DNA of 64,000 bases, from the NCBI RefSeq assembly GCF_034119865.1, contig NZ_CP139421.1:3162001-3226000 (forward strand), read 5' to 3'. Every line of letters starts with the position of its first letter. Position 1 is the stretch's first letter. Source of the DNA: Algoriphagus sp. NG3. GTDB taxonomy: Bacteria; Bacteroidota; Bacteroidia; Cytophagales; Cyclobacteriaceae. This document shows positions 1 through 64,000 of the stretch, one piece after another. Under the pieces are notes generated by a model. The model saw only the letters and a list, made by a program, of their open reading frames with translations, made no database searches and was not told where the DNA came from. Position numbers and translations under genes: made by a program.

Positions 1-57
1 ATTGAATGGTTTCAAAATCTTGCAAGAGAAACGTTAGTGAAATTAAAAAGCAAATAG
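1..57 (+). CDS. 3' end of an unidentified gene (partial)
   Basis: Frame 1 is open from the window edge and ends with TAG at 55-57, giving 18 residues rich in Lys and Glu. The codons look like ordinary coding sequence of this genome, but the fragment is too short to assign a family. It could also be chance open frame. No terminator-like hairpin follows it. Confidence 0.35.
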   Translation: MEWFQNLARETLVKLKSK

Positions 58-306
58 CTCCCAGCCGAAAAATCACCACTTTCGATTTTCATCAACTATT
101 CTGACACTTATTGCCCCAGTAAATTCTCAAACCGAAAAGTTTTGGTGAATTGACACTACTTTTATGTGTCCCTGTATGACTGTAGTGTGATTTAAGGATT
201 AGAAAACTTATAGATATGAAATCGAGCATGAATCAAGAGTCACACACTGGGATGATTATCTGCCATACGAGATTCTTTGTGACCATTAAAAACCAATTAT
301 AACCAC
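58..306. other. Intergenic region without recognisable features
   Basis: About 250 bases separate the partial gene from the RibD-like gene. I see no gene, no convincing promoter of the TAnnTTTG type and no terminator. A weak 7-base inverted pair (acactac/gtagtgt, roughly 154-192) is the only structure. Confidence 0.4.
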
Positions 307-840
307 ATGAAAAACAGTGTATTTATCGCCACGAGTCTAGATGGCTTTATTGCGGGTGAAAACGATGAATTGGATTGGCTATCGACCTTTCCGAAAATAG
401 ATCATATTGACACGGGATTTAATGAATTCACTTCCCGAATCGATGCACTAGTGATGGGAAGAAACACCTTTGAAGTAGTGGCCGGCTTTGAAGGAGAATG
501 GTTTTACAAAAAGCCGGTTTTTGTTTGGAGTAATTCCCAGACAGAGATTCCAGAAAAACTGCAGGACAAGGCGTTTTTAGTCAAAGGAAGCATTCCGGAA
601 GTGCTTGCAGAAATTCACGGCAAGGGTTTTAAAAACCTCTATATCGATGGAGGAAAGACCATTCAGAGTTTTCTGCGAGAAGACCTGATTGACGAAATGA
701 TCATTACTACAATTCCGGTTTTATTGGGATCTGGCATTCCCATGTTTGGTGAGTTACCGAAGCGTCTGGTTTTTGAATGCGTCAAATCAACCCGTTTTTT
801 GGATAAAGTCGTGCAGAACCATTTTGTCCGTAGCAGGTAA
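307..840 (+). CDS. Dihydrofolate reductase family protein (RibD C-terminal domain)
   Basis: A 177-residue stand-alone RibD_C/DHFR-like domain, an NADPH-dependent reductase fold of the YyaP/YwjB type. Visible family motifs are SLDGFIA at residues 10-16, MGRNTFE at 50-56, the nucleotide-binding DGGKTIQ near 114 and PVLLGSGIPMF near 137. There is no deaminase half, so it is not the bifunctional riboflavin enzyme, and it is not expected to be the housekeeping dihydrofolate reductase. The substrate is unknown. It ends two bases before the convergent SDR gene, with no terminator between them, so the two transcripts must overlap. The ATG start directly precedes the conserved first strand, so the start is secure. 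Confidence 0.85.
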   Translation: MKNSVFIATSLDGFIAGENDELDWLSTFPKIDHIDTGFNEFTSRIDALVMGRNTFEVVAGFEGEWFYKKPVFVWSNSQTEIPEKLQDKAFLVKGSIPEVLAEIHGKGFKNLYIDGGKTIQSFLREDLIDEMIITTIPVLLGSGIPMFGELPKRLVFECVKSTRFLDKVVQNHFVRSR

Positions 841-842
841 GA

Positions 843-1637
843 TCACCTTGCCGTCCAGCCCCCATCCACGGTGAGCATGGATCCTACCATGTAAGTGGCG
901 GCATCAGAAGCAAGGTAGATTGCGGCTCCCTGGATTTCCTCTAGGCGTCCCCATCTACCCAATGCTGTCGCCCCTACCACAAATTTCTTTCCCTCTTCTG
1001 TATCCGCAATCGGAAGATTCATTTCCGTTAAAAACGGCCCCGGACAAATTGCATTTACTGTGATATTAAAAGGCGCAAACTCTAATCCCAGTGCACGGGT
1101 CATCTGGACTACAGCACCTTTGCTGGAAGCATAGGGAGTCCTATTGGAAAGCCCCACCAGTCCCAATGTACTTGCCAGATTGATGATACTGCCTTTCCCT
1201 GCCTGTTTCATAAAGGGCGTCACAGCCTTACAAGCCAGCCAGGTTCCGGTGACATTGATCTCCATTACTTTGTTGAATTCCTCCACTTCTAGTTCATCAA
1301 TTGCTCCCCGGATGTTGATTCCGGCACTGTTGACCAGCACATCTATTCTACCGAAAGTATCAAAAGCAGCTTCTGCCATGGCTTCCATTTGATCTTTTTT
1401 TACGACATCTGCTGAAAAAGCAATAGCCTTTACATTGTAGAGATCAGCTATTCTCTTTGCAGATTCTTCGCCTTCAGACAGATTTCTATTGACAAGCATG
1501 ATATTGGCCCCAGCAGATGCAAGGCCTTCAGCCATCGCCAATCCCAATCCCTTGGATCCTCCTGTGATAATGGCTGCTTTTCCGCTGAGGTCAAAAAGTT
1601 TTATTCCCGGCAATCTGGAAGTATTTGTCTCGTTCAT
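843..1637 (-). CDS. SDR family NAD(P)-dependent oxidoreductase (gluconate 5-dehydrogenase/KduD-like)
   Basis: A 264-residue classical short-chain dehydrogenase. The cofactor motif TGGSKGLG is at residues 25-32, NSAG at 103-106, the catalytic Ser near 156, and Tyr169/Lys173 in YASSK. The C-terminal end GSMLTVDGGWTAR is typical of gluconate/2-deoxy-gluconate dehydrogenase-like SDRs. It has no export signal, so it acts in the cytoplasm. It is the last gene of a minus-strand operon after the PVC-type cytochrome and the exported TIM-barrel protein (28-base gap). That suggests it oxidises or reduces a sugar or sugar acid produced by them, but the substrate is inference. Confidence 0.88.
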   Translation of the reverse strand: MNETNTSRLPGIKLFDLSGKAAIITGGSKGLGLAMAEGLASAGANIMLVNRNLSEGEESAKRIADLYNVKAIAFSADVVKKDQMEAMAEAAFDTFGRIDVLVNSAGINIRGAIDELEVEEFNKVMEINVTGTWLACKAVTPFMKQAGKGSIINLASTLGLVGLSNRTPYASSKGAVVQMTRALGLEFAPFNITVNAICPGPFLTEMNLPIADTEEGKKFVVGATALGRWGRLEEIQGAAIYLASDAATYMVGSMLTVDGGWTAR

Positions 1638-1665
1638 ATTCGTATGAGTTAGGTTTTAGTGTCTG

Positions 1666-2769
1666 TTATAGTTTGAGGGATTCCCGGCTGTATTGTAAGC
1701 ATTCCAGTATGTTAGATTCCTCAAAAGCGAGTTGTTCTTCCTGGCTCAGCCCGGCAACTCTGGGAAGTTCTCCTTTGAATTGGTTTTCATCAAGCATACG
1801 TTGCATTTTACATACATCCAGCCCAGAGAGATGCTCAAAAGTAGTCCAGTAGCTTTCCGTCAGAACCGGGATTTCCAGAGGGTCACGGGTAATCATCTCC
1901 AGGTTGAAATTGATTGCTGGATTATGTTTTCGGCAAATTTCAACAGCGGTAGGAAGGTCTACTATTCCCTCACCGAGGGGAACTTCAGACAGTAAAAAAC
2001 CATCCGAATAGTTTTGCACACCCATATCCTTCACGTGGGTAGAAAAGGCACAGGGAGCCAAAGTTTGGATTACCTCCATCGGGTTTTCCATAAAAGACAC
2101 GTTGTTGCCAAAGTCAAGTGTCACTCCCACCCATTCACTTCCTACTGACTGGATTATTTGTTTTAACTCCTGTGCTGTCCAGTCCTTATGATTTTCAACT
2201 GCCAGTTTCATTTTATGCTTTCGCATAATCGGTTCTGCCAATTCTATAGACCGTATGGCATTTTCTTTAAACATTAAAAAATCCTCTTTTGATGTGAAAT
2301 TGGTATAGCGACGCCCGCTCAGGCATGCTGTTCTGAGAATGCTAGCTCCGGATTCTTTTGCTACGATAACTTCCCGCTCAAAGTCAGGCACTTTCCCAAG
2401 ATCCTGAGGCAATGCTATGCTTCCCTCCAGATACATGTCCAGCTCTTCACGCTTCGCTCTCACTTTAGCACCAAAATCACTGCTCCAACCTCCTACAGTA
2501 ACCTGAATCCCTCCAGCTCCAATGGATTTGCAATGCTCCATAAGACTGATAGCATCCGTAAAGGCGGGAAATTTTTCACTCTCACTTTTAGAATGCCATC
2601 TTGATGCATAGGAATGTACTACTATACCCATCGAAGCGTTTTTCAAAAAATCCGGTAACACAGGAAAAGGTATTGCTAATGCCATAGCTCCCAAACTTGC
2701 TGATCTGAGAAAATCCCTCCTATCCCTTCTACTACTACTTAGGCTTCGGGGCAAGTTTTGTTTGGCCAT
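1666..2769 (-). CDS. Tat-exported sugar phosphate isomerase/epimerase family protein (xylose isomerase-like TIM barrel)
   Basis: A 367-residue AP-endonuclease-2/xylose isomerase-like TIM barrel. The N-terminus carries a twin-arginine signal (RRDFLRS near residues 17-23, followed by an Ala/Leu-rich stretch), so the folded protein should be exported to the periplasm. Metal-ligand candidates include the Glu in AVENHKDW, the Asp in GVTLDFGNN, the His in STHVKDM and the Glu in FNLEMITRDP, the usual pattern for this family. It lies 10 bases after the PVC-type cytochrome gene and before the SDR gene. Tat-exported members are common in Bacteroidota sugar loci. The substrate cannot be read from the sequence. 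Confidence 0.85.
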   Translation of the reverse strand: MAKQNLPRSLSSSRRDRRDFLRSASLGAMALAIPFPVLPDFLKNASMGIVVHSYASRWHSKSESEKFPAFTDAISLMEHCKSIGAGGIQVTVGGWSSDFGAKVRAKREELDMYLEGSIALPQDLGKVPDFEREVIVAKESGASILRTACLSGRRYTNFTSKEDFLMFKENAIRSIELAEPIMRKHKMKLAVENHKDWTAQELKQIIQSVGSEWVGVTLDFGNNVSFMENPMEVIQTLAPCAFSTHVKDMGVQNYSDGFLLSEVPLGEGIVDLPTAVEICRKHNPAINFNLEMITRDPLEIPVLTESYWTTFEHLSGLDVCKMQRMLDENQFKGELPRVAGLSQEEQLAFEESNILECLQYSRESLKL

Positions 2770-2779
2770 ATCAGTACGG

Positions 2780-5332
2780 TTATTTTGTATCAGGTGAACG
2801 TAAAGTTTCCATATGCTTATTTAATTCTTCTGCACTCCATGGATACACCCGACCTTGTGAAGTCATTCTGGTCGATGAAACCAGACGTCCTGAAACCGGA
2901 GACGCATGATTCCCCCATTCATTTCTGATATAAGTAAGAATGGCTGCTATACTGGAATCGTCCAATGTGGCGTGCGCAGGCATTACTGGTAAAATTTCCG
3001 GTGCATCATAAATTTTACCTGCCACTTCTATAGGCCCCTCCAGCCCGTGTAACAAAATCATGGCAAGCCTCCGCTCATCTCCGGTCACCCATTCTGATCC
3101 AGCCAATGGCGGCCCCATACGTGGAGCTCCTGCCCCATCGGAGCCATGACAACCCGCACAGCCTACCATAAACTTCTGGCGGCCAATAGAGAACTGCTTC
3201 AATGCCTTATCATCGAGTTGATTTGCTGCAACAAGCGTTTCGGAAGCTTTAAAACCTGGCCATGTGAACAGTCTTTTAAGCATTTCCAACCTGCTTTCAT
3301 CCACGGGCAAATCTGTCCGCAGGAATAGTGAAGGCCCAGATGGCAGCGAAATAGGAGTCCTGCCTTTAGCATTGGCTGCTTCAATTGACATCCCTGAAAT
3401 CACTATTTTTTGTTTCCAATCCAGTTCTTTGCCTGGTGAATCAGCTAGAGCTATCAGGGATTTCAATTCCCCAATCGCCCCTCCCCTTACTACCGCAGTA
3501 GTCAGCATTTCCAGAAAAATCCCGTTGTTTTGGTCTTGTTGATCCCATTGAGAAGCGTTCCACAGAATAGTAAGCAGGTTAAACTCTCTCTTCCCTAAAC
3601 TGCTAAGCATAGCATCCCTTATCATGGCCTGAGATCCAAAGGTTGAAAGAATGGGTTTCAGAACTTCTCCTTGCTCTTGGGGTGAAAGCACATGGCTACT
3701 CAGTGCCAATTGTAAAGCCTCAGATTCTGAAGCATTCATGGCTAGGGAACGCATCAGCAAAGCCAGTTTTGATCTTGATTCCGAAGATTCCAAGACAAAG
3801 GGTTCAAGCAATCTTAAGGCGGTATTTTGCAGTAATCCATGTTCATTTTCGAGAAGTTGGAAAAGAACATCCTCATCCAGAAGATCTAAACCCTCCAGAG
3901 TCCAAAGGGCATGAAAGCGTCCCAATTCTCCTGCGTGGGTATCCATAGCCAAGTTTACCAACGCATCTTTTACCAGAGGATTTTCCTGCTCAATCAATAT
4001 ACGCTGGGCCATATCCCTATACCATCCATCCTCATCAGAAAGGTATTGGATCAATTCCGATGCACTTGCACCGGAAAGCTTAACCTTTGGTCGGGGTGAC
4101 TCATCATCAGGGACAATTTTCCATATTCTTCCCAAATGCACTGGCATCACCAACCCTCTTCCCACGGTCTGCTCTGTAAGGTAAGGGGTCAAATACTCCC
4201 CATGCTGAATCAATCCCCGGTACATATCAGCTATGTACAATGCTCCATCTGGCCCAGTAGTGAAATCAACTGGTCTAAAACGCTCATCCGTAGACGCTAG
4301 AAACTCTCTTCCTGGATTCGGATCATTGCCTTCTACCTTGGATCCGATTTGCGCCAGCACATTCCGCTTGACTAAATTACCTGCAGGCTCAGCTACGAAG
4401 GCATTTCCATAAAACTCTTCAGGAAACAAAGTAGCCCTATAGATCCACGGAGAACAGGCTGCAGTAAACTCCAATAAGCGTTGGTTTTCGCTAAGCACTC
4501 CGGGGATGTAGCCTCTATTCACAGCAGGGGTCTCCCGGATGGGATAGACCGATCTATCCAAGGTAACTCCATGATCAATCCCAGTGGATGGATTATGATT
4601 TGGATTACGGGAAAAGTAGTTTGGCGGCACCATGTCTGCGTGAAGCTGTGACCAGTTATAGTTATAATACAATCGTCCTATATCATCTTGACTGATCCCC
4701 CACTGACCACGGAATTCTGTAGAATCCCTGACCCACTCCCCCTTTTTGTACTTGTACCTCAATCTTGACTTGGCATTGTAATACCAATTGTCCACATTCC
4801 TAAGCAGACCATTATCCGAATGCTCAGGGTTTCCCGAGGAAGCATAGGTGGAATCCAGCAATGTCTTAGTGTCAGCCTTCAGATCTCCATCCAAATCCTT
4901 CGTCACCCAGAGGGCTAAATTCTCAGATACCAGCACACCATCAGCGAAAAAACCTAAGGCTCTAGGCATAACTAGGCTATCCAGGTAAACTGTACTTTTA
5001 TCCATAACGCCATCACCATCCATATCTTCCAAAACCGATATCCTGCCAATAGGCTTATCCTCCGCAGAACCCAATGTGTCGGTCATAAATCCTCGCATTT
5101 CTACAACCCACAGTCTGCCATCCTCATCAAAAGTGATAAAAACCGGATCCTGAACCATAGGCTCCGAGGCAACCAACTGGATTTTGAAGCCAGGCTCCAG
5201 CTGGAAAGTCTGCAGTTCTTCTTCCGCTGTTCTTGCCGGAGAGGGATTGGAAGGGTTTTCCACTACCATTTTGGTGCATGAAGAAAAGCTCAATACAATA
5301 AAAAAATAGAACACTAGGCGTAATAGGTGCAT
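2780..5332 (-). CDS. PVC-type heme-binding CxxCH lipoprotein (membrane-bound dehydrogenase-like)
   Basis: An 850-residue exported lipoprotein. A hydrophobic N-terminus ends in a lipobox with Cys near residue 19. Next comes a six-bladed-propeller glucose/sorbosone dehydrogenase-like region (LEPGFKIQLVASEP, DEDGRLWVVEMRG), then a HEAT-like helical middle, then a C-terminal cytochrome c domain. The heme motif CAGCH lies near residue 725 and a Met-Pro (LPVMPAH) downstream is the likely sixth ligand. Such proteins are known from Planctomycetes and Bacteroidota and are presumed to pass electrons from sugar or alcohol oxidation. It is the first gene of the operon with the TIM-barrel and SDR genes. 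A palindromic site lies upstream. Confidence 0.87.
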   Translation of the reverse strand: MHLLRLVFYFFIVLSFSSCTKMVVENPSNPSPARTAEEELQTFQLEPGFKIQLVASEPMVQDPVFITFDEDGRLWVVEMRGFMTDTLGSAEDKPIGRISVLEDMDGDGVMDKSTVYLDSLVMPRALGFFADGVLVSENLALWVTKDLDGDLKADTKTLLDSTYASSGNPEHSDNGLLRNVDNWYYNAKSRLRYKYKKGEWVRDSTEFRGQWGISQDDIGRLYYNYNWSQLHADMVPPNYFSRNPNHNPSTGIDHGVTLDRSVYPIRETPAVNRGYIPGVLSENQRLLEFTAACSPWIYRATLFPEEFYGNAFVAEPAGNLVKRNVLAQIGSKVEGNDPNPGREFLASTDERFRPVDFTTGPDGALYIADMYRGLIQHGEYLTPYLTEQTVGRGLVMPVHLGRIWKIVPDDESPRPKVKLSGASASELIQYLSDEDGWYRDMAQRILIEQENPLVKDALVNLAMDTHAGELGRFHALWTLEGLDLLDEDVLFQLLENEHGLLQNTALRLLEPFVLESSESRSKLALLMRSLAMNASESEALQLALSSHVLSPQEQGEVLKPILSTFGSQAMIRDAMLSSLGKREFNLLTILWNASQWDQQDQNNGIFLEMLTTAVVRGGAIGELKSLIALADSPGKELDWKQKIVISGMSIEAANAKGRTPISLPSGPSLFLRTDLPVDESRLEMLKRLFTWPGFKASETLVAANQLDDKALKQFSIGRQKFMVGCAGCHGSDGAGAPRMGPPLAGSEWVTGDERRLAMILLHGLEGPIEVAGKIYDAPEILPVMPAHATLDDSSIAAILTYIRNEWGNHASPVSGRLVSSTRMTSQGRVYPWSAEELNKHMETLRSPDTK

Positions 5333-5417
5333 TTTCTAATACAGAATTTTGGGGTTATCAGTTAATCTAGCCTATGATTTGGAATAGTTACACTATCGCA
5401 AAATCATTTCTACAAGT

Positions 5418-5456
5418 TGAAACATATTATGTTGTTTCACAAGCTTGTTTTACAAC
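5418..5456. promoter_or_regulatory. Palindromic operator-like cluster between divergent genes
   Basis: Between the minus-strand cytochrome operon and the plus-strand cupin gene lies an inverted repeat TGAAACA (5418-5424) / TGTTTCA (5433-5439). It runs into a perfect 10-base palindrome ACAAGCTTGT (5439-5448), itself flanked by imperfect arms GTTGTTTCAC / GTTTTACAAC. The spacing and position suit a dimeric regulator, but no regulator gene is adjacent. This is inference from symmetry only. Confidence 0.4.
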
Positions 5457-5542
5457 AACGGTAAGTAACGGTTTGTATCTTAGAGTTCTATCTACATACC
5501 CATTATTAAACAGGGTGGATTCTCCCCCTAACTATCAAAATC

Positions 5543-5971
5543 ATGATTAAAAACTGTTTGATTATCGCTCTGACCCTGCTTACTACGTTTTTTGCCCATA
5601 AAAGTGGACTGACGACAAAAGAAGTCCCCCAATCCATCACCTTGATCGAGTCACAGGTGTCTTGGAACGGTGACTCTTTACCAAATTATCCTATGTCAAA
5701 GCCTCAGATTTCAATTTTAAAAATCACCATCCCTGCCCATTCTGACCTTCCGCTACATTATCATCCGGTAATCAATGCCGGCGTGCTTATCAAGGGAGAA
5801 CTGTTAGTAATCGACGAAGATGGAAATGAACTTTCACTCAAAGCAGGCGACCCCATCATAGAAGTAGTAAATAAAAAACACTTGGGAAGAAATAATGGAG
5901 AGGAAGATGCTGAAATAATTGTCTTTTATGCAGGTTCTCCAGGCATGGAGATTACCAAAAAAGTACAATAG
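5543..5971 (+). CDS. Exported cupin-domain protein
   Basis: A 142-residue protein with a signal-like hydrophobic N-terminus (about residues 3-18), then a single small beta-barrel cupin domain. The metal-type motif is visible as LPLHYHPVINAGVLIKGE followed by DEDGNELSLKAGDPI. Histidines in HYH are present. The second motif (KKHLGRNN) keeps one His. A cupin with an export signal may bind a small ligand or metal in the periplasm; the reaction is unknown. It is divergent from the cytochrome operon and shares the palindromic intergenic region with it. Confidence 0.8.
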   Translation: MIKNCLIIALTLLTTFFAHKSGLTTKEVPQSITLIESQVSWNGDSLPNYPMSKPQISILKITIPAHSDLPLHYHPVINAGVLIKGELLVIDEDGNELSLKAGDPIIEVVNKKHLGRNNGEEDAEIIVFYAGSPGMEITKKVQ

Positions 5972-5985
5972 TAAATTCCTTGCCT

Positions 5986-5993
5986 TAACTTTG
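5986..5993 (+). promoter_or_regulatory. Candidate -7 element (TAACTTTG) before the DEAD-box gene
   Basis: The sequence matches the Bacteroidota -7 consensus TAnnTTTG. No TTTG is found at the expected -33 spacing. Transcription would begin near base 6000, leaving a very short leader, which would favour translation from the second ATG at 6010. Confidence 0.3.
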
Positions 5994-6003
5994 CCGAAAA
6001 TAA

Positions 6004-7143
6004 ATGCACATGAACTTTTCAGAACTAGGTCTTTCCAGTCAGATCCTTGACGCTATATCCAAGGCAAAATATGACAGCCCATATCCTATACAAATCAAGG
6101 CTATTCCGGCTGTTTTGGAAAAAAAAGACGTGCTGGGAATTGCCCCTACCGGTTCTGGAAAAACTGCTTCTTACATTCTGCCTATTCTCCAAAGGCTACA
6201 GGAAAAGTCTACTAATAAAGGTAGAATGATCCCTGTGTTAGTACTGGTACCAACCCGGGAACTAGCCAGCCAAGTCGCTGAAGTGACAGAGAATTTCGCT
6301 AGGTTCCTGACTAGACCTGTCAAAGCCCTATCCGTTTTTGGCGGGGTGTCCATCAACCCGCAGATGATGAAAATCTATGGTACGGATATTTTGGTGGCTA
6401 CTCCTGGGCGCTTGCTGGATTTGATGTCTAAAAATGCACTTAACCTTAATCAGGTAGAAGTGTTGGTGCTGGATGAAGCAGATAAGGTGTTGAATATGGG
6501 CTTCAAAGAAGAAGTGGATCAGATTCTCGAAAAACTGCCTAAAAAGCGCCAAAACATACTTTTCTCAGCAACTAGCGAGGAATCTGTGGAGACATTAATA
6601 GATGCATTGCTACAGGATCCTGTACGTATTTCGGCAGAACCTGACACCGTTTCTCCCGATCTGATCGAGCAATATGCCTACCGCGTTCCCATGGAGCAAA
6701 AGGGTCCTTTTCTCCGCTATTTGATCAATTCAGGGGATTGGCCTCAAATTTTGGTGTTTGCCTCCTCGATCCGGGCCGCCAACAATATCGTGACCAAACT
6801 CAGCAAAAACGGGATAGACGCACTCGCTTTTCATGGTGACAAAAGCCAAGGAGCAAGAACTGAAGCCCTGCATCGGTTCAAAACAGGGAAAACCAGGGTA
6901 TTGGTGGCTACTGATCTGGCAGCTAGGGGGATTGACATCAAATTTCTTCCGCTGGTAATCAATTATGAATTGCCTAGATCACCAAAAGATTATGTCCACA
7001 GGATCGGAAGAACCGGCCGGGCAGGAGCAACCGGTGAAGCTATTTCCCTGATAGCTGAGGAGGATTTGCATCACTTCAAGGTCATCCAGAAAAAGATGAA
7101 AAAGCACGTGCAGCTGAGAAGCATTGATTCTATAGAGTTTTAA
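6004..7143 (+). CDS. DEAD/DEAH-box ATP-dependent RNA helicase (RhlE-like)
   Basis: A 379-residue two-domain superfamily 2 RNA helicase with little beyond the core. Motifs in order are the Q-motif (PYPIQ), Walker A APTGSGKT (47-54), PTREL (83-87), TPGR (133-136), DEAD (157-160), SAT (188-190), then VATDLAARGID and HRIGRTGRAG in the second RecA domain. It should unwind RNA duplexes in the cytoplasm, for example in ribosome assembly or mRNA decay. The C-terminal tail is short, with no basic or RNA-binding extension. ATG codons at 6004 and 6010 are both possible starts. It is a single gene with no operon partner. Confidence 0.93.
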   Translation: MHMNFSELGLSSQILDAISKAKYDSPYPIQIKAIPAVLEKKDVLGIAPTGSGKTASYILPILQRLQEKSTNKGRMIPVLVLVPTRELASQVAEVTENFARFLTRPVKALSVFGGVSINPQMMKIYGTDILVATPGRLLDLMSKNALNLNQVEVLVLDEADKVLNMGFKEEVDQILEKLPKKRQNILFSATSEESVETLIDALLQDPVRISAEPDTVSPDLIEQYAYRVPMEQKGPFLRYLINSGDWPQILVFASSIRAANNIVTKLSKNGIDALAFHGDKSQGARTEALHRFKTGKTRVLVATDLAARGIDIKFLPLVINYELPRSPKDYVHRIGRTGRAGATGEAISLIAEEDLHHFKVIQKKMKKHVQLRSIDSIEF

Positions 7144-7366
7144 CACAATTCTTTTTATTCTGTACCTTTTCATAAAATCAAAATATCTTTTCAGCGTCAC
7201 ACTGATGCTCGTTGTCGATTTCACCCTTTTAACAATTCTTCAAAATATTAATCTCCACTCTAATATTTTGACAAAAAAATAAGCTGAATTTTACGAACTC
7301 ATTAAGAATTAGCGCTGTTTAACCGAAATAAATCCTAATAAAGTGTGAGTCTATCAATTTTTAGAA

Positions 7367-8599
7367 ATGGCAAAAAAATACAGCAAAACAGAATACTTTA
7401 AGATAGTGCTGGTACTAGGTGCCTTATGTACAATCTCTCCTTTTTCCATTGACATGTATCTGCCCGGCTTTCCAGAGATGGCGCAGACGCTGAATACGCC
7501 TATTTCGAATATTCAACTTTCTCTCACTGCTTATTTGGTCGGAATTGCCATAGGCCAGCTGTTTTACGGCCCATTATTGGATCGATTTGGAAGAAAAAAA
7601 CCGCTGTATGCTGGGCTGGCGATTTACATTCTGGCTTCCATTGGCTGTGCGCTTTCACAGACTGTAGAAAATCTGATCTTGATGCGCTTTATTCAAGCCA
7701 TCGGCGGCTGTGCCGGAATGGTTTCAGCTCAGGCGATAGTTAGGGATATTTTTCCTGTGGAAAAAACCGCTCAGGCCATGTCTCTTTTGGTTTTGGTGAT
7801 CGCAGTATCTCCTATGATCGCACCTGCCTTAGGTGGATTCGTAACCGCTGCTTACGACTGGCACTGGGTATTTATCATCCTTGCGGCCTTGACAGCCATT
7901 ATATGGATTGCCACTGTGATAGTTCTTCCGTCTGGGGCGTTGCCTGACCAGGAAATTTCCCTACGCCCGAAACAAGTTTGGAATGGATATCTAAAAGTCC
8001 TTGACAACCGTCAGTTTCTAGTTTACATGCTTGTGGGTGGTATTGCCGGTGCAGCTCCATTTGCCTACATCGCCAGCTCGGCAGATGTATTTATGAATCT
8101 ATATGGTCTTTCTGAGCATCAGTTTGGATGGATTTTTGGGATTTTGGCATTTGCGATGATAGGATCCACGCAGTTAAACCACATTTTGCTGCGCAAATTC
8201 AGCAGCCAACAAATCATTAATTTCTCTCTGCATTATCAAGTATCTGTAGGATTGCTACTGGTCACTGGTGTCTATTTCGACTGGTTCAATGTGTACGCCC
8301 TGATTGCCTTGATGTTTGTATTTCTGACAGCACATGGGTTAAATGGCCCAAACACCACTGCACTTTCTATGGCACCATTTTCCAGAAATGCCGGTTCTGC
8401 TTCCGCTATGCTAGGAAGCATGCGGATGGCTATCGGGGGAATAGTGACTGCAGTAGTGAGTCTATTTCATGCCAGTTCAGCTTTTCCTATGGTGCTAGGT
8501 ATGGCAGCCTGTGCCCTGGGTGGCTTTATGGTATTGAAAATGGACCAGCTTACCCCTGGTACAATCAGTAAAAAATCACACACTGCTTTTTCTACCTAA
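7367..8599 (+). CDS. Bcr/CflA-type multidrug efflux MFS transporter
   Basis: A 410-residue inner-membrane transporter with about twelve hydrophobic segments. The loop 2-3 motif GPLLDRFGRKKPL and the first-helix sequence SPFSIDMYLPGFP are characteristic of the Bcr/CflA drug:H+ antiporter family. It is expected to export hydrophobic drugs or other small molecules using the proton gradient. It is monocistronic and followed at 78 bases by a long bidirectional hairpin. The 222 bases upstream are AT-rich and hold no promoter that I can match to the consensus. Confidence 0.92.
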   Translation: MAKKYSKTEYFKIVLVLGALCTISPFSIDMYLPGFPEMAQTLNTPISNIQLSLTAYLVGIAIGQLFYGPLLDRFGRKKPLYAGLAIYILASIGCALSQTVENLILMRFIQAIGGCAGMVSAQAIVRDIFPVEKTAQAMSLLVLVIAVSPMIAPALGGFVTAAYDWHWVFIILAALTAIIWIATVIVLPSGALPDQEISLRPKQVWNGYLKVLDNRQFLVYMLVGGIAGAAPFAYIASSADVFMNLYGLSEHQFGWIFGILAFAMIGSTQLNHILLRKFSSQQIINFSLHYQVSVGLLLVTGVYFDWFNVYALIALMFVFLTAHGLNGPNTTALSMAPFSRNAGSASAMLGSMRMAIGGIVTAVVSLFHASSAFPMVLGMAACALGGFMVLKMDQLTPGTISKKSHTAFST

Positions 8600-8676
8600 T
8601 TCAGGTTGTTTTATAATAAAGGGTCTAAATCAAGCTGCACAGAAAACCGAAAAAGTTGGAATATAAATCAGGCCAA

Positions 8677-8734
8677 TTCCAATACAACAAAAGCGGCTGT
8701 CCTAATTGTGACAGCCGCTTTTGTTGTATTGGAA
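8677..8734. terminator. Bidirectional terminator: perfect 24-bp inverted repeat
   Basis: Two arms of 24 bases (8677-8700 and 8711-8734) are exact reverse complements around a 10-base loop. The core is AAGCGGCTGT / ACAGCCGCTT, and the AACAAAA/TTTTGTT stretch supplies U-rich RNA on either strand. It lies between the convergent efflux-pump gene and the GH5 gene, 7 bases beyond the latter's stop codon. Confidence 0.8.
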
Positions 8735-8741
8735 CTACGAA

Positions 8742-10160
8742 TCAATTCCCCACTACTGCTTTTATCAGATCGGGATACAATTGCTCGCCGGTTTCTCTAT
8801 TGAAAAGTGCAAAACCATAATCACCTGCAAAACCATTGTCCCAATAAAAAGGGACTATCTCATTGGAAATCATACTTTGGGTAAGGTAAGTAAGATATTC
8901 CTTGCGGTATTGGTGGTTCTCTGCAGCTTTTTTATCTACCGCACCAAATTCCCCTAGAAGCACCGGAACACCTTGATCTACAAAGGCGGTTTTCATTTTG
9001 AGAAATTGCGAATCTGCATGCGACTCATCTCCCCAGCTTGCTTTTTTAGATGGATCGGTTGCATTTCCACCCCACTGGGTGATGCTTTCATTTTCTTGGA
9101 GCGCAAATTCATACGGATCATAATAGTGAGCCTCCACCATCAATCTGCCAGATGTCGCATCTTCTGGCATGTCAAAGAAATTAATCCCATGATCTATGTT
9201 GGTATTAAAGGTCTGAACTACGAGGTTCCTAAAAGTATTTCTCCCACCAGTGGATCTCACAGCATCTACAAACGTCTGGTTGAACGAGTTCTGAACCTGA
9301 TAATATTCGGGTTTGGGAGTGGAGTAATCACCTTCCACCATGACTTCGTTGGTGCCGGCAAAAAGTAAATGATCATCATAATCCCGAAAATTCAGAGCGA
9401 TTTGAACCCACATTTTCTCCAACCTTTCATTCACATAGTCCTGTTGTGCAAAAGTCGGCTGCATCCAACCTTCATCCCAATGAATATTGATCAGGGCATA
9501 TATCTCATTTTCTATTACATAATCCACCACCTCCGTGACTCTAGCCATCCAGGCTTCATCAATTTCAAATGTAGAAGGATTAGAAAACTTACTCCATGCC
9601 ACCGGGATACGAACGGCATTAAATCCCGCTGCTTTCACAGCATCTATCAATGATTTTGTGGTTTTAGGATTGCCCCAGGCTGTCTCTCCCCCTATAGCAT
9701 CCAGACTATTACCTAGATTCCAACCGTATCCCATCTCTCTAGCCAGTTCAATAGAAGGGATATCCCGCATGCCCGTGTTATCTGCAGGTATATAATAATC
9801 CGGAAAACTTGGCTCCGCTACCTTCTGCACCACTGCCACATCCCTCTGAATAGCTTCAGCCCTGACTTTAACATAAAAAATTCTTGAAGTTTCTTCATCA
9901 TTTGAATCCACATTCACAGTCACTTGACTATTGCCAGATCCTGACAAAGGAGTGACATCTGCATATAAGGAAGCATTTTCAATAGTCCAAGAAGAATTGC
10001 TGGTAATAGTAAAAGTCTGCGTTCCTCCTTCAGCATCAAAATTCAGAATTTCTGTGGATAGAGATAAATTGACAGGTTCTGTTTCTTCATCTTCTCCGCA
10101 AGAGAAAAAAGTCAGAGAAACAAACAGCATTAATACCAGAAATCTAAACAGGTTATTCAT
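8742..10160 (-). CDS. BACON-domain glycoside hydrolase family 5 (cellulase-like) lipoprotein
   Basis: A 472-residue secreted glucanase. The lipoprotein signal ends at Cys21, followed by GEDEE, an acidic run like the surface-export signal of Bacteroidota lipoproteins, so it probably faces outwards. Residues about 31-116 form a BACON module (FTITSNSSWTIEN, then VTVNVDSN), thought to bind carbohydrate or mucin-like ligands. The GH5 barrel follows: GYGWNLGNSLD (144-154), acid/base Glu272 in AGTNEV, nucleophile Glu404 in LLGEFGA. It should cut beta-1,4-linked glucans or a related polymer. No SusC/SusD pair or other glycosidase is adjacent, so it is an isolated enzyme. Its 3' end carries the long hairpin. 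Confidence 0.9.
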   Translation of the reverse strand: MNNLFRFLVLMLFVSLTFFSCGEDEETEPVNLSLSTEILNFDAEGGTQTFTITSNSSWTIENASLYADVTPLSGSGNSQVTVNVDSNDEETSRIFYVKVRAEAIQRDVAVVQKVAEPSFPDYYIPADNTGMRDIPSIELAREMGYGWNLGNSLDAIGGETAWGNPKTTKSLIDAVKAAGFNAVRIPVAWSKFSNPSTFEIDEAWMARVTEVVDYVIENEIYALINIHWDEGWMQPTFAQQDYVNERLEKMWVQIALNFRDYDDHLLFAGTNEVMVEGDYSTPKPEYYQVQNSFNQTFVDAVRSTGGRNTFRNLVVQTFNTNIDHGINFFDMPEDATSGRLMVEAHYYDPYEFALQENESITQWGGNATDPSKKASWGDESHADSQFLKMKTAFVDQGVPVLLGEFGAVDKKAAENHQYRKEYLTYLTQSMISNEIVPFYWDNGFAGDYGFALFNRETGEQLYPDLIKAVVGN

Positions 10161-10313
10161 AGGGTTGATTTTTAGAAACTAAAAATACTAGTTCCCATAT
10201 TCCTAAGAGGGGGTTAAATGTTAGACAAAGGGGATACATTTGTTACCAGAGCTGGCAAAACGCAAAAAGAAATTGATACTACGGCCAATCCCTTCCAAAA
10301 AAAGAATAATCCC

Positions 10314-10321
10314 TACTTTTG
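10314..10321 (+). promoter_or_regulatory. Candidate -7 element (TACTTTTG) before the cation efflux gene
   Basis: An exact match to TAnnTTTG 24 bases before the ATG at 10345. No -33 TTTG is seen at 19-20 bases. Its position favours the ATG at 10345 over an upstream TTG at 10240. Confidence 0.35.
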
Positions 10322-10344
10322 TCACTCCCTCCCTTGTCCCGTCC

Positions 10345-11211
10345 ATGAGCAATTCAAGTTTAGCCGTAAGAACTGTTATTTTCAGCATGCTGGGCAATGT
10401 TGCTTTAGCCGCCATAAAATTCTTGGCGGGTATTTTTGGCAATTCCTTTGCGCTGATTGCAGACGGGATAGAGTCTGTGGTGGACGTGTTTGCTTCATTA
10501 CTTGTCCTATTTGGGATAAAGTACTCCTCCAGACCTGCGGACGAAAACCACCCATATGGTCACGGAAAAGCCGAGCCATTGATCACTTTTCTGGTGGTGG
10601 TGTTTTTAATCATCTCAGCAGGCACTATCGCCTGGCAAGCCTACCAGCATATCATCACACCACATGATTTACCCAAACCATTTACTCTGGTCGTATTGGC
10701 GATAATTATCCTTTGGAAGGAAATTTCTTTCCAGGTAGTACAGTCACGGAGCAAGAAACTAAAAAGCAGTTCACTCAAAGCTGAAGCCTGGCATCACAGA
10801 AGTGATGCGATCACCTCTGTAGCAGCATTTATAGGGATTTCCATTGCGATATTTGCAGGCGAAGGATTTGAAAAAGCAGATGATTTTGCAGCTCTTTTTG
10901 CTGTAGCCTTTATTCTTTTCAATTGCTATAAAATCTTCCGTCCAGCCCTCGGTGAAGTGATGGATGAAAACAATTACGAGGAACTCACCGCACTGATCCG
11001 CGAAATATCCCTGACTGTTCCTGGCATAAAAGGCACCGAAAAGTGTTATATAAGAAAAGCGGGAATGGAATATCATGTAGATTTACATGCTCTCGTGGAT
11101 GGAAAACTCACCGTCACCGAAGGCCATGATATTTCACATAAGTTGAAGGACAAACTCTGCAAGGTAATTCCGGAATTGGGAAATGTTTTGATACACATAG
11201 AGCCGGTCTGA
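10345..11211 (+). CDS. Cation diffusion facilitator family transporter
   Basis: A 288-residue inner-membrane metal/proton antiporter. Six hydrophobic segments are followed by a cytoplasmic C-terminal domain ending HKLKDKLCKVIPELGNVLIHIEP, typical of CDF proteins. Transport-site residues are visible in helix 2 (D40, E43, D47 within ADGIESVVD) and helix 5 (H150, D154 within HHRSDAITS). HPYGHGKAEPL, between helices 2 and 3, is a family signature. It likely exports zinc, iron or manganese; the metal cannot be told. I chose the ATG at 10345 because the upstream extension from a TTG at 10240 is basic and non-membrane, and a -7 element lies inside it. Confidence 0.9.
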   Translation: MSNSSLAVRTVIFSMLGNVALAAIKFLAGIFGNSFALIADGIESVVDVFASLLVLFGIKYSSRPADENHPYGHGKAEPLITFLVVVFLIISAGTIAWQAYQHIITPHDLPKPFTLVVLAIIILWKEISFQVVQSRSKKLKSSSLKAEAWHHRSDAITSVAAFIGISIAIFAGEGFEKADDFAALFAVAFILFNCYKIFRPALGEVMDENNYEELTALIREISLTVPGIKGTEKCYIRKAGMEYHVDLHALVDGKLTVTEGHDISHKLKDKLCKVIPELGNVLIHIEPV

Positions 11212-11404
11212 CACTTGCACAAACTAACATTCCAAACACCAGTCTGTAGCAATTTCTTGTATTTCAAAAGAGCATGTAAAGGCCAATACGTCCACCATGG
11301 CTCACTACTGGGTGAGAGATGATGTATTTGTAAATTTACACGATGCAGACTTACTCAGAAGCTGCGCATTTCATCACCATTTATCAAATTCAAATCAGGT
11401 GGAA

Positions 11405-11731
11405 TTAAAGAGAAGAAGAAATCTGATCAAAGCGCCGGATATCTTTGATCAACCTATCTGACCCAACACCTGTAAGCTTTACCCAAAGAGTAATCCTTTT
11501 AAGATCATCTTCGCCCTTATAGATGGTTTTTATACTGACTTTCCCCAATCCCAAAGCACAATTCATCAAAACTTTGGCTAACTTAAAGTTGAATCTACTT
11601 TGGGACTTTAACCGGACATTACCATGAATATCCTCAAAAATATGGCCTTCCATAATGATCGCCCTTCCGTCTGCGCAATCAAGCGAACGGATAAAATCAA
11701 CTATTTTGCTATTGGATTGATTCATGATCAA
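11405..11731 (-). CDS. Small hypothetical protein, possibly ACT-like; overlaps the cupin gene on the other strand
   Basis: A 108-residue open frame that I do not recognise. The C-terminal half shows an amphipathic alternation (helix near LAKVLMNCALGLGK, strands VSIKTIYKG and ITLWVKLTG, helix DRLIKDIRRFDQI) resembling an ACT-type regulatory fold, but this is a guess from pattern. Its N-terminal third overlaps the plus-strand cupin gene over 11624-11731. A shorter start at Met27 (near 11653) would reduce the overlap to about 30 bases. It may be real, with a trimmed start, or only a shadow. Confidence 0.4.
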   Translation of the reverse strand: MIMNQSNSKIVDFIRSLDCADGRAIIMEGHIFEDIHGNVRLKSQSRFNFKLAKVLMNCALGLGKVSIKTIYKGEDDLKRITLWVKLTGVGSDRLIKDIRRFDQISSSL

Positions 11732-11920
11732 TTTCTAAAAAAGCACACTACTAAAGACGCTTCTCTTCTCACAGTACTCCAAGGCGAGGTGGAATTTTTC
11801 ATCAACGGTGAGACAATTACTCTAAAAGAATTTGACACTTATGAGATCCCTGTGCTGGTCGAGCATGAAGTGAAAGGCCTGAAAACCAGGAATATTTTCA
11901 CTATCGTACAGGAAAAATAG
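11624..11920 (+). CDS. Small cupin-domain protein
   Basis: A 98-residue single-domain cupin. The family pattern is YFAIGL, then LKKHTTKDASLLTVLQGEVEF, then NGETITLKEFDTYEIPVLVEHEVKG. One His is seen in each half (KKH and EHE), so metal binding is possible but weaker than in two-motif cupins. Function is unknown; related small cupins in Bacteroidota are annotated only by fold. ATGs at 11624 and 11642 are both possible starts. The gene's 5' end overlaps an opposite-strand frame. Confidence 0.65.
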   Translation: MNILKNMAFHNDRPSVCAIKRTDKINYFAIGLIHDQFLKKHTTKDASLLTVLQGEVEFFINGETITLKEFDTYEIPVLVEHEVKGLKTRNIFTIVQEK

Positions 11921-11996
11921 CTATACAATCATCAAGCTCATAACTCAATCAACTTTCCACTGAGTTGTAATCAGGATCATATCCTATGGATAATTT

Positions 11997-12050
11997 GATC
12001 TTAATCCCATGTTGAATACCCTAATAACAGTCAATTTCAGTACCTTAATC
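11997..12050 (+). promoter_or_regulatory. Candidate response-regulator site upstream of the NTF2-like/two-component operon
   Basis: The 14-mer GATCTTAATCCCAT at 11997-12010 recurs exactly at 14657-14670, on the far side of the operon. A second CTTAATC follows at 12044-12050 and a CTAATA at 12020-12025. The spacing suits an OmpR/PhoB-type direct-repeat operator, so autoregulation by the adjacent response regulator is the natural inference. Confidence 0.45.
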
Positions 12051-12109
12051 ATCGCATTAGCTTCAAAATTGCTATGATTTCCATTTTAAACCTGTAACTC
12101 AATATAACC

Positions 12110-12532
12110 ATGAAAACCATTTTCGCCCTAGTTTTATTTATCAGTTTCACCAGTGCTTTTGCGCAAGCGGAGAAGGAAGTAGCTTCCCAGGTAGAAAAGC
12201 TCCGTCTGGCATTGATTGATCCCACAGTTGCCAATCTAAGTGAATTGAGCTCCATACATCTCAGTTATGGACATTCCAATGGGAAGTTGGAAAACCAAGC
12301 TCAATTTATAGAAGCATTAGTTAGTGGAGCATCTGATTTTGCAACAGTTGAGTTTCAAGACCAAACAATCCAACTAGAGAAAAACCTTGCTATTGTACGC
12401 CACAATCTAGCCGCCGACGTACTGGATGGAGGCATTGCAAATTCCATAAAAATAGGCGTCATACTGGTGTGGCATAAGGAAAAGGGAAATTGGAAACTTA
12501 TTGCGCGTCAAGCTTACAAATTACCCCAGTAA
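12110..12532 (+). CDS. Exported NTF2-like (DUF4440-type) protein
   Basis: A 140-residue protein with a clear Sec signal peptide (hydrophobic residues 4-15, cleavage after AFAQ near residue 19) and one NTF2-like cone domain. The conserved end pattern VILVWHKEKGNWKLIARQAYKL is typical of nuclear-transport-factor-2-like/DUF4440 proteins. Members bind small ligands or act as accessory domains. Here it sits 21 bases ahead of a response regulator and sensor kinase, so a periplasmic role linked to that signalling pathway is plausible but unproven. Confidence 0.78.
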   Translation: MKTIFALVLFISFTSAFAQAEKEVASQVEKLRLALIDPTVANLSELSSIHLSYGHSNGKLENQAQFIEALVSGASDFATVEFQDQTIQLEKNLAIVRHNLAADVLDGGIANSIKIGVILVWHKEKGNWKLIARQAYKLPQ

Positions 12533-12553
12533 CATTCTTCAAATCAACTTCTT

Positions 12554-13246
12554 TTGAAAAAAATACTATTAGTAGAGGATGACACCAGGGTCTGCAGTTT
12601 CATCAACAAAGGACTGAGCGAAAACGGCTTTGAAGTCACAGTAGCTATGGATGGCACTATGGGGCTTCAGGTTGCCTTGAGTAGTCAGTTTGACCTGATC
12701 ATATTGGACATCATGTTGCCTAATATGAATGGTCTAGAAGTCTGCAAACAGATCCGAATCCAGAACAAAACCGTACCCATTCTATTTTTGACCGCTATGG
12801 GCAGTACAGAGAATGTCGTCATCGGGCTGGAATCCGGAGGTGACGATTATCTGGTGAAGCCCTTTAAATTCATCGAGTTATTGGCTAGAATCAAAACCTT
12901 GCTTCGCCGTGGGGGGAAGATGGAGGAAAACGCTAAGCAAGACCATGAAATCTATCAGTTTGCCGATTTGACGTTGGATGATACAGAGAAAACCATTGCA
13001 AGAAATGGAAATGAAATATCCCTGACCTCAACAGAATTTAGGCTTCTGCTGATGTTTATGAAAAACCCTAGAAAAGTACTCAGCAGAGTAGATATGCTGC
13101 ACGAAGTATGGGGGGTGAATTTTGACTTGGGCACCAATGTGGTAGATGTATATGTAAATTACCTTCGTAAAAAACTGGATAAATACGGCGAACAAAAGCT
13201 TATCCACACAGTAATAGGCATGGGATATGTGTTAAAGGAAAACTGA
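12554..13246 (+). CDS. OmpR/PhoB-family response regulator transcription factor
   Basis: A 230-residue two-domain DNA-binding regulator. The receiver domain has the acidic pocket (E8, D9, D10), phospho-acceptor Asp52 in LIILDIMLPNMNG, Thr80 and Lys102 in DDYLVKPF. The C-terminal winged helix is recognisable from LTSTEFRLLLMF and the recognition-helix region NVVDVYVNYLRKKLD. It starts at a TTG (12554), directly before the conserved KKILLVEDD. Its stop overlaps the kinase start (TGATG at 13244-13248). It is expected to control its own operon and the UspA-like gene downstream, through repeats found on both sides. Confidence 0.93.
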   Translation: MKKILLVEDDTRVCSFINKGLSENGFEVTVAMDGTMGLQVALSSQFDLIILDIMLPNMNGLEVCKQIRIQNKTVPILFLTAMGSTENVVIGLESGGDDYLVKPFKFIELLARIKTLLRRGGKMEENAKQDHEIYQFADLTLDDTEKTIARNGNEISLTSTEFRLLLMFMKNPRKVLSRVDMLHEVWGVNFDLGTNVVDVYVNYLRKKLDKYGEQKLIHTVIGMGYVLKEN

Positions 13247-14622
13247 TGAAACTCCAAAACAAGATCATCTATATTCTGCTCACTGCCTTTATTGGGTACA
13301 CACTCCTTTTTAGTGGTTTTATCTACTATTCGATCTCAAGATTTGCTTTTACCGACTTCTACAAAAGATTGGAAATCAGAGCGATTGCCACAGCTAAAAT
13401 CGAACTGGAAAAACAGAAAGACGGAAGTGTAGTGCAACAACTCAGGCAGGATTATCTCGAACCTCTCACTAACGAGCAGCATTTCATCCTCGAAGATATC
13501 GATCCAGAAAGCATATTTGATGACCCAAGACTTAAGGAACTCAATAGTACATTTTTGAGAAAGGTAGCATCAGATGGCATCGGGACATATAGCGACCACA
13601 ACACGTTTTACTACGGGACGATATATAAGACTCCAAACCAAAAAGAGCATTTGATAATCCTATCCGCGGAAAACTATTTCATCACGCATCATTTAGCCTA
13701 TCTGAGAAATTTAATCTTTACCTCCTTGGCTATCGCCTTTCTATTGATCATCATTTTCTCCATCATGTTTTCCAGAAAAATAATAGAGCCTATACAGAAC
13801 ATCATCAATAAGACAAAAAAAATCGGCTCCGAAAATCTTCATATGAGACTGGAGGTACCTGTAAACAATGATTCTGTGCGGGAACTAGCCCAAACATTCA
13901 ATGATATGCTCAATAGATTGGAGACTTCTTTTGAAACACAGAAAAACTTCATCAGCAATGCCTCCCACGAATTGAATACGCCATTGACCTCAATAATAGG
14001 AGAAGCAGATGTCGCCCTTTCTAAAATCAGGAAAACCGAAGAATACATAGAGTCTATTACTGCCATTCTGGGAGAGGCAGAAAAACTCCAGAAAAAAACA
14101 CAGGCCTTGTTGTTATTAGCCCAGACCGGATTTGATGGGAAACGGCAGAAATTCGGAAAGGTAAGAATGGATCAGCTGATTCTTGATGTAAAAGAAACCG
14201 TAGAAAAAATCCAGACTAAAACCAAAATATGTCTGGATTTCAGCTTATTGCCGGAAAATCCGCTCTTACTGAAAGTCATGGGCAATGAGCAGCTACTACA
14301 TTTAGCAGTATCCAACATTGTCTTGAACGCCTGTAAATATTCCGATGGAAAAACGGTCAATATAGCACTGGGAGTCATGGATGGCAATATCATCGTTATA
14401 GTGAAAGACACCGGAATAGGGATCCCTGCGGACGAGATGGAGTATATTTACGACCCTTACTTCCGGGCTTCCAACACTAAAAACCATGAAGGATACGGTA
14501 TTGGCCTCCCACTGGCAAGAAACATCATCCGGATACATGACGGAGAACTGAAGGTGTATTCTAAGCTAGATGCAGGTACGACTGTAGAGATCAATCTACC
14601 TAAAGGAAATTTTGTTCTCTAA
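13246..14622 (+). CDS. Membrane sensor histidine kinase (HAMP, HisKA, HATPase)
   Basis: A 458-residue orthodox sensor kinase. Transmembrane helices are at about residues 7-30 and 155-175, enclosing a periplasmic sensor region of about 120 residues that I do not recognise. HAMP follows (about 176-230), then the H-box SHELNTPL with phospho-acceptor His241, an N-box (NIVLNACKYS), G1 DTGIGIP and G2 GYGIGLPLAR. It passes phosphate to the response regulator encoded just upstream, whose stop codon it overlaps. The signal is unknown; the exported NTF2-like protein of the same operon is a candidate partner. Confidence 0.93.
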   Translation: MKLQNKIIYILLTAFIGYTLLFSGFIYYSISRFAFTDFYKRLEIRAIATAKIELEKQKDGSVVQQLRQDYLEPLTNEQHFILEDIDPESIFDDPRLKELNSTFLRKVASDGIGTYSDHNTFYYGTIYKTPNQKEHLIILSAENYFITHHLAYLRNLIFTSLAIAFLLIIIFSIMFSRKIIEPIQNIINKTKKIGSENLHMRLEVPVNNDSVRELAQTFNDMLNRLETSFETQKNFISNASHELNTPLTSIIGEADVALSKIRKTEEYIESITAILGEAEKLQKKTQALLLLAQTGFDGKRQKFGKVRMDQLILDVKETVEKIQTKTKICLDFSLLPENPLLLKVMGNEQLLHLAVSNIVLNACKYSDGKTVNIALGVMDGNIIVIVKDTGIGIPADEMEYIYDPYFRASNTKNHEGYGIGLPLARNIIRIHDGELKVYSKLDAGTTVEINLPKGNFVL

Positions 14623-14625
14623 TCG

Positions 14626-14690
14626 TATTCTAATCTGACGGCCTGTATTCTAATAAGATCTTAATCCCATCCTTAATCCATTCTAATAAG
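14626..14690 (+). promoter_or_regulatory. Repeat-rich operator region upstream of the UspA-like gene
   Basis: TATTCTAAT occurs at 14626-14634 and 14646-14654, and ATTCTAATAAG is exact at 14647-14657 and 14680-14690. Between them lie two TTAATCC copies 12 bases apart (14661, 14673), the first within a 14-mer shared with 11997-12010. The pattern suggests multiple binding sites for the adjacent PhoB-type regulator. Confidence 0.5.
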
Positions 14691-14732
14691 TCGTAGGTAA
14701 TTTTAGCTCTGTCCAATAAACTAACAGGAATA

Positions 14733-15248
14733 ATGGCTAAAACGATCTTAATACCTACCGATTTCACGGTTGAATCCCTGAATCTTGCAAAAATAGCTCT
14801 ACAGAACAATCAGGATAAAGGAGAATCCCTCAGAATTATACTGGTATATGGGCAATGGGTATCCACATCGATCAATGATTTGCTCTTTTATTCCAAAGCC
14901 AAAGTGCTTGAAAAACTGGAAACTGAAGAATTCAAATCCAGTTGTCAAATGCTTCTTGGGAAATATGAGAATACTATAGAACAAATGTCCATTGACATCT
15001 TTAGTGGGACAAATCAAAATGCATTTGAAAATTACTTATTGGGAAACAAAGTAACTGAGGCATACATCTCCCCCAATTATAAATTCAAACTAAAGAACAG
15101 TAGCAGTTTTGACCTTATCCCTTATTTAAACAAGAGTAAGCTGTCACTCATCAAGGTCAACTGGAAAACTTCAACTATCCTAGATCCAGAAAATTCGAAA
15201 GACGAGCTATCAGCGTTGTTTTTCAACCATGGTCAAATGGCTCACTAA
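14733..15248 (+). CDS. UspA-like universal stress domain protein
   Basis: A 171-residue cytoplasmic protein beginning MAKTILIPTDFTVESLNLAK, the standard first strand and helix of a UspA fold. The glycine-rich ATP-binding loop (GxxGx9GS/T) expected near the end is not visible; the corresponding strand reads LSLIKVNW. It is thus probably a non-ATP-binding, divergent member. It lies 110 bases after the sensor kinase gene, behind a repeat-rich region that looks like an operator, so it is a likely target of the two-component system. Confidence 0.68.
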   Translation: MAKTILIPTDFTVESLNLAKIALQNNQDKGESLRIILVYGQWVSTSINDLLFYSKAKVLEKLETEEFKSSCQMLLGKYENTIEQMSIDIFSGTNQNAFENYLLGNKVTEAYISPNYKFKLKNSSSFDLIPYLNKSKLSLIKVNWKTSTILDPENSKDELSALFFNHGQMAH

Positions 15249-15395
15249 GCATCCGAAGATAAGCCTGAGCCCGTAGTACGCGATACTATTTCGCTTTGAT
15301 TATCAGCAGTCTGTCCAAAAGTTGACTGGCAGTCCCAAAATCTCGCTGTTAGGTAAGTATAGCCATAGAAAGATAGAAAGACAAACTATAAAAAA

Positions 15396-15869
15396 ATGAA
15401 ATTCAATTTATTATACCCTACTTCTTTCTCTCTGGTACTAGGAGTTTATTTTACCTTGCTTTCTTTTCAAGAAAGTCCAGAAATCCAACTGCTCGGTGAG
15501 TGGAAGGAAGTCTCATGGGAATATGAGAAACTGGATTCTCTCATCTCAGATGAAAGCTTTGATTACATGCTGACCGATCATATCAAAAGTCAAATCAGCA
15601 AAAACCTGATTATACATGAAGCTGAAACCTGGAATTTTGTGGATAAACATACTTTGGAGATGAAAAACAACGATACCCAAAACTCCCTAAACTGGACACT
15701 TAAAGGGAGAGGGAACATACTCCAAATCAATGGATCTGAAGGCATCATTGAATACTATGTCATCCAAGAACTGAGCGCTGATCGAATGGTTTTGCATTTC
15801 AGTTTTGACATGCAATTACGTGGAATTGTGAAAATGACATTTGAGCGGTTGAGCGCAATAGAAGCATGA
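15396..15869 (+). CDS. Lipocalin-like exported protein of unknown function
   Basis: A 157-residue protein with a hydrophobic N-terminal signal or anchor (about residues 8-25), then a beta-rich domain opening with LLGEWKEVSWEYEKLD. That opening recalls lipocalin-like domains common in Bacteroidota (GxW near the N-terminus). No catalytic motif is visible. The last four bases overlap the start of the YoaK-like gene (ATGA), so the two are translated from one message. Function is unknown. Confidence 0.62.
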   Translation: MKFNLLYPTSFSLVLGVYFTLLSFQESPEIQLLGEWKEVSWEYEKLDSLISDESFDYMLTDHIKSQISKNLIIHEAETWNFVDKHTLEMKNNDTQNSLNWTLKGRGNILQINGSEGIIEYYVIQELSADRMVLHFSFDMQLRGIVKMTFERLSAIEA

Positions 15870-16636
15870 TCAGCAAACATATCAACCGAACCAACAAGGA
15901 GAATATACAGCTAGGATCACTTACAGCTTTCTCTGCGGGAATGGTAAACGTCATTTCCGTGATTATTTTCTTTGCTTTTACATCCAATGTAACTGGACAT
16001 TACGCCATATTGGCCCAAGAAATCTCCTTTGGCAACTGGTATCAAGCACTGGTAGTCCTAGGGTGGATATTTTTATTTTTTATGGGGAATTTCATCTCCA
16101 ACTTCATTGTAATTAATTTCCGGAATCGAAATGCCTATCTCGCCCATTCTCTCCCTATAATCATAGAAATCCTATGCCTCTTGGCAGTAGGAACTCATAT
16201 ACAATTCTTCTATCAAGAAACACTCTTGGAAACTGAACTGATGGTAAGCGCCATGCTTTTTGCAATGGGAATCCAAAACGGCCTCACGGCTACCATTTCC
16301 AATTCAGCTGTAAAAACAACCCACCTTACAGGGCTCACTACTGATTTGGGAATATTAGCCTCCTTATTTACCAAAGAACAAAACCGTAAGAATCCCGAGC
16401 TGCGGAGGAAGTGGAATTTACTTCTGGCGATTATGTTCTCTTATTTGTCAGGAGGCATTTGTGCTGGGTACATTTATTTGACTATCGCCTATAATGTTTT
16501 TTACATAGTCTGCTTATTTCTGTTGATTGTAATCGGCTATGATTTTTATCGATTAAAAATGGCTTATCTCCTGACCAAAAAACAGCCTTACTATCGAAAA
16601 ATCATCAAGGACACAACAGCACAACTCACTCAATAA
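15866..16636 (+). CDS. YoaK/DUF1275 family membrane protein
   Basis: A 256-residue protein with about six hydrophobic segments. The N-terminal pattern LTAFSAGMVNVIS ... FTSNVTGHYA and the mid-protein AMGIQNGLTATISNSAVKTTHLTG are characteristic of DUF1275. It is an inner-membrane protein of unknown transport role. Start codon and upstream stop overlap (ATGA), indicating translational coupling to the lipocalin-like gene. It converges on the BASS transporter gene 83 bases away; a weak 5-bp hairpin between them is not a convincing terminator. Confidence 0.82.
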   Translation: MISKHINRTNKENIQLGSLTAFSAGMVNVISVIIFFAFTSNVTGHYAILAQEISFGNWYQALVVLGWIFLFFMGNFISNFIVINFRNRNAYLAHSLPIIIEILCLLAVGTHIQFFYQETLLETELMVSAMLFAMGIQNGLTATISNSAVKTTHLTGLTTDLGILASLFTKEQNRKNPELRRKWNLLLAIMFSYLSGGICAGYIYLTIAYNVFYIVCLFLLIVIGYDFYRLKMAYLLTKKQPYYRKIIKDTTAQLTQ

Positions 16637-16719
16637 CATGAGTTGACCCTGAATGAGAACTGGCTAGAGTTCTATGTTCAACAAGCCCTGGTTTATTATT
16701 CTGTCATTTATTGCCTTTT

Positions 16720-17799
16720 TTACTCATCTACGGGTTTCTTATGCCAATAAGAGGCTAGGATCGATCCTGTCACGTTCATCAACGGCCCAAACACTGCAGG
16801 TGCCAGACCTACCGTGGCGATCTTGCCCATCTCCTTGGCAATTCCTGATGCCAGTCCTCCATTCTGCATCCCCACCTCTATGGCTATTGTTCTACAATCC
16901 TTTTCATCGAGTTTGAACAATCTACTGGACCAATAGCCCAAGGTGTAACCGGCCAGGTTGTGAACCACTACCAGAATGATGAGCAGAGGGCCAATATCCA
17001 AGAGGCTATCCCTTCCAGCTGCCACAATGACCACTAGAATAAGCGCGATCGCCGCCATGGAAATTATCGGCATCAAATCATCCAGCCATTTGGCTTTCCC
17101 CCGCAAGAAATAATTGAACACCAATCCCGCACCTATAGGAATGATTACCATCTTCACTATGCTGAACATCATGTCCATTACATTGATCTCCACAAATTCA
17201 CCTGCAAGCCAGCCCATCAAGAATGGGGTAACAAAGGGAGCCAGCAAGGTAGTCACCGAAGTTACGGTAATGGAAAGTGCCAGGTTTGCTTTAGCCAGAA
17301 AGCTCATCACATTGGAGGCCATACCACTGGGCGAGCAGCCGATCAAAATCATTCCGGCAGCGATCTCCGCAGGAAAACCGCTTGATTTCGCCAATGCAAA
17401 ACCGATAAAGGGCATAATGGTAAACTGACACAATACTCCGATCAAAACGCCTTTGGGCATTTTCACCACACCCAAAAAGTCTTTGATACTCATTGATGTG
17501 CCCATTCCGAACATGATCACCTGGATCAATGGAACAATCAGTGCAGAGAATTTGAACCCATCATACTCTACAAAATACTGCGGAAAATATAGAGCCGTAG
17601 TCACAGACCCAAAAATCATCATGGCATAGGCATAGCCTCTGAGCTTGGGAATCCCTAAAAAAGTAATGGAACATATAAAGAAAAATCCTATCCAGAGGAA
17701 ACCTGCATCTGCAATATCGGAAAAGACGCTGACAGCTAGGGCTGCCAGTAAAAGAACACCAGTAAGGACTGAAAGAGATTTTACGATTTTGGGATTCAA
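16720..17799 (-). CDS. Bile acid:sodium symporter (BASS) family transporter
   Basis: A 359-residue inner-membrane protein with about ten hydrophobic segments. BASS features are GTSMSIKDF after helix 3, GCSPSGMASNV in the crossing-helix region and EVGMQNGGLAS near the C-terminus, which form the sodium and substrate sites. Family members carry bile acids, pyruvate, pantoate or other organic anions. Its position at the 3' end of the locus with two exported enolase-superfamily proteins and two exported RraA-like proteins suggests that it moves the resulting keto acid or a sugar acid into the cytoplasm. Substrate is inference. Confidence 0.87.
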   Translation of the reverse strand: MNPKIVKSLSVLTGVLLLAALAVSVFSDIADAGFLWIGFFFICSITFLGIPKLRGYAYAMMIFGSVTTALYFPQYFVEYDGFKFSALIVPLIQVIMFGMGTSMSIKDFLGVVKMPKGVLIGVLCQFTIMPFIGFALAKSSGFPAEIAAGMILIGCSPSGMASNVMSFLAKANLALSITVTSVTTLLAPFVTPFLMGWLAGEFVEINVMDMMFSIVKMVIIPIGAGLVFNYFLRGKAKWLDDLMPIISMAAIALILVVIVAAGRDSLLDIGPLLIILVVVHNLAGYTLGYWSSRLFKLDEKDCRTIAIEVGMQNGGLASGIAKEMGKIATVGLAPAVFGPLMNVTGSILASYWHKKPVDE

Positions 17800-17837
17800 A
17801 ATATAGAGATTTGGGTGAATGCTAAGAAATCCAGCCC

Positions 17838-17862
17838 GGGAACTAGATGTATGCTAGTTCCC
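17838..17862 (-). terminator. 9-bp hairpin after the first enolase-superfamily gene
   Basis: GGGAACTAG (17838-17846) pairs exactly with CTAGTTCCC (17854-17862) around a 7-base loop. It lies 28 bases beyond the stop codon of the enolase-superfamily gene on the minus strand and before the BASS start. There is no clear U-run, so it may be a processing or attenuation structure rather than a full terminator. Confidence 0.4.
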
Positions 17863-17889
17863 AGGAATATAGATTGGGTTACAAAAAAC

Positions 17890-19374
17890 TTAACTGTAAG
17901 TTCTATCGTGCGAACGCTTATCGTTCCACATATCGGTAGGGGCAAAATAAGAATCATCAGATCGATGCAGGTGGGCTTTCACCACTTCCTCGTTCAGTTC
18001 TATTCCCAAGCCCGGAGCGTCCAGCGGCACTGGCGCATACCCTTTATCAATCATTTTTCCTCCACCAGTCATAGTCACCATATCCTCCCACCATGGAATA
18101 TCCACGGAATGATGTTCGAGCGCAAGGAAGTTTTGGGAGGCAGCGGCGCAATGCACGTTTGCCATGAATGAAACCGGTGTACCAGCTTGGTGCATGGCCA
18201 TACCAATCCCCTTTTCCTCCGCATAATCCGCAATTCTCTTAGTTTCCAAAAGCCCGCCGGATGATGCCAAGTCCGGATGGACAATGTCCACAGCATGGTT
18301 ATCTATAAGATCTTTGAAATACTGGAGCAGATAAATATCCTCCCCTGTGGTGGTAGGAGTGTTTAACGCATCTGTAATTGTTTTATGCTGCTGCCACATC
18401 TGCCAAGGCACCATATCCTCCAGCCAAGCCAAGCGGTACTTATCCAATGCCTGACCAAGGCGTATGCAGTTGTTCAAATCAAAATGTCCATAGTGATCCG
18501 TGGAAATGGGTATATCATAGCCAACCATTCCGCGGACATGATCTACTATTTTGGCAAGTTCATCCAGTCCCTTCTCAGTGATCTGCACACCTGTGAATGG
18601 GTGTGCGGTATTCGCATATGACATATATCCTCCTTGCCACTGGCTTTTCCCCATTTTGAAAATCTCAGGATTAACTATGCAGCCGGGTATATCTATGATT
18701 TCACCTATTGACACATCCATTTTCAGCCAGGTATAGCCTTGCTCCTCAGTCCTGTATTTTATCAGCTTCAATTGCTCCTCTGGAGAATCCGCCTCTGGAG
18801 TGTCAGCATACAACCTCACTGAATCTCTATATCGTCCGCCGAGTAGCTGCCAGGCAGGCACATTGTATGCTTTTCCACAAAGATCCCAAAGTGCCATTTC
18901 CACAGCACAAACACCCCCCGCTTGCCGTGATTGACCTCCAAATTGTTTGATGATTTTGAAGATTTTCTCCACGTTGCAAGGGTTTTCACCGAGTATCCTG
19001 CTTTTCAGCATCAATGCATACTTGGGATCTGCACCATCTCTCACCTCGCCTAGCCCATAAATCCCTTGGTTGGTATCAATCCGGATGATGGCTGTCCCTC
19101 CCATCACATTGGTAAGCGCATATCGTAGATCTGTGATTTTCAGGTCGGAAGGAGCGGAAGCCCTGCGCACATTTTTGGAGGTTTCTGCCAGGGTATCTTC
19201 CATAGACAATCCCATCAAGGCAGAAAGACTCAGCCCACCAAGAGCGGTTTTCTTCAGAAAATCCCTGCGGTTATCAAGAGTAAGGGGATTTTCGATCTCG
19301 GCCTGGCGCTGTGCGGCATACTGCTCCTCTCTGAGTTTGTTTTTATAGATTAGGTCTTGAAGGGTATTTTTCAT
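17890..19374 (-). CDS. Tat-exported mandelate racemase/muconate lactonizing (enolase superfamily) protein, copy 1
   Basis: A 494-residue enolase-superfamily enzyme with an unusually placed twin-arginine motif: about 34 residues precede NRRDFLKK (35-42). Capping domain residues are about 75-200, then the barrel. Metal ligands appear as D293, E319 (WLED) and E345 (TGED); H395 (AMHQAGTP) is the candidate base, with D368 nearby. K218 and D220 sit where the family has K-x-K. The segment is D-H-Y-G-H, so the His of the D-x-H-G-R motif of the galactonate/mannonate dehydratase group is Tyr here. It likely acts on a sugar acid in the periplasm. It follows an RraA-like gene on the same strand. Confidence 0.87.
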   Translation of the reverse strand: MKNTLQDLIYKNKLREEQYAAQRQAEIENPLTLDNRRDFLKKTALGGLSLSALMGLSMEDTLAETSKNVRRASAPSDLKITDLRYALTNVMGGTAIIRIDTNQGIYGLGEVRDGADPKYALMLKSRILGENPCNVEKIFKIIKQFGGQSRQAGGVCAVEMALWDLCGKAYNVPAWQLLGGRYRDSVRLYADTPEADSPEEQLKLIKYRTEEQGYTWLKMDVSIGEIIDIPGCIVNPEIFKMGKSQWQGGYMSYANTAHPFTGVQITEKGLDELAKIVDHVRGMVGYDIPISTDHYGHFDLNNCIRLGQALDKYRLAWLEDMVPWQMWQQHKTITDALNTPTTTGEDIYLLQYFKDLIDNHAVDIVHPDLASSGGLLETKRIADYAEEKGIGMAMHQAGTPVSFMANVHCAAASQNFLALEHHSVDIPWWEDMVTMTGGGKMIDKGYAPVPLDAPGLGIELNEEVVKAHLHRSDDSYFAPTDMWNDKRSHDRTYS

Positions 19375-19510
19375 TGTAAATTGGGTTATTGAATTGTTTG
19401 TTTTTGAATTATTCGTATTGAGGATCTCAACTCCCTGAACCTGAAAAAAAACCTAAGCCATCCCGTTAAATCAAGCAGTAGGATGCCTGTCAGCTTATTG
19501 AATTTCCAGC

Positions 19511-20479
19511 TCAATAGTTCCGCTCTTTTAGGTATTCATCCAGCTCTTGCTTTGTCATCGGTAGTTTCCCAGGATAATTATTCAGCCAATCCAGAAAATC
19601 CTTTTTGATATCCTCTGTCCATTCACTGTCAATCTGTCCCGGAAGATATTTCCCTTCCCGGAGTCTAAGATGGCCAAATTCATCTCTCAGGCCAGTAACC
19701 TCAGAAGTCAACACCAACTCTTCTACCAAATAGGCAGGGATGAAAATCACTCCATACTTCTTCGCTAGAACCACATCTCCCGGAAGTACTGTAGCCCGTC
19801 CAACACGGATTGGTGTATTGATAGAGGTGAGCATCATCTGTTGGATGTAAGATGGATCCTGCCCCTTCATCCAAGCATTAAAGCCTTGGATCTTGGACAG
19901 TCCTTCCTGATCCCGAACAGATCCGTTAAAGATCACCCCGCGCTGGGACTTAGCATAGATCGCATTCCCGAGGTTATCTCCTATCAGTGTGCCATCCACT
20001 ATTTTACCATACCCATCTGCCACATACACATCGCCAGTAGTGAGCACATCTATTGGCCAGGAGTTCGTCCCACCTTTTGGGGCTCTCCCCTCCTTTTCCA
20101 CACCTTGATCCCTAACTTGTTTTTCCAGGTCCGGTCTCAATGGCATATACTGTGCGGTGACTACCCTGCCTGTCATAGCTTCATCGGGAAGCATGATCTG
20201 CCACTCACCTTCATATTGGTTTTGATATCCTTTATTGCGCAATACCCCCCAGGCTTCTTCAATTGAAATATTTTTCAACCGCTCCAAAATAGCGTCTGGA
20301 ACTTTTGGCCTTCCATCAGAAAACCTTTCACCGGTCCAGTCTGCAGTCAATGCCTTGATGTATTCGGGAGATGCACCTACATTTTGCGCAGCGACTGGTT
20401 GGTATAGTGTCAGAAAAAAGGCGGTGGTAAGAACCCCTAAGGAAATTTTAAAGGATGTGATTGGAGAGATTGTACTCAT
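19511..20479 (-). CDS. Exported RraA/HMG-aldolase-like protein, copy 1
   Basis: A 322-residue protein with a Sec signal peptide (hydrophobic 13-26, cleavage near AAQ32). The RraA fold is visible at about residues 140-250: GDNLGNAIYA, then FNGSVRD with Arg189/Asp190, matching the Arg-Asp pair of class II HMG/CHA aldolases, then PGDVVLAKKYGVIFIP. RraA proteins are normally cytoplasmic and about 160-230 residues. This one has about 100 extra N-terminal residues including TGERFSDGRPKVPD, shared with the second copy. It is not expected to be an RNase E inhibitor. A periplasmic aldolase or decarboxylase acting on a keto acid is the working inference. Confidence 0.83.
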   Translation of the reverse strand: MSTISPITSFKISLGVLTTAFFLTLYQPVAAQNVGASPEYIKALTADWTGERFSDGRPKVPDAILERLKNISIEEAWGVLRNKGYQNQYEGEWQIMLPDEAMTGRVVTAQYMPLRPDLEKQVRDQGVEKEGRAPKGGTNSWPIDVLTTGDVYVADGYGKIVDGTLIGDNLGNAIYAKSQRGVIFNGSVRDQEGLSKIQGFNAWMKGQDPSYIQQMMLTSINTPIRVGRATVLPGDVVLAKKYGVIFIPAYLVEELVLTSEVTGLRDEFGHLRLREGKYLPGQIDSEWTEDIKKDFLDWLNNYPGKLPMTKQELDEYLKERNY

Positions 20480-20648
20480 ATTAGGTTGGGTATTTATTAT
20501 TGTTAATTCGATACTCTACAGACTAAGACTTGATACCTAGACAGTAAAGTGATTAAAAACACTCTTTAAATTTTGTATCTGAATAATGGCCCTGGATTTA
20601 AGATATAGACAAGGGATTTTTTGTTGTTTATATCTTTTTTGAAAAGAA

Positions 20649-21923
20649 TTACTCAAAGAAAGGAATGCCTGGAACGGCATGCTTCTTCATCCCCTCCTCA
20701 TTGATTTCCACACCGATTCCAGGTTTTTCAGAAAGGGTAATGAAACTATTCTCTGTTCGTGGCCCATCGTAGATCACGATATCTTTCCACAAATCATCGG
20801 TATCCATATAAATCTGCCATTCCATAATCTGAAAGTTCGGTACTGAGGCACATACATGGCAACTGGCCATTGCTCCAAGGAAGGAAGCGACCATGTGCGG
20901 AGAAAACGGCACATAATACAGATTGGCCAAGTTTGCGATACGCTGACCCTCACCTAGACCACCCGCTTTCTGCAGATCAGGCATAATGATATTCAAGGCT
21001 CCATCAGACAATAATTTAGTGAACCCGTAAGCGAGATAGATGTTTTCGCCAGCACAGATTGGAGTGCTCGTCTCTTGGGTAATGTGCTTATAAACCTCTG
21101 GGTTATCCGCGGGAATTGGCTCTTCAAGGAACATCAGGTTTAAGGGCTCGTACAGTTTAGCCATTTTCATCCCTGTGACGGCATCGTATCTACCGTGCAT
21201 ATCCACACAGATATCAATATGTGGACCTACCTCCTCACGCACAGCAGCGATGGCATTGTACATCCGATCGATTTCCGCTGGACTTGCTGTCCAGTTGAAA
21301 CGGTCATATTTATTAGGATCCCTACCGTCGTCCACATCAAATTTTACTGCATTATAGCCCTTAGCCACTGCCCCCCGGGCAGCCTCAGCATAATCATTGG
21401 GAGTTGGATTGGTAGAAGTATAAAGTGCAGTATCGCAATAGACGCGGATTTTGTCCCGGAATTTTCCTCCCAGAAGCTGGTAAACCGGCACGCCAAACAC
21501 CTTTCCTGTTATGTCCCAAAGAGCTGTTTCGATAGCAGTCAATACCGCCACAAAAACTCCTGACTGTGCTCCTCCAAAAAATGCCCCTTTGCGGATTTGT
21601 TCTGCGAGTCTATTAGGGTTTAGCGGATTTTGACCTCTCAACATCCTGCCCATCCGCTGTATCATATAATAGGTCCCATGTATAGCGTCCACAGCTTCTC
21701 CGCATCCCCAGACATCCTGATCAGTATAGATTTTCACATAAACCGCCCCTCTCACATAGCCACATTTTACATCTGTGATTTTAAGATCCGAGGGATTGGA
21801 GTAGGGATTTTGTTTTGCGACAGCTTCATTTAATCCGGCAAAAGTGCCCATCAGCCCAGCTCCTGCCAAGCCGGCAAATGTACTTTTTTGAAGAAATGAT
21901 CTTCTTGAATTTTTAGGTTTCAT
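20649..21923 (-). CDS. Tat-exported mandelate racemase/muconate lactonizing (enolase superfamily) protein, copy 2
   Basis: A 424-residue protein with a standard Tat signal (SRRSFLQKS at 6-14). The barrel has metal ligands D241, E267 (FLEEP) and E293 (AGEN), H243 in DMHGR, D316, and H343 in FSPHMVASF. The D-x-H-G-R motif with the second His is the arrangement of galactonate/mannonate-type sugar-acid dehydratases, where both His act in dehydration. K194-x-D196 occupies the K-x-K position. The likely product is a 2-keto-3-deoxy sugar acid in the periplasm, a plausible substrate for the RraA-like neighbours. Start is fixed by the Tat signal. Confidence 0.9.
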   Translation of the reverse strand: MKPKNSRRSFLQKSTFAGLAGAGLMGTFAGLNEAVAKQNPYSNPSDLKITDVKCGYVRGAVYVKIYTDQDVWGCGEAVDAIHGTYYMIQRMGRMLRGQNPLNPNRLAEQIRKGAFFGGAQSGVFVAVLTAIETALWDITGKVFGVPVYQLLGGKFRDKIRVYCDTALYTSTNPTPNDYAEAARGAVAKGYNAVKFDVDDGRDPNKYDRFNWTASPAEIDRMYNAIAAVREEVGPHIDICVDMHGRYDAVTGMKMAKLYEPLNLMFLEEPIPADNPEVYKHITQETSTPICAGENIYLAYGFTKLLSDGALNIIMPDLQKAGGLGEGQRIANLANLYYVPFSPHMVASFLGAMASCHVCASVPNFQIMEWQIYMDTDDLWKDIVIYDGPRTENSFITLSEKPGIGVEINEEGMKKHAVPGIPFFE

Positions 21924-21957
21924 AGGCTATTTTTGGTTTATCATTAAGTAAAAAGAG

Positions 21958-22890
21958 TTACCATGTTCGCTCTTTCAAGATCTCTTGGATTTGCTCTCTA
22001 GCAATGGGGAGCTCATCAATATGTGCCTCAAGCCATTGTGAAAAATCCCTTTCGATGTCATCAGACCATCGGGTATCAATATCGCCGGCAGTGTATTTAC
22101 CTTCCCGGATTCTCTGGTGGCCAAACATATCCCTCAAGCGAACTACCTCGGAGGTAACCACGACTTTTTCTGCCAGATGTGCGGGTATAAATGAAACTGC
22201 CCCGTCTCTTCCCAAAACTATATCCCCTGCCATAACCGTAGCCTGACCTATCCTTGTAGGATGATTGATCCCAATGAGCATAGTATTTAGATCTCTAGGC
22301 TGATTATGATGGGAAGGGTGATAAGTCCGGTAGTACGATGTAAATCCACCAATTTCCTTCAACCCAGGAATATCCCTCACCGCACCATTATACACTATCC
22401 CATTTCCTGAATTGGCATAAATGGCATTTCCTACGTTATCACCGATCGTAGGCCCTCCGTCATGGATCCCAAACTGATCCACTACATATACATCTCCCTG
22501 CACCAGCAGATCTACTGGCCAGACATTCTGCCCTTTCTTACCTTCTGCTTTACCCCTGGCATCTATAGCTCCGTGGATATCAGGTCTGCCCGGCATGAAA
22601 GTCGCCGTCAAGGCTCTGCCTACAAGAATACTGTCGGGATTGATCATTTGCCATCCATCGGCATATTGGTATTTGTAGCCTGCATTTTTCATCACTGCCC
22701 AAGCTTCATCATGGGTCACAATTTTCATACGCCTCAATAGATCATCTGAGACTTTGGGCCGCCCATCTTCAAATCGCTCCCCACTCCACTCTTGGGTGAG
22801 AAAAATCATTTCTTCTCTGGAAATCCGTTGGGCAGAAGATTCTATCATAAAAAACAATAGAAACAATAGGGTTATATAGGTTCTGTTCAT
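21958..22890 (-). CDS. Exported RraA/HMG-aldolase-like protein, copy 2
   Basis: A 310-residue paralogue of the other RraA-like gene. It has a Sec signal (hydrophobic 7-16, cleavage after SAQ21). The shared N-terminal block reads SGERFEDGRPKVSDD (36-50). The RraA core contains IGDNVGNAIYA, YNGAVRD (Arg172/Asp173) and AGDIVLGRDGAVSFIP. The common catalytic Arg-Asp pair suggests aldol cleavage or decarboxylation of a keto acid. The gene is first of the enzyme group behind SusD, separated by a terminator-like hairpin. 34 bases separate it from enolase-superfamily copy 2. Two copies beside two dehydratase-like genes suggest two substrates or two steps. Confidence 0.83.
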   Translation of the reverse strand: MNRTYITLLFLLFFMIESSAQRISREEMIFLTQEWSGERFEDGRPKVSDDLLRRMKIVTHDEAWAVMKNAGYKYQYADGWQMINPDSILVGRALTATFMPGRPDIHGAIDARGKAEGKKGQNVWPVDLLVQGDVYVVDQFGIHDGGPTIGDNVGNAIYANSGNGIVYNGAVRDIPGLKEIGGFTSYYRTYHPSHHNQPRDLNTMLIGINHPTRIGQATVMAGDIVLGRDGAVSFIPAHLAEKVVVTSEVVRLRDMFGHQRIREGKYTAGDIDTRWSDDIERDFSQWLEAHIDELPIAREQIQEILKERTW

Positions 22891-22910
22891 ATTGGAATAT
22901 AACTAATATT

Positions 22911-22943
22911 AAAAAAACCAAGCCCGGATTTTCCAGACTCGGT
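22911..22943 (-). terminator. Terminator/attenuator-like hairpin between SusD and the enzyme genes
   Basis: On the minus strand ACCGAGTC (22943-22936) can pair with GGCTTGGT (22924-22917), 8 pairs including two G-U, around an 11-base loop. Seven T residues follow (22917-22911). It lies 8 bases past the SusD stop and 20 bases before the RraA-like start, suggesting that transcription is reduced after SusC/SusD. Confidence 0.5.
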
Positions 22944-22950
22944 TCTATTC

Positions 22951-24468
22951 TTATTTGTCCCACCAAACTTTGGTGGCAAGATTATCAGGGCCTTGCGTAG
23001 AAATAGCAGCTTGGACATTTTCTGAATTCACGGAAATCTCAGAATTCGGATAAGTCAATCGATTGATAAATTCCACTTCTTTACCAGGGTAGGGATTTGG
23101 TGCCAATTCCGGATAACCAGACCTCCTGAAGTTAGCAAAAGCTTCAGGTCCATTCAGGAAACTGGAGACCCAGTATTGGGTATTGATCTGTTCCAGAGCA
23201 TTTGAAGCATCAAATGGGTTTCCCTGAAGATATCCGTTAATATCCGAAGCATCTATAACAGATTCTTCATCTATTGTACCCAGCTGATTCATGTGCGCAC
23301 GGACTCCAGCGTTGTAGTATTCCTCCACAGTCCCCGTACTGATCCATCCTCTCTCTCTAGCTTCAGCCATCAGCAGGTAATTTTGCGAAGCTGTCACAAG
23401 GAAGTTAGGGGCGGTATTCTTGGTTACTCTTCTCCTATCGGCCTGGGCAAATTCATAAAAACTCACAAGACCTAAATCCGAAGCTGCTTTGACAGCACCG
23501 GCATTATCATTACCCATAGGAATCCCCACCTGAATAGCTGCCTCATATGATTCATTAGCCGGAGTCTGCTCAGGCCCGGACTTTGCACCAACATAAGTCA
23601 CGGCGATAGCGGACAATCTGGGATCGTTTGTGTTTTTTAGATAGTTTACAAACGGCTCAGTAAGGTAGAAATTGGAAGCCTCGGTTGCATTCAGAAAATT
23701 GCCGATTGGGTTAGTGTAGTTAGGGTCGTGGCGGATAATTGCATTATCAGAATTTGCCAGGATCACTCCACCCTGTACAGCGGATTGTACCACCTGTTCG
23801 GCTCTACTGGGATCCACTTTGCTCAATCGCATTCCTGCTCTCAGCAATAGGGAATACCCAAAACTTCTCCATTTCTCCACATCTCCCTGATAAAGAATAT
23901 CTGCGGACTCTAGGGTGCCTGACTCATTCAGAGCAGCAGTGGCTTCGGTCAATTCCTTGATCAAATCCGCATAAATAGCCTCTTGAGAGTCATATACGGG
24001 CAGGTAGATCTGATCCGAGTACCCTTTGCCTCCTTCGAAGTAAGGAATGCTGCCGTAATCATCAGTCAACACCATAAAGGCAAATGCCTGGATAATCCTT
24101 GTCATTTCCTTTAAGTTGGATCGAGTTTGATTTTCTTCCAATCTAGTGATGACATCCCGTGTGTTTTTGATGACATTTCTATAATATCCCTGCCACAGCT
24201 CCTGAGTCAAAGTTCTGTTATCTTGGTTATAATTGGCTCCTGAGACTAGTCCGGAATTAGGTGTGACTATCTGCTGTACCACCCCCATATCATAGACCAG
24301 AGATCCATTTGGATAGGCACAGCCTACGATGGCAGCATTTAACTGAAATACAGGATCAATGGATGTAGCGCTTACTTTATTGGTATTCAACTCATCAAAA
24401 TTGCTGTCGCAAGCCGATGAATACAGTACCACAAGTATAATCAGTAGGTATTTAGATATCTTTTTCAT
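22951..24468 (-). CDS. SusD/RagB-family nutrient-binding outer membrane lipoprotein
   Basis: A 505-residue surface lipoprotein. The signal ends in a lipobox with Cys20 (SSACDSNFDELN). The N-terminal block (VFQLNAAIVGCAYP, then MGVVQQIVTPNSG) belongs to the SusD-like 2 family (PF12771 type) rather than classical SusD. TPR-like helices fill the middle and the C-terminus contains NRLTYPNSE, usual in this family. It caps the SusC channel and binds the ligand before uptake. It lies 11 bases after the SusC gene and so belongs to the same message. Its ligand is unknown but is likely the substrate of the exported enzymes downstream. Confidence 0.92.
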   Translation of the reverse strand: MKKISKYLLIILVVLYSSACDSNFDELNTNKVSATSIDPVFQLNAAIVGCAYPNGSLVYDMGVVQQIVTPNSGLVSGANYNQDNRTLTQELWQGYYRNVIKNTRDVITRLEENQTRSNLKEMTRIIQAFAFMVLTDDYGSIPYFEGGKGYSDQIYLPVYDSQEAIYADLIKELTEATAALNESGTLESADILYQGDVEKWRSFGYSLLLRAGMRLSKVDPSRAEQVVQSAVQGGVILANSDNAIIRHDPNYTNPIGNFLNATEASNFYLTEPFVNYLKNTNDPRLSAIAVTYVGAKSGPEQTPANESYEAAIQVGIPMGNDNAGAVKAASDLGLVSFYEFAQADRRRVTKNTAPNFLVTASQNYLLMAEARERGWISTGTVEEYYNAGVRAHMNQLGTIDEESVIDASDINGYLQGNPFDASNALEQINTQYWVSSFLNGPEAFANFRRSGYPELAPNPYPGKEVEFINRLTYPNSEISVNSENVQAAISTQGPDNLATKVWWDK

Positions 24469-24479
24469 GGCTAGTTGGA

Positions 24480-27400
24480 TTAAAATTTGACATTCAGATT
24501 GAAACCTAATCCTCGCGTGGAAGGGAGGCCTGTTGACTCCATTCCCACCAGATTATCTGAGGAGTAACCGAATGATTCTGGGTCGATATTGTCCACCCAT
24601 TTCTTGATCATGAATACATTGTTGGCCACAAAGTTCAGCTTCACTGATTTGAATGGCTGGTTTTCGGGTAAATGCTTAGTGAAATCATACCCCAATGTAA
24701 TCTGCCGTAGCTTCCAATATCCTCCATTGTATATCACCGGCTCCACCAGTGCTTGGGATCTCACGATTTCCCAATAGGATTGTACAGGTGCCACCACTGT
24801 ATTGGTTTCACCAGCTTCATTTACGCCATCTCCCACTACTCCACCTTCTCTTCCTTCCAGTGTCATTTTATGAAGTCCATGACGGACAGCGTTGAAATTA
24901 GTACCGGAAAGCATGGTATTTCCAAGTTTGAAATCAATCAAAAATGACAACATCACTCCTTTATAGTTAAAGGAATTGTTGACACCGCCTACCCAATTAG
25001 GTAATGCACTACCGAAATTCACCATATCATTAGTCCTGAGAGGCAATCCATTAGCTCCAAAAATCTTACGCCCTTGCTCATCTCTTTTAAAGCCAAAACC
25101 TGCTACCTGTCCCATTTCCATTCCCACTATCTGACGCAATTCCCCGTTGAACACATGAGTACCAACAGTGATCCTTTCCCCGGGTGTGTCTGTGAGCAGG
25201 CTGAGTACTTCGGTCACATTATAGGCCGCATTGAAGGTGGTCTCCCATGTAAAATTGCTATTCTCCATAGGCACCAAAGTCAAAAGCATCTCTACTCCTT
25301 TATTAACGCTTTGCCCGCTATTGATGGAAGTATTTACAAATCCACTCGCATCCGAAATCTGCGCACTCACGATCTGATCCGTGGTAAGCTTGCGGTAAAA
25401 AGCCATGTCCAGACTGACTCTACTTTGAAACATCGCCAACTCGAAGCCTACCTCAGCTTCTCCTATTCGCATAGGCCTCAGATTAGGATTGGGGAGGTTG
25501 GTACCTGTGGGGCCACCTACCGGCTGGCCGCCAAACAGATTGTTGTTAATCCCATAGAAAAGCACATTGGAATATGCCCCCACGTCCGCATCACTACCTA
25601 CCTCTGCATAAGCAGCCCTGATCTTACCAAAATTCAACCAACCGGAGGTAGAATAGTTCTCCGCAAACACCCAGCTAGCGGATACCGAAGGATATAAAAT
25701 ACTTCTATTTGCCTTGGACAGGGTAGAGAACCAGTCATTTCTAATTGTACCTGTAAGGAAGAATTTGTCCTTAAAGGAAAATTCCGCAGATCCATAAAGT
25801 GAATTTACTGCCCGTTCATTGAGATCGTAAAGGGGATCTTTGGCTCTGCCATTTTGTACAGTATATAAGTCCCGGACGACAAAATCGGTCACTTGGACAC
25901 TATTCAGTTCAGATCTACGCTGCATATGGTTGCCACCAAAATTGGCGTTGACCCTCAAGTCCCCGAATTCTCTATTGGCATTGATAAGGAAGTCTGTATT
26001 AATCTCCCTAAATCTTCGCTGCTCCTGGGTGTACATGCCATTCACGAAACCTTCAGGTGCTTCCGCTCTAGAGGCTTGTCCAGTGGGAAAGTTGTTGTAA
26101 TCCTGGTCTCTAGACCAAAAATCCTCCCCCACTCTACCTTGTACAAACAACCAATCGTTGATCTTATACTTCATGGCCACGTTTCCGAAAATACGATCCC
26201 GTTTTATATTCTGAAACTGATCAGAGAGTGTGAAATAAGGGTTTGTACGGTTTCTGAACCTGGAATAGACCGCCTCATTTCCATTGGCATCGTAGCGGTT
26301 GTCCCGCAACACATCGAGTGGCATGGAGTTGGCCATATTATATAGAGCCACCGGAATGGTATTATCCTGTTCCCCGATATTAGGCGGATTGGTGTTTTTT
26401 TCGAAGGAATAATTAAAATTCCCACTGAAACTGAATTTAGGAGAAAGCTCATAGCCAAACCCCAGATTGATTGTCTTTCTGTTATAGGAGTTATTAGGAA
26501 CTATTCCCTTACTGTTAAGATCTGAAAAGGATAAACTAAGCCCTCCTTTTTCGGTAGAAGTAGCCAATGTTACCGAGTTGGTAACATTTTGTCCATTACG
26601 GAAAAAATCATTGACGATTCCTCTCACAGGCTCGTATGGAACTGTAACACCATCAAACAGCATCTGCGTCATTCCTGGTTGGAACTTCTCTCCGAAAGAC
26701 CATTGTCCTGAAGTAGGGTTTGGAGTGGTAGGTCTTACGCCCTGCTCTCCCTGGCCATATTCATATTGATAATCCGTAAAATCCAGCGGTGCTTCATTGG
26801 TATAATTAAGATTATAAGTCACACCTATTCCTTTGGTATCGTTTTTACTCTTGGTGGTAATCATGATGACGCCATCCTTAGCACGGGAACCATATAGAGC
26901 TGCTGCAGCAGCACCTTTCAGAATTGTCATGGATTCTACGTCATCAGGGTTGATACTGGAAAGTCCATCTCCTCCATCCGAAGTATTGCCTCCTCCTCCG
27001 CGAACACCAATACCACTGTCTGAAGCATTATTACCCGGCTTTGAACCAAAATTAGTGTTGTCGATCGGGACACCATTCACCACAATCAGGGGATTGTTCT
27101 GGCCTGAAATAGAGGATTGCCCACGGATTCTGATTTTAGAGGTACCTCCAGGACCGGATCCTAGAGAGGAAATATTCACGCCCGCAACTTTTCCCTGAAG
27201 GGCATTCATCACGTTGGGAGTCCTATTGACAGTAAGCTCTTCTGACTTGACCGTGGACGTAGAATAACCTAGACTTTTCGCCGACTTCTCTATACCAAGT
27301 GCAGTCACCACCACTTCTTCCAGATTACTCTCATCTACTTGCATGCTCACAGAGATGACAGTCCTATTACCTACCACTACTTCCTGATCAACATACCCGA

Positions 27401-28013
27401 CAAAAGAAAACACCAACACGGAATTTTCATTTTCCACATTAATCAAAAAATCGCCTTGGGCATCTGTAACTGTACCTGTCGAGGTTCCTTTCAGCAGTAC
27501 ATTTACTCCCGGAAATCCTAGACCGTTTTCATCCGTCACGTTTCCTCCGACTTGGATTCTTTTCAGCTGAACTTTATTTCTGTTTGTTTCTAAATTGGAT
27601 CTACCAGACATAAGGGGGCCGCCAGGCCTAGTGTCTCCTGCTATGGGTCCAGAAGCGGCAATTCCGGAGTTTAAACTGGATTTTTTAGGTGAAATTATGT
27701 AAAAACGTTCTGCTGCCTTTTCATATTTCAATCCAGTGCCTTGCAAAATCACTTCGAGACCTTTCTCCACTGACTTGAAGGACTCTTGTTTGATTTTGAT
27801 TTTCTTGGTACGTACTACCTCATCTTGGTAGGCGATAGAGACATGGAAATCCTGCTCTAACCGACTTAGGCTTTTTTGTAAATCATCATAGGTTTTGCTG
27901 GGTTCTCCAGCAGTGTAAGTAGTCCGCCCGGATGCAATTAATTCCGCTCCTTGCGCCAGCGCATAGAACGAAATCGAGCAGCCTATACACATGAATAGTA
28001 ATAGCTTTTTCAT
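24480..28013 (-). CDS. SusC/RagA TonB-dependent outer membrane receptor with STN domain
   Basis: A 1177-residue outer-membrane transporter. In order: signal peptide (1-20), secretin/TonB short N-terminal (STN) domain at about 45-115, a carboxypeptidase-regulatory-like repeat (VTDENGLGFPGVNVLLKG), a plug with VVVTALGIEKSAKSLGYS and VMNALQGKVAGVNI, then a 22-strand barrel ending in LNVKF. The STN domain lets the receptor signal through the FecR anti-sigma protein encoded 43 bases upstream. Uptake is powered by TonB-ExbBD; two tonB genes occur elsewhere in this window. It is the first gene of the transport/enzyme set. Confidence 0.95.
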   Translation of the reverse strand: MKKLLLFMCIGCSISFYALAQGAELIASGRTTYTAGEPSKTYDDLQKSLSRLEQDFHVSIAYQDEVVRTKKIKIKQESFKSVEKGLEVILQGTGLKYEKAAERFYIISPKKSSLNSGIAASGPIAGDTRPGGPLMSGRSNLETNRNKVQLKRIQVGGNVTDENGLGFPGVNVLLKGTSTGTVTDAQGDFLINVENENSVLVFSFVGYVDQEVVVGNRTVISVSMQVDESNLEEVVVTALGIEKSAKSLGYSTSTVKSEELTVNRTPNVMNALQGKVAGVNISSLGSGPGGTSKIRIRGQSSISGQNNPLIVVNGVPIDNTNFGSKPGNNASDSGIGVRGGGGNTSDGGDGLSSINPDDVESMTILKGAAAAALYGSRAKDGVIMITTKSKNDTKGIGVTYNLNYTNEAPLDFTDYQYEYGQGEQGVRPTTPNPTSGQWSFGEKFQPGMTQMLFDGVTVPYEPVRGIVNDFFRNGQNVTNSVTLATSTEKGGLSLSFSDLNSKGIVPNNSYNRKTINLGFGYELSPKFSFSGNFNYSFEKNTNPPNIGEQDNTIPVALYNMANSMPLDVLRDNRYDANGNEAVYSRFRNRTNPYFTLSDQFQNIKRDRIFGNVAMKYKINDWLFVQGRVGEDFWSRDQDYNNFPTGQASRAEAPEGFVNGMYTQEQRRFREINTDFLINANREFGDLRVNANFGGNHMQRRSELNSVQVTDFVVRDLYTVQNGRAKDPLYDLNERAVNSLYGSAEFSFKDKFFLTGTIRNDWFSTLSKANRSILYPSVSASWVFAENYSTSGWLNFGKIRAAYAEVGSDADVGAYSNVLFYGINNNLFGGQPVGGPTGTNLPNPNLRPMRIGEAEVGFELAMFQSRVSLDMAFYRKLTTDQIVSAQISDASGFVNTSINSGQSVNKGVEMLLTLVPMENSNFTWETTFNAAYNVTEVLSLLTDTPGERITVGTHVFNGELRQIVGMEMGQVAGFGFKRDEQGRKIFGANGLPLRTNDMVNFGSALPNWVGGVNNSFNYKGVMLSFLIDFKLGNTMLSGTNFNAVRHGLHKMTLEGREGGVVGDGVNEAGETNTVVAPVQSYWEIVRSQALVEPVIYNGGYWKLRQITLGYDFTKHLPENQPFKSVKLNFVANNVFMIKKWVDNIDPESFGYSSDNLVGMESTGLPSTRGLGFNLNVKF

Positions 28014-28056
28014 GCTTAAAGGGTTTGAGGTTATTTGGGGAAAATTTCATTTTGGG

Positions 28057-29067
28057 TTATTTAATCAAGTACTCGTTATTCTCTTTTGTCAGCTCCACAT
28101 TGAAAATCAGAGCGATCTGATGGAGAAATGAATCTACATCTGTCAATGGCATGGATCCCGAAGCGGTCAAGTGTAATGCATCTCTATTTTGAACTTCTAT
28201 GACAACCCCGTAATTATCCTTGGCCATTTTCACCATATCTGCCAGGCTGGTATGCTCCAGGTTCAGAATATTATCTTTCCATGAAGTATATAGTGAAGTG
28301 TTTACCTTTTCTCTTTGGAACTGGCTATTCTTAAACTTGACCAGATCACCTGGTTCCATTACTATTTTGCCTTCTTTCTCTTCCACCGGAAAGCTGAGAG
28401 TGACTAAGCCGGAATTGAGTATAACTTCAGTCTCTTCTGCACGGTTATACACATTGAATTCAGTCCCTAGCACCTCGATTGTCACCCCCTTGGAGCTCAG
28501 TACGCGAAATGGCTGATGATCTACTTTGTGTACCACACTGAAAAATGCCTCCCCCTCAATTGTGATCTCCCGAACGGTCTGTTCTTCCCAGTTGTCAGAG
28601 TAAGTAAGTCTGGAATTAGAATTGAGTTTGACCGTGGAGCTATCAGGAAGTGTGATATCGAGTGTTTCCCCGTAATCGGTCACAAACTCTACTTGTCTCG
28701 GAAGCATTAGCCAATAACCCGTAGCGACAGAAAATAAGACTGCCAGTATTCCCGCCGCCAATTTCCAACTGCGCTTTTCCGTCCTAAAAATCTCAAAGGG
28801 TTTTTGTGGCAAATCCACTTCCTCTTGAATCTGACTCCAAACATCCTGCAATTCCGACGGGGACAATTCTTCCCTGGAGTATTCCAATGACAAGACCAAT
28901 TCCCTGGCGTCGTCCACAAATGGTGTTTTTTCAGGATTGGATTCCAACCATCTCATCCAAAACTCGTCATGTTCGGGTGTTGGATAAAGTACCCATTCCT
29001 TGAAAAAAGGATCGAAAGTAAAGTCCTCTACGGAAAATTTTTGGTAATCGGGATGATGAAAAGTCAC
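28057..29067 (-). CDS. FecR-family anti-sigma/sigma regulator
   Basis: A 336-residue single-pass inner-membrane regulator. The cytoplasmic N-terminal 100 residues should bind the sigma factor. One transmembrane helix lies near 104-126. The periplasmic FecR domain follows (FVTDYGETLDITLPDSSTV, then EGEAFFSV and ITIEVLGTEFNVYN-type motifs), and a C-terminal STN-like DUF4974 domain ends the protein. It starts at GTG. It receives the signal from the STN domain of the SusC receptor and releases the ECF sigma factor encoded upstream. The poly-T/poly-A stretch between the two genes is not a clear terminator. Confidence 0.92.
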   Translation of the reverse strand: MTFHHPDYQKFSVEDFTFDPFFKEWVLYPTPEHDEFWMRWLESNPEKTPFVDDARELVLSLEYSREELSPSELQDVWSQIQEEVDLPQKPFEIFRTEKRSWKLAAGILAVLFSVATGYWLMLPRQVEFVTDYGETLDITLPDSSTVKLNSNSRLTYSDNWEEQTVREITIEGEAFFSVVHKVDHQPFRVLSSKGVTIEVLGTEFNVYNRAEETEVILNSGLVTLSFPVEEKEGKIVMEPGDLVKFKNSQFQREKVNTSLYTSWKDNILNLEHTSLADMVKMAKDNYGVVIEVQNRDALHLTASGSMPLTDVDSFLHQIALIFNVELTKENNEYLIK

Positions 29068-29144
29068 AGGCTCTTGATTAGTATTATGACTATAAGAGCC
29101 AAAGCCTAATCAATCCTCATCATTTTTTTTGTTTTTTTTTTCGG

Positions 29145-29735
29145 TCAGATAATTACCTTCATCGCCTGAAGAGCCTTTGAGATCAAATTATGTGCAGAAG
29201 CGGAACTAATACCCATCATAGCAGAAATCTCAGAGTAGCTCATTTCATTGAAAAACCGAAGGATCACTATTTCCCTCTGCCGTTTGGATATTTTTTCTAA
29301 GGCTGAGGCGACTTTAGACTTGTTGGACTTTAGCAAATCCATGGCAATTATTTCCTCTTCCTTGGATATTTCCCCGCACGAAAAATTGCTTTCAGTTGGC
29401 TCGCTGGTGAACTTTCTATCCTTGTTGATTTCTTTGATCAGGATATTCCTGAAAGATTTGAAAAGGTAATATTTCACCGAATCTACACCTGGAAGGGAAG
29501 TTCTTTTCTTCCATAGCCAAGTAAATAGCTCTTGAATACAATCCTTTACCAAATCTCTATTGTAACAAATATGCATTCCATAGTTAAAAAGTGGATTGGC
29601 ATATCTGTTATATAGCGTGGAAAACGCCAGGTTGTTCCCTTTGTATAGACTTCTCCACAATGCTTGGTCGTCAGCACAGGCATCCTTTGTTGATTTTGAA
29701 CTATTTGAAGTCAAAAGATTCACATGATCACCCAT
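29145..29735 (-). CDS. ECF RNA polymerase sigma-70 factor
   Basis: A 196-residue extracytoplasmic-function sigma factor of the Bacteroidota SusC/FecR-linked type. Region 2 is seen around FSTLYNRYANPLFNYGMHICYNR and FTWLWKKRTSLP (core and -10 binding); region 4 around ISKRQREIVILRFFNEMSYSEISAMMG, a helix-turn-helix for -35 recognition. It is the first gene of the minus-strand locus and is expected to switch on the SusC/SusD and enzyme genes when the ligand is sensed. The partner anti-sigma FecR gene starts 77 bases downstream. Confidence 0.93.
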   Translation of the reverse strand: MGDHVNLLTSNSSKSTKDACADDQALWRSLYKGNNLAFSTLYNRYANPLFNYGMHICYNRDLVKDCIQELFTWLWKKRTSLPGVDSVKYYLFKSFRNILIKEINKDRKFTSEPTESNFSCGEISKEEEIIAMDLLKSNKSKVASALEKISKRQREIVILRFFNEMSYSEISAMMGISSASAHNLISKALQAMKVII

Positions 29736-29794
29736 TATCGAAATTATATTTTATTAAAATCGATTTTTAAGGTAGTTAATATTTTGACATAAAT

Positions 29795-29802
29795 CAAAAA
29801 TA
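29795..29802 (-). promoter_or_regulatory. Candidate -7 element for the ECF sigma gene
   Basis: Read on the minus strand this is TATTTTTG, a match to TAnnTTTG about 60 bases before the sigma start. No TTTG at the proper -33 spacing was found, so this remains a weak call. Confidence 0.28.
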
Positions 29803-29819
29803 TACTTTCGTAAAATTCT

Positions 29820-30959
29820 CTAACTCAACAATCCTGCAATAAAAAAACCTGCATATGTCCCCACAGCATTTCCCAAACTACCCACCAGAACTCCGGGAAT
29901 CAGAAGATCAGGACGGTTAAGACTCTCTGCAGATGCCAGGGCAGTGGTATTTCCACCCACATTCGCCTGGGAAGCTACGGCGATTATATCCCAATCTATT
30001 TTGAGAAGCGCACCTAGCCCAAATATCACCAGCCCATGTATGAGCACGACTAAGCCTACAAAAACAATCAAAGTACCCGCTAAATCCTCTAGTCCCGACA
30101 AGGTGCTCAGATCGCACAATGTACCTATGGTGGCAAGGAAGATCAGAATCAGAAAAAAACCTATGGTCTGTGTCCCTGAGATCCCTCTGATAGAAGGGAT
30201 CTGAGCCAGAATAAGAGCAATGGTGGTAAGAATGATGATTTCAGGAATCCTGGGAAAGGATAGATAAACCAACTTGGAAATAGCCATAGCCAAAAATGCC
30301 AAACCAAGAATTGCCGCCAAGCCAGCTATACTGAGTGATTCTTCTGCTTTTATTTTTTGAAGCTCTTTTGACTCGTCAATCAGTTTTTTTCGCGGGAAAA
30401 ACCGTTGCAAATATTTTGGCAAAATCAAACTAGCAATAATCCAGGGAGTCCCGATCAGGTTATCCACTACAGTGGTCGCGGCATATAGATCCGCCTGCTC
30501 ATTGACTTTAAAACTCAGTGCGATAGCATTGAAATTTATACTTCCCCCGATATATGTCCCTGTATACATTCCTGCAACTGCGTTAGCCATAGAGCCTATC
30601 TCTGACCCAGGCTCTACTACAAACCAAGCCACCAACACCCCGATAATGGTGCCCACAGCTCCCAGTCCGAACATCAGCAAAATCGGAGCCCCTACTTTTT
30701 TCAGGCTACTCAGATCCACTTCCAGCAGGGCTATGAAAATACCCATAGGTGCCAGGTAAACAAAAACTCCGGTATAAATAGGATTACCGCTGGTTGCTGC
30801 GGGCATCACTCCGATGTTTGCAGCAATAGCAGTTATTATAATTACTAAAATGGGAGTGCCGATAATGCGAAGCCCTTTATACTTGGACAGCCATACAGAG
30901 AACAGTACAACTATGCAAAGCATACCACTGACGTACATAGGGTCTTGAGTCCAAGTCAT
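29820..30959 (-). CDS. DUF819 family integral membrane protein
   Basis: A 379-residue protein with about ten hydrophobic segments and the DUF819 signature blocks: GTYIGGSINFNAIA in the middle, and SQANVGGNTTALASAESLNRPDL and GSLGNAVGTYAGF near the end. These duplicated Gly/Asn-rich re-entrant-like segments resemble those of sodium-coupled transporters, so a transport role is likely, but no substrate is established. It is the last gene of a minus-strand set, 8 bases after the DegT-like aminotransferase gene. Its stop codon lies close to the promoter region of the sigma factor gene. Confidence 0.85.
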   Translation of the reverse strand: MTWTQDPMYVSGMLCIVVLFSVWLSKYKGLRIIGTPILVIIITAIAANIGVMPAATSGNPIYTGVFVYLAPMGIFIALLEVDLSSLKKVGAPILLMFGLGAVGTIIGVLVAWFVVEPGSEIGSMANAVAGMYTGTYIGGSINFNAIALSFKVNEQADLYAATTVVDNLIGTPWIIASLILPKYLQRFFPRKKLIDESKELQKIKAEESLSIAGLAAILGLAFLAMAISKLVYLSFPRIPEIIILTTIALILAQIPSIRGISGTQTIGFFLILIFLATIGTLCDLSTLSGLEDLAGTLIVFVGLVVLIHGLVIFGLGALLKIDWDIIAVASQANVGGNTTALASAESLNRPDLLIPGVLVGSLGNAVGTYAGFFIAGLLS

Positions 30960-30967
30960 TAGGGAAA

Positions 30968-32053
30968 TTAAAGGAAAAACTTCTGAATTGCTTCTATGAC
31001 ATATGCTATTTCACTTTCATTCATCCAGGGATTTAATGGTAGTGATAGCCCCTGTTTACTGAGTCTCCTTGCCTTCATGAAGCTACCAGCCTCCCGATAA
31101 GGGCTCATGTCGGGCAAGGTAGAAGGATAATGTATAGCCGTACCCACACATTGTCGGAAAAGAAAGTCTTTTAACTCATCTCTTTTATCTATCTGGATAA
31201 CAAATAGATGCGAATTATGGTCTGGTTCAAGAATCCCCTGTGGCAATTGAATCTGCTCAATTAAAGAAAGATTGGAGAGGTAATATTTGGCGAACTTTTT
31301 CCTAATCATTTGATGATTCTCAAATCTTTCCAAGAATACATTTAAAAACCCCGCCTGCAGTGTATCTATCCTACTATTCCTCCCGATCAATTGATGTTCA
31401 TCACGCATCAATTGACCATGATTTATCAGCATCTTAATCCGTTCAGCGAGGCGCGGAGAAGAAGTAAGGCACATTCCCGCTTCACCCAGAGCACCTAGAT
31501 TTTTTGTTGGATAAAAACTCAAACAGCCCACATCCCCAAAAGTACCGGCAGCTTTTCCATTTTGAAAAGCTCCAAAGGACTGGGCTGCATCCTCGATGAT
31601 ATAGAGCTTGTGGGCTTTGGCTTTAGCAATCATGTCATCCATACCCAACATTTTCCCATAGAGATGTACAGGAATTACCGCCTTCGTACCTGGCGTGACC
31701 GCACACTCCCAATCAGAAGCTAAAAGCCCATTTTCATCGGTGTCCCAAAAAACAGGAACGGCCCCTACAATCAACACGGCTTCAGCAGTAGAAACCCATG
31801 TCATAGCAGGCACAATCACCTCATCTCCAGGCCCAATTCCTAGCGCCCGAAGTGCCAATTCCAACGCATCTGTTCCATTTGCGCAGGAAACTGCAAAAGG
31901 GGAGTTGAGGTAGGTGGACACTTTTGCCTCCAAATTCTTCACTTCTTCCCCACCGGAAAAAACACCGTTTTCCAGTATGAGATTGAATTTTGTCTTCAGA
32001 GCGTCTTTCAACTCCTCATCCCACCGTTTAAGGTCAAGAAACGGAACCTTCAT
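30968..32053 (-). CDS. DegT/DnrJ/EryC1/StrS family PLP-dependent sugar aminotransferase
   Basis: A 361-residue fold-type I aminotransferase. The PLP lysine is K184 in SFYPTKNLGALGEAG, D155 in EDAAQSFGA contacts the pyridine nitrogen, and GTDALELALRALG (60-72) contacts the phosphate. Such enzymes aminate keto-sugar nucleotides for surface polysaccharides. The gene overlaps the 3' end of the glycosyltransferase gene by 20 bases, so the two are translated together. This points to modification of an exopolysaccharide or lipopolysaccharide sugar. The donor nucleotide sugar cannot be told. Confidence 0.92.
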   Translation of the reverse strand: MKVPFLDLKRWDEELKDALKTKFNLILENGVFSGGEEVKNLEAKVSTYLNSPFAVSCANGTDALELALRALGIGPGDEVIVPAMTWVSTAEAVLIVGAVPVFWDTDENGLLASDWECAVTPGTKAVIPVHLYGKMLGMDDMIAKAKAHKLYIIEDAAQSFGAFQNGKAAGTFGDVGCLSFYPTKNLGALGEAGMCLTSSPRLAERIKMLINHGQLMRDEHQLIGRNSRIDTLQAGFLNVFLERFENHQMIRKKFAKYYLSNLSLIEQIQLPQGILEPDHNSHLFVIQIDKRDELKDFLFRQCVGTAIHYPSTLPDMSPYREAGSFMKARRLSKQGLSLPLNPWMNESEIAYVIEAIQKFFL

Positions 32054-33323
32054 CCAGTAATTTAGCTAGTTGAAAACTGAGATTCCTTCTTGAGTAATGC
32101 GCGATGCTTGATACCATTTCTGGCTTTCCGGTACGCTCAAATAGTTTCCTTAACTCTACTTGAATCCCAACGTGATCTGAGTGATCCAATACAGAACCCA
32201 CTTCTGCTTGTTCAAGAATTTTCGCACTATCACCCATAGGATCCCCTAAAGCTAAAATAGGCAAAGTAGTAGCCATATATTCAAACAATTTCCCCGGAAT
32301 ATTACCTTTTGCGTTTTTTGTATTGGTGAGAATCAGAACCAGCCCATCTGCCTTGTTATAAAAATCAAAAACCTCATGATGTGACACATACCCTGCAAAA
32401 TCAACATGGGTGGCAAGCCATGGATCTGAGGAGATCGCCTCACACACCTGATCACTCACTCTACCTACAAAAGTGAATTTCACATCCTCTTGCTCTCTGG
32501 AAAATTCTTCGCGCATGGCTTTCAGCAAAGGCATTGGATTGCGGATGGAATCTATAATCCCCGAATAAACCAAATGCAAGCTATTCGTTTTTTTTTCAGT
32601 AAGAGTAAAGTCCTCTGGAATATCCTTAGTATCATAACCATTGGTGAGCAAATCTACTTTGCGGTGGGCAAGTTGCGCCAGATCATGTTGGAAAGTAGGG
32701 GAAATAGTGGTGATGACATCAGCCTCCTTCAATACTGACTGCTCCATTTTTTTGTGCTGGTTTCTTACGTATGCCTGCATGGGCAACTTGTCCAGAAACT
32801 CCCACTGAGACCATGGATCTCTAAAATCCGCCAACCAAAAGACACCTTTTTGGCGTTTCAATTCCCTTCCTATCAAATGCATAGAATGGGGCGGGCCTGT
32901 GGTAATCACAGCCTGAAACTGTCCTTTATCCACTAAATCAGCAAGAAATTTCACAGAAGGTTTTACCCAGAATACTCTGGGATCAGGTATCATCAGGTTG
33001 GCCCTCATCCAGATTGCTGCTTTCTCCAGCAGACTTTGCTCTTTTTGTTCCAGAACTCTGCCTGGATGGGATGCTTTTTTCCCACGAAGCTTGTCCAAGA
33101 GCTGATAAGGCTCCCAGATCGGGAATTTCATTACCTCCAATTGGGAAGAGACTTCCTTTTCCAAGCTTTCATCTTTCAGGTCAAAATCAGGATTCTCCGG
33201 AGTAAAAATCACAGGTTCCCAACCCGCTTCAGGTAGGTATTTGGCAAATTTCAGCCAGCGCTGAACACCTGACCCTCCACTAGGTGGCCAATAGTAGGTA
33301 ATTATAAGAACTCTTTTCGACAT
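32034..33323 (-). CDS. Glycosyltransferase family 4-like protein
   Basis: A 429-residue GT-B glycosyltransferase. The N-terminal domain begins KRVLIITYYWPPSGGSGVQR, the common start of GT4-like enzymes with a glycine-rich acceptor loop. The C-terminal domain has the nucleotide-sugar region GNIPGKLFEYMATTLPILAL, with the conserved Glu in KLFEYMA. I chose the ATG at 33323 because 18 upstream in-frame residues do not resemble the family. It probably builds a surface polysaccharide with the aminotransferase downstream. There is no membrane helix, so it acts at the cytoplasmic face. Confidence 0.88.
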   Translation of the reverse strand: MSKRVLIITYYWPPSGGSGVQRWLKFAKYLPEAGWEPVIFTPENPDFDLKDESLEKEVSSQLEVMKFPIWEPYQLLDKLRGKKASHPGRVLEQKEQSLLEKAAIWMRANLMIPDPRVFWVKPSVKFLADLVDKGQFQAVITTGPPHSMHLIGRELKRQKGVFWLADFRDPWSQWEFLDKLPMQAYVRNQHKKMEQSVLKEADVITTISPTFQHDLAQLAHRKVDLLTNGYDTKDIPEDFTLTEKKTNSLHLVYSGIIDSIRNPMPLLKAMREEFSREQEDVKFTFVGRVSDQVCEAISSDPWLATHVDFAGYVSHHEVFDFYNKADGLVLILTNTKNAKGNIPGKLFEYMATTLPILALGDPMGDSAKILEQAEVGSVLDHSDHVGIQVELRKLFERTGKPEMVSSIAHYSRRNLSFQLAKLLDEGSVS

Positions 33324-33648
33324 AATTTGGAACAAGGTACTACGTACAAAGTACCAAGTAGCCGACCATAAAATCAAATATGTGTAAAAACATTTAGCCT
33401 CAGTCCCAGTATTCGGTCAGCGTGGTAAACTTGATCATTGAATTTGAACATTGGCCATTGAAATTATTTAACCACATAGCCACATTAGAAAACATAGCAA
33501 TGTCTTCAATTGATAAATATAGATGTATTCTAATTTTTAAAACCCTATGGTCTTTTCTACTTTGTCACCAAGTGCTACCACAAAGGCACATAGAGAACAA
33601 AGGAAATAACAATGGAAGTCTGAAGAATCATATATGTTTTTTGAATAA
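33324..33648. other. Gene-less region with degenerate short repeats
   Basis: More than 300 bases hold no convincing gene. Visible are a near-tandem run around 33334-33360 (GGTAC, GTACAAAGTACC, AAGTAG), repeated ATTGAA/CATTG words near 33437-33462, and two blocks of the type AACCACATAGCCACAT (33470 area) and ACCACAAAGGCACATAGAG (33578 area). Such words look like decayed interspersed repeats of Bacteroidota genomes. An 86-residue open frame here has no coding character. Confidence 0.4.
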
Positions 33649-33650
33649 AA

Positions 33651-33680
33651 AAAAGGGAGCAGGCCACCCCACTCCCTTTT
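33651..33680 (-). terminator. Rho-independent terminator of the isocitrate dehydrogenase gene
   Basis: AAAAGGGAG (33651-33659) pairs exactly with CTCCCTTTT (33672-33680) around a 12-base loop. Read on the minus strand the stem ends in a run of eight T. It starts 31 bases after the stop codon of the isocitrate dehydrogenase gene. Confidence 0.8.
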
Positions 33681-33710
33681 AAATCTTAAGTTTTTATCTC
33701 AATGATTTGA

Positions 33711-35162
33711 TTATTCTCCCTGAGCCAAGGAATATCCTCTAACCCCATCAAAAGAATACAGGTTTTCGGTCTTGATGAAGTCAAACCCCAGTTCTTCTAC
33801 CTGCTTTAGTAATTCACGAACTTGAGCATGTGTAATTGTAGCTTGTTCAGCATTTTGGAACCTGCATCTCCAGTGATCTGTACAGAAGGATTCACGCATC
33901 CCGTCTGGGAATACTTTGATCCCTCTATTGGTGATCAATGTCAATTGCAATCCATCGGCATTTGCCTGACGAAGCTTCTCTCCCAATATTTGTGGATCTC
34001 TCCCTGGTTCATCCCAATCCACAAACACATCCACTCCTATCAGTTCTTTTTTAGCTTTGGTCACCGGCGACACAAAGACATTCATTGGAGAAGTATCCTT
34101 ATCAAATTCAGCCGGGATCATAGAAGAAGGCAGTTGCCCCAGTCTTTCGATCACAGCGTCGGCAAATTCTTCCGTTCCCACTTTTTTGGTAGAAAGTTTT
34201 TCCTGATAGATATCACCAGTATGGATCCCATCCTCTAGCGTTTTCATCCAGGCGTTGGATATTTTTTCCGCAACCTCCGGCTGACCGATGTGTACCAACA
34301 TCATAATTGCGCCATTCAGCAGGCCTGAGGGATTGGCGATGCCTAACCCAGTAATATCAGGAGCAGATCCGTGAATCGCTTCAAACATCGCTACTTCTTC
34401 ACCCACGTTGGCCGAACCACCTAGTCCTACTGATCCTGTCACCTGAGCCGCTACATCAGAAATAATATCTCCATAGAGGTTCAAAGTAACGATCACGTCA
34501 AAAGTTTCTGGTCTATCTGCAATCAGAGCAGTTCCGATATCGATGATTTTGTGGTCAGTCTGGATATCCGGATATTCCTTAGAAATCTCATCAAAAGTCT
34601 TATGGAAAAGACCATCAGCGAGTTTCATGATGTTATCTTTAGTCATACAGGTCACTTTCTTGCGACCGTATTTTTTGGCATATTCAAAAGCGTAACGGAT
34701 AATTTTCTCAGAACCGGGCTTAGAGATCAATTTTAAAGACTGGACTACCTCTTGAGTCTGTCTATGCTCGATTCCTGCATAGAGATCCTCCTCATTTTCA
34801 CGTATGATTACTAAATCTGTGCCCGGAAAATGCGTCTTGATAAAAGGAGAAAATGCTTTGCACGGTCTTACATTGGCATATAAACCAAAAGAAGTCCGGG
34901 TAGTGACATTTAAGGATTTAAAACCGCCACCTTGAGGTGTGGTAATCGGAGCCTTCAGGAAAACTTTTGTTTCTCTTAGCGATTCGAAGGCATTCGGTTC
35001 CATGCCGGAACTGATGCCTTTGAGGTAAACTTGCTCACCTATTTCGATTACATCATATTCAAGTTCAGCACCTGCTGCTTCGAGAATCGCCAAGGTAGCT
35101 TTCATGATTTCCGGGCCGATCCCGTCACCATAAGCCACCGTAATTTTTCTTTTGGAAGACAT
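33711..35162 (-). CDS. icd: NADP-dependent isocitrate dehydrogenase (long type with C-terminal extension)
   Basis: A 483-residue citric-acid-cycle enzyme converting isocitrate to 2-oxoglutarate. The N-terminal three-quarters is the IDH/IMDH beta-decarboxylating core: YGDGIGPEI at the start, substrate-loop Ser/Asn in FKSLNVTTRTSFGLYANVRP, IIRENEEDLYAGIEH, catalytic YAFEYAKKYGRKKVT and metal-binding NLYGDIISDVAAQ. A C-terminal extension of about 130 residues follows, as in the Rickettsia/Thermus-like long group. Cofactor preference for NADP is family inference. It is monocistronic with its own terminator. Confidence 0.92.
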   Translation of the reverse strand: MSSKRKITVAYGDGIGPEIMKATLAILEAAGAELEYDVIEIGEQVYLKGISSGMEPNAFESLRETKVFLKAPITTPQGGGFKSLNVTTRTSFGLYANVRPCKAFSPFIKTHFPGTDLVIIRENEEDLYAGIEHRQTQEVVQSLKLISKPGSEKIIRYAFEYAKKYGRKKVTCMTKDNIMKLADGLFHKTFDEISKEYPDIQTDHKIIDIGTALIADRPETFDVIVTLNLYGDIISDVAAQVTGSVGLGGSANVGEEVAMFEAIHGSAPDITGLGIANPSGLLNGAIMMLVHIGQPEVAEKISNAWMKTLEDGIHTGDIYQEKLSTKKVGTEEFADAVIERLGQLPSSMIPAEFDKDTSPMNVFVSPVTKAKKELIGVDVFVDWDEPGRDPQILGEKLRQANADGLQLTLITNRGIKVFPDGMRESFCTDHWRCRFQNAEQATITHAQVRELLKQVEELGFDFIKTENLYSFDGVRGYSLAQGE

Positions 35163-35199
35163 ATTAAACTAGCGGATTTAGTTAAAATTCGATTTTGAA

Positions 35200-35207
35200 C
35201 AAAAGTA
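35200..35207 (-). promoter_or_regulatory. Candidate -7 element for the isocitrate dehydrogenase gene
   Basis: On the minus strand this reads TACTTTTG, matching TAnnTTTG, about 38 bases before the start codon. The -33 partner is not evident. Confidence 0.32.
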
Positions 35208-35321
35208 AAGAAAAATACGGAAGCAGGTTTTTGACCTAGGACAAATTCCGCATTATCTGAATCTAAATAATAAAAGGGGGATTTTACTTTATCTTATAGC
35301 TATCATTTTCCAGCGGCACAG

Positions 35322-35352
35322 TTTGGGAATGATGCCCCTGCTTGTATATTTG
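35322..35352 (+). promoter_or_regulatory. Bacteroidota-type promoter of the enoyl-CoA hydratase gene
   Basis: TTTG at 35322-35325 and TATATTTG at 35345-35352 are separated by 19 bases, an exact fit to TTTG-N19-TAnnTTTG. Transcription should begin near 35359, which excludes the in-frame start at 35323 and supports the ATG at 35374. Confidence 0.7.
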
Positions 35353-35373
35353 TTTTACACTCAACGACGAACT

Positions 35374-36159
35374 ATGGCTGATTTCAAAAATATCCTTACT
35401 AATGTGAAAGATAGTGTCCTCTATTTGACCATTAATAGAGCAGATAAAATGAACGCGCTGAATTTTGAGACTTTGGAGGAGTTAAGGTCTATTTTTGAAG
35501 AAGTATCTGACAATAAGGAGATTAAAGCAGTGATTATCACGGGATCTGGTGAAAAGGCCTTCGTCGCCGGAGCGGATATCAGCGAGATAGCTTCACTCAA
35601 TGAAGTGAACGCAAGGAAATTTTCTGAGAGTGGCCAGGAGATTTTCAGCATGATCGAAAACTGTCATAAACCTGTAATTGCCGTCACCAACGGCTATACC
35701 CTAGGAGGTGGATGTGAACTGGCGATGGCCTGCCATATGAGAATCGCTACTTCCAATGCCAAATTCGGCCAGCCGGAGGTAAACCTCGGAATTATCCCGG
35801 GATATGGAGGTACCCAGCGACTGACTATTCTGATAGGAAGAGGCAAGGCCAACGAGCTCATGATGACTGGGGAAATGATAGGTGCCGAAGAAGCTAAATC
35901 ACTTGGTCTAGTCAACCATGTTCTTCCTACCAAGGAAGATGCGATGCTAAAAGCGGAAGAAATAATTGCGAAAATCCTCAGTAAAGCACCACTAGCCATA
36001 GGTATGATTATCGATTGTGTAAACTCGTCTTTTATACCCGATGAAAACGGCTATCAGACTGAGGCCAATAGTTTTGCCAGATGCGTGAAATCCGGGGACT
36101 ACAAGGAAGGAACTTCTGCTTTTCTGGAAAAAAGACAGCCGCACTTCAAAGGAGAATAA
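35374..36159 (+). CDS. Enoyl-CoA hydratase/isomerase (crotonase) family protein
   Basis: A 261-residue crotonase. The oxyanion-hole segments are AFVAGADISEIASL and TLGGGCELAMACHMRIA; catalytic glutamates are E115 (GGCEL) and E135 (GQPEV), the pair required for hydration of 2-enoyl-CoA. It probably hydrates crotonyl- or short-chain enoyl-CoA in fatty-acid or amino-acid breakdown. I start it at 35374 because a consensus promoter overlaps the longer reading. It is followed 15 bases later by the flippase gene, so the two may be co-transcribed although functionally unrelated. Confidence 0.92.
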   Translation: MADFKNILTNVKDSVLYLTINRADKMNALNFETLEELRSIFEEVSDNKEIKAVIITGSGEKAFVAGADISEIASLNEVNARKFSESGQEIFSMIENCHKPVIAVTNGYTLGGGCELAMACHMRIATSNAKFGQPEVNLGIIPGYGGTQRLTILIGRGKANELMMTGEMIGAEEAKSLGLVNHVLPTKEDAMLKAEEIIAKILSKAPLAIGMIIDCVNSSFIPDENGYQTEANSFARCVKSGDYKEGTSAFLEKRQPHFKGE

Positions 36160-36174
36160 GCTCCTTCCTTCTGA

Positions 36175-37680
36175 ATGAGTAATTTCAAAAAACTAGCCGG
36201 ACAAACCGCAGTTTATGGACTGAGTAGTATCCTCGGTCGATCGATTAATTTTTTAATGATTATCGTATATACCGCATACCTCAGCAAAGAGGCTTTGGGG
36301 TCGTTTACGAGTATCTATGCGCTGATCGGATTTATGAATATCGTCTTCACTTACGGGATGGAGACCACATTTTTCAGATACAGTACCGGTAAAAACCTTG
36401 ACCCAAAACAGGTCTATAACTCGACCCAATCCCTACTGGTAATTTCCACCTTGATACTCGGTTCAGGCTTGTATCTGCTTGCCCCCGTACTGGCAGAGTG
36501 GTTAGAATATCCAGGGCAGTATTATTTATTCAGATGGACAGCTATGATACTTTCTTTTGACGCGGTCTTGGCTATCCCTTTTGCCAAACTCCGTCTGGAA
36601 AACAAAGCGCTCATTTTCGCAGGTTCAAAGATCTTTAATATTCTTTTGAACATATTTTTCAATCTACTCCTGATCATAGGATTTCCATACCTGATCTCCT
36701 TGGGTGTGATTCCGGAAGGGTTTCTTGGTTATAGAATGGATTGGGGAGTAGAGTATATTTTGCTTTCTAATCTTTTTGCCAATGGGCTAATCATTCCGTT
36801 TGTTTGGTGGAAAGCAGGTTTATTCCAATTCCAGCTGGAAAAAGATATCATCAAGCCCATGTGGAAATATTCCATCCCTTTGCTTTTCATGGGCCTAGCC
36901 GGAGTTACCAATGAACTGTTTTCAAGATTTTTATTTGAGTATGTTCTGCCTCCCAATTTCTATGCAGGCCTTACCGCCCGGGAAGCTGGAGGAGTATTTG
37001 GGGCAAATTTCAAGCTGGCCATCCTGATGAATCTGGTCATCCAGGCTTTTAAATATGCAGCTGAACCTTTCTTTTTCAAACAGGCATCTGACAAAAACTC
37101 TCCCCTTCTATACGCCAAAGTGATGCATGCCTTCATTTTATTCTGTACAGTGCTTATGGTCGCCATATCCGTAAATCTAAACTGGATTGGGGATTTATTT
37201 TTAAGACGTCCAGGATATGAAGAAGGCCTATTTATAGTGCCTACACTTTTGATGGGATATTTACTTCTTGGAGTGTATTTCAATCTTTCCATTTGGTTTA
37301 AAGTGACCGATCAAACCAAGTATAGCTTCTGGATCACGCTCGCCGGGGCAGTTCTGACAATTGTGATAATTTATGTTTTCGTTCCCATTTGGGGGTATAT
37401 GGGAGGTGCGCTTAGCACTATTTCTTGCTATCTCCTCATGTGCGTCCTTTGCTATTGGTATGGTCAAAAACATTACCCTATACCATATAAAACAGCAAAA
37501 GGGCTTTTCTACCTTTTCTTCGCTTTTATAATCAGCTATTTAGGTTTTTACCTGAATGTGGGTAACCCGGTTCTTAATTTCCTCTTGAAAAACAGTATCA
37601 TCCTGTCCTACCTACTTTTATTAACCATCTGGGAGAAAGAGTTTATAAAGGCCTATCTACCCGAAAGAAAGGCGCTCTGA
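36175..37680 (+). CDS. Polysaccharide/oligosaccharide flippase (Wzx/MATE-like)
   Basis: A 501-residue polytopic membrane protein with about 14 hydrophobic helices. The opening (KKLAGQTAVYGLSSILGRSINFLMI) and the central EYVLPP...GVFGANFKLAILMNLVIQAFKYAAEPFFF block are typical of the polysaccharide biosynthesis flippase family of Bacteroidota. It should move lipid-linked sugars across the inner membrane. Next on the strand are a TPR protein, a DUF4292 lipoprotein and an EnvC-like protein, an order I recall as common in this phylum. Confidence 0.88.
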   Translation: MSNFKKLAGQTAVYGLSSILGRSINFLMIIVYTAYLSKEALGSFTSIYALIGFMNIVFTYGMETTFFRYSTGKNLDPKQVYNSTQSLLVISTLILGSGLYLLAPVLAEWLEYPGQYYLFRWTAMILSFDAVLAIPFAKLRLENKALIFAGSKIFNILLNIFFNLLLIIGFPYLISLGVIPEGFLGYRMDWGVEYILLSNLFANGLIIPFVWWKAGLFQFQLEKDIIKPMWKYSIPLLFMGLAGVTNELFSRFLFEYVLPPNFYAGLTAREAGGVFGANFKLAILMNLVIQAFKYAAEPFFFKQASDKNSPLLYAKVMHAFILFCTVLMVAISVNLNWIGDLFLRRPGYEEGLFIVPTLLMGYLLLGVYFNLSIWFKVTDQTKYSFWITLAGAVLTIVIIYVFVPIWGYMGGALSTISCYLLMCVLCYWYGQKHYPIPYKTAKGLFYLFFAFIISYLGFYLNVGNPVLNFLLKNSIILSYLLLLTIWEKEFIKAYLPERKAL

Positions 37681-37802
37681 TTTAAATTTTCACAAACATG
37701 GGATCATTTTTAAAAGAACTATCGTTATCACATCATCAATCCCAGCTATATTCAAATAATTCATTCATAAACTCAAACAAAGCCTATTAACATAAAAGGC
37801 AT

Positions 37803-37810
37803 TATGTTTG
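37803..37810 (+). promoter_or_regulatory. Candidate -7 element before the TPR gene
   Basis: TATGTTTG matches TAnnTTTG, 28 bases before the GTG start at 37839. No -33 TTTG at the usual spacing. Confidence 0.33.
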
Positions 37811-37838
37811 TAAATTAAAGCTGCAGCCTCAAATTCCC

Positions 37839-39566
37839 GTGAATTTAAAAAAACACCTTCTCATAATCCTCCTAGTCGCTTTCGGCTCTACCGCTGGTTT
37901 TGCCCAAGACATACTTTCCAAAAAAGAGCGCAAAGCTCAGTTAAAGGAATCCCAAAGTACCAGATATTTCATTGAAGGTGAAAAGAATCTTGTTCTGGAT
38001 GACTTGGAAAAAGCCTTTTTCTATTTTCAAAAAGCGCTGGAACACACTCCTGAAGAACCTGCCATCCATTATAAGTTAGCCGAGGTACTCGTGAAAGCAA
38101 ATCAGGCAGATAAAGCTATGCCTTATGCCTCTAAAGCCGCGGAATTGGATGGTGAAAACAAGTATTATTCCTTAATGCTTGCGGAGATCTACACCAATCA
38201 GAAACAACCACTAAAAGCTGCTGAAATACTGGAGAGATTAACGGAAGATGGAGAGAACAATCAGCAATACACCCTGGATCTGGCTTCTATCTACCTTAAT
38301 GTGGGCGAGTTGGAAAAAGCACTGATTGTATTGGATAGAGCTGAGGAATATTACGGTGTGATGGAACCCATTACTGTCCAAAAGCAAAGAATCTATCTGA
38401 ATAACAACAACTTAAGTGAAGCCATTGCAGAAGGCGAAAGACTCGTGGAAGCTCGTCCAGGAAATCCATCGTACGTGATGAACCTTGTTGAAATCCTTTA
38501 TAACAACAACAGGGTTGACCAAGCGCTTGAGCTAGTACTCGATGAAATCAAAAAATACCCAAACCAGCCGGAATTGCAAATGGCTGCCCACACCCTGCTT
38601 AAAGAAAAGGGAGAGCTTAAACAGTCAAACCATTACTTATATTCAGCATTTGCCAGCCCTGATCTTGATCCAGAGGTGAAATCAAAAGCTTTCGTAAGTC
38701 AATTAAATGAAATCAAAACACAGGAACGTGACACTCTTCTAGACAGTCTGGAATCACTTATGCTGACTACCAGTCCTGATAACGCCGATATTTATGCTGC
38801 CATAGGTGAGCGTAGGATGAAAGACCAAAACCCTAAAGAAGGCATCTCCTACTTCAAAAAATCACTTTTGATCAAGCCTAAAAACGCAAAATTATTGGAA
38901 CAGGTAATATTGGGTACTTTTGGAGAAGATGCGGATTTCAGTGAATTAGAAAAGTTCACTATTCTGGGAGTGGACGAGTTCCCACAAAATCCTGAATTCT
39001 GGTTTTATGACGGCATAGTAAAGTCTGCCCAAAAGAAGGACGAAGAAGCTGTTGTTTCCCTCCAAAAATCTATAGAGCTAAACAACAATAAAAACCCACA
39101 ATTGGATCAAGTGGCTTTAGGATCACTTGGAAACTCACTTTATAATTTGGGGCAGAAAGAAGAAGCTTTCAAGAATTACGACAAGGCACTGGTAATCAAT
39201 CCTAATGACGAACAAGTCCTAAACAACTATTCCTACTTTCTCTCCCTGGAGAAGCAGGACTTAGAAAAAGCAAAATCCATGTCTGGCAAAGTTGTGAAGA
39301 GATTCCCAGATAATGGCACTTTCCTTGATACGCATGCTTGGGTCCTTTTCCAAATGGAGGACTATGAGGGAGCAAAGAAATTTATGGACTTGGCTTTAAA
39401 ACATGAAACAGAGCCTAGTGCGGTGATGCTAGAGCATTATGGTGATATTTTATTCCATCTTGGCAAAAAAAATGAAGCACTTGGTTATTGGAAACAAGCG
39501 GAAGGAAAACCAGAAGCATCAGAAAAACTTTCACAAAAAATCAAAGAAGGGAAATACCATGAATAA
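37839..39566 (+). CDS. Exported tetratricopeptide repeat protein
   Basis: A 575-residue protein with a Sec signal (hydrophobic 7-21, cleavage after GFAQ) and about a dozen TPR-like helical pairs, recognisable from patterns such as AFFYFQKALEHTPEEPAIHYKLAEV and EAFKNYDKALVINPNDEQVLNNY. It probably acts as a periplasmic or outer-membrane-associated scaffold in envelope assembly. It starts at GTG. Its last eight bases overlap the DUF4292 gene, so they are translationally coupled. Confidence 0.87.
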   Translation: MNLKKHLLIILLVAFGSTAGFAQDILSKKERKAQLKESQSTRYFIEGEKNLVLDDLEKAFFYFQKALEHTPEEPAIHYKLAEVLVKANQADKAMPYASKAAELDGENKYYSLMLAEIYTNQKQPLKAAEILERLTEDGENNQQYTLDLASIYLNVGELEKALIVLDRAEEYYGVMEPITVQKQRIYLNNNNLSEAIAEGERLVEARPGNPSYVMNLVEILYNNNRVDQALELVLDEIKKYPNQPELQMAAHTLLKEKGELKQSNHYLYSAFASPDLDPEVKSKAFVSQLNEIKTQERDTLLDSLESLMLTTSPDNADIYAAIGERRMKDQNPKEGISYFKKSLLIKPKNAKLLEQVILGTFGEDADFSELEKFTILGVDEFPQNPEFWFYDGIVKSAQKKDEEAVVSLQKSIELNNNKNPQLDQVALGSLGNSLYNLGQKEEAFKNYDKALVINPNDEQVLNNYSYFLSLEKQDLEKAKSMSGKVVKRFPDNGTFLDTHAWVLFQMEDYEGAKKFMDLALKHETEPSAVMLEHYGDILFHLGKKNEALGYWKQAEGKPEASEKLSQKIKEGKYHE

Positions 39567-40299
39567 ACTTTTTTCGGGGATAGTACTCATCTTAGGTTTG
39601 GGTCTGTTGGTATCCTGTTCAAAAAAAACCACGATCTTTCAAGCAAACGGTAAAATGGAAGATTTCTCTCCCATCTATACTGACTACGATTACATGAGTG
39701 CCAAAGCCAAGGTGGTGATAGAAGAAGAATCAGGCAAGATCACTCGGGGGAGTTTAAACCTTCGATCCAAAAAAGATTCAGTTCTTTGGTTTGTGATTTC
39801 CCCAGGTATGGGCATGGAAGCCGTCCGGGGTCTGATCACTCAGGAAAAGATCCAGATCAAAGACAGGATAGGAAAAGAAGACGTCAACCTCACTTTTACG
39901 GAATTTGAAACTATTTATGGGCTGAAACTATCACTGGAAATATTCCAAAACCTGCTTTTTGCCAACCCTCCTTATGAAGCAGATTATAAGGACAGATTAG
40001 TACGTGTGGGAAAATCTTTTGAACTGACCCAGGTGCGGGACAAAGTACGGTATTTCTCCAAAGTAGATGTCAATCACCGGAAGGTTTCCGAAATGGTGAG
40101 TAACTCTTTGGATGATAGAGGATCTCTGTTGGCCAGCTATGCCACCTTTCAGGATGTAGATTCCAATCCATTTCCGTTTGAAGTGCTTTATAAGCTGGCT
40201 TACCAGCTACCAGAAGGAGGGCAAAACACCATCATCAATGTAGAATGGACTTCCGTTGATCTAAATTCACAACCACTTAGCTTCCCTTTCAAATTTTGA
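39559..40299 (+). CDS. DUF4292 domain lipoprotein
   Basis: A 246-residue lipoprotein: the signal ends at the lipobox LLVSC, Cys20. The rest is beta-rich and matches the pattern of DUF4292 (SAKAKVVIEEESGKITRGSLNLRSKKDSVLWFVISP, split here by reading), reminiscent of LolA/LolB-like lipoprotein carriers, though that similarity is inference. The start at 39559 is fixed by the signal peptide; longer frames to 39439 overlap the TPR gene. It lies between TPR and EnvC-like genes and likely works in envelope biogenesis. Confidence 0.83.
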   Translation: MNKLFSGIVLILGLGLLVSCSKKTTIFQANGKMEDFSPIYTDYDYMSAKAKVVIEEESGKITRGSLNLRSKKDSVLWFVISPGMGMEAVRGLITQEKIQIKDRIGKEDVNLTFTEFETIYGLKLSLEIFQNLLFANPPYEADYKDRLVRVGKSFELTQVRDKVRYFSKVDVNHRKVSEMVSNSLDDRGSLLASYATFQDVDSNPFPFEVLYKLAYQLPEGGQNTIINVEWTSVDLNSQPLSFPFKF

Positions 40300-40304
40300 A
40301 TTGC

Positions 40305-41552
40305 ATGCTCCGCAACTACCTTATTCCATTTAGCCTTCTGATTGGATTAGTGATCTTTTCTTCAGCTGACCTAGCTGCGCAAACAAAAAAGACCAGGGAG
40401 CAGCTAGAAAAAGAAAAAGCTGAGGTTCAGGCCCGCTTAGTTGAATTTGACAAAATCTTAAAGCAAACCACCGCCACGAAGAAAAGTTCGATAGGTGAAC
40501 TAAATGCTGTCACCAGACAGTTCCAAACCCAAACCAGACTGGTGAATACCTTGGACAGAGAGGTGAAACTGATCAACCAAGAGATCAAAGAAACTGAAGA
40601 AAAAATCACTAGTCTGGAAACTCAGCTCATGGAACTCAAAGCTGAATATGGCAGAATGATCTATAACGCATCAAAACTGAACCGCGGACTTTCCATCGTT
40701 TCCTTTGTCTTCAGTTCTGCCAATTTCAACCAGCTTTATGCCCGTCTGATGTATCTGAAACAATATTCAGACAGCCGAAAACAGCAAGCCGCCCAGATAG
40801 AAAAATTGACTCTTGAACTTGTCAACCAGCGAGCCTTACTGGATAGTAAAAAGGAAGAAAAAGAAAAAGTACTGGAAGAAGAGCGCAAACAGCGGGCTGA
40901 ACTGGATAAAATGAAGCGTCAGCAGCAAGGCCTGGTGAATACCTTGACTTCCAAGGAACAGGACATCAAAAAGCAAATCGCGGCAACCAAAAAGCAGCAG
41001 GATCAACTTAACAGAATGATCAAGCAAGTGATCGAGGATGAGATTAGGCGAGCTGAAGCCGCAGCTAAAAAAGAAAACAGCACAGCCACCAAGTCCTCTG
41101 GTACCAGTATGCCGATGACTCCTGAAGTAGCCGCTCTTTCCAATTCCTTTGCCGGAAACAAAGGGAGATTGCCTTGGCCAGTGGAAACAGGGTTCGTATC
41201 CCAAGGATTTGGATCTTATCCCCACCCTACTTTGAAGGGCATCACTATGGAAAGTGATGGGGTGGATATCCGCACCCAACCTAATTCCAACGTCAGAGCA
41301 GTATTCGATGGTACAGTGACCAAAATCACCACCATGCCAGGTTTTGGAGGAACAGTGATCATCAAACATGGGGAGTATTATACCATGTATAGTAAGCTCA
41401 AAACCATTACTGTAAAATCAGGACAAACAATAAGTGCAAAAGACGTAATTGGCCAAGTAGCTACAGGAGCAAATGGCGAAGCAGAGGTTCATTTTCAGAC
41501 CTGGAAAGGATTGACGGTAATGAATCCTTCTGCCTGGCTTACATCCAAGTAG
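40305..41552 (+). CDS. EnvC-like murein hydrolase activator with coiled coil and degenerate LytM domain
   Basis: About 415 residues: signal peptide (cleavage after LAAQ), a long coiled coil of roughly 220 residues (KTREQLEKEKAEVQARLVEF onwards) and a C-terminal LytM/M23 domain. The zinc ligands are mostly missing: the HxxxD region reads SDGVD, the YxHL motif reads YSKL and the HxH motif reads EVHF. A degenerate LytM after a coiled coil is the EnvC architecture, which activates amidases rather than cutting peptidoglycan. The ATG at 40305 is preferred; a TTG at 40296 is also possible. Confidence 0.88.
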   Translation: MLRNYLIPFSLLIGLVIFSSADLAAQTKKTREQLEKEKAEVQARLVEFDKILKQTTATKKSSIGELNAVTRQFQTQTRLVNTLDREVKLINQEIKETEEKITSLETQLMELKAEYGRMIYNASKLNRGLSIVSFVFSSANFNQLYARLMYLKQYSDSRKQQAAQIEKLTLELVNQRALLDSKKEEKEKVLEEERKQRAELDKMKRQQQGLVNTLTSKEQDIKKQIAATKKQQDQLNRMIKQVIEDEIRRAEAAAKKENSTATKSSGTSMPMTPEVAALSNSFAGNKGRLPWPVETGFVSQGFGSYPHPTLKGITMESDGVDIRTQPNSNVRAVFDGTVTKITTMPGFGGTVIIKHGEYYTMYSKLKTITVKSGQTISAKDVIGQVATGANGEAEVHFQTWKGLTVMNPSAWLTSK

Positions 41553-41602
41553 TATAGAATTGCGTATATTCACAAAAAAGATAGCGAGCTTTTCCGTTGA
41601 AC

Positions 41603-41633
41603 TTTGTGTAAGCGGATCACAGTTATATCTTTG
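41603..41633 (+). promoter_or_regulatory. Bacteroidota-type promoter of the tatA gene
   Basis: TTTG at 41603-41606 and TATCTTTG at 41626-41633 are 19 bases apart, an exact match to the phylum consensus TTTG-N19-TAnnTTTG. The start codon follows 31 bases later. Confidence 0.72.
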
Positions 41634-41664
41634 TAACCTCATTTACCCTTAAACACACACCATC

Positions 41665-41865
41665 ATGACTACATTAGGTTTCATTCAAAACATGGGCGGT
41701 GGCTCGATCGTATTGATCGTATTGGTCGTCCTTCTATTGTTTGGTGCTAAAAGAATACCTGAATTGGCTCGTGGCCTTGGACGTGGCATCAGAGAGTTTA
41801 AAGATGCCACTAAGGACATTCAGAATGACCTTGAAGAAGGGCTGAAAGACGACAAGAAGAAGTAA
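41665..41865 (+). CDS. tatA: Sec-independent protein translocase subunit TatA/TatE
   Basis: A 66-residue TatA: one N-terminal membrane helix (about residues 11-28), the hinge LLFGAKRIPELARGLGRG and an amphipathic helix followed by a charged tail ending in DDKKK. It oligomerises into the Tat pore. At least three proteins in this window (both enolase-superfamily enzymes and the TIM-barrel protein) carry twin-arginine signals and would use it. tatC is not here. The gene has its own consensus promoter and is followed after 18 bases by gatA. Confidence 0.95.
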   Translation: MTTLGFIQNMGGGSIVLIVLVVLLLFGAKRIPELARGLGRGIREFKDATKDIQNDLEEGLKDDKKK

Positions 41866-41883
41866 TCCCTTAAGCCAAGAAAA

Positions 41884-43311
41884 TTGGAAAAATTTATTTC
41901 ATTCGACGAAATCAGAAAATCGCTCGAAAAGAAGGAAATTGACTGTCGAAGAATAGTCCAATATTATTTAAAAAACATTCAGACGAAGGCGCATCTCAAC
42001 GCCTTCGTCGAAGTTTATGAGCAGTCCGCTTATGCCCAAGCTGATCTGATCGATCAGAAATTGGCTAAAGGAAGTGCTGGTAAACTTGCCGGTATGGTGG
42101 TAGGTATCAAAGACGTACTATGCTATGCCGGCCACCAAGCGGGTGCCTCTTCCAAAATCCTTGAAGGTTTCGAATCCCAATTCACCACTACAGCAATCCA
42201 ACGACTGCTGGACCAGGATGCCATTATCATTGGTAGGATCAACTGCGATGAATTCGGCATGGGGAGCTCGAATGAAAACTCCTCCCATGGCAGAGTACTC
42301 AATGCCTTAGATGAAAGCCGGGTTCCCGGAGGTTCCTCTGGAGGTTCGGCCGTGGCAGTACAGGCTAACCTCTGTACTGTATCATTAGGGACAGATACAG
42401 GGGGCTCTGTGAGACAGCCAGCTGCATTTACTGGAGTGATAGGTATGAAACCTACCTATTCCCGTGTTTCCCGCTGGGGCTTGATCGCATATGCCTCTTC
42501 ATTTGACTGCATAGGTGTATTTTCCCGGACAGTGAAAGATAATGCCCTGGTGATGGAAATCATGGCCGGGCATGACGAGTATGACAGCACTTCTTCCAGA
42601 AAACCAGTAATCCCTTATAGTGAATTGCTTCACTTTGAGAAAAAAGCTAAAATCGCCTACCTTAAAGAAACTATAGAATCCCCATCTCTACAGGCTGAAA
42701 TCAAAAGCAATACACTTGCTGTCTTAGACAGGCTAAAATCTGAAGGACATGAAGTGGAAGAAGTTAATTTTCCTCTGTTGGATTATATACTTCCTACATA
42801 CTACATACTTACCACTGCTGAAGCTAGTTCTAACCTCTCGAGGTTTGATGGTGTGAAATACGGATATAGAACTCCCAATGCGCATAACCTGGAAAGTATG
42901 TATAAACTCACCAGAAGCGAAGGGTTCGGTGAAGAGGTAAAACGGAGAATAATGCTTGGGACTTTTGTGCTCAGCGCCAGCTACTACGATGCATATTTCA
43001 CCAAAGCACAAAAGGTCAGAAGATTAATAAAAGATTTTACTGAAAATCTTTTGAATGAATATGACTATATTATTATGCCAACTACGCCATCAACAGCGTT
43101 TAAGTTTGGTGAGCATAATGATGATCCAGTTGCCATGTACCTAGAAGATCTATTTACGGTACAGGCATCCGTATCGGGAGTTCCTGCTATCTCACTACCA
43201 AATGGAAAAGATGGACAAGGAATGCCTATAGGATTGCAGGTGATTTGCAATTCCTTTAAAGAAGCGGAACTTTACGCATTTAGTAATTACTTGATCCAAT
43301 TGACATCATAA
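41884..43311 (+). CDS. gatA: Asp-tRNA(Asn)/Glu-tRNA(Gln) amidotransferase subunit A
   Basis: A 475-residue amidase-signature protein. The catalytic triad is visible as K76 (VGIKD), cis-Ser S151 (PGGSSGGSA) and S175 (GTDTGGSVRQPA), with the GatA-specific EFGMGSSNENS. It releases ammonia from glutamine for transamidation of Asp-tRNA(Asn) or Glu-tRNA(Gln), together with GatB and GatC, which are not in this window. It starts at TTG (41884), 18 bases after tatA. The next gene (MltD-like) starts 14 bases later, so all three may share a message. Confidence 0.93.
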   Translation: MEKFISFDEIRKSLEKKEIDCRRIVQYYLKNIQTKAHLNAFVEVYEQSAYAQADLIDQKLAKGSAGKLAGMVVGIKDVLCYAGHQAGASSKILEGFESQFTTTAIQRLLDQDAIIIGRINCDEFGMGSSNENSSHGRVLNALDESRVPGGSSGGSAVAVQANLCTVSLGTDTGGSVRQPAAFTGVIGMKPTYSRVSRWGLIAYASSFDCIGVFSRTVKDNALVMEIMAGHDEYDSTSSRKPVIPYSELLHFEKKAKIAYLKETIESPSLQAEIKSNTLAVLDRLKSEGHEVEEVNFPLLDYILPTYYILTTAEASSNLSRFDGVKYGYRTPNAHNLESMYKLTRSEGFGEEVKRRIMLGTFVLSASYYDAYFTKAQKVRRLIKDFTENLLNEYDYIIMPTTPSTAFKFGEHNDDPVAMYLEDLFTVQASVSGVPAISLPNGKDGQGMPIGLQVICNSFKEAELYAFSNYLIQLTS

Positions 43312-43325
43312 AACCCAACCTTACA

Positions 43326-44711
43326 ATGAAAAAGACTTTGTTCAGAACTATCACATTTGCGATTGTCACATGTATGATTCCACTGTCCAAAGCCTTTTCC
43401 CAGGAGAATGAAACGGTAGAAGCCCCTTCGGCTGAAGAGCATATCCTGCCGAATTATCATTACGAATACATACCTGATTTCACGTACGAAGAGATAGACC
43501 GCCGTATCAAAGCAATGGATCATGAAATGGCCTATGAGTTGAACGATAGGATTTTCTCCTTCATCCAATACTTCACCGTAAGAAACCGGGACTATACCAA
43601 GATGGTCTTGGCACGTAAAGAGATGTTTTTTCCTATGTTTGATGTTACAATGGCGAAACACGACATGCCTTTGGAAATCAAATACCTGTCCATCATAGAA
43701 TCAGGACTAGATCCGCAAATCCGCTCTAGGGTAGGTGCCATGGGGCTTTGGCAGTTTATGCCTGCTACCGGAAGAATGTATGGTATGAATACCAATAACG
43801 AGGTAGATGATAGAATGGATCCTGAACTTTCCACCGAAGCAGCTGCCAAATACCTCAAATCCCTTTACCGCATGTTTGGAGATTGGGAAGTAGCCATGGC
43901 TGCGTATAACTGTGGCCCTGGCAACGTAAGAAAAGCCATCAGAAGATCAGGAGGCAAGACCTCCTTTTGGGGGATTTACAACTACCTGCCCCGCGAAACC
44001 CGCAGCTATGTCCCTCAGGTACAGGCTATGCTTTACATCTTAAATCATCTGGAAGAACATAATTTTCATCCGGAAGACCCTACCTATGTGGTGGAATATG
44101 AGAAAATCCGCTTTGACAGAGCACTTAGCCTGGACAAACTCGCAGAACTGACCAACTTGTGTGTTCAAGATTTGAAAACATTAAACCCTGCGATTAAGAA
44201 TAACAAATTACCGGAAAGCAATAAAAACATGGCTCTTCGCATACCTAAATCGAAAAGTCCATATATCAAAGAAAATCTAGCTTGGTTAAGTGATTCTCTG
44301 AACAATGCCCCCACAGTTCTTCTAGCTTCTACTGTACAAGTACAATCAGTAGAAGAGCTAGCCCAGGACATCAAGCAAAATTCAATCACCTATAAAGTGA
44401 GATCAGGTGATGTATTGGGATCAATAGCAAGACGTCACGGGGTTACCGTCACCCAAATCAAATCCTGGAACAATCTTTCCTCAAACTTGATAAGGGTGGG
44501 ACAGACTTTAAAGATAAATGGAGGCATGTCCACCAATATTGCATCTACTGACACAAACCCCTCTGGACAAACTACTTACACAGTACAACCAGGAGATTCA
44601 TTATGGATAATTTCCCGGAAACATGAAGGACTGACCGTGGAGCAAATCAAGCGGCTGAACAACCTCAATTCGAACAACATCAAACCAGGACAAAAACTTA
44701 TTATTGGCTGA
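43326..44711 (+). CDS. Membrane-bound lytic murein transglycosylase D-like protein with two LysM domains
   Basis: A 461-residue exported enzyme. Signal peptide residues 1-22, then a lytic transglycosylase (SLT/GH23) domain with catalytic Glu in LSIIESGLDPQ, GAMGLWQFMP and AAYNCGPGNV, then two LysM peptidoglycan-binding domains at about 354-397 and 416-461 (each with the YxVxxGDxL start). It cleaves the glycan backbone of peptidoglycan to anhydromuropeptides. There is no lipobox. It follows gatA closely and ends 124 bases before the DUF4837 gene. Confidence 0.92.
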   Translation: MKKTLFRTITFAIVTCMIPLSKAFSQENETVEAPSAEEHILPNYHYEYIPDFTYEEIDRRIKAMDHEMAYELNDRIFSFIQYFTVRNRDYTKMVLARKEMFFPMFDVTMAKHDMPLEIKYLSIIESGLDPQIRSRVGAMGLWQFMPATGRMYGMNTNNEVDDRMDPELSTEAAAKYLKSLYRMFGDWEVAMAAYNCGPGNVRKAIRRSGGKTSFWGIYNYLPRETRSYVPQVQAMLYILNHLEEHNFHPEDPTYVVEYEKIRFDRALSLDKLAELTNLCVQDLKTLNPAIKNNKLPESNKNMALRIPKSKSPYIKENLAWLSDSLNNAPTVLLASTVQVQSVEELAQDIKQNSITYKVRSGDVLGSIARRHGVTVTQIKSWNNLSSNLIRVGQTLKINGGMSTNIASTDTNPSGQTTYTVQPGDSLWIISRKHEGLTVEQIKRLNNLNSNNIKPGQKLIIG

Positions 44712-44835
44712 TTCCAAGAAGCCTAGCCTGCTGTTTTGTTAATTTTTTTTAACTAGAGGCAATATTCAATCCTAAATAAGGATTTATGTGGTTATGTCAT
44801 TAATTTGACCTTATCCAAGAACCAAACTATCGAAA

Positions 44836-45933
44836 ATGAAAACCTTCTTCTCTATTCTCATAACTCTAATTATGAGTACCATACTAATATCCTGCGAATC
44901 TGACGGCACTAAAACGGACAGTTCTAAACCGAAGGCGAGAGGATCGATTGGGGAAATCATATTAGTTATAGATTCCGCCAAATGGGCAGGACCAGTAGGT
45001 GACCAACTAAAAGATATTTTCGAGTCTGATATTCCGGGAATGATCAGATCAGAGGCAAAGTTCAAAGTAAACACCGTCGATCCCAGGGCAATGACCAGAA
45101 TGCTGAGAATGTCCACCAATCTGATCTATGTGACCACGTTTGACGATAGAGGCTCTGCCAGCCAGGCCATCAATGCCCAGTTTTCTAAAGAGTCCAAAGA
45201 AAAAGCCATGAATGATCCTTCCATGTACTCACTGAGAATGGAAGATGAATACGCTATTGGCCAGGAAGTGCTATATCTCTTTGGAAATACCGAAGCTCAA
45301 TTAATAGAAAATCTGAAGAAAAACGGAAACCGGATTCAAAACCTGTTTGAAGTAAGGGAAAGAGGCAGGTTAGAAAAAGTACTACTTGCCAGGAAAAACT
45401 CTGCCGCAGCTGTGGAAGCCCGGAATAACTTGGAAATAGAAATCAATGTCCCTGCGTCCTATCAGGTAGCCAAGTCTGATGATAATTTTCTCTGGGTGAG
45501 GCAACCCACCCCTAGCGCCAATAGAGCCGATATCAGCTTGTTTTTTTACGAAACAGACTATACCTCAGAAGAGCAGACATTTCCTGAGAACATCCTCAAA
45601 CTCAAAGACTCCATTACCAAACAGCATATTTTTGGAGATCCGGAAGATCCTACTTCTTATGTGGTTTCTGAAAAACAAATCCCCCCTGTCTTCAGAAACA
45701 TGGTGATAAATGATAATTTTACCACAGAAATAAGAGGTGCCTGGAAAACCAATAACACAAGTATGGGAGGATCCTATCTTGGGTACATCATGGTGGATCA
45801 GAAAAAAGGGAAACTTTATTACATGGAAGGATTTGTGTTTTATCCAAACGAAGTACACAGAGATGCCCTACGTGAAATAGAAACCATTCTTCTCAACACC
45901 AATGTGAATTGGGTCGACAACCAGGGCACTTAA
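44836..45933 (+). CDS. DUF4837 family lipoprotein
   Basis: A 365-residue lipoprotein: signal peptide with lipobox ending at Cys20 (TILISCESDG). The body begins with the DUF4837 block GSIGEIILVIDSAKWAGPVGD and contains further family segments (NLEIEINVPASYQVAKSDDNFLWVRQ in two parts, and RGAWKTNNTSMGGSYLGY). The family is confined largely to Bacteroidota and has no established function. The gene is 22 bases ahead of the malic enzyme gene, likely in one transcript. Confidence 0.85.
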   Translation: MKTFFSILITLIMSTILISCESDGTKTDSSKPKARGSIGEIILVIDSAKWAGPVGDQLKDIFESDIPGMIRSEAKFKVNTVDPRAMTRMLRMSTNLIYVTTFDDRGSASQAINAQFSKESKEKAMNDPSMYSLRMEDEYAIGQEVLYLFGNTEAQLIENLKKNGNRIQNLFEVRERGRLEKVLLARKNSAAAVEARNNLEIEINVPASYQVAKSDDNFLWVRQPTPSANRADISLFFYETDYTSEEQTFPENILKLKDSITKQHIFGDPEDPTSYVVSEKQIPPVFRNMVINDNFTTEIRGAWKTNNTSMGGSYLGYIMVDQKKGKLYYMEGFVFYPNEVHRDALREIETILLNTNVNWVDNQGT

Positions 45934-45955
45934 AACCCAAATTATACAAGCTTTT

Positions 45956-48226
45956 ATGGCAATCAAAATTCGCAAGGAAGACGCACTCAATTATCACACA
46001 CAAGGTTCTCCTGGCAAAATAGAGGTTAATCCCACCAAGCCCCTTTCAAGTCAGATGGATTTGGCTCTGGCTTACTCTCCTGGTGTAGCTGAGCCCTGTA
46101 AAGAAATTGCGGCAGATGTAGAAAACATTTATAAATATACCGCCAAAGGCAATTTAGTGGGCGTGATCTCAAATGGAACTGCTGTTTTGGGATTGGGTGA
46201 TATAGGGCCTGAGGCTTCCAAACCTGTAATGGAAGGGAAGGGAGTTCTCTTTAAGAAATTCGCAGGAATAGATGTCTTCGATATCGAAATCAATGAGAAG
46301 GATCCAAAAAAGCTAATTCAAATCATTAAATCCCTGGAGCCCACCTTTGGCGGAATCAATCTGGAAGACATTAAGGCACCTGAGTGTTTCGAAATCGAGA
46401 CTGAACTTAAAAAGGAAATGAATATCCCTGTCATGCATGATGATCAGCACGGCACGGCGATTATTTCCGGAGCGGCTTTGCTCAATGCACTGGAAATCGT
46501 GGAAAAAGATATTTCCCAAATCAAGCTGGTAGTAAATGGAGCCGGAGCAGCTGCGATTTCATGTACCAGATTCTACATTTCCTTAGGAATAAAAAGGGAA
46601 AACATCGTCCTATGCGACATAGCGGGAATTCTTCGGTCAGACAGAACTGACTTAGATGATACTCGAAAGGAATTTGCCACTGACCGAGACTTATATACCC
46701 TCTCGGACGCTATGCTTGGAGCAGATGTGTTTTTAGGTCTTTCGGCGGGCAACATAGTCACTCAAGAGCAGCTAATGTTGATGGCACCTAATCCCATCGT
46801 GTTCGCCTTGGCCAACCCAGATCCGGAAATTTCTTACGAATTGGCAATAGCAGCCAGGGAAGATTTGATCATGGCCACAGGACGCTCGGACCATCCTAAT
46901 CAAGTCAATAACGTACTGGGTTTCCCGTACATATTCAGGGGAGCGTTGGACGTAAGGGCTACCGCTATCAATGAATCCATGAAACTTGCGGCGGCACATG
47001 CCATAGCTAAGTTGGCGAAAGAACCGGTTCCTGATATTGTAAATAAAGCGTACGGTGAGGACAAGCTAGGTTTTGGCAGATTGTATTTGATCCCAAAACC
47101 CCTCGATCCAAGACTGATCACCACGATAGCACCAGCTGTGGCCAAAGCGGCAATGGACTCAGGTGTGGCCAAATACCCAATACAAGACTGGGATGCCTAT
47201 GAGCTTGAGCTTCAAGAAAGAATAGGTATTGATCAACGGTTAATGTCTGTAGTAATCGCCCGAGCCAAGAAAGATCCGAAGCGGGTGGTATTTGCAGAAG
47301 CCGACAACAGGAAAATCCTTAAAGCAGCCCAGATCATCCGGGATGAAAAAATCGGTGAGCCAATTCTACTTGGTAATAGAGAGAAAATCTTAGCTCTCAT
47401 TGAAGACAATTCGTTGGATCTCAGCAATGTGACCATCATCGATCCTATGGAGGAGAAAGCCATGCTCAAGAAATTTGCCAATATCCTTTTTAGCAAACGG
47501 CAGAGAAAGGGCATGACCGTGGGAGATGCTGCCAGGCTCGTCACCCAAAGGAATTACTTCGGGGCCTTGATGGTAGAATCCGGGGCAGCAGACGCATTCA
47601 TTTCCGGACTCACCAGAGACTATCCTAAAACTATTCTCCCTTCGCTCCAAACTATCGGCGTGAAACCGGGTGTTAACCGTGTAGCGGGTATGTACATCAT
47701 GAACACCCCTAAAGGCCCGTTTTTCTTTGCAGATGCTACTGTCAACCTCAATCCTACGGCTGAAGAATTAGTGGAAATCATTGGTCTGACTGCAGATGCA
47801 GTGAGATTTTTCAATGTGGAGCCAAGAATAGCAGTACTATCCTATTCTAATTTCGGGTCTGCAAAGGGGGATATACCGGACAAAATGTCCAAAGCAACTG
47901 CAATAGCACAGCAGAAATATCCTGACTTGGTGATTGAGGGGGAGATGCAGGCAAACGTGGCAATCAATGAGGATATCCAACGTGAAATGTACCCCTTCTC
48001 CAAACTCATCAACAAGAAAGCAAATACCCTGATTTTCCCGGATCTAAGTTCCAGCAACATCGCCTACAAGCTACTTGCCGAACTGGGGAACTCTGAGGCC
48101 ATAGGCCCTATCCTACTAGGCATGAACAAACCTGTACACATATTGCAGCTGGGAAGTTCTATCAGGGAAATTGTAAATATGGTAGCAGTGGCGGTAGTAG
48201 ATGCGCAATCCACCAACAATCTATGA
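45956..48226 (+). CDS. maeB: NADP-dependent malic enzyme (malic domain fused to phosphotransacetylase-like domain)
   Basis: A 756-residue MaeB-type enzyme. The malic domain has [29 protein letters not shown] and [18 protein letters not shown]; the NADP-binding loop is [10 protein letters not shown]. The C-terminal 330 residues resemble phosphate acetyltransferase ([37 protein letters not shown]) and usually act in regulation by acetyl-CoA rather than catalysis. It turns malate into pyruvate and CO2 while making NADPH. Its last four bases overlap the ruvA start (ATGA). Confidence 0.93.
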
Positions 48227-48819
48227 TCGACTATCTAAACGGTAAGCTTGTATATAAAGACCCTACCCATGTCATCATAGATGTACAAGGCATCGGATAT
48301 CATGTAAAAATATCCCTACAAACCTATACTGAGATAAAAGATGAGGAGCAAATCAAGCTCCTCACCTATCTTCACATCAAAGAAGACGCCCATACACTGT
48401 TTGGTTTCAAACACGAAGCTGAAAAACGACTTTTTTTGCTCTTACTCTCTATCAACGGAGTCGGGCCAAGTACAGGTTTAATGATTCTTTCCTCCTTGAG
48501 CAGCGCAGAAATCGAACAAGCCATACTCGCCGGTGATGTAGCTACTATTCAGCACGTAAAAGGGATAGGAACCAAAACCGCCCAACGCATTATTTTAGAA
48601 TTGAAAGATAAAGTAGGTAAACCCGGGGCTGACACCACGGGCGAACCAATAGGTTTTTTGAAATCCAACAATAAAATCCGCGAAGAAGCGTTACAAGCAC
48701 TCATTACGTTAGGTTTTCCTAAGGCCGCTGCAGAAAAAAATATAGCTAATGTTCTCAAAAAAACAACCGCAGAAATTTCGTTAGAAGATTTAATTAAAGC
48801 ATCTTTAAAGACATCATAA
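48223..48819 (+). CDS. ruvA: Holliday junction branch migration protein RuvA
   Basis: A 198-residue complete RuvA: N-terminal OB-fold ([20 protein letters not shown]), two helix-hairpin-helix motifs (SINGVGPSTGLMIL and HVKGIGTKTAQRIILEL) and the C-terminal domain III that contacts RuvB (REEALQALITLGFPKAAAEK). It binds four-way junctions and recruits RuvB. The overlap with the malic enzyme gene and the 12-base gap to sprA place it in one operon, a gene order typical of Bacteroidota. Confidence 0.96.
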   Translation: MIDYLNGKLVYKDPTHVIIDVQGIGYHVKISLQTYTEIKDEEQIKLLTYLHIKEDAHTLFGFKHEAEKRLFLLLLSINGVGPSTGLMILSSLSSAEIEQAILAGDVATIQHVKGIGTKTAQRIILELKDKVGKPGADTTGEPIGFLKSNNKIREEALQALITLGFPKAAAEKNIANVLKKTTAEISLEDLIKASLKTS

Positions 48820-48831
48820 TCTTACGTTGAA

Positions 48832-51800
48832 TTGAACTTTTGGAGTGTACTGACTTTTTGCGGGAGGAGGTTTCTCTGTAGTTGGCTTGAAATATTCATA
48901 CTATTTGGTCTACTACTGGCCTATTCCACTTCTGAGGCTCAACAAACCAATCCTGACAGTGTCCAGTCCCGGATTGATTCTTTGAATCGAAGGAGACTAT
49001 CTCCCTCATATTTGCTCTGGCAAAATCTGAGGACAAATCCGCTATTCCCGCAACGCAACCCATTTACACAATCACAAATACCTTTTTACCCGGCTAATCC
49101 AATCACGCAGAATGTAGCAGTAAAAGTGGACTCAACACTTCGTTATAATGTAACAGATCAGATTGACACGGTCAGGGTAGGAAATGAGCAAGAATATGAC
49201 TTTGAACAATTCTCAAAAATCCAGGAATATAGAGTACGCCAAGACTACTGGAGAAGTAGGGCACGTGGAGGAGACGGAGAAAGTGCGGTAGAAGGAAGAG
49301 GCTTGATACCTCCACTTACTATCAGCCCCTCTTTTGACAGGCTTTTTGGGGGCAGTGAAATCAATATTGTTCCTTCAGGGTATGTAAATCTGGACTTTGG
49401 GGCGATATTCAGACGTGTTGACAACCCCACCCTCCCCATTCGTCAGCAACAAAACGGGGGCTTCAATTTTGATCAGCAAATCCAGATGGCCGTCAATGGC
49501 TCACTCGGGGAAAAAGTGAAGATCGGAGCCAATTTTGATTCTAATAATTCCTTTGACTTTCAAAACCAGATGAAGCTGGAATTTAATGGTTTTGAAGAAG
49601 ACATCATCCAATCCATCGAAATCGGCAATGTCAGTATGCCGGTCCAAAACAGTTTGATCCAGGGAGCTCAAAATCTTTTCGGTGTGAAAACCCAGCTGCA
49701 ATTTGGCAAATTAGGGGTGACCGCAGTTGCTTCTACCCAGCGGGGAAGAAGAGATAACCTGACGATTGATGCCAATGGGCAGGGCAGATCCTTCGATATT
49801 CAGGCTTCCAAATACGATGAAAACAGGCACTTCTTTATAGGCCACTTTTTCCGTGACAACTACGAGCGATGGCTCAGAGGCCTACCTCAGGTACTCTCCG
49901 GTGTAAATGTGACTAGAATAGAAGTCTATATTATGAACCGGGCGGCAAATACCGAGACACTCAGGAATTTTGCCGCATTTATGGACTTGGGGGAAGGGCG
50001 TGTGATCTCTAATCCTTCTAATCCTAACATAGGAGCCGGGACACCTAATGCCCCCGCTGGGAATGCCGCAAACCTGCTCTATTCGAATATTTCGGGCAAC
50101 CCTGCCTTTCGTCCCTTCGACACCGGATCCAGGGCGATGGAATCCAGTCTGGGGCTGAGAAAAGGAGTTGACTTCGAGCAAATCAACGGAGCCAGGAAAC
50201 TCGATCAGACAGAGTACTTTTTCAATCCTCAACTTGGCTATTTATCCCTTTTTCGGAGACTCCAAAATGATGAAGTCCTTGCTGTTTCCTATGAATACAC
50301 CTACAACGGACAGGTCTATAAGGTAGGTGAATTGACTGAAGACTATCAAAGCAGGCAGGAAGATGAGCTGATTTTCATGAAACTTCTCCGCCCTGCCCGC
50401 ATCAACACCCGGGCTCCTACTTGGGACCTCATGATGAAAAACGTCTATAGTCTTAATGCAAATCAGATCACACGAGATGGTTTTCAGCTCCAGGTGATCT
50501 ATAGGGATGACCGTACTGGTCTGGACAACCCTTCCCTGTTGGAAGGTGCGGAGGTCAAAGACAAGCCATTGATCCAGCTCACAGGTCTGGACAATCTGAA
50601 CCCGCAGAATGACCCCGCCCCTGACGGGAATTTTGACTTTGTGGAAGGGCTCACTATCCTCACTGACCGGGGACTTTTGGTTTTCCCAGTCTTAGAACCT
50701 TTTGGCTCTAATCTGGAAAAGTACTTTCAGCCCGGAGAAGTGGTCCTCAAGGAAAAATACGTTTACGATACCTTGTACAAAACCACGCAGGCAGATGCGG
50801 AGCTGGTCACCCGACTCAATAAGTACTTTATCAAAGGACGACTAACCGCAGGATCAGCAAGTGAAATCCAGCTACCAGGACTGAATATTTCCCCTGGATC
50901 TGTGATCGTGCAGGCAGGAAATATTCCTTTGACAGAAGGTGTGGACTTTACAGTAGATTATAATGTGGGTAGGCTTGTCATCATCAACGACGCAATACTG
51001 CAGTCCGGCAAACAAATCAATATAAGTTTCGAAAAAGCCGATTTGGTTTCTTTCCAGACCCGAAGTCTATTAGGAACCCGGCTGGATTATCTCTTTAATG
51101 ACAAATTCAATATAGGCGGTACTTTCCTTTATTTGAATGAACGGCCAAATGTCACCAGGATAGCCACCGGTAGTGAAACACTGAGAAACAGCCTCTGGGG
51201 CTTGGACGGGAACTTCAGCGATGAATCCAGGTGGCTGACCAAGATGGCTGATGCGCTCCCATTTACCAGCACAAAAGAGACTTCCCTCGTGCAAATCAGT
51301 GGCGAATTTGCCCACTTGATCCCCGGGACTTCCAATATGGTAAATGGAGAACCTGCTTCCTATATAGATGATTTTGAAGCAGCTATCACCCCATTTAACT
51401 TGGGAGGAGCCGCTAATCAAAACTGGAAATTGTCATCTACCCCACAGACTCTTGACAATAGATTTGACCTCAGCAACCAAACTGAAGACAATCTAGGTGC
51501 GGCATATCGACGGGCAAGGGTAGCCTGGTACAACATAGATAACATTTTCTATAGAGAAAGCGGCCCCGGAGTCCCATCCAATATTACCCGGGAAGACCGT
51601 AGAAACCACTACGTGAGAAGGGTCTTGCCCCAGGAGATATTCCCCCAGCAAGACCGGGAGGTAATCGTCACCCCCGAGCCTCTTTTTGAACTCGCCTACT
51701 TCCCAAGTGAGCGGGGAATGTACAATTACAATCCTAATCTGACTACAGAGGGATTTCTTCCCGAGCCTAAAAAGAATTTTGGTGGGGTGACTCGGGCCAT

Positions 51801-54800
51801 TACAACTGAAGTGGATTTTGACCGGACTAATATAGAATATATAGAATTCTGGCTATTGGATCCTTTTATAGAAGGTGAAAACGGACGGGTACTGGATGGC
51901 AACTTCAATCAAAACAATACCACCGGGGGTAAACTCTTTATCAATCTGGGTGATATTTCAGAGGATATCCTGAAAGATGGTCGTCATGCTTTCGAAAATG
52001 GCCTACCAGCAGATGGAGATCCTACGAAAACCGGGGAAAGTGAATGGGGCAGAATTACCCGTGAGCAGTTTTTATTGCCTGCATTCGATAATTCTGAGAC
52101 GTCTAGGCAAAACCAAGATGTAGGGTTGGATGGGTTGAAAAATGAAGATGAAGCTAATTTTTTCAGAAGCCGTTTCCTCGATCGTCTGAATGTGAATGCA
52201 GTTGCCAGAAATCAGATCCTGGAAGATGTGTCCGGGGATTTATTCAAATATTATCTTGACGAGGATTTTGACCAGAATGATGTAAAAATCCTTGAACGGT
52301 ACAAAAAGTTCAATGGAATGGAAGGTAACACACCTGTCACTGCCTCTGAAAATCTTCCTTATACTCCATCTGGATCCAATACTCCTGATAATGAGGACTT
52401 GAATTCAGATAATACCATCAATGAATTAGAAAATTATTACGCCTACGAAATGGACCTAAAACCTGGCAGCATGGTCGTGGGGCAGAATAACATTGTAGAC
52501 AAAACCACTGCCAATGTAAATGGAGAAACAGTAGATTGGTATTTATTCCGTATTCCGGTACGCCAGCCAGACCGTGTAGAAGGCGACATTACAGGTTTCA
52601 AATCCATCAGGTGGATAAGGACTTACCTCACGGATTTCGAACAACCTGTGGTGTTGAGAATGGCAAATTTCAGAATGGTAGGCAGTCAATGGAGGGTGTT
52701 TCAAGAATCTCTGTTTGAGAGAGGGTTTTTCGAAATTCCCGAACCTGACAATTCGAACGTGACGGTAGATGTAGTCAGCATTGAAGAAAACAGTCAGGGA
52801 AGTGCTACCGAGAGTCCATATGTCCTGCCCCCAGGCATTACTAGGGATAGGGACAATACCTCTACAGTAGAGAGGAGATTAAACGAGCAGTCGCTGCGGG
52901 TGTGTGTGGAAGACCTCGGAGCTAGAGACGCCCGTGCCGTGTTCAAAAACGTGACGCTGGACCTAGTGCAATTCGAACGGATCAAGATGTTTTTGCATGC
53001 GGATAGTGAGGATGCCCAGGATGGAGAGATCACTGCCTTCCTCCGTTTAGGCACAGATAATACAGATAACTATTATGAGATCGAGGTACCCTTAGTGATC
53101 ACACCGAAAGGCACCCGTGACCCTGCCCAGATCTGGCCAGCTGCAAATGAAATTGATATCGCAATCCAAGACATAGTGGGAGTGAAAGTGGAGCGTGACA
53201 ATAGGCGTGTCCCAATGAACATTCCTTTTTCCCAGCAGGTAGGCCCGTACACAGTCACGGTGGTAGGACGCCCTGAGCTGAACCAATCCCAAACGTCTAT
53301 GATAGGTGTAAGAAATCCCGGGACAACTGGTGGTGGGAGTAGAAGCATCTGTATATGGGCAAATGAACTCCGTGTAACAGGGGCCACTCAATCAAATGGC
53401 TGGGCTGCCAATGCGCTGATGAATGTGAAAATAGCTGATTTGGCTGTGGTTTCGGGATCGATCAGACACAATTCAATCGGTTTTGGTGGATTGGAAACAA
53501 GGTTGTCCCAAAGAGCAAGATCCGCTACTACGCAATACGATATTTCCACTAACGTGGACATCCACAAGCTTCTGCCTGAAGGGCTGGGCGTAAGTATCCC
53601 CATGTACTTTTCGGTAGAAAACAGCACTACCACACCTGAGTATGACCCGTTAAATCCAGATGTGCCGTTTGAAGTAGCTTTGCAAAAATTCGAAACACAG
53701 GATCAAAGGGATGACTATCGCAAAATCGCATTGGACCAGGTAAACCGAAAAAACATCAGCTTCAATAACGTACGAAAGTTAAAGACCAACCCGGAGGCTA
53801 AAGATCATTTTTACAACCTTAGCAACTTTTCTTTCTCCTATGCATATGGGGTGATGAATCAGACAAATGCTCAGATTCAGGATTACAGCTTCAAGACATA
53901 TCGAGGAAATGTCACCTATAGCTATAGCCCCAAACCGCTTGAGATCGAACCCTTTAAAAATGCAGGATTTCTGGATTCCCCGCATCTGAAATTGATCAAG
54001 GATTTCAACCTGAATCTATCCCCTACGCTCATACTTGCGAGACTGGATATTGACCGCAAGCATCTTAGGTCACAGTACAGAAATGACCAACTCGGTACAG
54101 CAGGTGTTGACCCACTGTTCCAAAAGAGCTTCTTCATCAACCGCTTCTATTCTCTAAACTGGGATCTGACCAAAAATCTGCGGGTGGACTACACCGGAAC
54201 TGTCATGGCAGTAGTCGATGAGCCACAGGGAGACTTGGATACAGAACAAAAATCAGATTCGGTACGCTATAACGCCTGGAGATTTGGCCGACGCACCAAT
54301 TATAATCACAGCATTAACTTGAACTATACCTTACCGCTGGATAAATCACCGCTCACAGATTGGATCAAAGCAGACTATAGATATGCTACCACCTATACCT
54401 GGCTTACCGGGGCGATAGGGCAGAAAGACACCCTAGGCAACTCCATCCAAAACACACGTGACCAATCATTAATCGGAAAGTTTGACCTGATCAGGCTTTA
54501 CAATAAAAACAAAAAACTGGCAGCACTAAATGCCCCAAAACGACCGAGCATTCCTGGTAGGACAGGTGTTTCAGCAGAAGACACTATAGGTACCCCTTTC
54601 ACAAATAAGCTTATAAAATCCCTTATGATGGTGAAAGAAATCACTTTCAGTGTAGGAAAAAGCGAAGGGACTTTCCTCCCAGGATACATGCCAGACGCAG
54701 GTATATTGGGAATGGACGATATCTTTCAAAACCCTGGTTTGGCATTCTTACTTGGTAGCCAAGATGCAAGCATCAGAAATGAATTTGCTCAGGCAGGTCT

Positions 54801-55962
54801 TATAGCTCCGAGCAGCGAGCTTACGCAGCCTTTCAGGCAAACTAGTGTTAAAAACATGACCTTTGGTAGCTTAATAGAACCATTTCAGGATTTTAAAATC
54901 ACATTAAATGCCAGTAAACGGGAAGTGGGCGAGTATCATGAAATTTTCAGAAATTCCACAGAGACTCCCGGAGAATATCAATCCCTAAACCCCAGTAGAC
55001 TAGGAGCGTATAGAATCACTACAATCATGCTTGGAACAAGCTTCAATAAGGATGGTTTTGACAATGTCTCGTCTTTATTCACTGATTTTGAAAATAATAG
55101 AGTAATTATCAAAAGTAGACTTGATGCCACGAGTTCTGGTGGAGAATATTCCCTGAATGGTCAAGACGTATTGATTCCGGCATTTATTGCCGCATATAGA
55201 GGAAAAGATGCTTCTGCCTTTGACATGAATCCTTTTCCAAAAACCCCACTGCCAAACTGGCGTTTGGATTATCGTGGGCTTTCCAGGATCAAGGCACTGA
55301 GTGAAATTTTCAGCAGCATCAATGTGCAGCATATGTACACTTCCACCTATGAAGCAAGCAACTTTTCCAATTCTCTCCAGTATCAGCAAGGCCTGGAACT
55401 GTATAACTCCTTGCAGCGAATCCCTAGACCCAACCAGGTGAATTCTGAAGGGCAGTTTATTCCTATATATGTGCTGAATGATGTAGTCCTCACTGAGCGG
55501 TTTGGCCCTTTGATCGGGATAGATATGCTTACCAAAGAAAGACTGAATATTGCGGTCATATATAATAAAGAGCGAAGTCTTGGGCTAAACTTTTCCAATG
55601 CACAAATCACCGAACAGAAAAGCAACGATATCAATTTCTCACTCGGCTACACCAAAGCCGGAGTTAAAGTCCCTTTTAAATTCCAAGGAAAGCAAACCGT
55701 ATTAAAAAATGATTTGCAATTCAGGATAGATTCAAAGGTGGTAAGCACTAAACAAATCCAGCGAAAAATCGAAGAAGGCAGCACAGTAACCAGCGGAAAT
55801 TTAAATATCTCGTTCAGACCGACAGTTTCCTATCTGATTAATCAAAATTTAAATCTTACCCTGTATTTTGACAGGACTATCAATGACCCTATGGTGACTA
55901 CAGCCTACAAGCGAACCTCTACAGCCTTCGGAGGACAACTTCGATTTAATTTAGGACAATAG
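48832..55962 (+). CDS. sprA: Type 9 secretion/gliding motility outer membrane translocon protein SprA
   Basis: A 2376-residue protein, the usual size for SprA. It starts at TTG with a signal peptide (hydrophobic 17-34, cleavage after SEAQ). Family landmarks are present: NLDFGAIFRRVDNPTLPIRQ, GEKVKIGANFDSNNSFDFQNQMKLEF, VNGEPASYIDDFEAAITPFNL and the C-terminal barrel ending QLRFNLGQ. SprA forms the giant outer-membrane channel through which T9SS cargo crosses. No cargo with a C-terminal sorting domain and no other gld/por genes lie nearby in this window. No frameshift is seen over 7.1 kb. Confidence 0.95.
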   Translation: MNFWSVLTFCGRRFLCSWLEIFILFGLLLAYSTSEAQQTNPDSVQSRIDSLNRRRLSPSYLLWQNLRTNPLFPQRNPFTQSQIPFYPANPITQNVAVKVDSTLRYNVTDQIDTVRVGNEQEYDFEQFSKIQEYRVRQDYWRSRARGGDGESAVEGRGLIPPLTISPSFDRLFGGSEINIVPSGYVNLDFGAIFRRVDNPTLPIRQQQNGGFNFDQQIQMAVNGSLGEKVKIGANFDSNNSFDFQNQMKLEFNGFEEDIIQSIEIGNVSMPVQNSLIQGAQNLFGVKTQLQFGKLGVTAVASTQRGRRDNLTIDANGQGRSFDIQASKYDENRHFFIGHFFRDNYERWLRGLPQVLSGVNVTRIEVYIMNRAANTETLRNFAAFMDLGEGRVISNPSNPNIGAGTPNAPAGNAANLLYSNISGNPAFRPFDTGSRAMESSLGLRKGVDFEQINGARKLDQTEYFFNPQLGYLSLFRRLQNDEVLAVSYEYTYNGQVYKVGELTEDYQSRQEDELIFMKLLRPARINTRAPTWDLMMKNVYSLNANQITRDGFQLQVIYRDDRTGLDNPSLLEGAEVKDKPLIQLTGLDNLNPQNDPAPDGNFDFVEGLTILTDRGLLVFPVLEPFGSNLEKYFQPGEVVLKEKYVYDTLYKTTQADAELVTRLNKYFIKGRLTAGSASEIQLPGLNISPGSVIVQAGNIPLTEGVDFTVDYNVGRLVIINDAILQSGKQINISFEKADLVSFQTRSLLGTRLDYLFNDKFNIGGTFLYLNERPNVTRIATGSETLRNSLWGLDGNFSDESRWLTKMADALPFTSTKETSLVQISGEFAHLIPGTSNMVNGEPASYIDDFEAAITPFNLGGAANQNWKLSSTPQTLDNRFDLSNQTEDNLGAAYRRARVAWYNIDNIFYRESGPGVPSNITREDRRNHYVRRVLPQEIFPQQDREVIVTPEPLFELAYFPSERGMYNYNPNLTTEGFLPEPKKNFGGVTRAITTEVDFDRTNIEYIEFWLLDPFIEGENGRVLDGNFNQNNTTGGKLFINLGDISEDILKDGRHAFENGLPADGDPTKTGESEWGRITREQFLLPAFDNSETSRQNQDVGLDGLKNEDEANFFRSRFLDRLNVNAVARNQILEDVSGDLFKYYLDEDFDQNDVKILERYKKFNGMEGNTPVTASENLPYTPSGSNTPDNEDLNSDNTINELENYYAYEMDLKPGSMVVGQNNIVDKTTANVNGETVDWYLFRIPVRQPDRVEGDITGFKSIRWIRTYLTDFEQPVVLRMANFRMVGSQWRVFQESLFERGFFEIPEPDNSNVTVDVVSIEENSQGSATESPYVLPPGITRDRDNTSTVERRLNEQSLRVCVEDLGARDARAVFKNVTLDLVQFERIKMFLHADSEDAQDGEITAFLRLGTDNTDNYYEIEVPLVITPKGTRDPAQIWPAANEIDIAIQDIVGVKVERDNRRVPMNIPFSQQVGPYTVTVVGRPELNQSQTSMIGVRNPGTTGGGSRSICIWANELRVTGATQSNGWAANALMNVKIADLAVVSGSIRHNSIGFGGLETRLSQRARSATTQYDISTNVDIHKLLPEGLGVSIPMYFSVENSTTTPEYDPLNPDVPFEVALQKFETQDQRDDYRKIALDQVNRKNISFNNVRKLKTNPEAKDHFYNLSNFSFSYAYGVMNQTNAQIQDYSFKTYRGNVTYSYSPKPLEIEPFKNAGFLDSPHLKLIKDFNLNLSPTLILARLDIDRKHLRSQYRNDQLGTAGVDPLFQKSFFINRFYSLNWDLTKNLRVDYTGTVMAVVDEPQGDLDTEQKSDSVRYNAWRFGRRTNYNHSINLNYTLPLDKSPLTDWIKADYRYATTYTWLTGAIGQKDTLGNSIQNTRDQSLIGKFDLIRLYNKNKKLAALNAPKRPSIPGRTGVSAEDTIGTPFTNKLIKSLMMVKEITFSVGKSEGTFLPGYMPDAGILGMDDIFQNPGLAFLLGSQDASIRNEFAQAGLIAPSSELTQPFRQTSVKNMTFGSLIEPFQDFKITLNASKREVGEYHEIFRNSTETPGEYQSLNPSRLGAYRITTIMLGTSFNKDGFDNVSSLFTDFENNRVIIKSRLDATSSGGEYSLNGQDVLIPAFIAAYRGKDASAFDMNPFPKTPLPNWRLDYRGLSRIKALSEIFSSINVQHMYTSTYEASNFSNSLQYQQGLELYNSLQRIPRPNQVNSEGQFIPIYVLNDVVLTERFGPLIGIDMLTKERLNIAVIYNKERSLGLNFSNAQITEQKSNDINFSLGYTKAGVKVPFKFQGKQTVLKNDLQFRIDSKVVSTKQIQRKIEEGSTVTSGNLNISFRPTVSYLINQNLNLTLYFDRTINDPMVTTAYKRTSTAFGGQLRFNLGQ

Positions 55963-55986
55963 ATTTTATACTTAATCGATTCGTAT

Positions 55987-55994
55987 TAATTTTG
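55987..55994 (+). promoter_or_regulatory. Candidate promoter (-7 TAATTTTG) before gcvH
   Basis: TAATTTTG matches TAnnTTTG; 19 bases upstream stands TTTT (55964-55967), one base off the -33 TTTG. The gcvH start follows 23 bases downstream, so gcvH may be expressed apart from sprA. Confidence 0.45.
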
Positions 55995-56017
55995 ACTTTA
56001 TTATAACCAATATAAAT

Positions 56018-56395
56018 ATGGATTTCCCTCAAGAACTAAAGTACACCAAAGACCACGAATGGGTTAAAATCGACGGTGACATAGCAACTATCGGTATCAC
56101 TGAGTTTGCCGCCAGTGAGTTAGGCGATATCGTCTATGTAGAAGTTGAGACTATTGGAGACACATTAGAGACAAACGAAGTTTTTGGATCTGTAGAAGCA
56201 GTAAAGACCGTTTCTGATTTATTTATGCCTGTATCCGGTGAGATTTTGGAAGTAAACCCTGAGTTAGAGGATTCTCCTGAGCTGGTGAACGAATCTCCTT
56301 ACGAAAAGGGATGGATGATCAAAGTAAAGATCACAGGTGACCTTCCTTCAGAATTACTCTCTTCATCCGAGTACGTCGAACTTGTAGGTAAATAA
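56018..56395 (+). CDS. gcvH: Glycine cleavage system H protein
   Basis: A 125-residue lipoyl-carrier protein. The lipoyl-lysine is K63 in [18 protein letters not shown], the canonical H-protein motif. The N-terminal [13 protein letters not shown] and [16 protein letters not shown] are standard. It shuttles aminomethyl and electrons between the P, T and L proteins of glycine cleavage. Those genes are not in the window. Its place after sprA is conserved across Bacteroidota. Confidence 0.97.
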
Positions 56396-56405
56396 GAAAA
56401 GCATT

Positions 56406-56774
56406 TTGAGACTAGGAATTGCTGTCGTCTGGCTTTTAATAATTTGCATTGCTATGCTTACCCCTGGAAACAACTTCCCGGACGCCAGCTTTAATTTTCA
56501 AGATAAGCTCATTCATTTCATCTGCTTTGGTATGCTGAGTTTTCTTTGGTGTGGAGTGGGCGTAAAACGGGCTGAAGTATCGGGACTAGAAGGCAGAGTA
56601 CTGACCAACTATTTGATTTTCGGAATAGCCGCTGGAATAGTTTTAGAAAGCGCACAGTTATTTATCCCCTTCCGATCTTTTGATTATATGGACATGATAG
56701 TCAACGAAATAGGGGGGATAGCAGGTCTATTAGCATATTTTAAGATTCCCACTACCAAAATCGGCTTGGATTAG
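56406..56774 (+). CDS. VanZ family membrane protein
   Basis: A 122-residue protein with about four hydrophobic helices and the VanZ-like pattern DKLIHFICFGMLSFLW, then LESAQLFIPFRSFDYMDMIVNEIGGIAG. It starts at TTG (56406), 10 bases after gcvH. VanZ-like proteins are linked in some bacteria to glycopeptide resistance, but the small solitary forms have no proven role. The sprA-gcvH-vanZ-tonB order is typical of this phylum. Confidence 0.82.
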   Translation: MRLGIAVVWLLIICIAMLTPGNNFPDASFNFQDKLIHFICFGMLSFLWCGVGVKRAEVSGLEGRVLTNYLIFGIAAGIVLESAQLFIPFRSFDYMDMIVNEIGGIAGLLAYFKIPTTKIGLD

Positions 56775-56844
56775 TGCCTATTAATTGTTACAATTGTTAG
56801 TCTGAAAAAGAAGAAAAAATTAACCTTTATAAACCAAACGTATC

Positions 56845-57522
56845 ATGGAAGCAAAAAAGACTCCCAGCGCTGACTTAACCAAAAAGACAGGTATGTTCCT
56901 GAACCTTGGTTTGGCAGTAGCTGTTGGTGCTACCCTTGCTGCCTTCGAATGGAAGTCATTTGACGACGGTTCATTGAAAGACCTTGGTCAAGTAACTGAT
57001 AACTTCGAAGAGTTGCTAGATATTCCAATCACAGAGCAGCCACCACCACCGCCACCGCCACCTATAGAGCAGCCTATCATTCAGGAGATTCCGGATGAGG
57101 TGGAGATCGAAGAAAAAATCGAAGTTAACTTCGATGTCGATGTGAAAGAAACTACCGTAATCAAAGAAGTAGTGATCGCTGAAGCACCTGTTGAGGAAAA
57201 AGTAGATCAGATCTTTGACGTGGTAGAAAATCAGCCTGAGCCTCCGGGGGGAATGTCAGCTTGGAATAAATACCTAAGTGACAACCTTAAATACCCTACC
57301 CAGGCTAGAAGAATGGGTACTGAAGGTACTGTGATCGTAGTTTTCGTAGTGAATACTGATGGTTCTATCCAAGATGTAGATGTCCTAAGAGGAATCGGCG
57401 GAGGATGTGATGAGGAAGCAGTAAGAGTAGTGAAAAATGCTCCTAACTGGACTCCAGGTAAGCAAAGAGGACGTCCGGTACGAACTCGTATGAGACTACC
57501 TATCAGATTCAAACTAAGCTAA
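56845..57522 (+). CDS. tonB: Energy transducer TonB, copy 1
   Basis: A 225-residue TonB. One N-terminal membrane helix (about residues 16-33), a periplasmic linker with eight consecutive prolines near residue 65 and acidic EIEEKIEVNF segments, and a C-terminal TonB domain (WNKYLSDNLKYP, AVRVVKNAPNWTPGK, RMRLPIRF). It couples the ExbBD proton motor to TonB-dependent receptors such as the SusC protein in this window. An exact AATTGT-T-ACAATT palindrome lies upstream (56783-56795). A strong terminator follows at 57544. Confidence 0.92.
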   Translation: MEAKKTPSADLTKKTGMFLNLGLAVAVGATLAAFEWKSFDDGSLKDLGQVTDNFEELLDIPITEQPPPPPPPPIEQPIIQEIPDEVEIEEKIEVNFDVDVKETTVIKEVVIAEAPVEEKVDQIFDVVENQPEPPGGMSAWNKYLSDNLKYPTQARRMGTEGTVIVVFVVNTDGSIQDVDVLRGIGGGCDEEAVRVVKNAPNWTPGKQRGRPVRTRMRLPIRFKLS

Positions 57523-57543
57523 TCACAATATAAAACAAGTAAG

Positions 57544-57570
57544 AGACCCGATAGTTCGGGTCTTTTTTTT
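57544..57570 (+). terminator. Rho-independent terminator after tonB copy 1
   Basis: AGACCCGA (57544-57551) pairs exactly with TCGGGTCT (57556-57563) around the loop TAGT, followed by seven T. It is a textbook intrinsic terminator closing the upstream transcript and making the second tonB a separate unit. Confidence 0.93.
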
Positions 57571-57571
57571 G

Positions 57572-57614
57572 TGCTAAATTTAACAACTTTTTAATTAGTT
57601 AAATAGTGTTAGCA
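57572..57614. promoter_or_regulatory. Nested inverted repeat before tonB copy 2
   Basis: TGCTAA-ATTTAAC (57572-57584) is mirrored by GTTAAAT (57598-57604) and TTAGCA (57609-57614), with a four-base interruption in the right arm. It lies just after the terminator and about 70 bases before the second tonB start, so it could be an operator or 5' leader stem. Confidence 0.35.
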
Positions 57615-57685
57615 TATTAGTATCAGTGAGTTATGCTGTGTAAATTTTTAGAGAAGTTTTATTTCTCATCTCTAATCATACATAC

Positions 57686-58357
57686 ATGGAACCTAAAAAA
57701 AATACAAAATCAGATCTCAGAAAATGGTCTGGCGCATTATTTAACTTGGGACTAACCATTAGCTTGGCCTCGGTATTGGTGGCTTTCGAATGGAAAGCAA
57801 AAGATAAGTTGATCATGAAAGATATCGCAGGAATAGAGGATGACTGGGAGATACTGGACATCCCCATTACAATTCATACTCCACCTCCCCCACCACCGCC
57901 TGCCCCAATAGAGATTAACGAATTACCGGACAATATCGAGATTGATGAAATCAAAGATTTTACTATTGACCTCAATACCACAGAAGAAACCATCATACCT
58001 GAAATAGAAATCTCCTCTGCTCCTGTTATAGAAGACGTGGACAAAATAGTTGATTTTGCAGAAGTTCAGGCAATGTTCAAAGGAGGAATGGATGCCTGGT
58101 ATGCCTATCTTAACAAAAACCTGGTATATCCTTCTCAGGCTAAAAGAGCCAACATAGAAGGCATGGTTGTAGTACGCTTTGTAGTAAATACAGATGGATC
58201 CATTCAGGACATAGAATTGGTCAGGACAATCGGTGGTGGATGTGATGAAATTGCCAAGAAAGTAATCGAAAACTCCCCCAATTGGAATCCAGGGAAAATG
58301 GGAGGCAAAGCAGTAAGGTCTCGAATGACTATGCCCATACGCTTCCGCTTAAATTAA
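57686..58357 (+). CDS. Energy transducer TonB, copy 2
   Basis: A 223-residue paralogue of the preceding tonB, with the same layout: membrane helix at about 14-32, proline run near residue 67-75, acidic linker, C-terminal TonB domain (NLVYPSQAKRANIEG, NSPNWNPGKMGGKAVRSRM, MPIRFRL). The two share most of the C-terminal domain but differ in the linker (IEINELPDNIEIDEIKDF versus IIQEIPDEVEIEEKIEV). They look like a tandem duplication with separate regulation, because the terminator stands between them. A gene-less repeat element begins 9 bases after its stop. Confidence 0.9.
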   Translation: MEPKKNTKSDLRKWSGALFNLGLTISLASVLVAFEWKAKDKLIMKDIAGIEDDWEILDIPITIHTPPPPPPPAPIEINELPDNIEIDEIKDFTIDLNTTEETIIPEIEISSAPVIEDVDKIVDFAEVQAMFKGGMDAWYAYLNKNLVYPSQAKRANIEGMVVVRFVVNTDGSIQDIELVRTIGGGCDEIAKKVIENSPNWNPGKMGGKAVRSRMTMPIRFRLN

Positions 58358-58365
58358 AAAAAAGT

Positions 58366-58705
58366 GGCTGTCTCATAACTATGTAGCATTGTCAGGCCGA
58401 GCGACGTCGAAGCCCGCATACGCTAAGGGCTTGCTGAAAAAGTCTCAGGTATGCCAGCTTCCAGGCGGCCGAGTGAAGATGTATGCTTATACCTCGAATG
58501 AGGCCAACACAGAAGATGGCATGCCTGAGACTAGCTCGGAAATCTCAATTTTGAGATTTCCTGATGCATGGAAAAAGGCCTATTCTTCTCAAAAAGCTTG
58601 CACTTGCTTAAAATCCATAGGCATGAAAAACGGGTTAATCATTCAAAATGATAGCTTTTGATCTTTTACTGGCGTTTTTCAGCAGACCCTACTTATAGGA
58701 CAGCC
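58366..58705. mobile_element. MITE-like element with nested inverted repeats and a REP-like word
   Basis: About 340 bases without a gene between tonB copy 2 and yicC. Outer arms GGCTGTCTCATAACT (58366-58380) and, reversed, GGCTGTCCTATAAGT (58705-58691) match at 12 of 15. Inner arms AGGGCTTGCTGAAAAA (58426-58441) and the reverse of 58690-58675 match at 14 of 16. Further inside, GTCTCAGGTATGCCA (58442-58456) pairs with TGGCATGCCTGAGAC (58517-58531) at 14 of 15, and 58538-58561 is a 24-base palindrome. GTCAGGCCGAGCGACGTCGA (58391-58410) resembles the REP-like words of Bacteroidota. Non-autonomous mobile element is the best reading. Confidence 0.5.
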
Positions 58706-58714
58706 TCTTCTTTT

Positions 58715-59596
58715 TTATAATACATTTAAGGATTGCTCCTTTACTTTTTCCAGCTCGTCTTTCATCAGGATCACATGCTTTTGCATACCGGCGTCATTAG
58801 CCTTGGAACCAATGGTATTGATCTCCCTACCTATTTCCTGACTGATAAACCCAAGTTTTTTACCTTGGCTGCTATCTTCATTAAGACACTTTTCAAAATA
58901 ATTCAAATGGGTACCTAACCGTACTATTTCTTCAGTGATATCGAGTTTTTCAAAGTAATAGATCAACTCCTGTTCAAAGCGGTTGGCATCAAAGGAATTT
59001 TCGTCCAGCCACTCATTAAAGTGGTTTCTTATTTTCTGCTTGATTCGCTCCTTACGGTTCCCCTCTTCTGCTTCAATTTGTTTTAACCCATTGGCGATCT
59101 CACGGATATTACCTTGAAGCTTCTCCTCAAGCGAATTCCCCTCGTCTTGTCTAAATGCATTGCATTTTGTCAGCGCCTCGATAAGTACTTTCTTTATTTG
59201 CTCCCAATCCTCCTGATCATCTCTTTGTTCTCCAGTCAGCTGTGTGATAACACCTGGAGACTGAACGGCTAATTTGAAAATATCCTGAGACTCATCCCCC
59301 ACGGTATTTGCAAGTTCTTTGTACTTCTGGTAAAACAACCCAAATAACTCCTGGTTGATGCTTACTGGCATTTCACTACCACCTTTAGATTGAAAATCAA
59401 TGGTAACACTGACTTTACCCCGATCCAAAATTGATTGGACAAGGGTTCGTATTTCCAGTTCTTTATCATTAAACTGTCTCGGGCTCCGGATAGATAGATC
59501 CAAAAATTTTGAATTGAGCGTACGTACTTCCACTTGGATCACCATGCGCTCATCCTCATATCCGGCATTACCGAAGCCGGTCATTGATTTAATCAT
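58715..59596 (-). CDS. YicC family endoribonuclease
   Basis: A 293-residue YicC protein, complete: N-terminal MIKSMTGFGNAGYEDERMVI, central VEVRTLNSKFLDLSIRSPR, and the C-terminal DUF1732 block with GKKLGFISQEIGREINTIGSKAND. E. coli YicC cleaves small RNAs such as RyhB; function here is assumed by family. It starts 16 bases after the stop of the outer-membrane propeller/barrel gene, so it is the last gene of a three-gene operon. The repeat element abuts its 3' end. Confidence 0.93.
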   Translation of the reverse strand: MIKSMTGFGNAGYEDERMVIQVEVRTLNSKFLDLSIRSPRQFNDKELEIRTLVQSILDRGKVSVTIDFQSKGGSEMPVSINQELFGLFYQKYKELANTVGDESQDIFKLAVQSPGVITQLTGEQRDDQEDWEQIKKVLIEALTKCNAFRQDEGNSLEEKLQGNIREIANGLKQIEAEEGNRKERIKQKIRNHFNEWLDENSFDANRFEQELIYYFEKLDITEEIVRLGTHLNYFEKCLNEDSSQGKKLGFISQEIGREINTIGSKANDAGMQKHVILMKDELEKVKEQSLNVL

Positions 59597-59612
59597 AATA
59601 AGATATATAGAG

Positions 59613-62600
59613 TTAGAAATTGAAGCCCAAAGTTACATAGAACTTTAAGTCTTCCGCTTCATAATTCCGTATTGGTCTTGCCACATCAAACTTCACGTAA
59701 TAATTAAGCAAAACTGTACGCAGACCAGCGCCATAACTCTGGAGCCAAGGATTATTGAAATTATTTAATGTAATGGTGAAGGGCGATCCCCCGGTATTAA
59801 TCACTTCAGTATTTTGATCGTTTACGCGTTCCCATGGAGCGGAATCATTCCATGCGGACCCAACATCATAAAAACCGACAATCTGGAAATTTCGAATAAA
59901 ATTTGAGGTAATATTGCCCCTGGTCAGATATGAAAAGACAGGCACTCTTAACTCGGCGGTGAAAGTCACCATATTTCTACCTCTGATTTCATCATAGTCA
60001 TATCCCCTCAAATCGACAAAATCAGCAAATAAAATATTGGAATTCTCCACACCCGATGGGTTTCTGATCGGAGAAGATTCCGGTCTATTGATTGGGGGAT
60101 TGTAAAATTCATTAAACAGCCAATTATCCATTCCGCCTAACATATAAGTCTGCGGGTTATTCCCCATAAACGACCCAGCGTACAACCTACCTGCCAGCAC
60201 TATATTCTTATGAATGGCGTAATACTCCCTCAGATCAAGGAAAAAGTTTCCAAAAGACCGTTCATTATGTTTGAATGAATGATATTGTGTATATCCGACT
60301 TTAGCCTTAAACCCTGACTGGGAATACAACCCTAGAGGTTGGGTACGATCATAAACGAACTCAGCTTTACCCCCTACATAATTAACATCAAACCGGTTCT
60401 GATCCGGCACTTGTCCATATATCAATGAATCGGGATTCAAATTAAAATACTGTGTTTTGGCAACGAATGGAGTTAGAGACACTCTTGCATTGGCGTTGAG
60501 CGGATAAGAAAATCCTGCTTCCACCTTTGTCAACACGTATTTTTGGTAAGTGACATCCCCCTGCTCTATCCGGACAGTTCGCCGGTCAAACCTACCCTTA
60601 AAATCAACCCTGCTTTTCAAATACTCATATTCAAAGAAAATATCCCCACCGGACCTGAAGTCAAGCGTGGTCATGACTCCACCATGGAAGACATGATTAT
60701 CCAGCAAATCAGTCATTTTTCCAGTAAGACCTATTCCAAATCCTCTCAACGGATCTACCACAAAACGGGTATTGATATTGTTGATGAAAAACTGTGGGTC
60801 CATCTGCCTCGGGCCTGTCACTCTTTTTTTCAAACTCTCCTTTCTGAATGCCTCCAGTAGATTGGTCTTGGACTCGGCGGCTGAAGCTGCCGGAGATTCA
60901 AGATTTGAAGGTAGGGTATCAAAGGAATAATTGTCAGTATTTATCCCTTTCCTATTTTCAAAACTTAACCGTTTAAGATCGATTGAGGAGGTTGGGTTTT
61001 TTGAAATTGTGTCAATAGGTATAAGTGACTGTTGATCAGTAATATCCGAATTCTCGATAGGTTCAGGTAGGTTTTCTTTTGCCTCCTTTTCTTCCATCAG
61101 CCGTCGGGCAGCAAGTCTCTCATTCAAGCTTTTCGCCTGCTCCAATTGTATCCTTGGAGTACTTGGAGTGAATTGGTCTGCATTCGAAAAACCCTCCACA
61201 ACCAAGTAACTTTCTCTTCCATCCCGCACAGAATAAGCAATCCGATTCATTCTGGAATTGACGTCATATGCTTCCACACTTTTATTATAGGCAGAGATCT
61301 GATTAGAGACCTGATTGCCTATACTCATCCGCATCAGATTATTGATCCCACTGAGATCACTTAAGTACACGATCGAGTTACTATTCACCCTTCTAGGCAG
61401 GATATTCTTACTATTTGAGTTGGTCAGCTGTTTTGTGATCACCGTATCGGTCACCTGTACCATGTAGAGGTTATAGTAGTCTGGCAAGGAATTCAGTTGA
61501 AGATTCTTACCCATGAGGGAATCAGGAAGATCCGTCTGGTTAGAGCTGTAAATAATCGTAGAATCATTTAAAAACATCGGCGTTAACTGATCAAAGGAAT
61601 CATTTGTCAACCTTCTTCCCGCGCCACTGGCATTCAGCGTATAGATATCAGATTTGCCGTTTGAAATCGCCGACAGCACCATATTTTTCCCGGTGCTATT
61701 AAAGTCCAAGCTTAGAATCTGGGTGATATTCCTGAGGAAAATTTTATCCTGATTAGATCCATCAAGAGACCGAAGCCTCAGTGTAGTAAATCCTCTCTTG
61801 AACGATGCGATGGCAATATTGGCAGAATCCCTCCATGCAATTATAGGAGATTTGAAATTAGCTTCCTGATCCTGTAAAGAAGTCCCCCCGGCAAATATTG
61901 TCTGCTCCCGACCTGTGCTTACTTCCCTCACCTGCACCCTGTATTTCCCTCCGTTATTGATCACATAGGCTAGATTCAATCCATCAGGGCTGAATTTAAC
62001 ATCATTAATTGCTCCAATGAATTTTGGGGAAGTATGGGCTACTGCCGCACTTTTGTTTGGTTCCTGAAAAGTGGAAGACACTTGTTTGTTTATATTCAGA
62101 TAATATTTCTTCCAGTCTTCTATAAAGGTTTTAAAATTCAGGCCGACAGTATTTGCAATACTGTTTTCTTCATTTCTATTGATGCGGGACAGGTTGAGCA
62201 CACTGGACACATACCTTCTTCCATATCTTTCTGCAATGTAATTCCAGACAGATTGCCCTACTAGGGCAGCTTCTCTTTCTTTCAACTTGAAGATTTTGGG
62301 AGTTTCATCTTCTTGGAAATAGTGTCGCACATAGTCATCCATTTCCCTACTCCATCCTTTGGCTAAGTACAAGGCTATCCCATCCACATACCATTCAGGG
62401 AAGCTGTTCGTAAGGTTGGACTGAAACGCATCTGATACGGAAGACCCATACAGCATTTCCTCAATTATGACCTTCGCAGTGCCATAGATCAAATCTTCTT
62501 TGAATAAATCTACTTCCCCTTTATAGGAAATTTCTGCCAGAAGCCTATTGAAGTTGGTCTGTCCTTGTTCATTGTACTCTTCTTTGTTCAGGTTTACGTT

Positions 62601-62906
62601 GCTCTGCAGCAGTTCTTCGGGAGAATTATAGATGTAGATTTTAGGCTTGGTATAAGCCACATAGCCAATCATCTGGGTAAGTCGGTTAAACTCCTCTTCC
62701 AAAAAATCGATGGCCATCTTTGCGTTAGCTCCGCCTCGGTCATAATAATAAACCTCAAAATTATTTGAGGAATAGAAATACCATTCAAATTGCTTGTGTT
62801 GAATTCTGTTTTTCCCAAAACGCTCTTGATCAAACTGAGCGAGGGCGAAAAATGAATTTAACCATAACCCAGTAACAACTAAAATTCGGAAAAGATGATA
62901 TCGCAT
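59613..62906 (-). CDS. Outer membrane protein: degenerate peptidase-MA-like domain, TolB-like propeller and Omp85-like barrel
   Basis: A 1097-residue protein with signal peptide (cleavage after FALA). Residues about 30-270 resemble a gluzincin (peptidase MA-like) domain, but the HExxH position reads IIEEMLYG and the downstream helix PEWYVDGIALYLA keeps only the shape, so it is probably inactive. Residues about 290-590 form a WD40/TolB-like propeller (FSPDGLNLAYV, then FNSTGKNMVLSAISNGKSDIYT). A charged linker follows. From about 700 to the end is an outer-membrane barrel with Omp85-like features (RGYDYDEIRGRNM, VVGFYDVGSAW-like, GAGLRTVLLNYYVKFDVARPI) ending in Phe. Function unknown. Confidence 0.8.
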   Translation of the reverse strand: MRYHLFRILVVTGLWLNSFFALAQFDQERFGKNRIQHKQFEWYFYSSNNFEVYYYDRGGANAKMAIDFLEEEFNRLTQMIGYVAYTKPKIYIYNSPEELLQSNVNLNKEEYNEQGQTNFNRLLAEISYKGEVDLFKEDLIYGTAKVIIEEMLYGSSVSDAFQSNLTNSFPEWYVDGIALYLAKGWSREMDDYVRHYFQEDETPKIFKLKEREAALVGQSVWNYIAERYGRRYVSSVLNLSRINRNEENSIANTVGLNFKTFIEDWKKYYLNINKQVSSTFQEPNKSAAVAHTSPKFIGAINDVKFSPDGLNLAYVINNGGKYRVQVREVSTGREQTIFAGGTSLQDQEANFKSPIIAWRDSANIAIASFKRGFTTLRLRSLDGSNQDKIFLRNITQILSLDFNSTGKNMVLSAISNGKSDIYTLNASGAGRRLTNDSFDQLTPMFLNDSTIIYSSNQTDLPDSLMGKNLQLNSLPDYYNLYMVQVTDTVITKQLTNSNSKNILPRRVNSNSIVYLSDLSGINNLMRMSIGNQVSNQISAYNKSVEAYDVNSRMNRIAYSVRDGRESYLVVEGFSNADQFTPSTPRIQLEQAKSLNERLAARRLMEEKEAKENLPEPIENSDITDQQSLIPIDTISKNPTSSIDLKRLSFENRKGINTDNYSFDTLPSNLESPAASAAESKTNLLEAFRKESLKKRVTGPRQMDPQFFINNINTRFVVDPLRGFGIGLTGKMTDLLDNHVFHGGVMTTLDFRSGGDIFFEYEYLKSRVDFKGRFDRRTVRIEQGDVTYQKYVLTKVEAGFSYPLNANARVSLTPFVAKTQYFNLNPDSLIYGQVPDQNRFDVNYVGGKAEFVYDRTQPLGLYSQSGFKAKVGYTQYHSFKHNERSFGNFFLDLREYYAIHKNIVLAGRLYAGSFMGNNPQTYMLGGMDNWLFNEFYNPPINRPESSPIRNPSGVENSNILFADFVDLRGYDYDEIRGRNMVTFTAELRVPVFSYLTRGNITSNFIRNFQIVGFYDVGSAWNDSAPWERVNDQNTEVINTGGSPFTITLNNFNNPWLQSYGAGLRTVLLNYYVKFDVARPIRNYEAEDLKFYVTLGFNF

Positions 62907-62927
62907 TCGATTTTCTGAAAGATGTCT

Positions 62928-63974
62928 TTAAATATAATTAAAATACCGAGCTATGTCCACTTCCTTGTCAATAGCCTTTTCATTTAAAAGGTGCCCTAGC
63001 ATCTGTCCACTAAAATAAGGAATTAGTGAGACACCTTTAGCCCCAAAACCATTGAATATGTAAACGCCTTCTTCGGTAGGATGTTTCCCTATAAATGGCT
63101 TTCTATCTCTTGTCGCTGGTCTTATACCCGTTTTATGGTTAATAATTTCATCAACCGGTAACTGAACCAAATCCGTAAGCCTTGCTAAAATCTCTTTTTT
63201 AGCCTCTTCTGTAGGCCCCATATCCAAATCATGTTTGGTATACGTAGAACCTACTCTATGCACTGACTCTTTTAAATGTATTCTGAATACTCCCCTATTC
63301 ACAACGTAATCTGGCGTAAATCCCTGCCTCACTTCCAATATTTCCCCCTTCACCGGAGCAAAAGGCAAAAAACCGAAAAACCTGGAATCCATAGCCCCTA
63401 ATCCATTACAATAGATAACTGACTTGGCCTTCAAGTGTTTGTAGTACCAGTGCTCTGATTCCCGGTAAAGCAAATGCTCATCATATCGCTCCAAAATCAA
63501 TTCTTCATAAAAATACGATATCATCGCATCAAGTAGATTATTGATATGTAGCCATCCTGAGTTGCGTAACATAACACCCCCATAAGGATCCTTGAGAAAC
63601 TCAGACTGGCTTTCACTATATATTCTCTCCAAATACGCTTCAAATCCAGGATCAGCACTATGTCCCATCCATTCGTTTAATTCCTCTATAGTGAGAAATG
63701 GGCGATAGATTGCCTTTTCAGTAAGAAACTTACTATCAGTAAGCCTCTCCAATTCCCTGTAAAACGGTTTAATTTCTGGAAAAAGCAAATCTGCCTTCCA
63801 GGTTTTGACCATCTTCCTACCAGTCACTGGATTGAAAAGTCCTGCAGCTACTCTACTTGAGTTATTCGCTTCTGGCTGATCAATAATCCTAATACTTTTA
63901 CCCGCCTGCTTCAGACGATAAGCTATCGCAGTTCCGGCGAGACCTCGACCAATTAGCAAAAAATCGATTTCCAT
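62928..63974 (-). CDS. FAD-dependent oxidoreductase (DAO/glycine oxidase-like)
   Basis: A 348-residue flavoprotein. The Rossmann motif GRGLAGTAIAYRL (9-21) binds FAD; SSRVAAGLFNPVTGRKM and, near the C-terminus, NHKTGIRPATRDRKPFIG and YIFNGFGAKGVSLIPYF are typical of the D-amino-acid oxidase/ThiO-like family. It would oxidise an amine or amino acid in the cytoplasm; the substrate is unknown. It is the first gene of the operon with the propeller/barrel protein (21-base gap) and yicC. The upstream region is cut by the window edge, so the promoter cannot be judged. Confidence 0.87.
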   Translation of the reverse strand: MEIDFLLIGRGLAGTAIAYRLKQAGKSIRIIDQPEANNSSRVAAGLFNPVTGRKMVKTWKADLLFPEIKPFYRELERLTDSKFLTEKAIYRPFLTIEELNEWMGHSADPGFEAYLERIYSESQSEFLKDPYGGVMLRNSGWLHINNLLDAMISYFYEELILERYDEHLLYRESEHWYYKHLKAKSVIYCNGLGAMDSRFFGFLPFAPVKGEILEVRQGFTPDYVVNRGVFRIHLKESVHRVGSTYTKHDLDMGPTEEAKKEILARLTDLVQLPVDEIINHKTGIRPATRDRKPFIGKHPTEEGVYIFNGFGAKGVSLIPYFSGQMLGHLLNEKAIDKEVDIARYFNYI

Positions 63975-64000
63975 AGCCCAAAATAAAGGTTTAATTCTTT

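Follow-up and report, generated by a model that had tools for sequence, protein, structure and literature searches.

A candidate extracytoplasmic sugar-acid cassette of paired mandelate-racemase-group and RraA-fold proteins in Algoriphagus sp. NG3

The window, a 64,000-nucleotide stretch of the Algoriphagus sp. NG3 chromosome, carries on its minus strand a cassette that opens with an ECF sigma factor (29145..29735; TIGR02937 82.1 bits, cut-off 42.9; TIGR02985 98.5 bits, under the cut-off of 126.4) and a FecR-type anti-sigma factor with a GTG start (28057..29067; PF04773 55.5 bits). These are followed by a TonB-dependent transporter of the SusC/RagA type whose N-terminal part resembles STN (24480..28013; TIGR04056 636.4 bits) and a SusD-like lipoprotein (22951..24468; PF12771 276.8 bits). 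Next come two RraA-fold proteins, RraA2 (21958..22890) and RraA1 (19511..20479), alternating with two proteins of the mandelate-racemase (MR) group of the enolase superfamily, MRe2 (20649..21923) and MRe1 (17890..19374). The last gene, which has a TTG start, encodes a BASS-family carrier (16720..17799; PF01758 137.6 bits), an SBF-family member that falls below both TIGR00841 (239 bits, cut-off 326.3) and the PanS equivalog (229.1 bits, cut-off 400). The gene order, strand and coordinates given by an earlier, sequence-only reading are borne out, and Pfam families back the identities: sigma70 r2/r4, FecR, SusD-like_2, RraA-like twice, MR_MLE_N/C twice and SBF, with a TonB plug and CarbopepD_reg_2 in SusC. 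The 5.89-Mb genome has no RraA-family genes other than RraA1 and RraA2.

The SusC signature, SusD, FecR and the ECF sigma factor are thus all found in one gene run. The STN domain of the window SusC scores 25.2 bits, below the curated cut-off of 28.4; it is probably real, since two of the four relatives tested exceed that value (31.3 and 32.3, the others reaching 28.2 and 22.0). Between SusD and RraA2 a hairpin scan located a terminator-like stem-loop (22914..22946, minus strand) of 15 pairs with a T tail. The scan returned nine such sites in the region where 13.5 are expected, and therefore by itself provides no evidence for the element. Judged by eye and without a covariation statistic, the stem-loop has the same form in relatives L023-L026, and different hairpins are present in L028 and L029.

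All four enzymes begin with export-type leaders. MRe2 displays the Tat-type motif RRSFLQK and MRe1 displays RRDFLKK, the latter preceded by a 35-residue leader, which is long by Tat standards. The N-termini of RraA1 and RraA2 are hydrophobic and Sec-type, with VAA-Q and SSA-Q at their ends. A home-made heuristic, run on the ORFs of 80 named loci (related Bacteroidota loci picked by similarity), flagged the leader as Tat-type for 117 of 118 MR ORFs and as Sec-type for 115 of 119 RraA ORFs. Among families expected to be cytoplasmic it flagged no AraC (0/15), ALDH (0/11), FAH (0/10), IlvD (0/10) or TypA (0/5) protein, but it did flag some FGGY kinases (1/13), SDR proteins (1/12) and UxuA proteins (3/6). 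The signals that the sequence-only reading had placed on all four enzymes are therefore legible in the sequence as export-type leaders and are kept in relatives.

The MR and RraA genes travel together. In all 80 of these similarity-picked loci an MR gene lies within 1.5 kb of an RraA gene, and in 78 the two are on the same strand and less than 400 bp apart. A separate sample of 247 Bacteroidota genomes, in which MR and RraA matches were each taken among the matches listed per genome, gave an RraA match within 5 kb for 18 of the 19 strong MR matches (E<=8.8e-85), the sole exception being a fragment at a contig end, and for 0 of 18 weaker MR matches. The MR-RraA pairing is non-random. The sequence-only reading would have been undermined by homologous loci in which the two gene types never co-occur, and co-occurrence is what the 80 loci display throughout. 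Moreover, the order RraA2-MRe2-RraA1-MRe1-BASS is conserved in all ten same-genus stretches read, and sugar-acid genes adjoin many of the related loci, in agreement with the metabolic context first proposed. Secreted-type RraA was present in 14 of the 247 sampled genomes, among the matches listed. Of 24 further secreted-RraA loci, three had neither MR nor DgaE, one of these being a short contig. UxuA-type proteins occur beside MR, never substituting for it.

MRe2 has D241-x-H243, E267, E293, D316 and H343, a residue set that we take to be of the galactonate/mannonate-dehydratase type. Across MRe2-type ORFs the metal ligands (83/83) and the acid histidine of DxH (83/83) are invariant, and the His-Asp dyad is nearly so (D in 81/83; H in 82/83, with one gap); MRe2 keeps the residues expected for dehydratase chemistry. 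MRe1-type ORFs likewise keep the metal ligands D, E, E and the His-Asp dyad (37/37), but the acid histidine is found in 0 of 37, its position being taken by Y, F or W in 35 and by T in two; in MRe1 itself the segment reads D-H-Y-G-H instead of DxH. For this reason it is safer to speak of one dehydratase and a relative than of two dehydratases, and MRe1 may instead be an epimerase or cycloisomerase, leaving a single dehydratase in the cassette. This is a serious possibility, to which we give slightly less than an even chance, and it is compatible with the explanation preferred below. The retained metal site and dyad with a replaced DxH histidine speak for it, as do a proposed galactarolactone cycloisomerase and a 3,6-anhydro-D-galactonate cycloisomerase among the structural matches of MRe1. 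Against it, many of those matches bear the titles of putative dehydratases, and the nearest solved relative, 2qq6, is the same for MRe1 as for MRe2. Scores against PRK14017 (MRe2 247.1 bits, MRe1 168 bits) both lie under the equivalog cut-off of 311, and all four enzymes score below the NCBIfam equivalog cut-offs for dehydratases and aldolases.

Both RraA proteins contain the pattern D-x20-R-D (D168-x20-R189-D190 in RraA1), presumably the class II pyruvate-aldolase motif; its name and the role of its first D are our assumption. Among the RraA ORFs of the named loci, 119 in all, the R and the following D are invariant (119/119 each). The first D is present in 108, namely 79/79 of the RraA2 type and 29/40 of the RraA1 type, and is replaced by S or A in the remaining 11. 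The three residues align with those of the HMG/CHA aldolase 3noj, where Arg-123 has the role of stabilising the enolate of pyruvate and the metal ligands are Asp-124 and Glu-199 (PMC5065237). Both proteins share the RraA fold with the HMG/CHA aldolase, and models support the predicted folds of RraA1 and MRe1. Against the aldolase equivalog TIGR02798 the two window proteins score 51.0 and 23.2 bits, short of the cut-off of 304.5. Together, the alignments indicate that RraA1 and RraA2 keep the residues expected for class II pyruvate aldolase chemistry.

The gene content, export-type leaders, pairing and conserved residues are read directly; from them we infer the reactions, substrates, transport and regulation of the cassette. 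SusC/SusD would carry a sugar acid, or an oligomer containing it, over the outer membrane, and the architecture suggests that FecR relays SusC occupancy to the ECF sigma factor. Tat-exported MRe2 would dehydrate the sugar acid in the periplasm to a 2-keto-3-deoxy acid. This product would then pass to the Sec-exported RraA proteins, most likely Mg-dependent class II pyruvate aldolases, and yield pyruvate and an aldehyde. The BASS carrier would import the 2-oxo-acid, either pyruvate or the uncleaved keto-deoxy acid, to the cytoplasm with sodium. MRe1 and RraA1 would form a second pair, probably acting on another stereoisomer or carrying out an isomerisation that feeds MRe2. That the cassette encodes such an extracytoplasmic, non-phosphorylative route, via a 2-keto-3-deoxy acid to pyruvate, we consider about as probable as its opposite. 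The periplasmic dehydratase-aldolase route of the sequence-only reading accordingly stands in its leaders, pairing, sugar-acid neighbours and the residues of MRe2 and both RraA proteins, and is weakened at MRe1, which is without the DxH histidine.

Alternatively, dehydration may be exported and cleavage cytoplasmic, the MR product being imported intact via BASS and RraA performing an accessory step; the acid would then be finished by KdgK and KDPG aldolase, or by a FAH-type dehydratase and alpha-ketoglutarate-semialdehyde dehydrogenase. In one relative (L069) BASS is followed by KdgK and KDPG aldolase genes, and in another (L161) these lie near the cassette, which suggests that intact KDG may be imported there, so that a periplasmic aldolase would be redundant at these two loci. 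FAH is present in 10 and ALDH in 11 of the 80 named loci; as an alpha-ketoglutaric semialdehyde dehydrogenase, the ALDH representative scores 127.9 bits against a cut-off of 770. Elsewhere the window genome has a FAH gene, an ALDH of this kind (50% identity) and two KDPG-aldolase-like matches (44 and 37%). However, an accessory role would not require the R and D kept in all 119 RraA ORFs, KdgK is near the cassette in just one of the 80 named loci, and the FAH gene belongs to the genus core (56/59 genomes) and does not follow the cassette. We regard a cytoplasmic cleavage as unlikely.

The aldolase step itself is an inference, because the only characterised Bacteroidota RraA that was found, FlDet of Flavobacterium sp. 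UMI-01, is a KDGR dehydratase/decarboxylase and not an aldolase (PMC8563752). With this precedent, the RraA proteins could act on 2-keto-3-deoxy-aldarates to give alpha-ketoglutarate semialdehyde, the substrates of the cassette being aldarates. Locus L157 fits: next to a chondroitinase-B-family (PL6-like) gene and a FlDet-like RraA without a signal, it has an ALDH with 59% identity to the ones at 11 of the 80 loci. Yet the FlDet-like RraA of L154-L157, so named from context and not by comparison with FlDet itself, are proteins of 237 to 247 aa, unsignalled in 4/4 cases and with S for the first motif D in three; their identity to RraA1 is 22 to 26%, and they group on a separate branch with full support. 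FlDet-like action is improbable for the cassette. Sources label such proteins 'RraA family', 'regulator of RNase E activity' or '4-hydroxy-4-methyl-2-oxoglutarate aldolase'; that they are RNase E regulators unconnected with their neighbours is scarcely credible, given the export-type leaders, conserved residues and near-obligate pairing with exported enzymes.

Four loci (L159, L160, L162 and L175) have no MR gene and instead carry a deacetylase and a DgaE-like PLP lyase next to an RraA1-type RraA and BASS, with RidA in three. The deacetylase matches NF006689 in the three scanned loci (457.9, 451.4 and 418.4 bits, cut-off 371) and was assigned by similarity in L175. The lyases score 163 to 201 bits against TIGR01437 (cut-off 385.3), and all three run through the heuristic have a Tat-type leader; the RraA leader of L160 was not flagged. 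L162 and L175 are near-copies (RraA 307/316 identical), so the independent cases number three, not four. In a tree of 71 RraA with a known partner, the four occupy three places, and well-supported branches force three changes, pointing to a convergent partner of RraA. DgaE-type chemistry leads to a 2-keto-3-deoxy acid, and both front ends should, as predicted from sequence, yield such acids. We tentatively suggest, with appreciable doubt, a general Bacteroidota extracytoplasmic Entner-Doudoroff-like module in which an exported RraA aldolase and BASS are served by exchangeable exported front ends, either an MR dehydratase or a deacetylase with a DgaE-type ammonia lyase, often with RidA. If so, periplasmic cleavage of sugar C-C bonds would yield pyruvate with no need for ATP or phosphorylation. 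An environmental Bacteroidota group would then break sugar acids down to pyruvate ahead of inner-membrane passage; phosphorylation would be spared, and reactive aldehydes would stay outside. A function would also be given to proteins now carrying the labels quoted above, and the cassette offers a small, testable four-enzyme system.

To our knowledge, pathways of sugar-acid dehydration and aldol cleavage are cytoplasmic in their known versions, and no account of an exported module was found in the open-licence literature searched. MRe2 shares its catalytic constellation with D-galactonate/D-mannonate dehydratases and differs in its sub-cut-off PRK14017 score and Tat-type leader. The D-glucosaminate route employs DgaE, an ammonia lyase, and an aldolase; the MR-less loci resemble it in having a deacetylase and DgaE-like lyase beside an aldolase candidate, and depart from it in their export leaders and in having RraA in the aldolase position. 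The HMG/CHA aldolase is about 20% identical and serves aromatic catabolism, the available portion of its description mentioning no export leader (PMC5065237). FlDet shares the RraA fold, the Bacteroidota host and a 2-keto-3-deoxy sugar acid substrate, whereas its context is alginate, its activity that of a dehydratase/decarboxylase, and the FlDet-like proteins here are unsignalled and branch separately (PMC8563752). The non-phosphorylative SAR202 fucose/rhamnose routes are likewise described as pairing an MR-group dehydratase with a step that acts afterwards on a 2-keto-3-deoxy acid, with no kinase in the cassette; in contrast to their COG3836 enzyme, Algoriphagus has an RraA-fold aldolase candidate, together with export leaders on its enzymes and SusC/SusD ahead of them (PMC10444878).

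The cassette occupies 29735 to 16720 of the minus strand, in the order ECF sigma, FecR, SusC, SusD, RraA2, MRe2, RraA1, MRe1 and BASS (an SBF-family carrier), with 11-169 bases between genes; RraA1 and RraA2 are RraA-fold candidate pyruvate aldolases, and MRe1 and MRe2 are mandelate-racemase-group (MR) enzymes. The genome is a single contig of 5.89 Mb, and no PF03737 match was found in it outside the cassette. Genome-wide there are seven MR_MLE_C matches (two in the cassette, one being enolase itself) and five SBF matches (one in the cassette). The closest named RraA1 homologues, among at most 8000 candidates scored, are from Algoriphagus. Upstream of the ECF gene lies a DUF819 membrane protein (29820-30959, minus strand), a possible further transporter, whose gene also adjoins the cassette in six loci of relatives (L023, L025, L026, L027, L038 and L039). 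Past the BASS end, a response regulator, a histidine kinase and further small genes (12110-16636, plus strand) keep their position in L023, L024 and L026.

A terminator-like stem-loop (22914-22946, minus strand) separates SusD from RraA2. By eye, four relatives (L023 to L026) show the same form, and the hairpins at this position in L028 and L029 are different ones. A scan found fewer terminator-like sites than expected (9 versus 13.5 in shuffled sequence), so that it is conservation alone that speaks for the stem-loop. Its position and recurrence suggest that the enzymes may be expressed below SusC and SusD.

Within the genus, RraA matches were found in 16 of 36 genomes (this one included), two apiece. 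The order RraA2-MRe2-RraA1-MRe1-BASS was seen in all ten longer stretches read, from ten of the 15 other RraA-bearing genomes; ECF-FecR-SusC-SusD lies directly upstream in six, one ends at a contig end and three lack an adjacent copy. Named Bacteroidota genomes were then scanned with an alignment of 13 RraA proteins, and the best 80 of at least 578 confirmed stretches were used. An MR gene lies within 1.5 kb of RraA in 80/80 of these loci, on the same strand and at most 400 bp away in 78; of the 80 loci, 43 also contain BASS, which is no more than 1.5 kb away in 41. RraA, MR and BASS of the cassette type were all absent from 20 control stretches. Since the 80 loci were chosen by similarity to mostly paired genes, 247 genomes drawn evenly across the phylum provide a less biased test. 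RraA matches occurred in 18, four of which hold distant, unsignalled RraA only; the remaining 14 have an MR neighbour (11) or a DgaE-type neighbour instead (3). Among the matches listed in this sample, an RraA match was found no more than 5 kb from 18 of the 19 MR matches with E<=8.8e-85 (the other being a contig-end fragment) and from none of the 18 between 1.5e-74 and 2.1e-63.

MRe1 and MRe2 carry twin-arginine leaders, and RraA1 and RraA2 Sec-type leaders. An RR pair with F two positions later is present in 44/44 aligned MR proteins. A simple rule of our own, distinct from SignalP and also flagging membrane proteins, was applied to the 80 named loci; it assigned Tat-type leaders to 117/118 MR ORFs and Sec-type leaders to 115/119 RraA ORFs, part of the misses being cut or mis-started ORFs. 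Among families expected in the cytoplasm, it flagged no AraC (0/15), ALDH (0/11), FAH (0/10), IlvD (0/10) or TypA (0/5) proteins, and some FGGY kinase (1/13), SDR (1/12) and UxuA (3/6) proteins. No Tat leader was found among the other MR genes read in the genome, one of which (L184) has an ambiguous reading frame.

The best argument for the RraA substrate comes from loci with another front end, the enzyme or enzymes ahead of RraA. Four loci keep secreted-type RraA and BASS and lack MR: L159, L160 and L162, which come from three of those 14 sample genomes, and L175, a near-copy of L162. Deacetylase NF006689 scores above cut-off in the first three and is recognised by similarity in L175. The DgaE-family PLP proteins of these loci score 163 to 201 bits against a cut-off of 385.3, and are thus relatives of DgaE only; those of L159, L160 and L162 carry Tat-type leaders. 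RidA-type proteins occur in L160, L162 and L175, the L160 copy passing PF01042 and the other two matching that copy at 45 to 48%. The L160 RraA leader was missed by the heuristic, and a Sec-like stretch is visible by eye from the second Met. Together, these loci look like an extracytoplasmic amino-sugar-acid route. DgaE-type ammonia lyases, like MR dehydratases, yield 2-keto-3-deoxy acids. In a tree of 71 RraA proteins of known partner, the four DgaE-partnered proteins occupy three separate positions; the well-supported branches require three switches between DgaE and MR as partner, each of which may have gone either way. The enzyme ahead of RraA thus varies and its product class is constant, which argues that RraA acts on 2-keto-3-deoxy acids. 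UxuA-type proteins also adjoin secreted RraA in L161 (where both carry Tat-type leaders), L168, L040, L052 and six Spirosoma loci, with MR present too.

Some observations count against this reading. Neither an MR nor a DgaE front end was found in 3/24 further secreted-RraA loci, one of them a short contig. KdgK and KDPG aldolase come after BASS in L069 and near the cassette in L161. Finally, other keto-acid chemistry is possible on the RraA fold, as FlDet, a Flavobacterium dehydratase/decarboxylase, shows (PMC8563752). The unsignalled RraA proteins of L154-L157 (237 to 247 aa, four genomes of one family) are probably of that type; chondroitinase-B-family (PL6-like) genes occur in L155 and L157, a KDG-kinase-like gene in L155 and ALDH in L157. 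Separately, the first D of the RraA motif D-x20-R-D is S or A in 11/64 proteins, all secreted and RraA1-type (L055, L057, L058, L065, L069, L072, L078, L101 and L165); each of these loci except L165 also has an RraA2-type copy.

Neighbouring families, each named from one representative, include FGGY gluconokinase-like (below cut-off), FAH, ALDH, GntP, SMP-30, UxuA, GH67 and glucuronoyl-esterase-like genes, and an IlvD/EDD dehydratase (arabinonate dehydratase, 862.3 bits, slightly under 882). At least one sugar-acid family is present in 35/80 loci versus 2/20 controls, a descriptive comparison because the families were picked from the same loci, and at least two in 24/80 versus 0/20. These neighbours point to aldonates and glucuronates as candidate substrates. 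Six Spirosoma loci (L062, L071, L075, L079, L080 and L107) combine RraA2-MRe2 with UxuA (6/6), GH67 (5/6), a sugar-acid-type MFS carrier (5/6) and glucuronoyl-esterase-like genes (2/6), which hints at glucuronoxylan acids, perhaps 4-O-methyl-glucuronate.

Overall, the cassette of candidate exported dehydratases and aldolases noted by the sequence-only reading is real, and the finding is wider than that reading saw. We infer that RraA performs the aldolase step, which is key to the route. No description of such a module was found in the open-licence literature searched; judged from sequence, the cassette encodes a pathway of known type that is relocated to the outer side of the inner membrane.
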